In this document: piece after piece, positions 1-64,000 of the stretch
Numbering within the stretch: the first letter of the stretch is position 1
Layout of the letters: the number at the start of each line of letters is the position of its first letter
NCBI RefSeq assembly: GCF_000226095.1
Contig: NC_016475.1
Span: forward strand, 1,240,001 to 1,304,000
Direction of reading: 5' to 3'
Source: Thermothelomyces thermophilus ATCC 42464
Lineage: Eukaryota > Ascomycota > Sordariomycetes > Sordariales > Chaetomiaceae
Length of the DNA stretch: 64,000 nucleotides
Notes under the pieces: model-generated
What the model saw: only the letters and a program-made list of their open reading frames with translations
Told to the model about the DNA's origin: nothing
Databases searched by the model: none
Translations under genes and position numbers: made by a program

Positions 1-1724
1 GATGGTTACAAACTGGGCCGGGCACAATGGCCGTTGGGCTCTGATCTGAGCTGGCAAGCCACAATGTCGCAATAACGCGGAGCTGTTGCCGAGGTGAGGA
101 CGCGCTGAGCACGTATGCACGAGTGTCAACCCGAAAAAGGCAAGGAGGAGACAAGAAAAAGGAGAAGATTGTCGAGTCAAGATATGCATGGCAGACATGT
201 CTGCGTACCACCCGCCACTGCTCAGACTAGCAGATCTCAGCCCAATGGGCAGGGGACTCTAGACCGAAAATGAAATAAAAGCGTAGCAACGATGTACATC
301 CTACAAGGTTGTCGCTCTTGATATCGATGAGCGGCCGGTTCCTGATTTGGCCACCTCGGTATCCACGCAGTCCTGCGCCCAAGCCCACCATGAAGTAGCA
401 TGCATGTACGTATTAGCTAGTGGCGGGTATGTACAATGAGTTCATAGCGGTGGTGGAGAACATTGGCAATTGTGTGTCTCTTTTTTTTCCCCTGGCTAAT
501 GAGGCCCTGAACAACGTGGCTCCTATGGCAGCCCTCCACCCAGAGCTTGACCCCGACGCGGGCCCTCTTTGACGCGGTAGTTTGCCAGGCAAAGGTGGCA
601 TCGCGGCTTTGCTCCTGTGGCTAACTAAGAGGGCAAGCACATCGTCGTCGGGTCAAGGTACGTGATGGCGACAATACATCATACCCCGGGAAACAAGGGG
701 CAGCAAAGGTACAGTTACCGGCTCGGCCCGTGTGAAAGGGATCGTCACCGTACCGTTACTACTTACCCTTCGTGACTGGTAGGCACATTAACAGTTGTCA
801 AAGACCAAACATCCTCAGCCTCTTTGAGAATTCGAGAGGGGGGCATAAAAAGTCGAGTATAAGAGCTTCCCAATTCCTCACCACTCAAATTCTCCGGGTT
901 CTCTGGTGCTTCACCACACGCCACAGCTTTGACATAAAGGCTATTTTCATATCATCACCATCCTGAAACACTCACCAACCGTTTCACGGCTTCGTTCAGC
1001 GGCATCTCTACAAATTGTCACCAATCTCCCTGAGATAGCGAAAGGGCCATCGGTCTCTGATATTCAAACGACATCCCCTGAGACGTCGGTACGAACCACC
1101 CTTCTTAGTGGTTGACTAGACCTGTAGCGAGGTGAGTCAAGCTCGGGTGCTTGTAAACTACCCACTGCTGGGACGATCTCGGAGTCAAGTCAGTGGTTCA
1201 GGGTTGGGTGTTGATTTAGGATGAGATTGGGATAAGGAAGAGCTTAAGACTGACCCTTGCGATTCTTCCCGTCAGGTCCTTTGGGCGAGGGCGTCAACCA
1301 CTTGACGCTTCGATACTGCTCATTCGGCCGCCAACTATTACTCACGGACTGATATTCGGCAAAGAAAGTAAGCCAGGCTAGCGGGGGTTCTCCAGCCCCA
1401 AGGGAGACGGTCGATCCGTGGGATTCGGAAACCAAACCGCCTGCGAAGAAACCGACTATCATATAGCCGGACGGCTCAAGACAAAACACATCTTAAAGAG
1501 GAGGTCCAAGAACACATATAAAAGGGGAAAAAAAAGAAAAGAAAAGAAAAGAGCGTGCAGCTCAGCTCGAGATCGAGTGTGGGGGGTTACACACCCCAAC
1601 TTACGCACTCATCCGTCACACCACGAAGGAGGGAGCGAAACCCAGGGCATCGAGCATCGACAACGACGACCAGCACCAGCAGCAAAGGAGGAGGAGAAGA
1701 AGAAGAAGAAGAAGAAGAAGAGCC
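1..1724. other. Gene-free stretch and upstream region of the 1725 gene
   Basis: I see no convincing protein or RNA gene here. Short open frames on both strands lack recognisable motifs and proper start contexts. The last 250 bases look like a promoter and 5' leader for the gene at 1725: a TATA-like box near 1517, A/G-rich tracts at 1527-1552 and a GAA/GAG-rich run (about 1688-1722) that ends just before the start codon. Confidence 0.5.
1517..1524 (+). promoter_or_regulatory. Candidate TATA box
   Basis: TATAAAAG lies about 200 bases upstream of the ATG at 1725 and is followed by purine-rich leader sequence. Placement fits a core promoter for the small gene downstream, but no transcript evidence is available. 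Confidence 0.35.
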
Positions 1725-2060
1725 ATGTGCTACTTCGACCATCAGCTCTGGCCCTGCGGATGGTGGAAGTGGGGCAGCTTCAGGGGGCAGTGCCCCAAGG
1801 AGTACCGGACGGGCGAGACGTGCGGGCTCAAGCTGATCTACAACACGTACTTGGAGCCGCAGGTGTGCAAGCACTGCGAGCAGATCTACAAGAAGCAGCG
1901 GCGGGTGGCCAAGATGGCCGAGGACGTCAAGCGGTGGCGCTGCGAGGGCAACCGCCGCGCCACCGTCGAGAAGACGGAGCGCGAGATGATGGAGCTCAAC
2001 CTCCAGATCAACCAGCTCTGGACCGAGCATGAGATCAGGAGGCACGCCATCAACTACTAA
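1725..2060 (+). CDS. Small conserved fungal protein with paired cysteines and a helical C-terminus
   Basis: A single-exon 111-residue protein. The N-terminal half holds an aromatic/Cys region: GWWKWG at residues 12-17, then cysteines in the contexts QCPKEY, TCGLK and VCKHC. The second half is charged and probably a long helix or coiled coil. The ATG at 1725 directly follows a GAA-rich leader. I recognise the type as a lineage-conserved hypothetical protein of Sordariomycetes that occurs in many paralogues, without an assigned function. The VCKHC pair together with the upstream cysteines could bind a metal, but this is inference. Longer open frames on both strands across this locus (for example 1418-2032 +) are composition shadows. 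Confidence 0.75.
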   Translation: MCYFDHQLWPCGWWKWGSFRGQCPKEYRTGETCGLKLIYNTYLEPQVCKHCEQIYKKQRRVAKMAEDVKRWRCEGNRRATVEKTEREMMELNLQINQLWTEHEIRRHAINY

Positions 2061-5000
2061 AAAAATTCGAGCGGAGCGGAGCGGAGGGTTTTTTTTCCCA
2101 CAGGGTCGGCTCTTCTTCATCCTGTTTGTTTGTTTCGTCTAATTATTTGCTGATTTTTTTTTGTTTTCGGCTTTACTGGTTGTTTTTCTCATCTCATCTG
2201 TCTTCTCCTTATTCCCCGGGTTTTTCATGAGGCCCCCCCGTTTGAGACACACCACGAGGGTAAAAAGACTAAGAGGAGTGATTGAGAAAAAGGGGGGAGG
2301 GGGGCCGGGTGTTGATGCGAGGGACTGGTGGCAGCCGAAGAAAAACAAAAGAAAGCACGTGGCATCGGACGACGAGCAGAGAAGAAGGAAGAAGGCCGAA
2401 CGCCTACCGGAGGGCAACCTCTCTTCGAGAAGGGTTAAGCCACCCCCCCCTTTTCCCAACCTTCAACCTCCCCCCCCCCCCCCCCCCCCCAAAACCGGGC
2501 AGTGTCCCTGTTCTGCGGCGGAGAACACCGAGAGGGTGGTATGCACTACCATGCCCTTTCCTCGGGGAAGAGTGACCTTGGTTCCGCGCGCGGGGGAGGG
2601 TTGACAATGTGCCCGCGATGAGGGGTTAAGAGAGGAAAGGGGGGTGGGGGGTTTCATGAGCGAGCGACACAGCAAGGGAGAGACAGCGGATGACGTCTTC
2701 CCCTGCCGCATTCTCCTTCGTTCATTTTCATTCCATTTCTGGAAGTGAAAGGTCGAGTTCGCCCCCGATGTCACACAACTTGGAGGGGAGGAGGCGGCCC
2801 GTCAGGGGGCTTCTGTATGTCAGACCTGCACTGCTGCTGCAAGGCGCTTGAAAGGGGCGAGGCCTAAGAGGCGAGGCGTACCTGTTCTTGTTTACCTTTC
2901 TTTTGCTTGTTTGTCTGCTGATATTTAGAGAGTTCACATCGGGTCTTTCTGATATTTCGGTTTGCTTTCCATCTCTTGATAAGCAATCCGTATCGTATGG
3001 TTTGGGAAACCTGGCAAGAATTGGCAAAGGAACACAGGACTTTCCCTCAGCAATGGGGGTTCCGATTAGGACGGCTTAGTGGAAAGAGTATTACTACTAC
3101 CAGCAAGAGAATTGAATAGATTTGGGCCTCCTCGTTTCTTCCGCGAGTGCTTAGCACGAACATTCGCTAATTATATAGTAAAGTGCCATTGTCCTATGCT
3201 AGACATAGAGAAAGAATCGAGAAAAGATGTCAGGTCCGGAAAATTCCAACTATAGCCCAGTCTGGCCTGGTCTTGGTACTCCGCCTCTTCTCACCTCGTC
3301 GGCCGCTGAGAGTCAGTTCGCCGTAGCAATAATCTGCAGAAAGAACCCTTAGCAACAGTATGGTACCGGTGAGAGTGCAGAAAGGCGGAGGCAGCCTTTG
3401 ACCACACCGAAAACAAACCGTCAAACGGCAGAACCGGCAGCGATCCCACTCGATCCACCTCCCTCGTAACCGGTCGGGCTGCAGGATGATGAGCATACGG
3501 GGTGGGGGCTGGCCAAGGAACAGGAAGGCGATGGGACACCATAACTCGGCAATACAGGGCGTCCAGTGGTAGGAGGACTGTCAAGTTTGCTTATCCAGCG
3601 ATGCCATGCTAGGACATGCAGCCGACGAGGGGGGGAGGGACAGCAAAGACGGCCTGCTGGAACGAATAACATACGGGAAAAAAAAATTAAAAAAAAAGGG
3701 GAGGGGGGCGGATGTAACCGACGCAGCACGGCTGGCGCTATGTCCCACCCCAAAATGCTGGCTCGGGAAGGGGACGAGGCGGGAGTACAGATACATACGG
3801 ATTACATACCTACGCACTAGGTGGCTGGCTCGCTTTTGGGCGGCAAAGAGATAATTTAAGAGGGACGAGAAGGCTGCAGAAGAGCGGCAGACGGCGGGGT
3901 ACTGCCGCACCCTAGGTTTCGGGTTTGACCAGAAGCTGGCGGGCGTGCGTTCCGATATGGCCACTGTTTGGGCCAAGGAGTGCTCAGCCTTGACTTTGCA
4001 GAGTGGCTAACCCCCCCCGGAATGCTCTTGCGTAGTAGACAACCTTCACATCTCGCTGACAAGTTGGAAGACCGGTTCCAATGGGAGTTGAGGTCCAGGA
4101 CCAGTGTCCAAATGAATCCAGGGCCGCCCCGACGAAAGTGTGGGCCAGACAAGGTATTTGGGAGTCCGGGAGTGGCGGCGGGTAGCAGTCTGGACTGCCT
4201 TGCTGGTAGCGTATTAGTGTGTTCGCTTTCAGGGCTCGCCCGGTGGCTGATGAGTGGTAGCGTTGAGTGGCGTGACCTTCTCCGCTGCGTTGTATGTATG
4301 TAATCCGTACATACGTGCTTGTCTTTGTCTGCTGCTTACTCCCCGAATCTCTCCAGAGACCCCCGTCCTTAAAACCCGAAACTTAGACCCTCGGCCGCGC
4401 TCGTGATTTGTAGCAGGCCTGTCCCCTCGCAGGATAGTTATCTGCGAGCTGCAGGCCGCTCAATGGGCCGACCATGAGTGTCGAACCACACCCAGGCTCT
4501 CTCTTGTTTTCGATCCCTTTGGTGGCGGTCGGCATAGTCAAGGGGAAGTGATCCTGCCCATCCATACAAACAAAACTTGAGCAAGTCAGATTTGCAGCGA
4601 CGCGCCATGTAGAAACCCGGGTGACGGGAAAGGTGCCACACTCCGCCTCAGCGATCGGGAGTGGTGATCGAGCGCTCCTGACGCCCAGTACATGAGGTCA
4701 AGGACAAGGTGGCCTGTTGCGTTTAGGAGAACCTACCGCGATTGACACGATCAAGGACCGGAATCCTCGAGGCACGTGCCTGTGACCATACACTATCGGT
4801 GTGTGACCTTCTGCGTCGCTCTATTCCGAGGTACATAAAAGACATGCTAAAAAGCGTCTTCTTTTCTTCATTGGCGCCTGATAGACAAGAACAAGCCAGT
4901 CGGAAACAAAGGGGAAAAAAAAAAAAAATCTTGGATGGATCGGGTCAGACGGGTACAAAACAGACGGCCCCGGCCACCTTTCTTCTGTCGAAGCGGCCAC

Positions 5001-5385
5001 CACAGGCCGTCAGGGCGTCGTGCCATGACTTTGTTAAACGGCCGGGAGCGAGTCAATATGTAACGGCGCATCAGCCGCTTCCAAGAGTATATAATCTCCA
5101 AGCGGACCGTGCTACACACACAACCACTCCAACCATCGTGGCACGACTTCCGAACATTGATGTGTCTCGGCCACCCTATAACACCAGAGGGGATACTGGG
5201 GGCCAGCAGATTCCGAGCGGGCGGACCTGGCCGTTAGCTGCAACGAGTCAGCACCTTCCCCCCGCCCCCTCTACTTTCCCCATAGCTGCACTTCTGGCTG
5301 GCAGGCATATGGGCCCATACAATGACGACTGAGGAGGATGCTGCACGCAATCAACGCTTTCGAGACCCAAAAGGCCTTTTTTTTT
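2061..5385. other. Long intergenic stretch with low-complexity tracts
   Basis: No gene is supported in these 3.3 kb. They hold the 3' side of the 1725 gene (T-rich after 2090), a C homopolymer at 2470-2490 and several A-runs near 3678-3698 and 4915-4928. Open frames such as 4742-5332 + begin at non-ATG codons, lack domains and are Ser/Pro/Arg-rich, as chance frames tend to be. Confidence 0.5.
2470..2490. repeat. Homopolymer C(21)
   Basis: An uninterrupted run of 21 C residues is followed by AAAA. It is a mononucleotide microsatellite and a likely site of length variation or sequencing error. Confidence 0.9.
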
Positions 5386-6030
5386 TCAACGCATGGCTGC
5401 TGCTGCATCGGCAAAGTTTCCGACGAGGCTATCGCTCCCGTCAACCTTGATGGGCACAGGGTCCTGCTGCATCTCGATGGTGTCATCGTCCGGAGATCCC
5501 CAATCGACGCGCGCCGCGGAGAGGAGGTCGTCTTGAGAGGAGAGCTTGGAGAGCAGTGTCTGGTACCGGACCGTGGTCGCATCCTGGCCGATATAGACGA
5601 AAGGACCGTTGGCGGGCTGGGCAGGCTTATCTTGGGGTACGATCTCGTAGATGTCAACCATGGCACTGCATAGCTGGGTTAGCATGCATAATCCTGACCG
5701 AGATTGTTGAACCGGCCGCCCGGGAGAAGGGGGAAGGGGGAGGGGAGGGGGGGAGATATCTTGACATACTCCGAGGTTCGCGCCACCACTCTCTGCAGAG
5801 CCTCAATCTCTCTTTGGGCCTCTTGTGGATCTTCCTGGCCCATCATGTGCTGCTGGTCGAAGCTGCCATAGTGCAGGTTGTTGGGATCGTCGAAGAGGTG
5901 TTGAGCTTCGTCTTCCTCCTGAACAAGAAATCGTCAGCCTGGGCAGGGCTCTCGGGATGGCACGAACCAAATTTACCTCGTCATATTCATCGCGGCGGCG
6001 GCTGCCGAGGCAAGACGAACAGTTCCCCAT
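5386..6030 (-). CDS. LAMTOR1/Ego1-like late-endosome/vacuole adaptor, three exons
   Basis: Exons on the minus strand are 5977-6030, 5770-5918 and 5386-5665, joined across introns of 58 and 104 bp. Donors are GTAAAT and GTATGT; the second intron has branch site GCTAACC and acceptor ATGCAG. The frame is continuous and gives 160 residues. The protein starts MGNCSSCLG, a textbook N-myristoylation (Gly2) plus palmitoylation (Cys4/Cys7) signal, followed by an acidic patch, DDPNN and a helix around AQREIEALQRVVART, then VDIYEIVPQ. This layout matches the fungal relatives of LAMTOR1/p18, the membrane anchor of the Ragulator/EGO complex that tethers Rag/Gtr GTPases for TORC1 signalling on vacuole or late endosome. 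The function is assigned from the family; the lipidation signal and splice sites are read directly. Confidence 0.88.
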
Positions 6031-7420
6031 GGCGTCGCGAGGCTGGGAGTTGTAAAGGGGATTCGAAGCGAAAAAGAAAGTGTCGCAAAAGCAAGGAAAA
6101 TGCAAAAAAAAAGAAAAGAAAAAGGTTGGAAATATTACAGCGGTTCCCGCACAGGGGAAGCTAGCGCGGTGGGATCATAAGGAAAGAATGCCGGCTTTAG
6201 AATGCGCACCTCCAAACGATGGATGGCGGGACGTTGGTGATGCTCCAGAAGGCGATTGCTGCCGCATTGTTCGGCGTTGGTCTCGGCCGGTCGCTGCTCA
6301 GATTTTCGGCCCATCCTTGTCCTCAATCACCTGCGCCGAAAGACCCCTGAGGACAAGGCCCCACCAAGCGAAAGGTGGTCCTAGCGCTGCGCACGAGCCA
6401 TAATTACCTTGGAAACAAGCGAAGCAGCAGCTGGGTTATGTAATGCGTAACCCCGTATACCCTACGGATACATACGCTATGCTTCAGTACCTTATTTCTT
6501 TTCAGACTAACCCAAGTTAAGCTTACCTTGTAAACGTTGTAAAACCTTAAGGCTCATTGCAAGGATGCTGTACACTAGGAGAGCCGCGATGTTAGTAATT
6601 ACTCCGTAAACCAGTTCACTTTATTAATCGCATTTTTGCAACCGCTAGTTTCCATTCGCCTTCTTTCTTTCCTTTTCAACTGTGATGTTCCACGAGGATG
6701 ATTGAGTCCGCTGTTTCAACAAGTGCTCTCTGATGCTCTCATTCCAGTGTGTCATCGAACTTGCCAAGTAAGTAAGTAAAAAAAAAAAAAAAAAAAAAGG
6801 CCCGAGGTCCAATAGCAAGAGGTTGTTTTGTGGGAGCCATGCAGCGGGAAATTACCAAAGTACTGTACGAGATCTTGCATTCCAACGCTCGCACTGGCCA
6901 AGGATGGCCGTCTGCCAAAAAATTTCCCGACTGACCTCCAAAGTAGGGTCGCTGGATGGGTTGGAACCTGATTGCCAAGTAATTAACATACTGTACGCTA
7001 ACGACAAACAGCGACTGAGCAGTAACCGGGCTTCACGATCAATACCACGTGTTTTCCGGATCCTTAATTACACCTTCTCACACCTGTGGGTAATTTCCAA
7101 ATGATTGATACGCTACTCTCGCAGGTCGGCAAGCACCAGCCAGATGGACCAATCTCGATCCATCCCCGCGATGATCGAGGCGCCACTTCGAGTTGATCGA
7201 CAGCCAAGAAGTTCATCTCAGCGACTTATCACCCGCACGGTCCATTATCACGATCAACATGGCTCTTAAGTGGACGCAGCAGGAACAGGAAGGGCACAGA
7301 ATCTTTGGTTATTACCCTCCTCGCCCCCGATTTTTGAGGGATTTGTCCCCGTGGCTCCGCGCCATACCGAAATCTTTTTCACACCAGACGCCCTTGGTTT
7401 AACAAGAACGGATTAAAAGA
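6031..7420. other. Divergent intergenic region
   Basis: This lies between the minus-strand LAMTOR1-like gene and the plus-strand surface-protein gene, so it should hold both promoters. It contains A-rich tracts at 6103-6122 and an A(21) homopolymer at 6778-6798. A 69-codon frame at 7193-7402 has an ATG at 7259 but no recognisable motif; it may be leader sequence of the next gene. No RNA gene was seen. Confidence 0.45.
6778..6798. repeat. Homopolymer A(21)
   Basis: An uninterrupted run of 21 A residues directly after AGTAAGT. Simple-sequence tract without coding context. Confidence 0.9.
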
Positions 7421-8703
7421 ATGAAACAACACAAAAGAATGCGCGACCCAAGTCCTCGGCAACCGGCAGGTTCAGTGCCACCACCGGCTGCGTTCCTCTT
7501 CCGCCCAGCTTGGCCCGCGGTTTCGGGAACTGATCTCCTGTCTGGGGCCTTTTGGACTCGCCAGACGGATGGGGTGACTTGTGGCTCTGACGAGACGACA
7601 TGCCCCCAAGGCGGATGGTGTTGTATGTCAGCTCCTCCATTTTCCATACAGCATAGATTCCAAGGGGCACGCAACGGTACGACATTGGCTTACACATTTT
7701 TTCCTACATAGGCGGCGCTGGCGAGTCTTGCTCCCTTCAAGATGGGGCCTTCTTTTGCTGTGCTGCAGGAGCAGACAAGGCTGGCTGCGCTCGTGTGTGC
7801 GCTACTGGGGATTTCCAATGCGGCTCCATCTGTTGTGCGAAAGGGCAGACGTGCATGGCGGCCGATACTCTGTCGCCGTATTGCGTGAACGAAAGTCGCA
7901 CCTCGGTGATCTCAACGTCAGCAACAACAACAACAGCAACAACAGCAACAACGACGACGACGACGACGACGACGACAACCTCCTCCTCCTCCCTCGCATC
8001 AACAACCCGGCCATCGTCCTCCAGGACATCATCGAACTCAGTCACCACGAGCGCCACGCCAGTCTCGTCCTCCGAGTCTCTTCCTTCTACCGACGGACAG
8101 ACGGCAGCGCCCAGCAATACTCTCTCAACCTCAACATCGGCCCATCATCCTTCATCGACAAGTACTCCGACAGCAACAGCGGGTCCTCACAACAAGGGGG
8201 GTCTTCCGCTGTCGGCGCAGATCGCCGTCGGAGTCGTGATCCCGGTCGCCGTCATCCTCCTCGTGGGCGCTCTCTGGTTCTTTGCATTTCGCCGTCCGAA
8301 CCGAGCCCACAATGGTCCGGGCCACCGCCGATGGGGCACGGGCGGGACGGCGAGCTCCGGGTTCGCGACGGGCTCTCGGGGCCCCACGCCGCCACCGACG
8401 TACGACAAGAGCGGGCTAGACGTTGTGGTTGTCGAACCGCCCTCGTCGCTCTACGAGCAGCAACAGCAGCAGTATGCCACGGCGCCGGACGCCGAGCACG
8501 GGAGGGAGCGCGCAGCGGTCGGTGAGGAATTCGAGTTGGCGGACCTGAGAGGACCGGCGGGCGGGTTAGGCAACGGCGGGGTGAGCGACGGAGCGCGGTC
8601 GAGGGCAGGAGGCACAAGGGAAGTATCGCCTCTGTCGGACGCATCCTCTGGTGGCCCAAGAGGGCAAATGCCGCCTCATCCGGGCGATGTGGTTGTGGTT
8701 TAG
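7421..8703 (+). CDS. Cys-rich, Ser/Thr-rich single-pass membrane protein
   Basis: Two exons, 7421-7622 and 7712-8703, are joined by an 89-bp intron (donor GTATGT, branch CTTAC, acceptor CATAG). The join rebuilds a WCC motif and gives about 397 residues. Order of parts: a cysteine-rich ectodomain (about residues 54-125) with repeated TCP-GGWCC, FFCC and SICC motifs; a Thr/Ser-rich, probably O-glycosylated stalk (about 128-225) encoded by ACA/ACG repeats; a hydrophobic membrane segment (about 236-260, AVGVVIPVAVILLVGAL) followed by FRR; and a cytoplasmic tail with PPPTYDK, a Q5 run and an acidic EEFELADL stretch. The architecture resembles fungal cell-surface sensors or wall-associated proteins. 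No clear signal peptide follows the ATG at 7421, so the start is uncertain and an upstream exon is possible. Confidence 0.65.
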
Positions 8704-9210
8704 GTTGGGGCGTGCCATGCGACTGTGTGTATGTGCATTGTATGTCCATATCCGGATTATATAAGTACTGTACATGCACATCCAAATGCATACACGCATA
8801 CACGCATACACTTGCGAGTTGCACACGGCTCTATAATTTACTCCTTCGATTGCCAGTTCGCGGCGGCTTCATCTTTGATACTGTTCAAGAATGGCCAGCA
8901 CTCAGCACTGTGCTGCAGGTATCTGCACCTACATGTTCTCCAAGAACGCTAGTCCGTAATAGCCAGTTCACTCCTTGGCCTAATAAACGTCGATTCCACC
9001 TACCTCTTCTTCTTCTTAAAGCTGCCTTGTTGAGGTTAGATGCTGGTCGCCGTCCTCAACCGCTTATTAACAAACACCATAGGCGAGGCGCCAGCGAATC
9101 AAGAGATTAATCAAATTACATCCCCCTTGCAAATACATGCGGTAAGCGCCGTAGATATCTTAAGTCAAGCGGCGAACAAGTTAAGCCTGCCAAGCTGATG
9201 CCTACCTAGA
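8704..9210. other. Intergenic stretch before the repeat block
   Basis: The 3' flank of the surface-protein gene, with a short CATACACG tandem at about 8789-8812. No coding or RNA feature is supported. Sequence becomes AT-rich only from the Copia boundary at 9211-9216. Confidence 0.5.
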
Positions 9211-9215
9211 CACTT

Positions 9216-9425
9216 TGCCGAACGTAGTAGAAGCTCCGGGAGCGTTGAAAGCAGTCTGCAGTAGGTAGCTATACAAAGGAGACAGTGCCTTGTTAAAGCT
9301 ATCTACAAAGGAGACAAAAACGAGTGGTATTTATAGACAAAGGGACTAGCTAATACGTTAAATAGCCTTATATAGCTATGGCAAACGCGTAGCTAATACG
9401 CTTAGAAGCTCTATAGCTTCCGACA
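9216..9425 (-). repeat. 3' LTR of Copia A
   Basis: A 210-bp LTR starting TGCCGAACG and ending TTCCGACA on the plus strand. It is preceded by target duplication CACTT (9211-9215) and matches 31172-31381 and, inverted, 49072-49281. Differences are mostly C/T and G/A transitions. Confidence 0.92.
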
Positions 9426-9429
9426 TACC

Positions 9430-10470
9430 CCCTAGTTAAAGGCAATAGTCGTTTAACTACGCTTTATAATGATACTATTCCTAGTATTATATCCTTTGTC
9501 GCTCTTACCTCGATAGCTCCTTTAGGGGGCCTACCTTCTATATTCGGAAGTCTAAAAGAGTCAAGTATAGTAAAGTGATTCCTTTGAAGCTATAGATCAA
9601 ATATAGCTATTATAACCGTAGTAGCGATAGTATTACTAGTTTTAATCGTAGTAACAATAGGATAGCGCCTCCTATGCTCGAATCAACGGATGACTCGTTA
9701 GGTACGCCTGTCGTGAATACTGTAACTGCTAGCAGGTCGACTCCTGCTCCTGTAACCCCTCGAAAGCGTAAGCGCGCTAAAGCTTCCAAACTAGCTTCTA
9801 AACTGTAAGTGTTCTAGTCGCGTTAGGATCGTTTGAGCTAACTAAAGATAGTAATATCGAAGCTAGCGAGCTTTATAAGGTACCTTGTGGAATGTATATA
9901 TAGTTAGCTCTAATAGGATGTTCTTTTGGCGAATGTTGTAATTATTCTGGCATTAGCTCTTACTACTACCATTGTACCTATGGTTCCTATAAGTGTAAGG
10001 AGATATATATTAATTGCCTATATATCTAATAGCTCTTATAATACTTATATTAACTATAATAGTAATTATACTTCTTATATTAGGTTGGTAAAGGATTTAA
10101 CGAAGGCTCTATTAGATAGAGCTAAAGCTTCTATAAGTCCCTAGATCCTAAACCTTTACCCCTAACGTATAGGTAAATTGCTAATAGTTATATATAGGAT
10201 CTTAAGAAGTCATATATAGTTCTTTAGAGTGACTTGAAATACGCTAGTATAGACGATATAGAGGAGTACAAGCTTGATAAGGCTAAACTCGCGCGTTTTA
10301 CGAAGATTGCCTACTTTATATATAATTTCTTCTACTAGTTAGGTAAGATTAAGGAGGCTTATAATGCTTATATTAGCGTGTCTAATAATACGTTAGGCGC
10401 TATATTGTTACCTAGCTAGGATAAAGGTAAGGGTAAGGCTGTTAATCCTAGTGATAGCTAATAGTAGTAG
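9430..10470 (+). pseudogene. Antisense coding-like region of Copia A (opposite strand to pol)
   Basis: On the plus strand, opposite to the element's gag-pol, one frame (codons in phase with 9482) runs from about 9482 to 10143, interrupted only by TAA/TAG. It encodes a basic stretch TPRKRKRAKASK, then a helical region, then a Ser/Tyr/Asp-type segment and RLVKDLTKALLDRAKAS. A second frame (phase of 10141) continues to about 10470 with DDIEEYKLDKAKLARFTKIAY and a GKGKA tail. The same protein sequence is recoverable from the second Copia copy (62290-62878, minus strand). I cannot name the family. A nuclear basic protein is a guess from the basic patch. The join between frames could be an intron or a frameshift. 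Confidence 0.5.
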
Positions 10471-10479
10471 ATAGGGAGT

Positions 10480-12326
10480 ATTAGGTAGTATTTTGTTTGG
10501 CAAATTTGACTTATTTTCTATCCCCTAGTTATACAAGCCTGTGACTAATATCTTAAAGATTAAAGAGAGCCTTCTAGCGCTTAAAGGCTTGTCGGCTAAG
10601 TCATTTAATAAGCCTATTTACTAGTATTTGACTAGTTAGTAGATATATAGCTTTAAACGTTCCTTTTACCGCTTCTTGGTATAACTATATATTATAGATA
10701 TCTATATACTATAGGTAAATATTAATATATTCGTTCTTAGTTATTACTAGTCTAATAGTTTGCTAATTGTTATAGTAGATGTTCTAGGGTTCTCTGAGCT
10801 TAAGATTGATGTCTGTAAATAGCCTTTTAAGTGTTATAGCCTCTCTTACTATAAGGGAGAGCGTTAGAAGTTCTACTTTAGTGCTTAACGTTATAATAGT
10901 ATCTTAATACGATGCCTTCTATATAATAGGACCTCCAAATAAGAAGAAGATATATCCCTACGACGAATACTATATATCTAGATTATCTATATATAATACG
11001 TCCTTAACGATTATAAGCGTCGGACTTCCTAGCGCTCGCTTGCCTCTATACTAGATTGATAAGTAAGAGCTCCTAAATAGATATTTTACTACTTGCTATA
11101 CCTCTAATAAGTAGTCTAGTCTTAGGTTAGTTAGATATCAAAAGAGTATTAAATAGACATATACAATATCTAGATATAGTATAACTATATAGTATAGAAT
11201 TAATCTAACGAGCTCCTAATACTTTTTAATCTACGTATTAGTAGCACTCCTTTCGAACTTCTTAAGTTCTTTATAGCTTAAGGGAGTTAGCTTATATATA
11301 CTAGGTATATCTAGTCTATATCTTCTCGCTACCTTTCTAATATATTAGTCATAGACTAACTATATCTTACGCGTAGGTCGGTCATAAATTACCCTAATGC
11401 TAAGGAACTAACTGACATTACCCTACTTATAGACATCGTATTGAGCTTTAATTCCTTTTATTACCCGCTTGGCTACTATAGCGTTACTTTTATAGAAGAA
11501 GACTAAGAAGTCGTCAATATAAAAGATTAAGATGACTTGTTTGTCGTGGCTCAAGAAGAGGCACTTCTCTTTGCCCGATGGTTCTATACCTAGATCTAAT
11601 AGCGTTTTGTAGAACTCCTTATACCATAAGAGTGGCGAGTCTCTTAAGCCGTATAGAGCTCTTCGTAACTCTACACATTTCCCCAGCTACTTAAATCCTT
11701 TTGGTAATTTGTAGATGACGGGATCGTCTTCTAGTCGTTTGGCGTTGAGGAACGCTTGCGCTACATCGAACTACTTGACTTCTAAGTCGAAGTATGTAGC
11801 GATTGCTATTATTATATAGAATGACTATACCACTAGAGTAGCTATATACGTACTTTCTACTAAGCTAATGTCTTATAGATCTCCTCGTACGTAGATCCTT
11901 GCCTTGCACTTCTCTAAGAAACCGTCTTTATCAAACTTGTACGCGAAGACCTATTTCAAGGGGATAGGTTACGCTTTTGCCTGCTTATACGGTATGATCT
12001 TCTACGTTCCCCTACTCTCTAAGTTACGTATCTCCTCGCGAGCCGTGTCTTTGAACTGTTATTCTAACAGGTAGTTATATAGGTCCTACTAGTTAGTAGG
12101 AACGTAAGTAAGATTGTTAATATACTAACGCGGCTTATTTAGGGTTGCTCTAAGGTATATAATATCCTTCTATTATATAGTAGTAGCAAATACTATATAT
12201 ATCGTTCTTATATTCTAGTCCTCTAGGTAAGCTTCCTATTTATTAGGTAAGTAAGTCTTATAGAACTGTTACTAGAGTTCCTTAGTTATATAGATAAAGG
12301 AATAGTAGTAATTAACCTTCTCTTTA
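10480..12326 (-). pseudogene. Copia A reverse transcriptase/RNase H remnant
   Basis: Read on the minus strand this is the 3' half of a Ty1/copia pol. The RT palm motif YIDD is at 11510-11521 in the context ILIFYIDDFLVFFY, preceded by a LYGL-like region and followed by RNase H sequence equivalent to that at 61870-62230. Numerous nonsense codons of TAG/TAA type interrupt it. The segment is cut off at 12326, where Gypsy-1 inserted; pol continues at 19911. Confidence 0.75.
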
Positions 12327-12774
12327 TGTCACGGATAAGCACATAGACAGCCCGGCAGGCTATAGCCAGGATGTAGGACATTCCGACAGCTAATCACTTG
12401 ACAGACCAATCAGAAGATTATTACTGCCAAGACTAAGGTCTTTACTAGTAATAATAACATATCACCGTCGACAACACGGAATCACGGAGTAAAAGGAAAA
12501 ATAGTACTAGTAATAACTATTAAAGAGGGACAGATAATTATATATATATAGCTAGCTAGTCACTTATTATAGTAGACTCTAAGAGTTTACTAGTAATAGT
12601 AATCTATAATCACAGTACTTATACTAAGCATTGCTAACTACTATAAGAGACAACTCTAGTGTTATTATAAACCCTTTAGCTTCACTAAATCCCTTAGACG
12701 ACCTATACGCTTGTCCCGCTTAATTTACCTCCATCTAAACCCTTTTAGAAGAAGTCTGAGTTAGGTTCGTTATA
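12327..12774 (+). repeat. 5' LTR of Gypsy-1
   Basis: Starts TGTCACGGATAAGC and ends GTTCGTTATA, where sister LTRs end GTTCGTCACA. It is 448 bp and pairs with 19467-19910; differences are largely transitions. Confidence 0.9.
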
Positions 12775-12819
12775 CGTTGCTATCACTCCCTTTGTTCTAT
12801 TATAGCTCAGAACAGAGGT

Positions 12820-15800
12820 GATTTCGACCTTGATATCGATATAGCTACTAATGTTACAGCCGAATAGCTGCTTACCTAGCTTGGTTAACTCTAGCAGCGG
12901 ATCTAGGAGTTAGACTAGAGAGATAAGGTTACTTAAGCTCGGATCAAGGAACTTAAGAACGGCGAAAAGCACTCGTAGAAGCTGGTTAACGAGGCCTATA
13001 CTAAAATCAAGGCACTCGAGGGCGCTAAAGCAAGCTATATCAAGATTAAACTACCTAGCAAATATAGAGGAACTAAGGAAGATCTTGTAAGATTCCTAAT
13101 AAACTTCTAATCTTACTTCTAGCTTAATAATGATAAGTTTCCGAACGATAAAGCCAAAGTCCTCTATATAGCTATAAGACTAGAGGGCAAGGTACTTAAA
13201 TGGTTCGAGCCTATATAGAATAACTATCTTACTAAGGAAGATGAAGACGACCGAGACGTGTTTATATAGGCAGTCTTTTAATCCTATGACCGTTTTAAAG
13301 AGGAGCTTTGGAAGGTTTTTAGCGACAAAGATAAGAAGATTTATATATAAGAAAGACTTGCTAATCTCTAATGGACTAAGTTAGTAGCCTCTTATACTAT
13401 ATAGTTTAGATAAGATATACTTAAGTCTTAGCTTAACGATAAGACATTAATATTACTATTCTATAATAGCTTAAAGGAAAAGGTCAAAGATAAACTATAT
13501 AAGTATGACTGGCTTAAGACCTTAGATAAATATATTATATAGGCTATTAGAATCGATAATCGACTTTATATATAAGAGTAGTAGAAACAAGGTCGGATAA
13601 ATAGAACTATGGTTAAGGCTAACGATAAGAAAAAACAAGCATACGTTAGTACCTTATATAGGATATATCCTAGAGCTATAGATATAGATATAGTATAGAA
13701 GTAGGAGTAAAAGAAGATAACTAAAGACAAGTCCTATATTACCTACTATAATTATAGAAAGAAAGGGCACTATAAGCGAGAATATCGAAGCTTAAAGAAA
13801 GAGTAGAAAATAGTCCCTAGAAAGAAAATTATAGCTATTAATAAAACTACTAAGGATGTTATCGAAGTAGTAGCTATAAGCTACAAAGACAGGGATAGCG
13901 ATATAGACAGTCTTAGACATAATAGCGATGGTAAAGACAAACAAGCACCGTACTCCGAACTAGTCACTATAGACCTAGAGATAGGTCTTGCTAAATAGGA
14001 TATAGCAGGAGAGTATATACTACTAATTTCGATTCTCCTAGCCCTAAGGCAGTAGGGTTTTATAGTTATATAGAGGCAGGATAGATTATAGACGACCGAT
14101 ACCTAAGGAATCGAGAGACCCGGACCTAATGTTCTATTCCTCTAGGAACGAATCAAATAGTACTATAACGAAGTTTTCCGGCTTAACACGGAACTATGTA
14201 AACGGGATAGATGCTTAATTTGACTTGCCTAGTAGAGCAATAAGATAAGGGACGAGATAAGAGAACTCCGATATATTATAGAAACCATTAGAGGAGAATG
14301 GTCTATAATATATGATAGGCCTAATAGCTACACCAAGTATTTTGATAACTAGTAACTTAGCTATAATATATAGAACCCCGAGTACTAGTTTATACGTACG
14401 AACTGCGGAAAAGATAAGCATACGTAGGAAAGCTATTAGAAGAAACACTCCTACCTTAGCATTAGAGTATCTATAGTCTATATATAGTAGGAAGGATTCG
14501 GGAAAGAGTTCTAATACCTCCTAGGTAATGCTATATAACTATACCCTTGACACGAGGCACATATATAAGTGCCTTAGTTCTAGTACGTAGTATACAAATG
14601 CTAATACCACTTTCGCGACAAATTTAAAAATAATTACTAGCCAACCTGATAGGAAAACGGGGATAGGAGCCTCCGCCCTATAGAATAGGTCTATAATATA
14701 GGAAATAGAGCAGCCGAATTGCTCTAGAAAATCGAAGCCCACGATCTAGAAGGCATTATAGTAGTTCCAAAACGAGCCTAGCCTAGGTACTACGGAACAG
14801 GACGAGATATATAGAACTTGTGCTAGAGTAACGATTGCCTTTACTATACGGACAAAAAGAAATCGCAAATTTAGGAACTTCAGATAAAGCTATAGTATAT
14901 ATAATGGAAAGTAGAACGGACCCGATAGTAGGAAGCTATAAGCATTTAATAGCTTATAAAAATAAGTACAATTGACAAAGCTACTATTAGCCAAACAACC
15001 AAAGAAGTTAGCACTGACCTAGGAAACGGGTCAGAGCCCTTCGAGGGGCCCGAAAACCATTAACGCCTGCATAGTGGCAAGTAATAGCGTAATATAGGAG
15101 GAACTGGCACAAGAGACTACTATATCGAGACCTCCTAGCAGAAATATAGGAAATCGCTGTAATCTTTAGACAACGGCGGTAAGATAAGCGACTATAGATA
15201 ATAGTATAATGGAGATAGCACGAAATGCTTGTACTAGTAGATAGTAGAGTAGAGATGAACCTGATTTCGCCGATGCTTGTAAATTAGCTACGGATACCCT
15301 AGAGAATAAAGCAGAAGTATAGCATAGTTAAAGGGCCATTTCTGATATGATAGGTATATAAAGAGACCGAACTAATTAACATTACTATAGTAAAGAAGAC
15401 TATAGTAGTTATATTTAGCATTATAGATATAGGTAATAATAAAGATATAATATTAAGATTACTATAGTATAAAGATTATAACCTAGACATTAGCTAGAAG
15501 AATAGTAGCTACCTACGACCCTAAATAGAGTCGTATTTAACTAGTAAGATAGGGAGCATACAAGGATTATAAGCAGATAATACTTAGGGGAAGGCATATC
15601 CTACAGATCTACTATAAGAGATAGATAGTAGTAAGCAGACTACTACAGACTCTAGAAGAAGCAACATAACAATACCAACATTACGATAGAAAGAACAAGC
15701 TAAATCGCTAATAGCTATTCCCTCTATTAACGAATGCGAAGCACTATAACTAGAGTAGTAGGTTAAGACAGGAGAAATCGCTAGCATCGCCATAGACGGA

Positions 15801-18737
15801 ACCAAGTTCGTATACTATCAGAAAGCCGAGAGACAAGATAAGACTAGGGAAGTACCGAAGGAATACAAAGGACACCTAGCATTCGAACCGAAGTATCTAG
15901 AAGGATTACTAGAGTATAGCTTATAGGATTACGAGATCAAGTTTAAGGAAGGAGTATAATTGAAGTTCTTTAAGATTTACTATATAAGCTAGACATAGAA
16001 CGAAGAACTTAAGCGATATTTAGAGGAAAACCTTTAAAAAGAATATATCTGCCTATTGACATTGCTAGTAAGCTACCTAATCCTATTTATACCTAAGAAA
16101 GACGAAAAGCTATAGTTATACGTTAACTATTAGTAACTTAATAAATAGACTGTAAAAAATCAATACCTGTTACTACTAATCTTATAGCTCCGAGATTGGT
16201 TAGTAGGAGCCTAATATTTTATATGTCTTGACTTGCTATTAGCCTATAACTATATATAGATTAAAGAAGGCGACAAGTGGAAAATGGCCTTTAGAATACC
16301 CTATAGCTATTACGAGTACCTCGTTATGCCATTTAGATTTATAAACGTGCTAGTAACGTTCTAAGCCCTAATCGATCAAGCTATCCGACCCTTTCTTGAC
16401 AAATTTATAGTATATTATCTTAACGATATACTTATCTTCTCTAAGATAATAGACAAACACTAGAAGTATATAAAAGTAGTACTAGACGCGTTATACACAT
16501 ATAAGCTATTAATTAATAAGGAAAAGAGTAAATTCTACGTTAGGAAAACGGTGTTTTTAGGATACGAAATATCCCTAGGACAAATCTAGATAGAACCTTC
16601 AAAGGTTAAAGCCATCAAGGATTAGCTACGACTGACGTTAATCACAGAAGTACGAAGTTTCATCGGATTTGCGAACTTCTACTAGATATTTATTAGGAAC
16701 TTTAGAGCGATTATACGACCTTTACACAAACTTACCAAAAAGAACGCTAAATTCTAATGGGAAGAATAGTATAAGCAAGCATTTACGTAGATCCGTGACG
16801 CTATTACTAAAGATCTAGTACTGGTACTACTAGATCCTAAGAAGCCATTTGAGGTAGAAACGGATGCTTTAGACTACACTATTAGAGGACAATTAGGACA
16901 ACGAGACGAACAAGGAAAGCTATATCTTATAGCCTTCTTTTCAAAGAAGCTTAATGGACTATATCTTGATTATCTAATCTATAATAAAGAACTACTTATA
17001 ATTGTTAAAGCTTTTAAGGAATAGTAACTATACCTTAGTAATACGATCGAACTAGTATAAGTATATATAGATTATAAGAATTTACGATACTTTATAATGA
17101 TAAAGGAGCTTAATAGACGACAAATACGATAGGTAGAATTCCTTATAGAATTTAATTTTAAGATCTGCTATAAGAAGGGCAAAGAGAACGTATAAGCAGA
17201 TGCCTTAAGCTAATAAACAGATCGTATAGAAGGACAAATAGAAACAACGCCACCATTATTTAAGGAACGAATAGATAGAACGCTACATCACGAAACGTAG
17301 ATACCTATAGAAGATAATCTACTTAACTCGTTCCTAGAATGTTACATAATCTTTCAAGAAGAAAGGATTAATAAGGCATAGTATTAAGCAACACCTAGAC
17401 TAGTAGTACCTGACGAAGTAAAAGAAAAAGATAGGAAACTCTAGTACCGAGGCAAAGTATATATCTACGATGGGGATTAATAGCTACAAATGATTTGAGA
17501 ACTCTATAAATCGAAACTCGGAGGATATAAAGGAGTTATAAAGACTATCGCACAAGTCAAGAAATACTATGACTTTCTATAGTTAACGGTATAAGTTAAG
17601 GAAGTCGTATAGAACTACGACGTCTATAGTCGAAGCAAAGCAGTATAGTATAAGCTATATGGGCTACTTTAGCTACTACTAATAGCTAATAAACTATAGA
17701 GTTTAATTACAATAGACTTTATTACGAAACTGCTAGAATCTAAGGATATAGCTATAAGGGTAATCTATAATAGTATTCTCACTATAGTAGACCGCCTGAC
17801 TAAATAGGTATACTTCTTTCCCTATAAGGAGTCCTAGATAGCAGAACAGTTAGTAGACGTGATCTACTAGCAAGTCATATTAGTATACACTTGGCCGCAA
17901 GAATAGATTACCGATAGAGATACCAAGTTCGCATTGAAGTTCTGGCAAGCGTTAATATAACAATTAGGCATTAATAGTAAACTATTAACGGCACATTACC
18001 TATAAACCGACGGACAAACGGAGCGACTAAACCAAGTTGTCAAGTAATACCTCTATTCTTACATTAACTACCAGCAAGACGACTAGGTCATACTATTACT
18101 AATAGTATAACTTGCCTACAATATAATGCTAATAGAAACGACCAAAGTTATACCGTTCTTCGCAAACTATGGATATAAAGCAGACCTTAGGCAAGGACTA
18201 GAGGTTATAGTGCCAAGAGTAGCGGTCAAAGCAGAACAAATGTACACATTATATAAGAAGCTTAAAAAGGAACTCGAGTTTATCAGAACTAGAATAAAGA
18301 ATTACTACGACAAATATAGGCTCGAAGGACCTTACCTAGAGAGGGGAGACAAAGTCTACCTAATTATACGAAACTTATAAACCAAATGACCAAGCACGAA
18401 GCTAGACTTTAAGAAGGTCAGACCCTTTGTTATCAAAGAACGAATCTCGACATCTAACTATCGACTATCGTTACCGTCATCTATATAATTACAGATAGAT
18501 GTTTTTTATATTTCACTTCTCGAACTAGTACTAAAGAATGCTAAGACTGCTATAAACATCGAAGTAGAGGACAAAGAAGAAGAATAGGACGTTAAAGAAA
18601 TTCTAGATTTATATATTATTAATAGGGAACTGTAATACCTAGTCAAATGGCTTGATTTTAGACTAGAGAATAACTTATAGGAACTAGTTAAGAATTTAAA
18701 CTGCCCTAAGAAACTAGAACAGTTCTACTAGTAGAAC
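12820..18737 (+). pseudogene. Gypsy-1 gag-pol remnant with chromodomain
   Basis: The reading frame is continuous in blocks if TAG/TAA are treated as mutated CAG/CAA/TGG. The gag capsid region (about 13000-13600) carries KYRGTKEDL and LEGKVLKWFEP. The zinc knuckle near 13740 has three of its cysteines changed to tyrosine (Y-x2-Y-x4-H-x4-Y). The protease has LVDSRVEMNLIS near 15225, where LVDSGA is expected. The RT palm reads YLND at 16416-16427 instead of YLDD. Integrase has TIDF and ITDRDTKF blocks and a QTERLNQ block for D,D,E (about 17700-18040), then a GPY/F-like region (18126-18380). The chromodomain is at about 18590-18737 (LVKWLDF). Tyr-for-Cys, Asn-for-Asp and Arg-for-Gly are all expected from G-to-A change. 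Confidence 0.85.
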
Positions 18738-19339
18738 CTAGATTAACTAAAGGAAAACCTAGGACAGAACTAAAGACAGTACCCTAGTTAATAGTATCGA
18801 CGGTATCATTAATCTATAACAAGGGCATAGTAGGCGCCTCTTACTACTCTTACTGCTTAACCTCCTCTAATTTGTCCAAGGTCGATAGACTATACACTAC
18901 TATATTAGCACCTTTCTCTACCAAAAACTCCTTTTACTAACAAAGATGCTAGAGCTATATTAGCTTTTTAGATAACTCGTGCTAGGCTTCTTCTAGACGG
19001 CGTTAAGATTTATCTAACTCAAGTTCGACACGACGTTTAGCATCTTTAATATAATGCTGCTCTTAGAGAATATAATCTACTAGAACAAACATTAGGAATC
19101 ATATTTAAAAAAAAAAGGGAGACGTGCTTATAAGAAGAAAGCAGTATACTAGAGCTATTGCAAGAACGACCTCGATAAACGCAGGCTTCGTAACGCTTTA
19201 TACACGCGATCATTTTACAGACAAGGCCTTACGACACGTACCAAGAGCAAGGCATAACAATAAAACCGTTCTTAGCGATGTTCTAAGCAAGAGAAGTACG
19301 GTAACGTATAGAATACGACTTCCGTTTCTCTATCGGCAT
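18706..19339 (-). pseudogene. Antisense Zn-cluster/coiled-coil gene in Gypsy-1
   Basis: Starts at ATG 19339 on the minus strand, 128 bases inside the 3' LTR, and runs toward the pol end. Exon 1 encodes MPIEKRKS, then a cysteine cluster beginning MPCSWY with Cys/Tyr at the six Zn2Cys6 positions (C, Y, C, Y, C, C). The intron donor seen in Gypsy-2 (GTAAGC) is ATAAGC here, a G-to-A change. The second exon encodes a charged coiled coil (KDAKRRVELELDKS, RRLEEA, KEFLVEKGAN, LSTLDKLEEV) with TAG/TAA interruptions. Its 3' end overlaps the pol 3' end tail to tail. No sense-strand gene explains it. Confidence 0.6.
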
Positions 19340-19466
19340 TTTGTCAATATAGTAACTATAATGTAGAAACAGAAAGAATATAGTACTCACAAGCGAAGGG
19401 TTGTTAGTACTATTTGAAACGGCCTAGGAGGGCTTTCGGGTCGAAAGCCTTAAAGGAGGGGCATCA

Positions 19467-19910
19467 TGTCACGGATAAGCATATAGACGGCCCGGCAGGC
19501 TGCAGCCAGGATGCAGGACATTCCGATAGCTAATCACTTGACGGACCAGAAGATTATCACTGCCAAGACTAAGGTCTTCACTAGTAATAATAACATGTCA
19601 CCGTCAACAACATGGAATTACGGAGTAAAAGGAGAAATAGTACTAGTAATAACTATTAAAGAGAGATAGATAATTATATATATATAGCTAGCTAGTCACT
19701 TGTTATAGTAGACTCTAGGAGTTTACTAGTAATAGTAACCTACAATTACAGTACTTATACCAAGTATTGCTAACTACTGTAAGAGATAACTCTAGTGTTG
19801 TTATAAACCCTTTGGCTTCATTAAATTCCTTAGATAACCTGTACGCTTGTCTTGCTTAATTTACCTCCGTCTAAACCCTTTTAGAAGAAGTCTGAGTTAG
19901 GTTCGTCACA
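19467..19910 (+). repeat. 3' LTR of Gypsy-1
   Basis: 444 bp, TGTCACGG...GTCACA, immediately followed by target duplication CTTTA at 19911-19915. A polypurine tract (AAAGGAGGGGC) precedes it. Confidence 0.92.
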
Positions 19911-22900
19911 CTTTATTTTATAGCCGTTTACTTAACTAGATAGGGTCTTTAGGCTCGCGAGCCCTCCTCCTACCTCTATCTCTCCTAGTAGGAGGTTGCT
20001 AAATAGCTTTTCCTTTGCTTCTACCTTCTAGAGGATGCGTTAGCTGATCCGGACTTCGCTTAACGCTTTGCTCTTCTAGCCTAGCCGGGTACGATATATT
20101 AGTAGTACCGTTCCTAGCTTCTAGCTCTTCTGTCTACTCGTTATATACGTTAGATTCTTCTATAGAAGGTATCCCTCCGTTAGATTCGACGGTTCCCTTG
20201 CTCTCCCTAGCGTCTAGTTGGCTAGCTAGCGACTAGGAAGGCCCTAATTTAAACCCTCCTACTTCTTAGTAGATATCCCCTTTACTAGCCGGCGTAGGGC
20301 AAGTTACCAAGGGCTTAGGCGTATATTTAGGGGTTAAAAGTCCTCTAAAGCTCTCTATCCATTTGGTGAGTTCGTCTATTACTTACGTCTCTGCTATAAG
20401 AGTCTCTAGAACTGATTACTCGCTTGTAGGCTACGTATTAGAGAGCTCCCTTACCCCTAAGTCTTAACCTTATTAGAGAGGTTAGTCTATCGTTAGACTC
20501 TCTTACGATAGAGGTAGCTAAACTACTATAATAGAGTCTTCTATTAGTTATCGGGTCTATTATAACGCTTCCTAGAGAAAGTTAATATCCTAAGAATCTT
20601 CGCCAAGATCGAACTAATTAACTTCCTAGCTCGCTACTACTAGCGATGACTCTATCAGCTGCTCTTTGCCTAGATGGTAGAAAGTCTTCTTATTAAAGTG
20701 AACGTTACAAGTTATAATGACCCTATCGAGCTCGGGTATCTAAACGCGATAGCTATTGGATATACGATATCTTACGAGATACCTTATTAGCCTATATAGT
20801 AGTACCTTAAAGTCCTTTGTATATTACTTAGCTTCCCTATCCTTATAGAGGATATATGCCTAGTATCTATATATAAAGATGCTACTCTAGTCTAGGCATA
20901 AGTCGCTAGTTAATATAATTATTAAGCTAGGTTTGTACTAGCGAAAGTACTATTTAAACTAGCTATAGAGTACCTCATTAGGAGTTCTAAACGAGTAAGT
21001 ATGGCTTAGGCTTATTATATATATATATACCGCCGCTTGTACGCTTTCTAACTAGAGCTTTGTAAAGAGATTCGTACTATTAAGTATCTTAATTAAGCGT
21101 AAGATTAGTTCTTACCTTACTTGTTCCGCTAGTCTATTAGGCTTGTAGGTATACGAAGGTAAGAGTTTAAGATTAATACCGCTTTCTATAGCCTAAGTCT
21201 AGTAGTATATCGGTATACGCCTTATTAAACCGATCGTAGTAGTATCGTTGTCCTACTTAATCTTATAGATAGCGAGCCTATATTAGCGTCTTACCTAGCT
21301 CTCGAAATTCTAAATAACTCTTATAATCTAGTCTAGCGACTTCGTTATTAAGAGGAAAGGGAAGAGCTTCCTACTATACTCGTTAATAATTATAAGTAGC
21401 TATCGCGATCTATTAATCGCTTTAAGATATTCGAATAGATCCTAGGCTACTTGTTAGAACGGGTATATAGACTTCTGCTTAGGTAGTGTTTTCCTAGAGA
21501 TAACCTTGCTTATATAAGTACGAGCGTAGCTCTCGTACTTAATACGTGCTATCCCCTTAATATAGACGTTTCTAGCGTTGTTAATAAGCGCTTTTAACGC
21601 TTCTAGTCCGAGGTAGCTAGCTCTTAAGTACTAAAGATTCTCGGTGTTCTCTTTTATAGTAGGTGACGCTCGTATCTAAGACCTTCTATCGTATATAGCA
21701 AACACGTTCTATAAGGATATATAAACGTTTACAATACCCGCTTTACTAGTTAAGATATAGTTTAGAAAGCTCGAGTAATAGGAAAGTGGCTTATATTCGA
21801 GGAAGGTAAGATTATACTTATATTCTAACTTATAAAGAATGACGTTATTTTCTAGTGTTCCAAAACGTAGTAAGTAATCTAAGCTATAGTACTAAGCGCT
21901 TGCCTCAAGCAATAGAGCTTCCGAGATAATGTTAATATAGAATCCTTTGACGATAGCGATATCCTTAAGCGTTAGGCTCTTAGTACGTAGTCTACGTAGT
22001 CTATCTAGAACGTTCTCAATTACCTAAGTGCCCCTCTTACTAATAGGAAAGGTCGTCATACCTGCTTTAACGAACTTAGGATTATTTACCTTAACGAACG
22101 TCCTAGGTAAGAGGAACTTCTTGTCGTTAACTAAGTAGGTTACGCTATATAAGTCTAATAGAGTGCTTTCTAGGAGAAGATAGCGCTATAGAGCGACTAT
22201 ATTAAACGTCCTATAGTAAGTCGAGAGCTTACTAAGTAGTTAAGGGCTAATAATTAATATATTAAGGGAACTAGGGTATCCTGCCCCTAATTACCTAGAA
22301 TAGGATAGCTCCCCCTACTTGGCGATAAGTTAATTTTTTAATCTAGTCTACTTCGGCTTGTCAAGCTCCTAGTAAATCCTCTTATACTCCTTATTAGAAA
22401 GGTACGAGCGTTACTCGTTATTATAGATGGCTTACTTAAGTATATAGTAGTTTATTAGATCCTATAGATATCTTAGACGCTTATAGGGACATCTCGTATT
22501 ATACCGCTAACCGTTACAAGAGTCTCTATACGAGTCTCTGCCTCTCTCCTTACTACTCTTCTAAACTGCTAGAAGTGTTAGCGTATAAGTTGTTAAGAAG
22601 ATTCTATACTTCCGAGAGACTCTGGATTACGCGTCGTTATTAATTAGGATCTTAGCCATTATAATAAGGGTACTAAGCTTCGGAAGTAGCTATCTTATAC
22701 TATTAGTAAGCTCGATTTCTATCCTCTTATTTGCTACCTAGGTTAGTAAGATACGTATAGCAATAGTATTAAGAAAGGTATAAAGTCCTTATATACCTTA
22801 TACCTCTAGGATATTATATTAGATAGCTTACTAGAAGGCAATATTAAAGTTACAAATCTAGCGCTATAGATTAACTCCCGAACGCTTAGCTATATTAAGA

Positions 22901-23058
22901 CTAGTTATATATTATACTATAACCATCGTATAAAGCGTTACAATAGATAGCGTAAGTATAGAGTAAAGCGCCTAGATAATCCCCTTAATGAGGTTAATAT
23001 CCTTCTTCTTATACACTTTTATAACTTTATAGAGCTTAGGATCTATAGTATACACTAG
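19911..23058 (-). pseudogene. Copia A gag/integrase part of gag-pol (middle segment)
   Basis: The minus-strand continuation of Copia A between the two nested Gypsy elements. It matches, in inverted orientation, the segment 58034-60480 of Copia B, which carries the gag-end/pre-integrase region and the copia integrase core. The stretch is saturated with TAG/TAA codons and TA dinucleotides, and no frame remains open. Identity was judged by eye from many shared blocks (for example around 22050 versus 58370). Confidence 0.7.
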
Positions 23059-23515
23059 TGTGACAAACCTAACTCAGACTTCTTCTGAAAGGGTTCAGAC
23101 GAAGGTAGATTAAGCGGGACAAGCAGGCAGGTCGTCTAAGGGATTCGGTAAAGCCAAAGAGTTCACAACAACACTAGAGTTATCTCTCACAGTAGTTAAC
23201 AACGATGCTTAGTATAAGTACTGTAATTATAAGGGTTGCTATCACTGGTGAACTCCTAGAGTCTACTATAACGAGTGACTATTTACATGTATATATACTT
23301 CTGTTGGTCACTTATAATCCCCTTCTATCCTGTCCTTGGATCGCCTTCGGTAGCTAGCTATTTTCTGCTATCTTTCCTTTTTGGCAATTGTTCGCCCGTA
23401 GTAGCCTGTTCTCCCTAGCGATCCTATATTAGCCTCGCTTTATGCCCTTCTTAATTAGTGGCTCATTTAGCCTGCTACACCCTACCGGGTCGTGGTATAT
23501 GGTTAGCTTATGACA
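23059..23515 (-). repeat. 3' LTR of Gypsy-3
   Basis: 457 bp. Read on the minus strand it starts TGTCATAAGC and ends TTTGTCACA. The last roughly 240 bp match Gypsy-1/2/4 LTRs, but the first roughly 210 bp do not. Confidence 0.9.
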
Positions 23516-23602
23516 CGATACCCCCTCTTTAGGGCTTTCGACCTAAAAGCTTCTTATAACTTGTTTTAAGTACTACTAATACCCCCCTTTTCCTAGTAGG
23601 TA

Positions 23603-24310
23603 ATGTCTTCCTTCTGCTAACTTCCTTTTGCTATAGCTAATCGTATTCCTAGGAATCGTCACGATCTCAAACGCAAACGATACGTCATTACAATCAAGAT
23701 TAAGTAAGAGGGTTATAAAGTTGCTATACCTTATAAGCGTTATTGGAATATAAAGCTATAAAAGCGTCATATAATAATAAAGGGTTTAAATAAGTGTTAA
23801 AACTGTATTTGTATAAGCAAGAAGTATAGTAGTCTAAACATTACAGATGCCCGTAGGTTCCTTGTTATTTTCCTTCGTAGTCTTAGGTTACTAACTGTCT
23901 TAGTCCTTTCGAATTTGTCAGAGTAGAAGAAGGTTTTAAGGGAGATTGCTAAGACTAAGGTATTACTTACTTAGACGTTAAGCCATTTAAGTCAATTACG
24001 TCGTTTATAACAATCCCTGCGCGATTGTGGTACCGAAGTTTTTCGTCATAGCGTAGCTTGTCTAGAGGAGGAGGAAGAGCTAGATACTCCTTTGCCGATA
24101 TCGGAGACACAGACCCTCGCAGGTCAGGCTCAGGCGTTAGGTGCTTTTAATATGCTTGATTAGGAGTTAATCGGGTTAGATCCTAGTCCCAATTCTAGTA
24201 GGTTCCCCTCTTTTTCTATCGGGGAATAGGCTTTAGAGCTGGTTTTTATAGCTAGTTAGGATTCTGCCGGTAGAATTACTTTAGTTTCTTAGGGCAATTT
24301 AGGTTCTTAA
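23603..24310 (+). pseudogene. Antisense coiled-coil gene of Gypsy-3 (about 235 codons)
   Basis: On the plus strand, opposite to Gypsy-3 gag-pol, a frame starts at ATG 23603, 88 bases from the LTR. It stays readable to TAA at 24308-24310, with only TAA/TAG interruptions. The N-terminal part is basic (RHDLKRKRY). A cysteine-type motif follows: P-Y-K-R-Y, then NKC-x2-C-x6-Y, with tyrosines where cysteines are expected after RIP. A Leu-rich coiled coil comes next (RRFLVIFLRSLRLLTVLVL, LREIAKTKVLL, LSQLRRL), then CLEEEEELDTP and a Pro/Ser/Gln-rich C-terminus. The 3' end overlaps the pol chromodomain end by about 55 bases in opposite orientation. It is a different protein from the antisense gene of Gypsy-1/2/4. 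Function unknown. Confidence 0.6.
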
Positions 24311-27300
24311 TAGGTTCTTAAAAGTTGTCTTCTAGTCCGAAATCAAGCTATTTAACTAGGTACTATAGTTCTCTATTAATAATATATAAATCTAGAATCT
24401 CTTTAACGTCCTATTCTTCCTCTTTATCCTTTACTTCGATATACGTAGCAACCTTAGCGTTCTTTAGTACTAGTTTAAGAAGCGAAATATAAAAAACATC
24501 TATCTGTAGTCATATAGATGATGGTAACGATAGTTAGTAGTTAGATGTCGAAATTTGTTCTTTAATAACAAAGGGTCTGACCCTCTTAAAGTCTAGCTTT
24601 ATACTTAGTCGTTTGGTTTATAAGTTTCGTACGATTAGGTAGACTTTATCTCCCCTCTTCAGGCAAGGTCCCTCGAGCCTATATTTATTATAGTAGTTCT
24701 TTATTCTGGTCTTGACAAACTCGAGTTCCTTTTTAAGCTTTTTATATAGTATGTACATTTATTCTGCTTTGACTACTGCTCTCGGCACTATAACCTCTAG
24801 TCCTTGCCTAAGGTCTGCTTTATATCTGTAGTTCACAAAGAACGGTATAACTTTGGTCGTTTCCGTTAGCGTTATATTATAAGCAAGTTATACTATTAGT
24901 AATAGTATGACCTAGTTATCTTGCTAGTAATTGATGTAAGAATGGAGATACTGCTTGATAACTTGGTTTAGTCGCTCTATTTGTCTGTCAATCTGCGGGT
25001 AATATGCCGTTAATAGCTTGCTATTAATGCCTAATCATTATATTAACACTTACTAGAACTTCGACACGAACTTAGTGTCTCTATCAGTAATCTATTCTTA
25101 TAGCTAAGCATATACTAATATAACTTGCCGATAGATTACGTCTACTAACTGTTCTGCTATCTAGGACTCCTTATAAGGAAAGAAGTATACCTACTTAGTC
25201 AGGCGATCTACTATAGTAAGAATACTATCGTAGGTCACTCCTATAGCTATGTCCTTAGATTCTAGTAGCTTCGTAATGAAGTCTATCGTGACTAAACTCT
25301 ATAGTTTATCAGCTATTAGCAGTGACTAAAGTAGCCTATATGGCTTATATTATACCGTTTTGCTTTGGTTGTAGATATCGTAGTTCCGTACGACTTCCTT
25401 AACTCGTACTATTAACTATAGAAAGTTGTAGTGTTTCCTAACTTGTGCGACAGTCTTCGTGACTCCTTTGTGTCCTCCGAGTCTCGACTCGTAGAGTTCT
25501 CAAATCATTTGCAGCTATTGATCCCCGTCGTAGATATATACTTTGCCTCGGTACTAGAGTTTCCTATCTCTTTCTTCTATTCTATTAGGTACTAGTGGTC
25601 TAGGTATTACTTAATATTATACCTCGTTAATCCTTTCTTCCTAAAAGATTGCGTAATACTCTAGGAATAAGTTAAGTAGATTATCTTCTATAGGTATCTA
25701 CGTTTCGTAATGTAGCGTTCTATCTATCTGTTCCTTAAACAATGGTAGTGTTATTTCCGTTCGTCCTTCTATATAATCCGTTCATCGGCTTAAGATATCC
25801 GCTCGTATATTCTCTTTACCCTTCTTATAGCAGATCTTGAAGTTAAATTCCGCAAGGAATTCTACCTATTGTATTTGTCGTCTGTTAAGCTCCTTTATCG
25901 TCGTAAAGTATTACAAGTTCTTATGATCTATATATACTTATACCGGTTTAATCGTATTGCTAAGGTATAGTTACCATTCCTTAAAAGCTTCGATAATTGT
26001 AAGTAGTTCCTTGTCGTAGATTAGATAATTAAGACATAGTCTATCGAGCTTCTTTAAAAAGAAGGCTATAGGATATAGCTTTCCTTATCTATCTCGTTAT
26101 CCTAATTGTCCTCTAATAGTGTAGTCTAAAGCGTCTATTTCTACCTTAAATAGCTTCTTAGGATCTAGTAGTACTAGTATTAAATCTTTGGTAATAGCGT
26201 CACGGATCTATATAAATGCTTGCTTATGCTATTCTTTCCATTGGAATTTAGCGTTCTTCCTAGTAAGTTCGTACAAAGGTCGTACGATTGCCCTAAAGTT
26301 CCTAATAAACATCCGGTAGAAGTTTACAAATCCGATAAAGCTTTGTACTTCTATAACTGACGTTAGTCGTAGCTAATTCTTGATAGCTTTAACCTTTAAA
26401 GGTTCTATCTAGATTTGTCTTAGAGATATCTTATATCCTAAAAACACCATTTTCCTAATATAGAATTCGCTCTTTTCCTTGTTAACTAATAGTTTATATA
26501 CATATAGCGTGTCTAATACTACTTTTATATACTTCCGGTGTTTGTCTATTATCTTAGAGAAGATAAGTATATTATCGAGATAATATACTATAAATTTGTC
26601 AAGAAAGGGTTAGATTGCTTGATTAACTAGGGCTTGGAACGTTGCTAGCGTGTTTATAAGTCCGAATGGTATAACGAGGTACTTGTAGTAGCTATAGGGT
26701 ATCCTAAAGGCCGTTTTCTACTTATTACCTTCTTTAATCTATATATAGTTATAGGCTAATAGCAAGTCAAGACGCGTAAAATATTAGGCTCCTACTAACT
26801 AATCTTAGAGCCGTAAGATTAGCAGTAACAGGTATCGGTTTTTCACGGTCTATTTATTAAGTTGCCAATAGTTAATATATAACTATAGCTTTCTGTCTTT
26901 CTTAGGCATAAATAGGATTAGGTAGCCTACTAGCGATATCAATAGGCAGATATATCCTCTTCAAAGGTTCTCTTCCAAATATCACTTAAGTTCTTCGTTC
27001 TAAGTCTAGCTTATATAATAGATCTTAAAGAACTTTAGTCATACTCCTTCCTTAAGCTTAATCTTATAATCTTATAGGCCGTATTCTAGTAGTCCTTCCA
27101 GATGCTTTGGTTCGAATGCTAGGTATCCTTTATATTCTTTCGGTACTCCCCTAGTCTTATCTCGTCTCTCGGTTTTCTAATAGTATACGAACTTGGTTCC
27201 ATCTATAGCAATGCTAGCGATTTCTCCTGTCTCAACCTACTACTCCTATTACAATGCTCCGCATTCGTCGACGGAGAGAATAGCTATCGGCAGTTTAGCT

Positions 27301-30180
27301 CGTTCCTCCTGTCGCGATATTAATATCGTTATGCTACCTCTTCTAGAGTCTGTAGTAGTCTGTCTACCATTGTCTGTCTCTTACAGTAGATCTATAGGAT
27401 ATGCCTTCCCTTGAGTATTATCTGCTTACGATCCTTATATACTCCCTATCTTACTAGTTAAATACGACTCTATTTAGGGTTATAGGTAGCTACTATTCTT
27501 CTAGCTAATATCTAGGTTTTAATCTTTATACTATAGTAACCCTAATATTATATCTTTATCATTGCCTATATCTACGATACTAAATATAACTACTATAGTC
27601 TTTCTTACCATAGTAATATTGATCGGTTCAGTCTCTCTATATACCTATTACGTTAGAAATAGCCCTTTGACTATACTATACTTTCGCTTCATTCTCTAGG
27701 GTATCTATAGCTAATTTACAAGCATCGGCGAAATTAGGTTTATCTCTGCTCTATTATCCACTAGTATAAGCATTTCGTGCTATTTCCATTATACTATTAT
27801 CTATAGTCGCTTGTCTTGCCACCGTCATCTAAAGATTACAGCGATTTCCTATATTTCTACTAGGAGGTCTCAATATAGTAGTCTCTTACGCTAGTTCCTC
27901 CTATATTACGCTACTACTCGCCACTATACAGGCGTTAATAGTTTTCAGGTCTCTTAAAGGGCCCTAACCCGTTTCCTAGGTCAGTGCTAACCTCTCTAGT
28001 TATTTAGCTAATAGCAGCTTCGTCGATCGTACTCATTTCTATAAGCTATTAAGTGCTTATAGCTTCCTACTATTAGGTCCGTTCTGCTTTTTGTTATATA
28101 TACTATAGCTTTATCTAAAGCTCCTAAATTCGCGATTTCTTTTTGTCTATATAATAGAGGTAATCGTTACTTCTAGTATAAGTCTTATATATCTCGTCCT
28201 ATTCTGTAGTGCCTAGGCTAGGCTTGTCTTAGAACTATCGTAATACCTTCTAGATCATAGGCTTTGATTTTCTAGAGTAATTCGGCCGCTCTGTTTCCTG
28301 TATCGTAGACCTATTCCACAGGGCGTAAGCTTCCGTCCTCGTTTCCTTGTCAGGTCGGCTAGTGATTATTTTCGAATTTGTCATGGAAGTGGTATTGGCA
28401 TTTGTATACTATACACTAGAACTAGGGCACTTGCGTATATGCCTTATATCGAGGGTATAGTCGTATAGCGTTGCCTAGGAGGTATTAGAATTCTTTCCTA
28501 AATCCTTCCTATCATATATAGACTATAGGTACCCTAATGCTAAGATAGGAATGTTTCTTCTAATAGCTTTTCTATATACGTTTATCTTTTCTATAGTTTA
28601 TACGTATAAACTAGTATTCTAGGTTCTATATGTCGCTACTAAGTTACTAGTCATTAAGGTGCTTAGCGTAGCTATTAGGCCTATTATATACCATAGGGTA
28701 TCCTCCTTTAATAGTTTCTACGATATATTAGAGTTCCCTTGTCTCGTCCCTTATCTTATTACTCTACTGGATAAGTCAAATCAAGCGTCTATCCCGTTCG
28801 TATAGTTCTATATTAAGCCAGAAAACTTCATTATAGTACTATTCGATTCGTTCCTAAAGGAATAGAACATTAGGTCTAGGTCTTTCGATTCCTTAGGTAT
28901 CGGTTATCTATAATCTATCCTACCTCTATATAACCGTAAAACCCTACTACCTCAAGGCTAGGAGAATCGAAATTGGCGGTACGTATTCTCCTGCCATGTC
29001 CTATTTAGCAAGACCTATCTCTAGGTCTATAGTGACTAGTTCGGAATACGGTGCTTATTTGTCTTTACCATTATTGTCGTGTCTAAGATTGTCTGTGTTA
29101 CTACCTTTGTCTTTATAGCTCGTAGCTACTACTTCGATAATATCTTTAGTAGTTTCGTTGATAGCTATAATTTCCTTTCTAGGGACTGTCTTCTACTCTT
29201 TCTTTAGGCTTTAATATTCTTACTTATAGTACCCTTTCTTTCTATAGTTATAGTAAGTAATATTAGACTTGTCTTTAGTTATCTTCTTCTAGTCCTGCTT
29301 TTATGCTATATCTATATCTATAGCTTTAGGGTATATTCTATATAAGGTACTAACGTATACTTGCTTTTTCTTGTCATTAGCTTTAACTATAGTTCTATTT
29401 ATTTGACCTCGTTTCTACTACTCTTATATATAGAGTCGATTATTAATTTTAATAGCCTATATAATATATTTATCTAGAGTCTTAGGCGGATTATATTTAT
29501 ATAGCTTGTCTTTGACTTTTTCCTTTAAGCTATTATAAAATAGTTATATTAATACTTTATTATTAAGCTAAGACTTAAGTATATCCTATCTAAACTATAT
29601 AACGTAAAAGACTACTAACTTAGTCTATTAGAGATTAGTAAGTCTTTCTTATATATAAATCTTCTCGTCTTTATTACTAAAAACCTTCTAAAGCTCTTCT
29701 TTAAAATAGTTATAGGATTAAAAGACTACTTATATAAATATATCTCGGTTATCTTCGTCTTTCTTAATAAGATAGTCGTTCTATATAGGCTCGAACTATC
29801 TAAGTGCCTTACCCTCTAGTCTTATAGCTATATAGAGGACTTTAGCTTTATTATCTAGAAACTTATCGTTATTAAGCCGGAAGTAGGATTAGAGGTTCGT
29901 TAGAAATCCTATAAGATCTTCTTTAGTTCCTCTATATTTGCTAGGTAGTTCGATCTTAATATAGCTCGCTTTAGCGCCCTCCAGTGCCTTGATTTTGGTA
30001 TAGGCCTCGTTAACTAGTTTCTACAAATGCTTTTCGCTATTCTCGAGTTCCTTAATTCGAGCTTAAGTAGCCTTATCTCTCTAGTCTAACTCCTAGATTC
30101 GCTAATAGAGTTAACTAAGCTAGGTAAGTAGCTGTTTGACTATAACGTCAGTAGCTATATCGATATTAAGGTCAAAGTTA
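24255..30180 (-). pseudogene. Gypsy-3 gag-pol remnant with chromodomain
   Basis: The minus-strand gag at about 29200-30170 has the same KYRGTKEDL block as Gypsy-1. Protease, RT, RNase H and integrase follow, and the chromodomain is at about 24255-24470 (KEILDLY, YLVK, LDFGLEDN). The RT palm motif is YLDN at 26571-26582. Stops are TAG/TAA at Gln/Trp positions. It is almost collinear with Gypsy-1 and -2 until the end of the chromodomain, where similarity stops abruptly. Confidence 0.85.
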
Positions 30181-30224
30181 CCTCCGTTCTAAACTATAAT
30201 AGAACAAAGGGAGTGATAGCAACG

Positions 30225-30681
30225 TATGACGAACCTAACTTAGACTTCTTCTAAAAGGGTTTAGACAAAGGTAAATTAAGCAAGATAAGTAGGCAGGTTG
30301 TCTAAGGGATTTAGTAAAGCCAAAGGGTTTATAATAATACTAGAGTTATCTCTTATAGTAGTTAATAACAATACTTGGTATAAGTACTATGATTATAAAG
30401 GTTACTATTATTAGTAAACTCCTAGAGTTTACTATAACAAGTGACTATTTATATATATATATACTTCTATCGGTCGTTTATAGTCCCCTTTTATCCTGTC
30501 CTTAGATCGCCTTCGGTAGCTAGCTATCCTCTGCTATCTTTCCTTTTTGGCAATTGTTTGCCCGTGGTAGCCCGCGCTCCCTAGCGATCCTATATCAGCC
30601 TCGCTTCGTGCCCTTCTTGATTGGTGGCTCATTCAGCCTGCTGTACCTTACCGGGTCGCGGTATATGGTTAGCTTGTGACA
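30225..30681 (-). repeat. 5' LTR of Gypsy-3
   Basis: 457 bp, the pair of 23059-23515, followed by target duplication ACTAG at 30682-30686. Confidence 0.9.
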
Positions 30682-31171
30682 ACTAGCTAGCGTTATAGCT
30701 ATCCTATCTGCTTACTAACATCTATAGCGTACACGATATCTTTATAAAAGGAGTCTTATAGTTATACGAATTCGGCTATAATAGCTACATTAGAAGGCAT
30801 TAAATCTATAAATATCGAGGGTAATAATCCTTCTTAGAGCTACTCCTAGGAAGCTAAGATAAGGTTATCTCTAGCTTACTTATAGGTTAGGTACTATAGA
30901 ACTTCTAGATCTAGCTTATAGTCGCTATTAAGGTTAACAAATCCCTATATACTAGCAAATTTAGCCTATAACTATAGTTTAATATATTACAAGTTCTAGG
31001 AACTAGGCCCTATAAGGTATATAGAAGTCTCAATTAGGATCTTAGATATAATAGATAGATACGTCATCAAAAGCGTATTAAAGTAGGGTAAGAGAGTTTA
31101 TAATAGAAGAAGCTTCTACTAATATTAAAGATACGTCGGTAGAGGAGTAGTTAAGGCGCCGGGCTTATAAC
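30682..31171 (-). pseudogene. Copia A leader and start of gag
   Basis: The internal sequence next to the Copia 5' LTR, read leftwards. It matches 49282-49780 of Copia B in inverted orientation. A conserved block GTTATAAGCC(C/T)GGCGCC directly follows the LTR in both copies and is the best candidate for the primer-binding area. No open gag frame remains. Confidence 0.7.
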
Positions 31172-31381
31172 TACCGAACGTAGTAGAAGCTCTCGGAGCG
31201 TTAAAAGCAGTCTGTAGTAGGTGGCTGTACGAAGGAGATAGTGCCTTATTAAAGCTATCTATAAAGGAGATAAAAACGAGTGGTATTTATAGACAAAGGG
31301 ACTAGCCAATGCGTTAAACAGCCTCATATAGCTGTGGCAAACGTGTAGCTAATACGCTTGGAAGCTCTATAGCTTCCGACA
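31172..31381 (-). repeat. 5' LTR of Copia A
   Basis: 210 bp, ending with TTCCGACA on the plus strand and followed by target duplication CACTT (31382-31386). It retains a minus-strand TATAAATA box equivalent to that at 49162-49169. Confidence 0.92.
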
Positions 31382-31386
31382 CACTT

Positions 31387-31748
31387 CGAATCGAGGAAGA
31401 ACACTTTGCGGGATTGAGTCACGCTACGCCGTAATTATTGCTCACTTTCCCCCTACCAACCGCACCTTCCCTCACGCTATAAGAAGACTAAGCTGGAAAG
31501 TATCAGCAATCCGGCCATCCTCTCTCTCCTTAGCTGTTTTTCGCTTCGCAATTGCCAAGTCCCGAGGGACAGTCCACTATCACCATCTACACAATACACC
31601 TACCATTCAGTCACCCCGGTCCTCTCCTGCTGCCCCTGCGCTTTTGGACAAGAGTTTGTGCATTTAGCCACCGGATTAAATCGGCCCCTCGGCACCTTTA
31701 CTATTGCCTCATCGTCGTGGGAGAGCGTTCTGCGACACCGACGACGAC
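31387..31748 (+). promoter_or_regulatory. Upstream region of the VWA pseudogene, cut by Copia A
   Basis: A 360-bp GC-normal stretch between the Copia A boundary and the ATG at 31749. It contains a CTATAAGA box near 31479 and pyrimidine-rich leader sequence. The retrotransposon has replaced or displaced anything further upstream. Confidence 0.4.
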
Positions 31749-34164
31749 ATGGCGGCTACAGATTCGGGGGTTCACGATCTCCTGATTGTCACCGACGCCA
31801 CGGCGTCCAGGGGCGGCTTTCTCGCGTCTCTGAACAAGTCGTTACAGGACATAATTAATAATTACGCATCTCGGCCATGACCGCATGCTTCTCCCGGACT
31901 GGCGTCGTCGCGTACAGGGACTACGACAAGCACGACAAATTTACCGAGTGGTCCGGCTGGCACAGCCGTGATGCTCACCAATCCGAGACTTCCCAGGAGG
32001 CTCTCCTCTCCTTTGTCAGGGACCTGAGAATGCACGGAGGCGCAGACTGGGCCGAGGCCATCAAGACCGGCCTTGCTCTCGCCTACGAGCACATGCGTCT
32101 CGAGGCCAAGACCGTCATCCTCTTATACTGCGACGCGCCTCCGCACACCGAGGTCGACGGCGGTTCGTGGCAGAGAAGGAGGGCGCCGAGCTGGATAAGG
32201 CCACGATTGCTTCTCAAGTCTACTTCGGCTACGTTGGCAGCATCGATAAGTTTGCGTCCGAGAATGAGGAGAACGTGTTTTCCTATCTGCCAACCTTCAG
32301 GGCCAGGACGGTTTGCAACGACCGGCTCAACCCCGCCCGCGACCAGCTGATCAGCAGGTTCGGTCTTCGGGTATCCAGAATGGAAGATGCTGAGAAGAAG
32401 GAGCGCTTGAACAGGTTGCTAGAAGCGTCGTACGATTTTGCCGCAGACATTGCCGAGATGATCAAGGCGGTACCAGACGAGTCCCGGTACCTGTGCGTCT
32501 GCCTCGAACAGACTGTGCGCTTCTCCCAGTCCGAGAATGCGGCGGACGATGCCAACGACGACTCAATGGAGTCCTCGCGCGACGAGCTGCTCGAGATCGG
32601 CCGGTCGTGCGACACCCCGCATTCTGCGCCGTCTCGGCCGCATCCTCACCCAAATGACCTACGTGAACTCGGAGGAGGACCTCCCCGCCCATGTCAAAAA
32701 GGCTCCGGAAAACAAGGTTCCCAGGATACCCATGGCCATGGCCCAGCAGGAACATGGGCGTAACTTCTGGAGCTTGCTTCTGCATCTGGTGCTCCCCGGA
32801 ACCATGCTTGCCGCCCGTCCTGCCGCATTGCTGGCAGCCTTCAGCGTGCGCATGGGAATCCAGCCCCTCCAGGAGGTCGCATACAAGGAGCTCGTGGCTT
32901 GGCGGGACAACTGGAACACGTTGGATATTCCGGAGACATGGAACGTGAATTGTCTGAGTCTGCTTCTGGAGGCCGACCAGAAATACTGGTTGGCGGTGGC
33001 CGAGGGACATCCAGGCGCGGGCAGCAAGGCCCTCCTGACAGAGGAGGATCGCGAGCTGTTTGACGTCCTTGTCAGCTACAAGCTGCTGGAGATGAACTTA
33101 GATATGGAGCTCATGGCAGAAGTCGGCTGGTCCCCGGAGAAGAACAAGGCGCCCCTGGGACCGGTGGTGACCTGCCAGGTCTGCCAGTTTCCCCGGTCGG
33201 TGACGATGATGGCACCGTGCGCGGAGCCACACGTCTGGGACAGCAAGTCAAGGAAGCTTTTATAAAAGGAGGTGTCTCTTTTCTGCGGCCGACACCGACA
33301 CCACTCTGGGAACCTGGGTTGAGTGTCCCATGAAGACCTGTCGAGCGCAATACGTGGTGTACAACCCGCCAAGACTCCATGTCCGCCCAAAGTGCCATTA
33401 CTGCCGGCAAGAAGGTATAACCTCCAAGTCCGACCCCAATTACGAGACCATCACAACGGCCCCTTGCGTTGAGTGCACCAAGTGCAAGAGCCGCGTCATA
33501 TGGGCCGCCGCCTATCGCCCGTCCTCTTTCGACCCTTCCACATACCAGTGCCCGGCCTGCCCGGCTGGGACGCCGTCGACCATCATTACCGCCGAAGCCA
33601 CGCCGCTCATCCTCGCCAGCGAAAACGGGACGGCCTGGCTCCTCCGCAACGACGGCGCCACCATCCGGGTGCCCTTCTCCAACCGCTCCCTATACCACAT
33701 AATCTCCACCGCCGCAGGATCGTTGGAATCTTTCCCTCCAACGTCTCCTCCCAGCATCCATTCCCGTAGCACTCACCATCCGCGGTAAGCCGGTCCACAA
33801 CGCGGCCGCACTGGTTGCCACTCTCCGCCAGTGGATCGCCGCCCGCCGCATCCAGGCCCGCGCTTGCTCCCTCTGCTTCGCGTCCGCAGCCCACCGCGAC
33901 CTGCGACTCGCCTGCGGCGGGCGCCGACGGTCCGGTCATCAAGATGCGCCTCGCCCCCGGCTGCGGCGTGGCGACGGAGAAGGTGGGCGGATGCGACCAC
34001 GTCAAGTGCGTGTGTGGGAAGCACCAGCCGACACGTTGGGGGAGATCTATCAACACATGACTCAGGTCCATCAGACCTGATTTTCTTTTGTTGGGGGCGA
34101 AGATGTCTATAATTACGACTACGAGGACGACGAGGGCTCCGCGGACGACGACGAGGAGTCTTGA
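31749..34164 (+). pseudogene. Decayed VWA-domain/zinc-ribbon protein gene
   Basis: Recognisable pieces lie in order but in shifting frames. A von Willebrand factor A start (HDLLIVTDATASRGGFL, 31749-31856) is followed by an 8-bp insertion (31857-31864) and the rest of the VWA fold (GVVAYRDY, WAEAIKTGLALAY, LLYCDAPPHT). A shortened middle (about 32167-32612) ends at a +1 shift near 32613. Next come an alpha-helical part to 33265, another shift, Cys-pair zinc ribbons (KCHYCRQ, PCVECTKC, YQCPAC; 33330-33560), two further frame changes near 33720-33950, GGCDHVKCVCGKH, IYQHMTQVH and an acidic tail ending at TGA 34162-34164. Fungal relatives are long VWA proteins with C-terminal RING/IBR-like cysteines; this copy also seems to lack internal blocks. 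GC-rich decay by indels, unlike the RIP in the repeats. Confidence 0.75.
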
Positions 34165-34855
34165 CCCGGCCGGGCGCGGGTCATGACCCAGGGGACATAG
34201 CAGGAGAAGGCAGGAGCCAGGTACGCTGTCTGTAGAGTGTGGAAGGGGACTAGTTTCACCGTGAATGGTCTGTTATTGTGTTTATGATATCTGTACAGCG
34301 CAGGGAATGTCAGAAGATTTCCATATAATATGACGCGACCAAGAACTTTATTCAGACGATGTGGGCTTGGTAAGGAGGCGCCATCAAAAGTCTCGTCGAT
34401 GAACACTCTTTGGCACCAGGAGGAATTTGTTCTTGTTAGGATTACTATGTAAGAGCCAGAGCCAAAGCTAAGATCCATACTGAGCCGTTGTAAGCCCCTG
34501 CAAATTACGTACGTCACTGGCTTCACTTCTATTCCGGAATATAATCCGTATGCGGTCCAGGCCCTAGCCTACTGGAACACGAGATCCCCAAGCCGCGTGC
34601 TTACAAGATGCGGCAGCCTTATACAGGTACCCTCCTCCCAGACATTCCGAAGACTAACAGTGAACGGAAACGAGTAATTAGGGTCTGATAATCAGACGTT
34701 CGACCATCGCCGTGGTATCGTACGCCATCTATAACATGTGTTGGAGCCGACCATAATAAGAAATACAAACAGAAAGAAGAACAAGAAGGAAGTAATTAAT
34801 ACAACACCAAAGCCGCAGTGTGATATTCCGCCACATCGGCGATAACAAGGTGCCG
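34165..34855. other. Convergent intergenic region
   Basis: Lies between the 3' end of the VWA pseudogene (plus) and the 3' end of the dynamin-like gene (minus). It holds the presumed 3' UTR of the latter. No coding, RNA or repeat feature was seen. Confidence 0.5.
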
Positions 34856-37800
34856 TCAGGCATCGCCGAACGCGGTGCCCGAATAGATGGTCCCCCGGTC
34901 GCCGGCAACGCCATTTGCATGCCCGACCTCGAAAACGCCGTCCGCCTGCGATGCGTCAAAGCCGCTGCCGAACTGTGAGGGCGACGCGGCGGCCGCCGCG
35001 GCAGCCTGATCGCGCTCACGACGCTCCAGGTTGACAATGATGTCCATGGCGCCGTCGAGCGTCTCCTTCTCGGCCCGGAGGTCCCGCCGCTTCTGCTCGA
35101 TCTCGGGGCCCTCGGACATGAGCCGCTGCAGCACCTCCTGCGTGGTGGCGCGGCCGGTCAGGCCGAGCTTCTCGTGCAGGTACGTGTCGATGACGGAGGC
35201 GACGCGCGGCAGCAGGCCCGACATGACGTGGATCGAGACGTAGTCGACGAACCGGTTCGCCGCCGTCAGGTAGTAGCCGCGGATGTAGGCGGCCACGGCG
35301 AGCTCGGGCTCGAACGGGTCCGGCCCCAGGTTCTTGAGCTCCTTGGCCATCTTTAGTTCCTCCTGCTTCCGCTCCTCGTCCGTCATGTCCTCCATCTTAG
35401 GGACGGCACGCAGCTCCTCGCCGTTGAAGGCGGCGATGCGGAAGTGGTTGCGGTGGCGCACCAGGATCTTCATCTCGGCCGCCTGGTGCCGCTTGAGCGT
35501 CTCCTCGTCCTTGGTGCACAGCCGCTGCGACTCGAGGTTGTAGATGAAGAGCAGCTGCGCGCGCAGCTCGGCCTTGTGCGCCTCGATGAAGGCGCGCATG
35601 TGCTCGAGCGACTCCTTGTACACGGCCCGGTTCTTGAGGTGCGCGAACGCGGCGTCCAGGATGGCGAACACCTCGGCCTGCAGGAACGCGAACGTGCTGT
35701 TGATGAACCACTCGAGGTGGGGGGCCCACGTCTTGGCCGCCTCGATGTACAGCGGCTCGTAGACGGTGGCCGAGATGAGGCCGGGCTGCCCCGGGATCGC
35801 CGCGCGCCTGATAAGGTTGCGGATGTCCATCAGGCTCTTCGACCGGGCGCCTCGAGACGGCGTCGTGGGGGTGCCGCTCCGCACGTGGCTGGGGGTCGTC
35901 GACGAGGCGAAAAAAGGGCTGTCCTGCGGTTCGGTCTTGACGACGCCGTTGGTATTCTGGGCGCGCGGGCGCTTGGGAGTGGCGCCGGCCCCGGCCGGGT
36001 CCGTCGACGGAGCGGAGCGTTTCCTCGCGGTCGGAGACGAGGAAGGGCTGTCGCTGTCCAAGTCGATGTAGATCGGCCTTGAAGAAGCCTTGGCGTTGTC
36101 CCTAACATTGAATTTGGGCTTCAGGTTGATGATGAACTTCTTGAACGGCTCGCCGAAGCGGGCGTCCCAGGTGCTCATGAAGTCCTGGTTCGTAACCCGT
36201 TCCTTGACCCGGTTGGTAAACTCTGCGAGGCTCTTGACGATCTCGAGCTCAGGATTTGGTGGAGGATCGGGGTATTTCTTGAGCTGGTTGTCAATATCGT
36301 GGAGACGACTCTCAACCTTGTGTTTCACTTCCGGGAGGCTGCAAGATAATTAGGTCAGCGGGGAAGGGCAATCCCTTTTTTTGTTGTTGGGTCGATCAAC
36401 TTACATCTTGGCAAACTCCTCTCCCAGTTTCCTGGAGAGGAATGCCTTGAGCTTCTCCACACCGCACTTCTCCTTGAAGTCGTCGAATTCTTCGGGCCAA
36501 TGGCCTGTAGCGTCTGCGGTACGATTGAAGAAGGCCTCCTCCATCTTGTTTTGCTCCTCCAGGTCGCTACCCTGGCGGGAAGTGATGAAGTATCCAAAAC
36601 CGGTTTGGTGGGCTTCGCCGTTGAGCATGGCGAGCCATCTCGAGGCGGCACCGTGCTCGCTCGACAGCAGGTCGGCCTTGGTCATAACGCCGATACACCG
36701 GTTGTGGGCCCGTTGGGCCTTGATGATTTTCAGCGCGAAGGAGTTTTCTGGATCCTGATTCATGGGAACCGCGCACAGGATGATGGCGCTCTGGCGGGAG
36801 ATGTACTCGCGGGTCAGGTTCTGCACTACACGCTCCAGGAAGCTGTCCTCAGCACGCCTCGCTGTCATGAAGACACCAGGCAGGTCGTAAAAATTGAGAT
36901 CCGCGAGATCGGGGCCTTTGACCTCTAGGGCGACGGTATTAGGCGAGAACTGGGCCTCGGCCCTTTCCTCTTTCTTCCTGACTTGTTCCAGATGCTGTTC
37001 CCGGGTGCTATCAGGGACCTCACCCCTTGACTTTGGGATGAAGAACTGGTAGTGAGTCGACGGGTTCAGTATGGCCACTTGTGCACAGCGGAGAACAGTC
37101 TCGATTTCCTCCGAGTCGAGCTGGTCTCGCACCGTTTTGAACTCGCGCCGCGCCTGGCGGCTGGGGTCGAGTTTCACCCAGGGAGGGAACTTGTTTGTCG
37201 AAGTGACATCCCGCTCCGTAAGGGGATGGTTGGGCGGACAAAACTCGTAGTCATTTTTCAGGAAAACACGGCAGGACCATTCGTCCGCGCGAGAGACACG
37301 AATGTGGATGGGGCAGCGTGTGCAGGTTCCGGTGCTCCGGGGCAGACTGAGACCGGCAATGGCGGACATCAGACTTGATTTCCCGGAGGATTGGTCGCCC
37401 ACGAGAACCAGCTCCGGGAGGTTGGCGACGTGCTGGATGCCGCGGGCTTGCAGCTCGCCGAGGGCATCGTTGATGTCTTTTAGTTTCTGGCCAATGCCGC
37501 GAAGTGCTCGGTTGGCTCCGACAAAGGAGCCTTGAATACTCTGTGAACCCATGATAATGTCGTGCTCAGCTTTAGGGTTGTGTCGAACTTGCATCATGAT
37601 CAAGTCGTCGCCCTCGTCTTCCTCGAACTGGGGCGGGCCGGAAGCGGTCGGGGGTCGAATTCGGGTGTCGATGCTTGCTGGACCTGGTCAGTCGGTTCCA
37701 TCTTCCACTGATTAAGTCGAGGAAAGGAACTCACGCGCTGCCGAACGAATGAGACGGAGCCTCTGATCTCGCTCGCTAGGCGTTTCAGATTGGACATCCG

Positions 37801-37861
37801 GAATCGAGTCCGGCGTTGTGATGGACCGGACTCTGCCGCTCTCCTGCTTGATGCGAGGCAT
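34856..37861 (-). CDS. Dynamin-family GTPase (fungal Mx/dynamin-like)
   Basis: Three exons: 37735-37861, 36405-37677 and 34856-36338. Introns are 57 bp (donor GTGAGT) and 66 bp (donor GTAAGT, acceptor TTGCAG). The frame gives about 960 residues. The GTPase domain shows P-loop GDQSSGKSS (about 136-144), G3 DLPG (about 307-310) and G4 TKAD (about 375-378). A helical stalk and a C-terminal GED-like region (IEQKRRDLRAEKETLDGAM) follow. Between stalk parts sits a long disordered insert rich in Ser/Pro with KRPRAQN and VKTEPQD, suggesting nuclear import and SUMO motifs; IKQE near the N-terminus is another SUMO-type site. Members hydrolyse GTP to remodel membranes or assemble as Mx-like filaments; no transmembrane or PH domain is seen. 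Start ATG 37861 is the first in frame. Confidence 0.93.
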
Positions 37862-39729
37862 CGTTTGAAAAACTTGCCTGTTCCGACTGGCCGGTTTAAA
37901 AGAAACTAATCGCCAGATGGCATCGGCTGCAACAATCTAGACTAAGAAACCGGTTACAAGGACAACAAGGAGAATCCACAATCAAAGGAGAAAGACCATA
38001 TAGCTGTGGAGGCGACTGAATTACAAGTTGCGGGTGGAAAGAGAATGACTTTCAAATTGGTCGAAGAGAGGGTGAAGGAGAGAAGTGAGGGAACTGAAGG
38101 GAGCGCAAAGAGCCCAGATGAGGAATGGATGATGTTGTTGAACGATTCAATGGCCAGGAGTGGGCTCTCGAGCATTTCTCGGCCTACACTATCGCCAAGG
38201 ATGGCTTCTGTTAGTATCGAAGGAGAAAATGAGAGACCATAGTAACAAATGCGATCTTGGCCAGGAGAAGTTTCAGAGATTGAAGCGTGTTTGAAAGGGG
38301 CTGGAAAATGTGGGGCTAACCGACCGCGATTGGAGCTTCGTCGCGCGGCGCAGCGCGACGCGTTCTCTTTTAACTAATTAATTGACTTCGCAATTCACGC
38401 AAGCACTGGTAAATTTGCGGGGGAACTGTGACGTGACCCTGGTCAAAACGCCACAGTGTGCATGCCCTATGCAGTCATTCTACAAGTGCTTTTGGGTCTT
38501 GAAATGGGTCTTGGAAATTGTCTAATATTCAACGGGTTTTTGGATTTAAAAATGACTGTACGGATACTGCTAAAGTAAACCACACACATCGGCATCTTCA
38601 AGCTGATTTGGCAGTAGAGCAAGTCTCATTGTCTCTCCGCTTATATCAGAGACAGCGTATCAACCTTAGTGCTAATGCCAACAGCTCAGCAAGTGTTCTC
38701 CTTTCTGATGTACTGTGTGTCAATATCCCAGCCCAGTGCAGATGTGCCATCACTGTTTTGTCAACAAATTGAGATTTGGGATGCCGGGTTGGGTAGTTGA
38801 GTATGTTCTCTTCCGTTTCCCCTTAGCATCACTCTTTATGGTGTAATACCTACCAGGTAATTCCAAAGTACCTATTTCAGCCTTACCGGGTCCATGTTCG
38901 ATACAGACCCCATCGACCGCCGCGCCGACGTCGATCATTGAACGAGCCAAACAAAGCCAATCTCGTCTTGCTAGGACGCTCTGTGACCGATTCGCAAACA
39001 ATTCACTAGGGTTTTGACAGATATGAACGATACTGACGGTCCAACAAAATTTGCTCGAGCCGAGGAATGTCCCCAGTCTGATTACCTGGAGAACAGCTCC
39101 AGAAAGAGTCACACGGAGCTTCCATGGCTTTGGTTGAACGAAGCAATTGTGGCGAGTCACTATTTACAGCATTACTATGCAACAAGGAATCTGCCCCGGG
39201 CACAGCTTCCATGTTCGATGTGCGGCAGAAAATGTACCATTTTGAAAGGGTTCACCGAGAGAGAAGCGAGAAAGAGAGGCTGACCTACATTCCCAAAATA
39301 CTTATGTCTTCAATAACGCCTTGGGGTCCAGGCGGTACTTGAATAATAATGGATGTTTGGCGGCACGTCTGTAACGTGGACGAATTTGGCGCAGCAGCAC
39401 TGTGTACGGATTACTCAGTCCTTCGCATGTCAACACCCGGCTACCTTTCGAGGACGGATTGACTTGTTTATCTAATTACACGAAGGGAGCTCGTGTTGGT
39501 TCGAGGGGCAACGCACGGGCCAAGTAAATGCTTCCCCGGCCTTACCCCTGCCAGTGCCGCTGACACCGCTTCACATGGCTAACCACTTTCAGGGTGGTCG
39601 AGGCCCTACCTATCCACATCTGGCATCCATCACTGCGAGCTGCTACGCCCCTCCTTCGCCAAAAAGGAGTCTCTGCTGCTCCACGCTCTCAAACGCAACA
39701 CCGAGTCCCGTCTAACCGAGCCATTCACC
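37862..39729. other. Divergent promoter region between dynamin-like and GMPPA-like genes
   Basis: 1.9 kb without a supported gene. Small frames at 38006-38242 (+), 38750-39160 (-) and 39014-39283 (+) have no known motifs. The region near 39594 onward is pyrimidine-rich and looks like the leader of the 39730 gene. Both flanking genes read away from it. Confidence 0.5.
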
Positions 39730-41293
39730 ATGTCTCTGCAGATTCCGCTCCGCGAAAAGCCCAGTGGCGCTGGCGGCGCCACCAAAGCCGTGATTCTGGT
39801 CAGTTGTTTTTGGCGGGGAACTGGGGTGGGGGGGGAGCGAGGGCGGGCAATTGCTGCCTCACCGAGTTACTGAGCCTGAGTTCGGCGTTGCTGACAGGAA
39901 CTTATGCAGGTCGGAGGCGCCTCTCGCGGCACCCGCTTTCGTCCGCTCTCCCTCGACGTCCCCAAGGTAATGCGCGCCGCCCGGTCCAGTTGACTTTCGC
40001 ACCGGCGATGCTAACGTTGTCGCTTTCGGCCAGCCCCTCTTCGACGTCGCCGGCCACCCCATCATCTGGCACTGCCTCACCGCCATCAACAAGGTCCCCT
40101 CGATCCACGAGGTCTATCTGATTGGTTACTACGAAGAATCCGTGTTCCGCGACTTCATCAAGGATGCCTCGACCGAGTTCACCAACCTCTCCATCAAGTA
40201 CCTCCGGGAATATCAGGCCCTGGGCACCGCCGGCGGCCTGTACCACTTCCGCGATGCCATCCTCAAGGGCCGCCCCGAACACATCTTTGTGCTGAATTCG
40301 GATGTCTGCTGCAGCTTCCCGCTAAACGAGATGCTCCAGCTGGCGGATGAAAAGGATGCCGAGGCCGTCATCCTGGGGACGCGCGTGAGCGAGGAGGCCG
40401 CCACCAACTTTGGCTGCATCGTGTCCGACTCGCACACGCGGCGGGTGCTGCACTACGTTGAGAAGCCCGAGAGTTACATCTCCAACCTGATCAACTGTGG
40501 CGTCTACCTCTTCTCGGCCGACGCGCTGTTCCCCTCGATCCGCAGCGCCATCAAGCGGCGCAACGACAGGCCCCGTCTCGCCTCGTACCGCTCCTCCGAG
40601 AACCTGGCGAGTTCCTTCTTGATCGACGAGGAAGAGAGTCAGAAGAGCGAGGTCATCCGCCTCGAGCAGGACATCCTCAGCGACATGGCCGACAACAAGC
40701 AGTTCTTTGTCTACGAGACCAAGGACTTCTGGCGCCAGATCAAGACCGCCGGCTCCGCCATCCCGGCCAACGCGCTCTACCTGCAAAAGGCCCTGCAGAA
40801 CGGGTCCAAGGAGCTCGCCCAGCCCTCGGCCAACATCATCCCCCCCGTCTACATCCACCCTTCGGCCCAGGTGCACCCCACGGCCAAGCTGGGGCCCAAC
40901 GTTTCGGTCGGCCCTCAAGCCATCATCGGCGCGGGCGCCCGCGTCAAGGAGTCCATCGTGCTGGAGGATGCCGAGATCAGGCACGACGCGTGCGTGCTCT
41001 ACTCCATCATCGGATGGAGCAGCCGCGTCGGCGCCTGGGCCCGCGTCGAGGGCACGCCGACCCCGGTGACGAGCCATAACACCAGCATCATCAAGAACGG
41101 CGTCAAGGTGCAGGCCATCACCATCCTGGGCAAGGAGTGCGTAGTCGGAGACGAGGTCCGCGTGCAGAACTGCGTGTGCCTGCCGTTCAAGGAGCTTAAG
41201 AGGGTGAGTGCGAAGCATATAATCTTAAGCTGCCAGGTGAACTGCTTGCTAACCTTTCGCACCCAGGACGTTGCCAATGAGGTTATCATGTGA
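39730..41293 (+). CDS. GDP-mannose pyrophosphorylase alpha-like (GMPPA-type) protein
   Basis: Four exons: 39730-39798, 39910-39966, 40034-41203 and 41267-41293. Introns have donors GTCAGT, GTAATG and GTGAGT, and branch sites CTAAC before the last two acceptors. The product is 440 residues. The N-terminus carries the nucleotidyltransferase loop KAVILVGGASRGTRFRPLS followed by VPKPLFDVAGHP. The SRGTRF spacing fits the alpha, regulatory-type subunit better than the catalytic beta subunit, which has a shorter GGFGTR loop. A left-handed beta-helix of hexapeptide repeats follows from about residue 309 (VYIHPSAQVHPTAKLGPNVSVGP) and the chain ends DVANEVIM. The family works in cytosolic GDP-mannose synthesis for glycosylation and cell-wall mannans, the alpha type as a GDP-mannose-sensing partner of the beta enzyme. 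Confidence 0.93.
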
Positions 41294-42004
41294 GCGGGTC
41301 GTGAGATGTGGAGGATACCCAAGATTCAAAAAGGGGGGAACGAGGAGGTGGATCTTTTCCCTAATGCAGGTAGCGTGTGGATGGATAGCATTCACGGTCA
41401 ACCAAAACAATAATTAATATTAGATGGATGGAGCACTTTGGTTTGGATGAGGGATCCATCATTGGCATTCATCGTCAAGCTTGATGAAGTCAGCTTTCTG
41501 AAAACGAGCAAAGCAATAGAACGTTTGCTGGTTGGATCACGAGACGACAAGACGCCATCATGTCTTCAATTGGAGGTAGATATGAGGAACATTGCAAAAA
41601 AAAAGTTCAAATTCAAGGCCGAGAAAATGTAGGCCGAGGATGCGCGAAGCAGCTTACAACCTATCTGTACATTTGATGAGACCCAGCCAGCCGTTTCCAT
41701 GTCCTTCTCGATATAATTATCCCTTGCTCCCCTGAGACAAGAGTGAGAAGAGGGAGAGAGAAGGGTCAGGAAACCAAAGGTCCCAGGAAACGAGCTAATT
41801 ACCTGCCGGGAAAAGAAAAGATAAAAAGAAAAGCAGACAAGACCAACACAAATGCCCCGGCTCTTGAGCGCCGTCTCTCATCATCCAGGCGTCTGGCTCA
41901 TGCCCATGCCCACGGGCCTAATTACTTCTCAGCCGCCTTATTCGTCATCGCGCATTCTGCTCCGCCCCTTTCTCCCTAAATCTTTATCTCCGACCGCTCT
42001 CCAC
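41294..42004. other. Convergent intergenic region
   Basis: Between the 3' ends of the GMPPA-like gene and the F-box-like gene. It contains only presumed 3' UTRs and A-rich tracts (for example 41596-41605). No gene supported. Confidence 0.5.
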
Positions 42005-42562
42005 TCAATATTCGTCATCGTCCTGCTCCTGACCCCTTCTCTTCCTGGTTGCCCGCCTCACGCCCACGGTACCGTCCGGGAGGAGCCCGGGCACGGCGTC
42101 GTACCATCTCATCCACCTCTCCACGCCGTTCCACAGCCGCATGATTCCCGACAGCTCACGGCCGTCGACCAGCCCCCTGATGGCCTGCACGCGGCAGCGC
42201 AGCTCCACACAGAGGCAGTCCAGCGCCGCGCTCTCCTGCGGGCCCGCCAACTGCAGCAGCCTCAGACTGGGGAACAGCGGCTTCCCCTTGGCTTCTTCTC
42301 CCCCTCCCTCTCTGCCATCCTCCTCGTCCGCTTTCTTGTCCTTCCCCGCCGCCTGCTGCTTCTTCTCCACCTCCTTGTTCTTCTCCTCCCCCTCGTTCTG
42401 GTTCTTGTCGTTGTTCGTGTCCATGCTAGCCTCGGCAGCGGATCCCTCCTCCAAGGCCTGCTGCTGCTGCTCCTGCTCCTCCTGCTCCTCCTGCGCCATC
42501 TTTCCCTCTCCCTCCTTCTCCCCCTCGTGGCCGGCCAGCGCCGCCATCACCGCCTCGTCCTC
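42005..42562 (-). pseudogene. In-frame continuation of the F-box-like gene beyond a TAG
   Basis: Directly after the TAG at 42563-42565 the same minus-strand frame stays open to 42005. It first encodes EDEAVMAALAGHEG, then an acidic Glu/Gln/Lys-rich linker, then a compact, apparently folded segment (LRLLQLAG, LDCLCVELRCRVQAIRGL, LWNGVERWMRWYDAVPGLL) and a basic RRATRKRR end. This looks like the original C-terminus of the upstream protein, not a separate gene: its first ATG lies inside the frame without its own promoter. A 33-bp intron ending exactly at that TAG is formally in phase but too short to be likely. Confidence 0.55.
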
Positions 42563-43910
42563 CTAGGTTGCCGGCGGCGGCGGCGGCAGGCCAACCAGGG
42601 CGCAGTACAGGCGGTACATGTCGAGCGGGCTCAGCGTCTCGACGTAGTTGGGGTGCATCTTCCACACGGGCGGGCCCCACTGGCCGAAGGGCATCTCGAG
42701 CACCCGGTGGGACTCGGCGATCAGGGCCAGGCGGGCCACGTTGGGCGCCCGCCTGGCCAGCGCGGGGAGCAGCGCGGTCGTGTAGTAGGTCATGGGCCAC
42801 TCGGTGCGCATGTAGATGTCTGTTTTTGTGTGATGCGTGTGTGTGTGACTCCGGTTAGCCAGTTAATAATACTCCACTTCGCGTTGACTTCTTGTATACA
42901 TGTATATAATGATATACACGTAAGAGCATTTATGTGTGTGTGTGTGTGCATTCATGTGTGTGCGTGTGTGTGTGAAAAGGGAAAACTGTTATGCTTGGGA
43001 AGTGGACTTACGCAGGTTGCGGATGGAGAGGGCATTCATGCCGATAGAGAGGAGCCTGGCGAGAATATGATGTTAGTTTTTTGGGTTTCGAAGGACAGTG
43101 TGATTCTCTGGAGAGGGAAAGGGGGCACTATGGCTGATTGGGAGAAAGCCCATCAACGTCCCAAACCACATATTCTCCAGCTTTGGACCAGTGTAGGTTC
43201 GTACCAGTTGTATCCGGGGTTCCGAGTAAAGTCATAATTATTTCCCATGTGCGCGTCGCAGTGCTCGAGCAGACAAAAGGTGTTGACGCTGTAAAAGTAA
43301 TGGGCGGCCTCCGCGTAGATCTGCTTGCTCACAAACAGAAGAGCGAGGTCAAGTTTGGGCTTTCGGTGCCTACGTTTGGGGAAAACATGTTAGCCAGTGT
43401 CGCCAGTGTCTCTCTTCTCATGTCGTACTGCATTGATTGGGTTATCAGCAGTAGATTCGCGCCATCACACCATACTCCTGGGGGTTCTCGCGGCCTTCTC
43501 ATGCCATCAGGAACGGCCCTCTGAGGTCAGTCCCTTTAGGACCAGCAGCAACCGCAGCGGCGGCGGCAGTAGTATCTCAACCGTCGCAGAGTCGTGCCGA
43601 CGAGTCGGGTTACAAGACCGTCACCATTTGATTCCCCTGACTCAACAGCATCGGACTTGACCGACAGCAGCAATGCTACTGTCAAGCCTGGACTGCTCCT
43701 GTGCCGTACACTCATGAAGGAATTGACTTACCAGATTCCAGTGACATCGATGGCGCGACTGATGTGAAGGATCAAGGAGTATATGCGAAGGCGAAGTTCT
43801 GCGGGCAGACTTGTGAAGAAGGGGAAAACCCGGGGCCGCGGCGCGCATGCTCGGGAGGGCTGGATGCGCTCACGAGCGCGGAAACGTTTGGTTGACGCGG
43901 ACTTTGGCAT
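42563..43910 (-). CDS. F-box-like/2EXR-type protein, truncated by in-frame TAG
   Basis: Proposed exons: 43732-43910, 43205-43369, 43012-43055 and 42563-42819, giving 214 residues. Donors are GTAAGT, GTACGA and GTAAGT; acceptors are ACGTAG, GCCAG and AACAG, with a branch site CTAAC before the third exon. All junctions are in phase. The N-terminus is basic, then FTSLPAELRLRIYSLIL, the F-box-like motif common in fungal proteins of the F-box/2EXR kind. LDLALLFVSKQIYAEAAHYFYSVNTF is typical of the second half of that domain. Conserved-looking text runs to YRLYCALVGLPPPPPAT and meets TAG. The first intron would be 362 bp, so an extra in-phase exon inside 43370-43731 is possible. F-box proteins often recruit substrates to SCF ligases; no partner can be inferred here. 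Confidence 0.65.
42932..42974. repeat. (GT)n microsatellite in an intron
   Basis: An interrupted TG/GT repeat lies inside the 192-bp intron 42820-43011 of the F-box-like gene. Confidence 0.8.
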
Positions 43911-46320
43911 CTTATTTTCTCTTATCACGGGTTTCACGTGGTGAAAGAGAAAGCTGATTATGACTTTGACCTGTGTTAGTGTAAGTCGGGAGTGTTACTA
44001 GGAATCAATCGCTCTAACCTGGTTAAATCAAGTCTTGCTGGCCGGGCTGGTTGACAAAAAGACAAGAAAAGGTCGGTTATCGAACTTCTCTGTCTCTGTG
44101 ATTTTTCCTGGGACCTCAGAGTCAGCGTCGTTGTGTAAATAGGAGCCTCCAAGTTGCGATCCCAAAACAATGACCATAATATATTATAATGACGTACTTG
44201 AGAGGAAGGGACAAAATATTGCCAAGACTTGTACGAGTTGAAAAGTCGCGAGTGAAAACTTACCAGAGCAAGCTATGAGGAATTGTTAAAGGAACTTGAG
44301 AGTTTGAACGCGAAGCAGAGGATGCTGAGGAGGATGGGTTGTGAACTGGCTCAGGGGGGTGTTGTATACAAAGGGGCGTCTAACTAGCGGAACCAGCGTC
44401 CATGAACCTACGCGGAACGCGGTGTTAGTAAGGGGGTAGGTCGCGTCTGGTTCAGATGAAAAGACCCAAGTCGTGTTATCGGCCCCAGACCGCGAGTGAA
44501 CGAGGGTTTGGTATATTATCACTTGGGGACCGACTTCACTGTAAGCGCAAGAGAAGCTCTCTAGCAGTCTAGACAACATAGTACTATGCACGGAGCGAGA
44601 GAATAAAGTAATGGAATTAATCAGTGTCATCTACATTTATTGTTATTCTCATTGTTCGACGGAAGCATGCACCGGTATCAAGCTGTTCCCGGGAAAACAC
44701 GAACTACGATTTGAAACTACAATGAGACTCAAGCATCCAGCCCGTCGCAGGGACTATCCTTTGCAACCTTGAAATACTCTATGCTTTAGTTCGGCATAAG
44801 TGGACGAAACCATTGAAAGAAACTCTTGTAATAGTTCCTTCTATAGAGTCGGGTGCTTGTTCCGTAGGGATACGAAAGAAGCCTCGCTTAGCAAGGCACT
44901 CGGGTACTTTGGTGGTGTTAAATAATTATGTGCTAATTTCTATAGCAACGTGTCCCGATTTCCTTTTCTTTCGCCTCAACCGGAAAATGGCGCCAATTTA
45001 GGAATCTGTTTACAGGCAAGACAATGAGTGTATCAAGAGTCTCTTCAAGCCCTGCGTTCCAGTAGGCGCCTTGCCACTAATTAACGACAAGGGCTAGCAC
45101 AAAACTCACCCCTATCAGTGCGGGTTTCTGTTTCAACCCATACAGCAATGCTGTGGTTCACCTCTCCTGGTCACTTGGCAGGGGCCAACCCGCAGAAGAG
45201 AGGTGAAATAATGGCAAGTGCTGGGCTGCTATGGATCGCTTGCTGGTAATAAGCTATACGATGGGCGGGGGGCGGGGATGACCACGGCAGCCGAGGTATT
45301 GAGGAGACAGAGAATATAATACGCTGTGTGTCATATAGGGGGGCGCTTGAACATGGCTTGAGTTCAGCAATTTGTGCTGGTCCGATAAGTTTGACGACTT
45401 GTAATTAAGGCGAGCGGTGCCTTGAGTCGCATGTGGGTTGCAGGTGGGTTCCCCGCAGTTGCCCAAGTCAAAATACATTGATATTACCGAGACCATACAG
45501 AGAAGAGCTACTGACTTTCTATTGTTCGGGAGACCGCGCTCTACTGGTAGCAACAGCTTCCAATGTCGTCTCGTCTTTCTGGGTTTCAGTTTGCGTTGTT
45601 CTCCTGGGCATCGTTTGCCCTTGCCCGCTCTGGCCGGTCTCGGGCGCCTCTTGCTGTTATTTTGTTCCATTCCCCCAAGTCTAACCGGATTGCAAGCACG
45701 CAGGGTCGGAGGTTCAAGTGTCAATGTTCTTGTACTGATTGATACAATATGCACTCTAATTACTTGAACATTAACATCGCATCCACAAACCAAGATGATT
45801 TCTCGCCCTCTGCTCCCATCAACACTAACCGGCCAACCGGATTCCGAGACAGACAGATCTCCCGAGTTCTTGGGCACAGGCAACACTGCGATTGGGCACT
45901 GCCAAAAATCAGGATTGGTGCATTTCGTTTCTCCGACGAGCTCGATGCGGCGTCCGATAGGATCGCTCCGGGGCGCCATTCCTTCGCCGGTCCCGCTCTT
46001 CGCTCGGCAGGGCGGGGGAGAAGGACCAGTCTTATACGGAGGGAGCAGAGGTGCCCCGAGATCAGGTTAAAATTTCTTCTGTAAGAACAAGTCCTTCCTC
46101 GTTCGACCGTGGAATATGCACGTCGAACCTCCCCAATGATAATAACTCTGCCTGAGTAAGGTAGCAAATTCTCCGCGACGCTGGTTAATTAATTAATATT
46201 ATTATTTGATCCCACGAGCCGAGTTAACATCAGAAACTGACAAGTCCACTCATTTTTTCCATTCTGATATCATCCCGATAATAGTTCTAGATTCGTTAAT
46301 AGAGCAAACCCCACGTCGTC
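43911..46320. other. Long intergenic region before the GH31 gene
   Basis: 2.4 kb with no confidently supported gene. The longest frame is 45254-45979 on the minus strand (listed separately). A 114-codon frame at 44286-44630 (-) has no motifs. An AT-rich block with repeated TTAATTAATTAATA at 46183-46210 lies just upstream of the GH31 gene and may belong to its promoter. Confidence 0.45.
45254..45979 (-). CDS. Possible hypothetical protein, 241 codons (weak)
   Basis: An ATG-started open frame on the minus strand. Its first 70 residues (MAPRSDPIGRRIEL, NPDFWQCPIAVLPVPKN) look mildly protein-like, but the remainder is basic, low in structure and without motifs. A GTAATT after residue ~70 could be a donor. 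I do not recognise a family. It may be chance. Confidence 0.2.
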   Translation of the reverse strand: MAPRSDPIGRRIELVGETKCTNPDFWQCPIAVLPVPKNSGDLSVSESGWPVSVDGSRGREIILVCGCDVNVQVIRVHIVSISTRTLTLEPPTLRACNPVRLGGMEQNNSKRRPRPARAGKGKRCPGEQRKLKPRKTRRHWKLLLPVERGLPNNRKSVALLCMVSVISMYFDLGNCGEPTCNPHATQGTARLNYKSSNLSDQHKLLNSSHVQAPPYMTHSVLYSLSPQYLGCRGHPRPPPIV

Positions 46321-48330
46321 ATGTTCTCCAGGCACGACAACAGGCTCGTCTACTCGTACGACGCCGAGAAGCTCTGGATCGAGCCGTGGGGCCCCGATTC
46401 GCTGCGCATCCGCGCGACCCAGCTCAGCGCGATGCCGCCCGAGGACTGGGCCCTCCTGCCGCCTCCCGAACCAGCCACCAGCCCGGAGATCACCATCTCC
46501 CCGGACTCGGCTACGCTCACCAACGGCAAGATCAGGGCCACCGTCAGCGCGCGGGGCAAGCTCACCGTGTCTGACGCCCGCACGGGCACCGTCCTGCTCG
46601 AGGAGTATTCGCGCAACCGGCTGGACGTGCGGGACCCCAAGTGCAGCGCGCTCAACGTGGCCGCGCGCGAGTTCAAGGCGGTGCCGCGGGGCGGGGACGC
46701 GCACCACATCACGGCGCGGTTCGAGAGCCTGGACCGGCAAGAGCGCCTCTTCGGCATGGGCCAGTACCAGCAACCGCTCTTCAACCTCAAGGGCGCCGAC
46801 CTCGAGCTGGCCCACCGCAACTCGCAGGCCAGCGTGCCCTTCCTGCTCTCGTCGCGCGGCTACGGCCTGCTGTGGAACAACCCGGCCGTCGGCCGCGCCG
46901 TCCTCGGCACCAACCTCATGACCTTCGAGGCCTACTCGGCCCGCGCCCTCGACTACTGGGTCGTGGCCGGCGACCGCCCGGCCGACATCGTCCGCGCCTA
47001 CGCCGCCGCCACCGGCAGGGTGCCCATGATGCCCGAGTTCGGCCTCGGCTTCTGGCAGTGCAAGCTGCGCTACCAGACCCAGGAGGAGCTGCTCGGGGTC
47101 GCGCGCGAGTACCGCCGGCGCGGGCTGCCGCTCGACGTCATCGTCGTCGACTTCTTCCACTGGCCCCTGCAGGGCGAGTGGAAGTTCGACCCGGCCTACT
47201 GGCCCGACCCGGACGCCATGGTGCGGGAGCTCAAGGAGTTGGGCGTGGAGCTGATGGTGTCGGTCTGGCCGACGGTCGACAAGCGGTCCGAGAACTGGGA
47301 CGAGATGGTCGAGCGCGGCCTGCTGGTCCGCGTCGACCGGGGCATGCGCACCACGATGGACTTCCAGGGCGACACGGTCCACTTCGACGCGACCAACCCG
47401 GCGGCGCGCGAGTTCGTGTGGGCCAAGGTGCGCCAGAACTACTACGCCAAGGGGATCCGGCTCTTCTGGCTCGACGAGGCCGAGCCCGAGTACTCGGCCT
47501 ACGACTTCGACAACTACCGCTACCACAGCGGCTCCGTCCTGAGCACCGGCAACATCTACCCGGCCGAGTACGCGCGCGCCTTCTACGAGGGCCTCGCGCG
47601 CGAGGGCCACGCCGACGACGCCGTCAGCCTCGTCCGCTGCGCCTGGGCCGGCAGCCAGCGGTACGGCGCGCTGGTCTGGAGCGGCGACGTCGCCTCGTCC
47701 TGGTCCAGCTTCCGCAGCCAGCTGGCCGCGGGCCTGCACATGGCCGTCGCCGGCCTGCCCTGGTGGACCACCGACATCGGCGGCTTCCACGGCGGCGACC
47801 CGCGCGAGCCGGCCTTCCGCGAGCTCTTCGTCCGCTGGTTCCAGTGGGGCGCCTTCTGCCCCGTCTTCCGCCTGCACGGCGACCGCGAGCCCCGCCAGCC
47901 CCAGCACGGCACCACCGGCGGCGCCGCCTGCCTCAGCGGCGGCCCGAACGAGGTCTGGTCCTACGGGCCCGAGGTGTACGAGATCTGCAAGAAGTACATG
48001 GCCCTCCGCGAGCACATGCGCCCTTACGTCCGCCGGCTGATGCGGCAGGCCCACGAGGACGGCACGCCGGTCATGCGCCCCCTCTTCCTCGAGTTCCCGG
48101 ACGATCCCCGCTGTTGGAACACGGGCGAGGAGTACATGTTCGGGGACAAGTACCTGGTTTGCCCGGTCATGCAGCCGGGCGTCGCTAAGCTCGCCGTGTA
48201 CCTGCCTGCCGGCGCCAAGTGGTCGGCGCTCGAAGGCGGCGGCGGCGGCGAGGAGATTGAGGGCGGCCAGGTAATTGAGGCAGACTGCCCCATCGACTAC
48301 ATGCCGGTGTTTGTGAGAGTAGCTGCGTAA
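46321..48330 (+). CDS. GH31 glycoside hydrolase, alpha-xylosidase/alpha-glucosidase type, intracellular
   Basis: A single exon of 669 residues with no signal peptide, so probably cytosolic. An N-terminal beta-sandwich (FGMGQYQQPLFNLKG at about 144-158) precedes a (beta/alpha)8 barrel beginning near GFWQCKLRYQ (243-252). The catalytic nucleophile is D385 in WLDEAEPE and the acid/base is D456 in WSGDV; WWTTDIGGF (481-489) and the RLHGDREP loop complete the active site. A C-terminal beta-domain ends MPVFVRVAA. WLDEAEPE is the GH31 subgroup pattern associated with alpha-xylosidases, which release xylose from xyloglucan fragments; alpha-glucosidase activity remains possible. The gene is intronless and extremely GC-rich at third positions, so large frames open on both other strands; these are shadows. 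Bacterial-like compactness hints at possible transfer, unproven. Confidence 0.92.
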   Translation: MFSRHDNRLVYSYDAEKLWIEPWGPDSLRIRATQLSAMPPEDWALLPPPEPATSPEITISPDSATLTNGKIRATVSARGKLTVSDARTGTVLLEEYSRNRLDVRDPKCSALNVAAREFKAVPRGGDAHHITARFESLDRQERLFGMGQYQQPLFNLKGADLELAHRNSQASVPFLLSSRGYGLLWNNPAVGRAVLGTNLMTFEAYSARALDYWVVAGDRPADIVRAYAAATGRVPMMPEFGLGFWQCKLRYQTQEELLGVAREYRRRGLPLDVIVVDFFHWPLQGEWKFDPAYWPDPDAMVRELKELGVELMVSVWPTVDKRSENWDEMVERGLLVRVDRGMRTTMDFQGDTVHFDATNPAAREFVWAKVRQNYYAKGIRLFWLDEAEPEYSAYDFDNYRYHSGSVLSTGNIYPAEYARAFYEGLAREGHADDAVSLVRCAWAGSQRYGALVWSGDVASSWSSFRSQLAAGLHMAVAGLPWWTTDIGGFHGGDPREPAFRELFVRWFQWGAFCPVFRLHGDREPRQPQHGTTGGAACLSGGPNEVWSYGPEVYEICKKYMALREHMRPYVRRLMRQAHEDGTPVMRPLFLEFPDDPRCWNTGEEYMFGDKYLVCPVMQPGVAKLAVYLPAGAKWSALEGGGGGEEIEGGQVIEADCPIDYMPVFVRVAA

Positions 48331-48678
48331 ATTATAATTATTTAATTATGCTAACAATACGCATGCCTTTTGGGCAAGCTTATACCCTAATTACCATCCT
48401 GGCCGTGGTTCCCTAACGGGAGCCGGTTCTCCGTTTTGGTTCCGATAGAAATGGATATATTAACACCCTGTAATAGGTAGATGCTTAGGTAGACAGGTTG
48501 GGCGGTTTGACCACAAATTGCCATGGTCGCTGGTTTTCATCTCCACCTGATTACCTACAGATGCATTATCCGTGGAGTAGTATCACAGTCTCGACATTGA
48601 GCTGGCGGTGCTCTTTGAAGGTTCGTCGATCAAGCTCCCATCGAATTCGAGCACGCCTGGCGCTGAAGTGCTGAAAGC
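48331..48678. other. Intergenic, convergent 3' flanks
   Basis: Between the ends of the GH31 gene (+) and the small minus-strand gene. Nothing recognisable apart from AT-rich 3' flank sequence. Confidence 0.5.
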
Positions 48679-48916
48679 CTAAAACTTCTTCCCCGTCATC
48701 GCGTCTTTCTTCTTGCTCAGGGCAGCCTCATCCTCCTGCTGTAGTTCCTTGTCGATAATGGCGCCTTTACTTGGTGCATTGCCGTGCATTGTCGCCTGTC
48801 TGCCTGGTCAGTGACTTGCCCGGATGAGGAAATGGTCGACAGCATACGTCTGTCCGGTGGATAATTAGACGTACGGCGAAAGTCGGATCCTTCTTCAAGT
48901 TTTCGGCTTGTTTTCT
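48679..48916 (-). pseudogene. 3' exons of a small conserved fungal gene, 5' end not found (possible Copia B disruption)
   Basis: Two minus-strand exons, 48875-48916 and 48679-48795, join across a 79-bp intron (donor GTACGT, branch CTGAC, acceptor GACAG) in phase 0. They encode about 52 residues: RKQAENLKKDPTFA, then ATMHGNAPSKGAIIDKELQ, QEDEAALSKKK, ending TGKKF and TAG. The MHGNAPSKGA-IDKELQ-EDE pattern is one I associate with short, hydrophilic conserved fungal proteins. The upstream exon is preceded by an acceptor-like ATCTAG with branch GCTGAC, so at least one 5' exon is missing. Only 155 bp remain before the Copia B LTR at 49072, and no convincing start exon is seen there. The insertion may have separated the 5' end. 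Type set to pseudogene with that caveat. Confidence 0.5.
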
Positions 48917-49071
48917 CTAGATCTGTATGTCGCATAAACCTCGTGTCAGCATGACAGGTTCCATTCTTGATGTGCGAATCTCAAAGAGGTTAAAAATACT
49001 GACTTCTTCTATATAGAGCCGGTTAAGCTCGCCAGCTTAGCTCTCTGGTTCATCTCTAGTTAGTACACACC

Positions 49072-49281
49072 TGTCGGAAGCTATGGAGCTTCTAAGCGTA
49101 TTAGCCACGTGTTTACCACAGCTGTATAAGGCTATTCAACGCATTAGCCGGTCCCTTTGTCTATAAATACCACTCGTTTTCATCTCCTTTGTAGATAGCT
49201 TCAACAAGGCACTATCTCCTTCGTATAGCCACCTACTACAGACTGCTTTCAACGCTCCCGGAGCTTTCACTACGTTCGGCA
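49072..49281 (+). repeat. 5' LTR of Copia B
   Basis: 210 bp, TGTCGGAAGC...TTCGGCA, inverted relative to the Copia A LTRs. It is followed by GTTATAAGCCTGGCGCC. The least mutated LTR copy by eye. Confidence 0.92.
49162..49169 (+). promoter_or_regulatory. TATA box in Copia LTR
   Basis: TATAAATA in the middle of the 210-bp LTR, conserved in all three LTR copies in the window. It suits the start site for the genomic transcript, reading away from the gene island. Confidence 0.5.
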
Positions 49282-50439
49282 GTTATAAGCCTGGCGCCTT
49301 GACTGCTCCTCTGTTGATGTATCTTTAATATTAGTAGAAGCTTCTTCTATTACGAACTCTCTTACCCTGCTTTAATATGCTTTCGACGATGTATCTATCT
49401 ATTATGTCTGAGATCCTAGTTAAGACTTTTATATACCTTATAGGGCCTAGTTCCTGGAACTTGTAGTATATTAAACTATAGTTATAGGCTAAATTTGCTG
49501 GTATATAGGGATTTGTTGACCTTAATGGCGACTATAAGCTAGATCTAGAAGTTCTATAGTACTTAACCTATAAGTAAGCTAGAGATAACCTTATCCTAGC
49601 TTCCTAAGAGTAGCTCTAAGAAGGATTATCGCCCTTAATATCTATAGATTTAATACTTTCTAATATAGCCGTTATAGCCGAATTTGTACGACTATAAGAT
49701 TCCTTTTATAAAGACATCGTATATACTATAGACGTTAGTAAGCAGATAGGATAACTATAACGCTAGCTAGTATATATTATAGATCCTAAGCTTTATAAAG
49801 CTATAAAAGTGTATAAGAAGAAGGACATTAACCTTATTAGGGGGATTATCTAGGTACTTCGCTCTATACTTACGTTATCCGTCGTAACGCTTTATACGAT
49901 GGTTATAATATAATATATAACTAGTCTTGATATAGCTAAGTGTTTAGGAGTTAATCTATAGTACTAGATTTATAACTTTAATATTACCTTCTAGTGAGCT
50001 ATCTAATACAACATCTTAGAGGTATAGGGTATACGAGGACTTTATGCCTTTCTTGACGCTATTACTATATATATCCTACTAACCTAGGTAGCAAATAAGA
50101 GGATAGAAATCGAGCTTACTAATAGTATAGGATAGCTACTTCCAGAGCTTAGTACCCTTATTATAATAGCTAAGATCCTAATTAATAACGACGCGTAACC
50201 TAGAGTCTCTCGGAAGTATAGAATCTTCTTAATAACTTATACACTAACACTTCTAGTAGCTTAGAAGAGCGGTAAGGAAAGAGGCGGAGACTTATATAAA
50301 GACTCTTATAATAGTTAGTAACGTAATACAAGATATCTCTACAAGCGTCTAAGATATCTATAGGATCTAATAGACTATTACGCGCTTAAGCAAGCTATCT
50401 ATAGTAACAAGTAACGCTTGTACCTTTTTAATAAGGAGT

Positions 50440-50886
50440 TGTCACGGATAAGCACATAGGCGGCCTGGCAGGCTGCAGCCAGGACACGGGACATTCCGAC
50501 AGCCAATCACTCGATAGACTAATCAGAAGATTATCACCGCCAAGACTAAGGTCTTCACTAGTGATAATAACATGTCACCGTCGACAACGTAAAATCACGA
50601 AGTAAAAGGAGAAGTAGTACTAATGATAACTATTGAAGAAGGATAAACAATTATATATATATAGCTAGCTAGTTACTCGTTATAGTAGACTCTAGGAGTT
50701 CGCTAGTAGTAACAATTACAATTACAGTACTTATACTAAGCATTGCTAATTACTATAAGAGACAACTCTAGTATTGTTATAAACCCTTTAGCTTTACCAA
50801 ATCCCTTAGACAACCTGCCTACTCGTCACGCTTAACCTACCTCTGTCTAGACCCTTTTAGAAGAAGTCTAAGTTAGGTTTGTTACA
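50440..50886 (+). repeat. 5' LTR of Gypsy-2
   Basis: 447 bp, TGTCACGG...GTTTGTTACA, the pair of 57582-58028. Confidence 0.9.
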
Positions 50887-50934
50887 CGTTATTACCACTC
50901 CCTTTGTTCTATCATAGTTTAGAACGGAGGTAAC

Positions 50935-53900
50935 TTTGACCTCGATATCGACATGGCTACTAACGTCACGGCCGAACAGCTGCTTACTTAGCTTGGTCAA
51001 CTCTAGCAGCGGATCTAGGAGTTAGACTAGAGAGACAAGGCTGCTTAAGCTCGAATTAAGGAACTTAAGAACCGCGAAAAGTACTTGTAGAAGTTGGTTA
51101 ACGAGGCCTACGCCAAAATCGAGGCACTCGAGGGCGCTAAAGCGAAGCGTATTAAGATCGAACTACCTGGTAAATATAGAGGAACTAAGGAGGATCTTGT
51201 AGGATTCCTGACAAACCTCTGATCTTACTTCTAGCTTAATAATGACAAGTTTCCGGACGATAAAGCTAAAGTCCTCTATATAGCTACAAGACTAGAGGGC
51301 AAGGTACTTAGATAGTTCGAGCCTATATAGAATAACTATCTTACTAAGGAAGATAAAGATGACTAAGATATGTTTATATAGGCAGTCTTTTAATCTTATG
51401 ACCATTTCGAAGAAGAGCTTCGGAAAGTTTTTAGCGACAAAGACAAGAAGATTTATATATAAGAAAGACTTACTAATCTCCGATAGACTAAGTTAGTAGC
51501 CTCCTATACTATATAATTTAGATAGGATATACTTAAGTCTTAGCTTAATAACAAGGTGTTAATGTAATTGTTCTATAATAGCTTAAAGGAAAAGGTTAAG
51601 GACAAGCTATATAAGTATAATTAGCCTAAGACTCTAGATAAATATATTATATAGGCTATTAGGATCGACAACCGACTCTATACACAAGAGTAGTAGAAAC
51701 GAGGTCAAATAAATAGAACTATAGTTAAGGCTAATGACAAGAAAAAGCGAGTATACGTTAGTACCTCGTACGGGACGTACCCTAGAGCTATAGATATAGA
51801 CGTAGTGTAGAAGCAGGACTAGAAGAAGACGACCAAAGATAAGTCTAATGTTACCTACTATAACTATAGAAAGAAAAGGCACTATAAGCGAGAATGCCAG
51901 AGCCCGAAAAAAGAATAGAAACCAGCCTTTAGAAAGGAAATTATAGCTATCGACGAAACTACTAAGGACGTTATCGAAGTAGTAGCTACGAGCTACGAAG
52001 ACAAAGATAGTAATATAGATAGTCTCGGATACGACGGCAACAGTAAAGACAAATAAGCACCGTACTCCGAACTGGTTACTATAGACCTAGAGATAGGTCT
52101 CGCCGAATAGGACACGGTAGGAGAGTATATACCGCCAATTTCGATTCTCCTAGCCTTGAGGCAGTAGGGTTTTATAGTCACGTAGAGGTAGGATAGATTA
52201 TAGACAACCGACACTTAAGGAATCGAAAGACCTGGACCTAATGCTCTATTCCTCTAGGAACGAATCGAATAGTACCGTAACGAAGTTTTCCGACTTAACA
52301 CAGAACTACGTAAATAGGATAGGCACTTAACTTGACTTGCCTAGTAGAGTGATAAGATAAAGGGCGAAATGAGGGAACTCTAACGTATTATAGAAGCTAT
52401 TAAAGGAGAATAGCCTGTGATATATAATAGGCCTGATAGCTACGCCGAGTACCTTGACGATTAGTAACTTAGTAACAACGTGCGGAACCTAGAATACTAG
52501 TTTATACGAGCGAACCGTAGGAAAGACGAGCGTATGTAGGAAAGCTACTAGAAGAAACACTCTTATCTTAGCATTAGAGTACCTATAGCCTATATATAGT
52601 GGGAAGGATTTAGGAAAGAATTCTAATACCTCCTAGGCGATACTATGCGACTATACCCTCGATACAAGGCATATACGCAAGTGCCCTAGTTCTAGTGTAT
52701 AGTATATAAATGCTAATATCACTTCCGCGACAAATTCGAAAATAATCACTGGCCGACCCGATAGGAAAACGGGGACAGAGGCTTATACCCTATAGAATGG
52801 GTCTATAATATAGAAAACAGAGCAGCCGAATTGCTCTGGAAAATCGAAGCCTACGATCTAGAAAGCATTACGGTAGTTCCAAAACAAGCCTAGCCTAGGC
52901 ACTACGGAACCGGACAAGATATATAGGACTTGTGCTAGAGCAACGATTGCCTTTATTATACAGACGAAAAGAAATTGCAAATTCGGGAGCTTTGGATAAA
53001 GCTATAGCACGTACGATGGAAAGCAGAACGGACCTAATGGTAGGAAGCCGCAAGCATCTAATGGCTTATAGAAATGAGCACGATCGATAAAGCCGCTATT
53101 AGCTAAATAACCGGAGAGGTTAGCACTGACCTAGGAAACGGGTCAGGGCCCTTCAAGGGGCCCGGAAACCATTAACGCCTATATAGCGGCAAGTGGTAGT
53201 GTAGTATAGGAGGGACTAACGTAAGAGACCACTATACCAAGACCTCCCGGCAGAAACATAGGAAATCGCTATAATCTTTAGACGACGGCGGTAAGACAAG
53301 CGATTATAGATAATAGCATAATAGAAATAGCACGAAATGCTCGTACTAGTAGATAGTAAAATAGAGATAAACCTAATTTTGCTAACACTTATAAATTAGC
53401 TATAGATACCCTAGAGAATGAAGCAGAAGCATAGCATAGTCAAAGGGCCATTTCCGACATAATAGGTACGTAGAGAGACCGAACTAATCGACATTACTAT
53501 GGCAGGGAAGACTATAGTAGTCATATTTAGTATTATAGATATAGGTAACAACAAAGACATAATATTAAGGTTACTATAGTATAAAGATTATAACCTAGAC
53601 ATTAGCTAGAAGAATAGTAGCTACCTATGACCCTAAACGGAGTTGTATTCGACTAGCGAGATAGGGAGTACGTAAAGATCACAAGCAGACGATGCTCAAG
53701 GGAAGGCATATCCTACGGATCCACTATAAGAGACAGACAGTAGCAGGCAGACTACTACAGACTCTAGAAGAGGCGGCATAACGACATCGATATCGCGATA
53801 GGAGGAACGAGCTAAACTGCTAATAGCTGTTCTCTCCGTTAACGAATGCGGAGTATTGTAATTAAAGTAGTAGGTTAAGATAGGAGAAATTGCTAGTATT

Positions 53901-56860
53901 GCTATAGATAGAACCAAGTTTGTATACTATTAGAAAACCGAGAAACGGGATAAGACTAGAGAAGTACCGAAGGAATACAAAGGACACCCGGCATTCGAAC
54001 CGAAGTATCTAGAAGGACTACTAGAACACGGCCCATAGGATCACAAGATCAAGCTTAAGGAAGGAGCACGACTAAAGTTCTTTAAGATTTACTATACAAG
54101 CCAGACATAGAACGAAGAACTTAAGCGATATTTAGAGGAGAACCTTCGAAGAGGATATATCTGCCTGTCGATATCGCTAGCAGGCTACCTAATCTTGTTT
54201 GTGCCTAAGAAAGACAGAAAGCTACGGTTATACGTCGACTATCGGTAACTTAACAAATAGACTATGAAAAATCGATACCTGTTACCGCTAATCTCACGGC
54301 TCTAAGATTAGTTAGCAGGAGCCTAATATTTTACGTATCTTGATTTGCTATCGGCCTATGACTATATATAGATCAAAGAAGGCGATAAGTGGAAAACGGC
54401 CTTTAGGACACCCTATAGCTACTACAAGTACCTTGTCATGCTATTCGGACTTATAAACGCGCTAGCAACGTTTTAAGCCCTAATTGATCAAGCTATCTGA
54501 CCCTTTCTTAATAAATTTATAGTATATTATCTCGATAATATACTTATCTTCTCTAAGACAATAGACAAACACCGGAAGCACGTAAAAGTAGTATTAGACG
54601 CGCTATATACGTATAAACTATTAGTTAACAAGGAAAAGAGCGAATTCCACGTTAGGAAAACGGTGTTTCTAGGATATAAAATATCCCTAGGATAAATCCG
54701 AATGGAACCTTCAAAGGTTAAAGCTATCAAGAATTGGCCATAACTAACGTCAGTTACGGAAGTACGAAGTTTCATCGGATTTGCGAACTTCTACCAGATG
54801 TTCATTAGGAACTTTAGAGCAATTATACGACCTTTATACAAACTCACCAGGAAGAACGCTAAATTCCAATAGGAAGAGTAACACGAGCAAGCATTTACAT
54901 AGATCTGTAACGCCATTACTAAAGATCTAGTACTAGTACTACCAGACCCTAAGAAGCCATTCGAGGTGGAAACGGACGCTTCAGACTACGCCATCGGAGG
55001 ACAATTAGGATAACGAGACGAACAAGGGAAGCTACATTCTATAGCCTTCTTTTTAAAGAAGCTCGACAGACTACATCTTAATTATCTAATCTACAATAAG
55101 GAACTACTTATAATTATTAAAGCTTTTAAGGAATGGCGACTATACCTCAGTGGTACGATTAAACTAGTATAAGTATATATAGATTATAAGAACCTATGAT
55201 ACTTCACGATAACGAAGGAACTTAATAGACGACAAATACAATAGGCAGAATTCCTCGTAGAATTCAACTTCGAGATCCGCTACAACAAGGGCAAAGAAAA
55301 CGTATAAGCAGATATTTTAAGTTAACGAACGGATTATACGAAAGGACGAACGGGAACAACACTACCGTTGTTCAAGGAACAAACAGACAGAACGCTATAT
55401 TACGAAACGTAGATACCTGTAGAAGATGATCTACTTGACTCGTTCCTAGAATGCTACGCAATCTTTTAAGAAGAAAGAATCAACGAGGCATAGTATTAAG
55501 TAGCACCCGGACTAGTAGTACCTGACGGAGTAGAAGAGAAAGATAAGAAACTCTAGTACCGAGGCAAAGCGTATATCCACGACAAAGACCAACAGCTACG
55601 AATGATTTGAGAACTCTACGAGTCAAAACTCGGAGGATACAAGGGAGTTACGAAGACTGTCATATAAGTTAAGAGATACTACGACTTTCTATAGTTAATG
55701 GCACGAGTTAAGGAAGTTATATAGACCTACGATATCTATAATTGAAGCAAAACGGTACGATATAAGCTATATAGGCTACTTTAGCTACTATTAATAGCTG
55801 ACAAACTATAGAGTTTAGTTATAATGGACTTTATTATGAAGCTATTAGAATCTAAGGATATAGCTATAGGAGTAATCTACGATAGTATTCTTACTATAAT
55901 GGATTGCCTAACTAAATAGGCATATTTCTTTCCCTATAAGGAGTCCTAGATAGCTAAATAGCTAGCAGACGTAATCTATTGGCAAGTTATATTAGTATAT
56001 GCTTGGCCGTAAGAATAGATTACCGACAGAGACACCAAGTTCGTATCAAAGTTCTAGTAAGTGTTAATACGACAATTAGGCGTCAATAGCAAGCTGTTAA
56101 CGGCATATTACCCGCAGACTAACGGACAAACGGAACGACTAAACCAAGTTATTAAGCAGTACCTCCGCTCTTACGTTAACTACTAGCAAGACGACTAGGT
56201 CATGCTATTACCAATAGTATAACTTGCCTATAATACGACGCCGATAGAAACGACTAAAGTCATACCATTCTTCGCAAACTATAGATATAAAGCAGACCTT
56301 AGGCAAGGACTAGAGGTTATAGTACCGAGAGTAGTAGTTAAAGCGGAACAAATGTACGCACTATATAAAAAGCTTAAAAAGGAACTCGAGTTTATCAAGA
56401 CCAGAATAAAGAACTACTATAACAAATATAGGCTCGAGGGACCTCGCCTAGAGAGGGGAGACAAAGTCTACCTAATTGCACGAAACTTACGAACCAAGTA
56501 ACTAAGCACGAAGCTAGACTTTAAAAAGGTCAGACCCTTCGTTATCAAAGAACGAATTTCGACATCTAACTACCGACTATCGTTACCGTCATCTATGCGA
56601 CTATAGACGGATGTTTTTTATATTTTACTTCTCGAACTAGTACCGAAAAACGCTAAGGTTATTATATACATCGAAGTAGAAGACGAGGAAAAAGAATAGG
56701 ATGTCAAAGAAATTCTAGATTTATGTATTATTAACGGAGAACTATAGTATCTAGTTAAATGGCTTGATTTTAGACTAGAGGATAACTTATAGGAACTAGT
56801 TAAGAATTTGAACTACCCTAAGAAATTGGAACAGTTCTACTAGCAGAACCCGGATCGACT
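50935..56860 (+). pseudogene. Gypsy-2 gag-pol remnant with chromodomain
   Basis: Collinear with Gypsy-1. Gag with KYRGTKEDL is near 51170-51200. The zinc knuckle near 51850-51900 retains only its last Cys (Y-x2-Y-x4-H-x4-C). The protease lies near 53345, and the RT palm reads YLDN at 54528-54539. Integrase is about 55600-56250 and the chromodomain about 56700-56850 (YLVKWLDF-like, RLEDNL). Nonsense codons are TAG/TAA; a few tracts, such as the GPY/F region at 56280-56480, remain open. Confidence 0.85.
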
Positions 56861-57454
56861 AAAAGAAAACCCGGGATAGAACCAAAGATAGCGCCCTAGT
56901 CGATAGTATCGACGGTATTATTAATCTATAATGAGGGTATAGCAGGCGTCTCTTGCCGCTTAACCTCCTCTAACTCGTCTAAGGTCGACAGACTACGTGC
57001 CACCATATTGGTACCTTTCTCTACCAAAAACTCCTTCTGCTAACGAAGATACCGGAGCTATATAAGCTTTTTAAATAACTCATGCTAGGCTTCTTCTAGA
57101 CGGTATTAGGATTTATCTAGCTCAAGTTTAGTATAACGTTTAGCATCCTTAATATAATGCTACTCCTAAAGAATATAATCCACTAGAACAAATATTAGGA
57201 ATCATAGTAAAAAAAAAAAAAAAAAAAAAAGGGGAGACAAGCTTACAAGAAGAAAGCGGGATGCTAGAGCCATCGTAAGAACAACCTCGATAAATACAGG
57301 CCTTGTAACGCTTTATACGTACAATCATTTTACAGACGAGGCCTTGCGACACGCACCAAGAGCAAGGCATAACAACAAAACCGTTCTTAGCGATGTTCTA
57401 AGCAAGGGAAGCACGGTAACGTGTAGAATGCGACTTCCGTTTCTCTATCGGCAT
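56818..57454 (-). pseudogene. Antisense Zn2Cys6-like/coiled-coil gene in Gypsy-2 with intact intron
   Basis: Minus strand, opposite to gag-pol, starting at ATG 57454. Exon 1 (57247-57454) encodes MPIEKRKSHSTRYRASLA, one TAG, then MPCSWC-x6-C, x8, Y, x2, C, x6, Y. With Tyr read as mutated Cys this is exactly CX2CX6CX8CX2CX6C, the Zn2Cys6 spacing. The intron (57183-57246, 64 bp) has donor GTAAGC, branch CCTAAT and acceptor TTCTAG; the splice is in phase and rebuilds a Leu codon. Exon 2 encodes a coiled coil (IKDAKR, LELDKS, RLEEA, KKLI, KEFLVEKGTN, LSTLDELEEV). The 3' end overlaps pol tail to tail. The Zn2Cys6-type call rests on spacing; the function is unknown. Confidence 0.62.
57209..57230. 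repeat. Homopolymer A(22) inside Gypsy-2
   Basis: Poly-T on the antisense strand, between donor and branch site of the antisense intron. Much shorter in Gypsy-1 (about 10) and Gypsy-4. Confidence 0.85.
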
Positions 57455-57581
57455 TTTGTCAGCATGGCGACTACGACGTAGAAATAGGAAGAATGTAATA
57501 CTTATAAGCGAAGGGTTGTTAGCGCTATTTGAAACGGCCTAAGAGGGCTTTCAGGTCGAAAGCCTTGAAGGAGGGGCATCG

Positions 57582-58028
57582 TGTCACGGATAAGCATATA
57601 GGCAGCCTAGCAGGCTGTAGCCAGGACGCGGGACATTCTAATAGCTAATCACTCGATAGACTAATCAGAAGATTATCACCGCCAAGACTAAGGTCTTCAC
57701 TGGTGATAATAACATGTCACCGTCGATAACGCAGAATCACGAAGTGAAAGGAGAAGTGGTATTGGTGATAACTATTAAAGAAGGATAGATAATTGTATAT
57801 ATATAGCTAGCTAGTCACTCGTTATAGTGGACTCTAGGAGTTTGCTAGTGGTAACAATTACAATTACAGTACTTATACCGAGCATTGCTGATTACTATGA
57901 GAGATAACTCTAGTGTTGTTGTGAACCCTTTGGCTTTACCGAATCCCTTAGACGACCTGCCTGCTCGTTACGCTCAACCTACCTCCGTCTGGACCCTTTT
58001 AGAAGAAGTCTGAGTTAGGTTCGTCATA
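57582..58028 (+). repeat. 3' LTR of Gypsy-2
   Basis: 447 bp, preceded by polypurine GAAGGAGGGGC and followed by target duplication GGAGT. Confidence 0.92.
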
Positions 58029-58033
58029 GGAGT

Positions 58034-61000
58034 ATAAGAGGATTTGCTAGGAGCTTGATAAGCTAAAGTAGGCTAGACTAAAAAATTAACTTATCGCTAA
58101 GTAAGGGGAGCTATTCTATTCTAGGTAGTTAGGGGTAAAATACCTTAGTTCCCTTAATATATTAATTATTAGCCCTTAATTATTTAGCAAGCTTTTAACT
58201 TACTATAGAGCATTTAATATAGTTACTCTATAGCGCTATCCTCTCTTAAAAAGCACTCTACTAGACTTATATAACGCGACCTACTTGGTTAACGACATTC
58301 CTCTTACCTAGGACGTTCGTCAAGGTAGATAATCTTAAGTTTGTTAAAGCAGGTATAACGACCTTTCCTATTAATAGGAGGGGCACTTAGGTAATCGAGA
58401 ACGTTTTAGATAGATTATATAGACTATATACTAAGAGCCTAATGCTTAAAGATATTACTATTACTAAAGAATTCTATATTAATATTATCTTAGAAGCTCT
58501 ATTACTTAAGGTAGGCGCTTGGTATTATAGCTTAGATTACTTACTATATTTCGGAACACTAGAAAATAACGTTATTCTTTATAAGTTAGAATATAAGTAT
58601 AATCTTACCTTCCTCAAATATAAGCTACTTTCCTACTATTCGAGCTTCCTAAACTACGTCTTAACTAGTAAAGCGGGTATCGTAAACATTTAGATATCCT
58701 TATAGAACGTATTTACTATATATAGTAGAAGGTCTTAGACACGAGCGTTATTTACCGTAAGAGAGGATACCAAGGATCTTTGGCACTTAAAAGCTAGCTA
58801 CCTCGGACTAGAAGCATTAAAAGCGCTTATCAATAACGCTAGAAACGTCCATATCAAGGGGACAGCACGTATTAAGTACAAGAGCTACGCTCGTACTTAC
58901 GTAAGTAAGGTCATCTCTAGGAAAATACTGCCTAAGTAGAAGTCTACGCGCCTGTTCTGGCAAGTAGCCTAGGATCTGTTCGACTATCCCAAAGCGATTA
59001 ATAGATCGCGATGGCTGCTTATAATTATTAATAAGTATAATAAGAAGCTCTTCCCTTTCCTTTTGACAACGAAGTCGCTAGACTAGATTATAGAAGTTAT
59101 CTAGAATTTCGAGAGCTAGGTAAGACGCTAATACGGGCTTGCTATTTATAAGATCAAGTAGGATAACGATATTACTATGATTAGTTTAATAGGGTATATA
59201 CCGATACGCTACTAGACTTAGGCTATAGAAAGTGGTATTAATCTTAAACTCTTACCTTTATATACCTACGAGCCTAATAGACTAGCGGAGTAAGTAGGGC
59301 AAAAACTGATCTTACGCTTAATTAAGATGCTTAATAGCGTAAATCTCCCTACGAAGCTCTGGTTAGAAAGCGTATAAGCGGTAGCGTATATATATACGAT
59401 AAGCCCGAGCCGTACCTACTTGTTTAGAACTCCTAACGAGGTACTTTATAGCTAGTTTAAATGGTACTTTTACTAATATAAACCTGGCTTAATAATTATA
59501 TTAACTAGCGACTTACGCCTAAACTAGAGTAGTATCTTTACGTATAGATATTAGGTATATATCCTCTATAAGGATAGGGAAGCTAAGTAGCGTATAAAAG
59601 ACTTTAAAGTGCTACTATATAGGCTAATAAGGTATCTCGTAGAATATCATATATTTAATATCCATCGCGTTTAGATACCTAAGCTCGATAGGGTTATTAT
59701 AACTTATAACGTTCGCTTTGATAAAAAGACTTTCTACCGTCTAGGCGAAGAGTAGCCGACAGAGTCGTCACTAGTAGTAGCGAGCTAGGAAGTCAATTAG
59801 TTCGATCTTAGCGAAGATTCCTAGGATACTAACTTTCTCTAGGAAGCGTTATAATAGACCCAATAACTAGTAGAAGACTCTATTATAGTAGCTTAGCTAC
59901 CTCTATCGTGAGAGAGTCTAGCGATAGACCAACCTCTCTAATAGGGTCAAGACTCGGGGGTAAGGGAGCTTCCTAATATATAGCCTATAAGTAAGTAATC
60001 AGTTCTACAGACTCTTATAGTAGAGATATAAGTAATAAATAAACTTACTAAATAGATAGAGAGCTTTAGAGGACTCTTGACCCCTAAATATATGCCTAAG
60101 CCCTCGGTAACTTGCCCCGTACTAGCTAGTAAAGGGGATGTCTACTAAGAAGTAGGAGGGTTTAAATTAGGGCCTTCCTAGTTACTAGCTAGCTAACCAG
60201 ACGCTAGGGAGAGTAAGGGAGCCGTCGAATCTAATAGAGGGATGCCTTCCGTAGAAGAATCTAGTACGTACGACGAGTAGACGGAAGAGCTAGGAGCTAG
60301 GGACGGTACTACCAATATATCGTACCTGGCTAGGCTAGAGGAGTAGAGCGTTAAGCGAAGTCCGGATTAGCTAACATATCCTCTAGAAGGTAGAAGCGAA
60401 GGAGAAGCTATTTAATAACCTCCTACTAGGAGAGGTAGAGGTAGGAGGAGGGCTCGCGAGCCTAGGGACCCTATCTAGTTAAGCGAATAGCTATAAAATA
60501 AAGAGAGGGTTAATTACTACTACTCCTTTATCCATATAACTAAGGAACTCTAGCGATAGTTCTATAAGACTTACCTACCTAATTAATAGGAAGCTTACCT
60601 AGAGGACTAGAGTATAAGAACAATATATATAATATTCGCTACTATTATATAATAGAAGGATATTATATACCTTAGAGTAGCCCTAAATAAGCCGTGTTAG
60701 TATATCGACGATCTTACTTATATTCCTACTAACTAGTAGGACCTATATAACTACCCGTTAGAATAATAGTTTAAAAACACGGCTCGCGAGGAGATATATA
60801 ACTTAGAGAGCAAAGGAACGTAGAAGATCGTATTACGCGAGCAGGCGAAAGCGCGACCTATCCCCTTAAAATAGGTCTTTACGTATAAGTTTAATAAGGA
60901 CGGTTTCTTAGAGAAGTGTAAGGCAAGGATCTACGTATAAGGAGATCTATAAGATATTAGCTTAGTGGAAAGTACGTACGTAGCTACTCTAGCGGTATAG

Positions 61001-62250
61001 TTATTCCGTATAATAATGGCGATCGCTATATACTTTGACTTGGAAGTTAAGTAGTTCGATATAGCGTAAGCGTTCCTTAACGCCGAACAACCAGAAGACG
61101 ATCCTGTCGTCTACGAATTGCTAGAAGAATTTAAATAGCCAGGGAAATGCGTAGAGTTACGAAGAGCTCTGTATAGCTTGAGAGACTCGCTACTCTTATA
61201 GTATAAGGAGTTCTATAAAATGCTATTAGATCTAGGTATAGAACCATTAGGCAAAGAGAAGTGCCTCTTCTTGAGCTACGACAAACGAGTTATCCTGATC
61301 TTCTATATTAATAACTTCTTGGTCTTCTTCTATAAAAGTAACGCCGTAGTAGCCGAGCAGGTAATAGAAGGAATTAAAGCTCGATATGACGTCTATAAGT
61401 AGGGTGACGTCGGTTGGTTTCTTAGTATTAGGGTAATTCGTGACCGACCTACGCGTAAGATATAGTTAGTCTATAACTAATATATTAGAAAGGTGGTAGG
61501 AAGATATAGACTAGACGTGCCTAGCGTGTACGAGCTAACTCCCTTAAGCTATAAAGAACTTAAGAAGTTTAAAGGGAGTGTTACTAGTATATAGATTAAA
61601 AAGTATTAGGAGCTCGTTAGATTAATCCTATACTATGTAGTTATACTATATCTAGACATCGTATATACCTATTTAGTACTCTCTCGATACCTAACTAACC
61701 TAGGACTAGACTACTTATTAGAGGTATAGCGAGTAGTAAGATATCCATTTAGGAGCTCTTACCTATTAATCTAGTATAGAGGCAAGCGAGTACTAGGAAG
61801 TCTGACGCTTGTAATCGCTAAGGATATATTATATATAAATGATCTAGATATATAGTATTTGTCGTAGGGATATATCTTCTTCTTGTTTAGAGGTTCTATT
61901 ATATAAAAGGCGTCGTACTAGGATACTATTATAATGTCGAGTACTAAAGTAGAACTTCTAACGCTTTCCCTTATGGCAAGAGAAGCTATAGCACTTAAAA
62001 GGCTATTTACAGACATCGATCTTAAGCTCGGGGAACCCTGAAATATCTATTATGATAATTAGCAAACTATTAGACTAGTAATAGCTAAGAACAAACGTAT
62101 TAATACTTACCTATAGTATATAGATATCTATGATATATAATTACACTAGAAAGCGGCGAAAGGAACGTTTAAAGCTATATATCTACTAACTAGTTAAATA
62201 CTAGTAAATAGGCTTACTAAATGACTTAGCCGATGAGCCTTTAAGCGCTA
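58034..62250 (+). pseudogene. Copia B gag-end, integrase, RT and RNase H remnant
   Basis: After Gypsy-2 the Copia frame resumes. A gag/pre-integrase stretch (58442-58693) is still open. The integrase core is at about 58770-59400. A disordered Ser/Glu-rich linker precedes RT at about 60500-61480, with a short intact frame 61220-61402 (LLDLGIEPLGKEKCLF, FYINNFLVFF) carrying YINN in place of YVDD. RNase H is at about 61930-62230 (KVELLTLSLMAREAIALKRLF). Interruptions are TAG/TAA. Confidence 0.75.
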
Positions 62251-62289
62251 GAGGGCTCTCTTTAATCCTTAAAATATTAATTATAGGCT

Positions 62290-62878
62290 TATATAACTAG
62301 GGGGTAGAAAATAAGTCAAATTTACTAAATAAAATACCGCCTAATACTCCCTATCTACTACTATTAGCTATTACTAGAATTAATAGCCTTGCCCTTACCT
62401 TTATCTTAGCCAGGTAATAATGTAGCGCCTAATGTATCATTAGATATACTAATACGAGCATTACAAGCCTCCTTAATCTTGCCTAACTAGTAGAAGATAT
62501 CGTATATAGAGTAGGCAATCTTCGTAAAACGCGCGAGTTTAGCCTTATTAAGCTCGTACTCCTTTATATTATCTATACTAGCGCGTTTTAGATTACTCCA
62601 AAGAACTATACGTAACTTCTTAAGATCCTATACGTAACTATTAGCGATTCGTCTACACATTAGGGGTAGAGGTTTAGGATCTAGGGATTTATAGAAGCCT
62701 TAGCTCTATCTAGTAAAGCCTTCGTCAAATCCTTTACCAACCTGACATAAGAAGTAAGACTACTATCATAATTAGTATAAGTATCGTAAGAGCTATCAGA
62801 CGTATAGGCAATTAGTATATATCTCCTTACACTTATAGGAACCATAGGTACAATAGTAGTAGCAAGAGCCAGCGCCGG
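62290..62878 (-). pseudogene. Antisense coding-like region of Copia B, truncated by Gypsy-4
   Basis: Minus strand, opposite to Copia pol. It shares its protein reading with 9430-10470 of Copia A: SDSSYDTYTNYDSSLTSYV, RLVKDLTKALLDRAKAS, then in another frame LKKLRIVLWSNLKRAS, KEYELNKAKLARFTKIAY and GKGKA. Amino-acid agreement between the two copies survives heavy mutation. The start codon side lies beyond the Gypsy-4 insertion. Confidence 0.5.
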
Positions 62879-63325
62879 TGTGACAAACCTAACTCAGACT
62901 TTTTCTAAAAGGGTTCAGACAAAGGTAGATTAAGCAGGACAAGCAGGCAGGTCGTCTAAGGGATTCGGTAAAGCCAAAGGGTTTACAATAACACTAGAGT
63001 TATCTCTTATAGTAATTAGCAATACTTAGTATAAGTACTATAATTATAGGTTGCTATTACTAGTAAACTCTCAGAGTCTACCTAACGAGTGACTAGCTAG
63101 CTATATATATATAATTGTCTATCCCTCTTTAATAGTTATTACTAGTACTATTTCTCCTTTTACCCTATAATTCCGTGTTATTAATGGTAACATGTTATTA
63201 TCACTAATAAAGACCTTAGTCTTGGCGGTAATAATCTTCTAATTGGTCTGTTAAGTGATTAGCTGTCGGAATGTCCCGCGTCCTGGCTATAGCCTGTTAG
63301 GCCGTCTATATGCTTATCTGTAACA
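62879..63325 (-). repeat. 3' LTR of Gypsy-4
   Basis: 447 bp. On the minus strand it begins TGTTACAGATAAGC (TGTCACGGATAAGC in sisters) and ends GTTTGTCACA. Confidence 0.9.
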
Positions 63326-63451
63326 CGATGCCCCTCCTTTAAGGCTTTTAACCTGAAAGCCCTTTTAGGCCGTTTCAAATAGTGTTAATACCCTTCACTT
63401 GTGAGTACTACATTCTTCCTATTTCTACGTTATAGTCGCCATGTTAACAAA

Positions 63452-64000
63452 ATGCCGATAGAGAAACGAAAGTCGTATTCTATACGTTATCGTGCTTCCC
63501 TTACTTAGAACATTGCTAAGAACGGTTTTATCGTTATGCCTTACTCTTAGTACGCGTCGCAAGGCCTTGTCTATAAAATGATCGCGTATATAAAGCGTTA
63601 TAAGGCCTATATTCGTTAAGGTCGTTCTTATAATAGGTCTAGCATCCTGTTTTCTTTCTATAAGCTTATCTCCTTTTTTTATTTAATATTATAATTCTTA
63701 ATATTTATTCTAGTAGATTATATTCCTTAGGAGTAGCGTCATATTAAGGATACTAAATGTCGTGCTAAACTTAAGCTAGATAAATCCTAACGCTGTCTAG
63801 AAGAAGCCTAGCGCGAGTTGTCTAAAAAGCTTATATAGCTCCGGCGTCTTCGTCAATAGAAGGAGTTCTTAGTAAAGAAAGGTACCGATATAGTAGTATA
63901 TAGTTTGTCGACCTTAGATAAGTTAGAGGCGATTAAGTAGTAAGAGCGGTAAGAGGCGCCTACTATACTCTTATTAGAGATTAATAATACCATCGATACT
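63452..64000 (+). pseudogene. Antisense Zn-cluster/coiled-coil gene in Gypsy-4 (runs off window)
   Basis: On the plus strand, opposite to Gypsy-4 gag-pol, starting at ATG 63452 with MPIEKRKSYSIRYRASL. All six cluster cysteines read Tyr and two TAG/TAA fall inside the cluster. The intron donor is ATAAGC. The coiled-coil exon (KLKLDKS, CLEEA, RELSKKLI, LRRLRQ, KEFLVKKGTD, LSTLDKLEAI) is clear up to the window end. This is the most heavily mutated copy of the antisense gene, but still homologous along its whole length. Confidence 0.58.

Follow-up and report, generated by a model that had tools for sequence, protein, structure and literature searches.

What does an antisense, intron-bearing reading frame with a zinc-cluster-like signature do inside a retrotransposon, between pol and the 3' LTR? 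The question arises in a 64,000-nucleotide stretch of DNA (the window) on contig C4 of the Thermothelomyces thermophilus ATCC 42464 genome (7 contigs, 38,744,216 bp), in which Gypsy-1, Gypsy-2 and Gypsy-4 are RIP-mutated copies of one chromodomain Ty3/Gypsy element and have this antisense gene in common.

An antisense gene with a predicted intron, placed between pol and the 3' LTR

Gypsy-2 (50440-58026, plus strand) belongs to the element type that we call B and is 84% identical over 7591 bp to L054, a type-B copy with 449-bp LTRs that are 100% identical, open gag (767 aa) and pol (1264 aa) frames and an open antisense gene on the opposite strand. Pfam searches of L054 gag and pol gave chromovirus order between the LTRs, gag being followed by a pol of protease-RT-RNase H-integrase-chromodomain; Integrase core scored 30.4 bits, slightly under its cut-off of 32.6, and Integrase_H2C2 and Chromo scored over theirs. 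Gypsy-2 itself has a 5' LTR at 50440-50886 (plus strand; type-B U3 at 50440-50652), a pol region at 53130-56924 (plus strand) with 78 in-frame stops, the final one counted, and a 3' LTR at 57581-58026 (plus strand), of which U3 (57581-57796) is the part exchanged between types and the remainder is R-U5 common to them.

On the minus strand of Gypsy-2, the ATG at 57454, cysteine cluster, GT-AG intron and coiled-coil-like stretch all lie where an earlier note on this DNA had placed them. Exon 1 (57247-57454) encodes a six-cysteine cluster, C-SW-C-VSQGLV-C-KMIVRIKR-(Y)-KA-C-IYRGCS-(Y), with tyrosine for the fourth and sixth cysteines; a predicted spliceosomal intron of 64 nt follows (57246-57183, phase 1, GTAAGC...TTCTAG with poly-T), and exon 2 (57182-56800) carries the coiled-coil-like frame and a tail. 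In this copy the frame is not open: after splicing, ten internal stops (nine TAG and one TAA) precede the true end, a TAA at 56802-56800, and position 56818, which had been given as the end, is one of these internal stops. The final ~125 bp of the antisense frame overlap the pol end (56924) tail to tail. Gypsy-1 (12327-19910, plus strand, type B; LTRs 12327-12770 and 19467-19910) and the 3' end of Gypsy-4 (62879-64000, minus strand; LTR 62879-63326) carry the same gene, as had been proposed: it runs from 19339 down to 18688 on the minus strand in Gypsy-1, and in Gypsy-4, on the plus strand, has exon 1 at 63452-63659 and exon 2 from 63722, both element and gene (63452-64000) being truncated by the window end.

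The earlier attribution of the two tyrosines to RIP is consistent with the substitution bias of Gypsy-2: the Tyr codons and stops fit RIP because 103 of 115 substitutions relative to L054 in the antisense region are C>T or G>A, chiefly at CpA/TpG and CpG. Differences among the four window copies, as measured, likewise appear to be mostly RIP, and the Gypsy-2 antisense region showed 86-100% identity within its own genome among 40 scored of 402 candidates.

We looked in types B and F for intact relatives whose frame is closed, the outcome that the earlier note had named as counting against a gene, and found the frame open. Low-RIP type-B copies encode an uninterrupted product, always of 196 aa, at 14 of the 17 loci checked once an intron of 66, 69, 70, 71 or 72 nt is removed (in L050-L052 the donor is missing or the frame meets a stop), and all 15 type-F loci give 212 aa. 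Among the copies of types C, D and E looked at, none is fully open: L055 (C) has two internal antisense stops, L056 and L080 (both D) three each and L071 (C) a single stop near the end, and the type-E locus read also contains stops. Across 41 aligned rows (Gypsy-1, Gypsy-2 and 39 genome loci picked by likeness to the type-B gene), exon 1 is invariably 208 nt and exon 2 has 365 nt in all rows but two, which have 374 nt (+9), the sole exon indel seen, whereas the intron ranges from 52 to 72 nt with the exons staying in frame. Intron length thus shifts regardless of multiples of three while the exons remain intact, the pattern that splicing predicts, which supports splicing of the antisense gene; a crude search with a narrow pattern, suggestive only, found branch-site-bearing read-through introns in 10 of 228 homologues.

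Comparing the antisense proteins of types B, C, D and F in all six pairings put their identity over aligned codons at 27-53%, and for all ten type pairs the antisense coding frame gave the best match of all frame combinations, although the DNA barely aligns. In each of these six pairings pN was below pS (pN/pS 0.48-0.77), which with dS at or near saturation supports constraint but is no measure of it; within type B, one set of copies compared with one another is near-identical. The antisense frame is a real protein-coding gene: open low-RIP copies, matching frames across types and fungal homologues support the proposal that a true protein gene with an intron lies on the antisense strand, as against a frame open by chance.

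Five gene types exchanged with U3 on one backbone

Antisense genes of five types, B to F, sit on one common backbone, and the gene is exchanged together with U3. Identity of gag-pol is 93-96% among B, C, D and F (94.2-96.4% for F against the other three). L054 (B), L055 (C) and L056 (D) are 93-95% identical in gag-pol and about 94-97% in R-U5, and blastn at E 1e-5 in a whole-element comparison joined neither their antisense genes nor their U3s; gene regions of different types gave only short blastn matches, of at most 66 bp at E < 1e-3. The pol frames of L055 and L056 are broken, and L055 is without about 280 bp of B; the type-F element L095 has open gag (767 aa) and pol (1287 aa). Type E, a large RIPped group found via a Canariomyces protein, has the pol end of the backbone, at 92.5 and 85.0% identity over about 320 bp in the two loci whose sequences were taken out for study. 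Two genome searches matched at least 179 and at least 165 places, exons being counted apart and the latter, a type-E search, including some type B. A further 20 loci picked by pol-end pattern, two of them for an adjoining type-E match, comprised 15 F, three D and two E.

We then compared gene type with U3 type at 87 loci, obtained from L001-L095 by dropping 12 ids as repeats of elements already counted (L001-L008, L048, L049, L053 and L095, with L005 and L048 used in place of the shorter L012 and L072) and adding the four window elements. The antisense gene lies between pol and LTR of a retrotransposon at all 87, and the pol end was matched at 86, the remaining locus being truncated by the window. 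Gene and U3 were of the same type in 86 of the 87 loci (58 B, 15 F, seven D, four C and two E), and in 69 of the 70 where at least 100 nt of U3 were matched, the other 17 having matches of only 27-91 nt. The exception, C2:5297739, combines a type-B gene with a type-F U3; this U3 is present in both LTRs, marking the locus as a real recombinant, and strict gene-U3 matching is rejected on its account. The U3 half of the LTR is what is exchanged with the gene, R-U5 being common to the types, and the cassette borders lie at the TATA/R region and the pol end.

Cassette exchange is visible within the window itself. Gypsy-3 (23059-30681, minus strand; LTRs 30681-30227 and 23515-23059) has the common backbone with a type-D cassette, whose RIP-mutated antisense gene (about 23641-24317, plus strand) shares 80.5% identity with its type-D counterpart in L056. 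The earlier note's list of gene-bearing copies lacked Gypsy-3, where the gene at the same position is very different.

In a tree of 43 proteins, type B groups with Canariomyces and Chaetomium globosum (support 100/99), type D with Canariomyces, Parathielavia and Corynascus (100/100), type E with Canariomyces and Parathielavia (99/91), type F with Parathielavia and Chaetomium (98/80, within a 100/100 clade) and type C with Corynascus and Staphylotrichum (89/81, not starred), the members from other genera being known from protein sequences alone. Searches of viral contigs with A3 and A5 and of genome contigs with A5 found no relatives in other species by DNA. On the tree, the cassettes look either far older than their 93-96% identical backbones or as if moved between species, and exchange is needed either way.

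A candidate self-specific regulator and its alternatives

Searching with a type-B copy, its stops replaced by X, gave 11 homologues at E ≤ 0.01; a five-row profile found at least 128 at E ≤ 1e-3 (7998 candidates scored) and a type F+D profile at least 108 (7995 scored). Save for one bacterial MAG, the organisms named are filamentous fungi, which we take to be all Sordariomycetes, in genera including Chaetomium, Canariomyces, Corynascus, Verticillium, Fusarium, Colletotrichum, Pyricularia, Metarhizium and Cryphonectria. The full six-cysteine cluster, CX2CX6CX5-14CX2CX6-9C, is present in 89 of 121 homologues, often as RCxECVRRGRSCDGSG, and its six cysteines are invariant in the 41-row alignment A3. 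Against Pfam PF00172, P0006 scored 16.0 bits (gathering score 21), 10 of 41 members reached E ≤ 0.1 (best E 0.0011), and the 25 families that a search with 28 type-F members listed did not include PF00172; UniRef labels several members 'Zn(2)-C6 fungal-type domain-containing'. AlphaFold models (pLDDT 87.0 and 80.9) show a pair of short helices at the cluster plus one long helix; the four matches listed in a structure comparison are PUT3 or HAP1 entries at low Z only, and PUT3 ranks second among PDB sequence matches. The antisense product would accordingly be a small Zn2Cys6-like protein of a predicted DNA-binding type, probably dimeric.

Each U3 contains a short repeat: GGTGATAA three times in type B; GTGATC six times in type C, including three GATCAC-N10-GTGATC inverted sites (0 of 2000 shuffles); GCGATC three times in type D; GTGATC four times in type E, plus TGAGCCA four times; and GCGATC five times in type F. 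The B, C and D motifs were noted before E and F were examined, but GYGATM, the form common to all, was settled on only once all five U3s were known. GYGATM occurs three, six, three, four and eight times in the U3s of B, C, D, E and F, counts reached by 72, 0, 56, 18 and 0 of 5000 dinucleotide shuffles, respectively. R-U5 has none in any of the five types, and density is 24 in 1085 nt of U3 versus 16 in 5913 nt of type-B gag-pol; a blind k-mer test returned nothing for D and only 7-mers for B.

With its repeated and partly inverted sites and, next to them, a gene whose Zn2Cys6-like product is probably dimeric, the element looks as if it encodes a regulator of its own LTR. Our main reading, to which we give a probability of about 0.6, is that the product is a self-specific transcriptional regulator exchanged as a cassette with its own binding sites. 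Antisense transcription and splicing, dimerization and binding to DNA are inferred, as are how the exchange happens and whether regulation is positive or negative. The antisense mRNA would have its start within the U3 of the 3' LTR or close by; the intron after the cluster would be spliced out in type B and apparently in C and D, not in F; and the protein would attach to the GYGATM-type repeats that U3 carries in elements of its own type, thereby controlling sense transcription from the 5' LTR as well as its own antisense transcription. In reverse transcription, R-U5 and U3 derive from opposite RNA ends, which may belong to two different RNAs. Where U3 comes from another RNA, the simplest route would be an intermolecular first-strand transfer with one template switch near the pol end, which would deliver antisense gene and U3 together, and the observed borders at TATA/R and pol end fit this route. 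Regulator and sites would remain matched while gag-pol is common.

As to sign, a repressor (own-type copy-number control, heteroimmunity) and a VANC-like activator or anti-silencer appear about equally likely; we slightly favour the repressor, since a new cassette type would gain by escaping the repressors already resident. A fuller immunity system, which we put forward tentatively as the less probable form, would consist of antisense repressors and U3 operators through which residents silence only newcomers of their own type and new cassettes escape, so that backbones would persist by trading cassettes, like the immunity regions of lambdoid phages.

The strongest rival accepts a real antisense gene and has it act on the host (anti-silencing or anti-RIP, or target-site choice), the U3 link being a by-product of template switching. 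The gene adjoins U3, one recombinant locus parts the two, and U3-only exchange with conserved R-U5 is already published for crapaud (PMC10787394) and Tnt1 (PMC1838419), with no regulator known in the portions of those reports consulted. Against it weigh the repeats of one motif family that the U3s of all five types carry and R-U5 lacks, in one case with regular 10-bp inverted spacing, and the 86 of 87 concordant loci; we consider this host-directed role possible but unlikely. Alternatively, the U3 repeats might be sites for host transcription factors, GATA or others, the antisense protein having a different or lost role. Type-B sites do contain TGATAA, and the U3s share what we take to be a CCAATCA-like box and an AT-rich, TATA-like stretch; however, the sites of C, D, E and F have GATC, not GATA, and sites vary between types as the proteins do, which makes this explanation improbable. 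Zn2Cys6 genes are common in fungi, and the element might recently have captured one from its host as a passenger, but divergent types at one position on one backbone, the abundance of matched places (at least 179 and at least 165, exons counted apart) and homologues in many genera render such a capture very improbable. A chance frame or RIP artefact, to which the stops in the window copies might point, is rejected and already refuted by exons fixed but for one 9-nt indel, open copies at 14 of the 17 type-B loci checked and at every one of the 15 type-F loci, and a protein conserved across types and genera.

Relation to known systems

Several mobile elements combine parts of this arrangement. 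The HBZ gene of HTLV-1 is antisense too and, placed like the fungal gene, lies at the 3' end close to the 3' LTR; it encodes a nuclear regulator. HBZ is a bZIP protein of an animal retrovirus, unlike the Zn2Cys6-like fungal protein, and we know of no exchange of HBZ types. Tnt1 is a plant Copia element, and VANDAL transposons are not LTR elements. HBZ is mentioned in a report on the plant element Retand (PMC11963269), whose antisense TRP28 ORFs are predicted to be DNA-binding and have a proposed regulatory role. Retand resembles the fungal element in being Ty3/Gypsy with an antisense ORF between pol and 3' LTR, but it is a non-chromovirus plant lineage, whereas the fungal pol has a chromodomain, and the text examined describes neither a zinc cluster in TRP28 nor co-exchange of the ORF with U3 (PMC11963269). 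Closer in host and backbone is crapaud of Podospora, a chromodomain element of a filamentous ascomycete with gag, RT, RNase and integrase, in which 14 diverged U3 subfamilies occur on conserved R and U5, heterologous template switching is proposed for U3 and the LTR subfamilies reportedly stop short of the internal region; crapaud is shown with two ORFs, and the terms 'antisense' and 'zinc' are absent from the main text (PMC10787394). Tnt1 of Solanaceae likewise evolves modularly, with a variable U3 on a conserved element, and the text examined names no linked antisense regulator (PMC1838419). VANC proteins of VANDAL transposons are element-encoded, sequence-specific DNA-binding anti-silencing factors with DUF1985/DUF287 domains that recognize short repeated motifs in non-coding parts of their own family, binding of the kind predicted for the fungal protein; protein and targets differ between relatives, as do cassette types, but the account consulted has no antisense LTR cassette (PMC5735166). 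Titles and abstract beginnings among the matches listed, a set outside which subscription papers and preprints fall, describe no antisense Zn2Cys6 gene in a fungal retrotransposon and offer no precedent for the combination of such a gene with a co-exchanged U3; the passages of PMC9694575 and PMC3248453 picked out by term contain nothing on the former.

Our main reading would offer a mechanism for a known puzzle, why only U3 diversifies in some retrotransposon families. In these elements an antisense gene whose product is of DNA-binding type accompanies the promoter half, suggesting that every element type comes equipped with a switch that it alone uses. The immunity form, if true, could also account for unexplained U3 subfamilies such as those of crapaud, and the system would give experimenters access, in a fungus, to a parallel of antisense retroviral regulators and of phage immunity cassettes. 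Databases name most members of the protein family 'hypothetical protein', and the T. thermophilus loci give this family a genomic placement.

The spacer between antisense gene and LTR

Between the antisense gene and the LTR lies a spacer of ~79 bp (L054:7990-8067 in a type-B element with open frames, with equivalents in types C, D and F) that can still be aligned among the four types even though both of its flanks have been exchanged. Identity reaches 98.7% between B and C and about 79-84% for pairs involving D or F. The spacer includes a putative polypurine tract, a short antisense ATG frame similar to the N-terminus of the antisense-gene homologue P0004 and an inverted repeat, GGCTTTCG-N3-CGAAAGCC, which in type F reads GTCTTTCG-N4-CGAAAGAC, indicating that its two arms have been altered alike.

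Recombination and possible recent activity

A RIPped element at G000:C2:5290400-5299300 (L096, L005 and L097) is recombinant, combining a type-B antisense gene with a type-F U3 in both LTRs. The T. thermophilus genome also holds near-identical, little-RIPped type-B and type-F copies alongside large RIPped groups, which suggests that these copies transposed recently without recent RIP.

Other repeats and annotated homologues

The type-E U3 of L091 carries, in addition to GTGATC, TGAGCCA four times as a second repeated motif. Further repeats, 90-91% identical, adjoin Gypsy elements at 9218-9428, 31174-31384, 30682-31381 and 49072-49771 of the window. Five T. thermophilus proteins annotated as hypothetical (MYCTH_105130, MYCTH_66448, MYCTH_71551, MYCTH_2313167 and MYCTH_2308322) match the antisense-gene family, some as partial models. 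One member of this otherwise fungal family, P0103, comes from a 2634-bp contig of a bacterial (Mucilaginibacter) MAG, where it is probably contamination.
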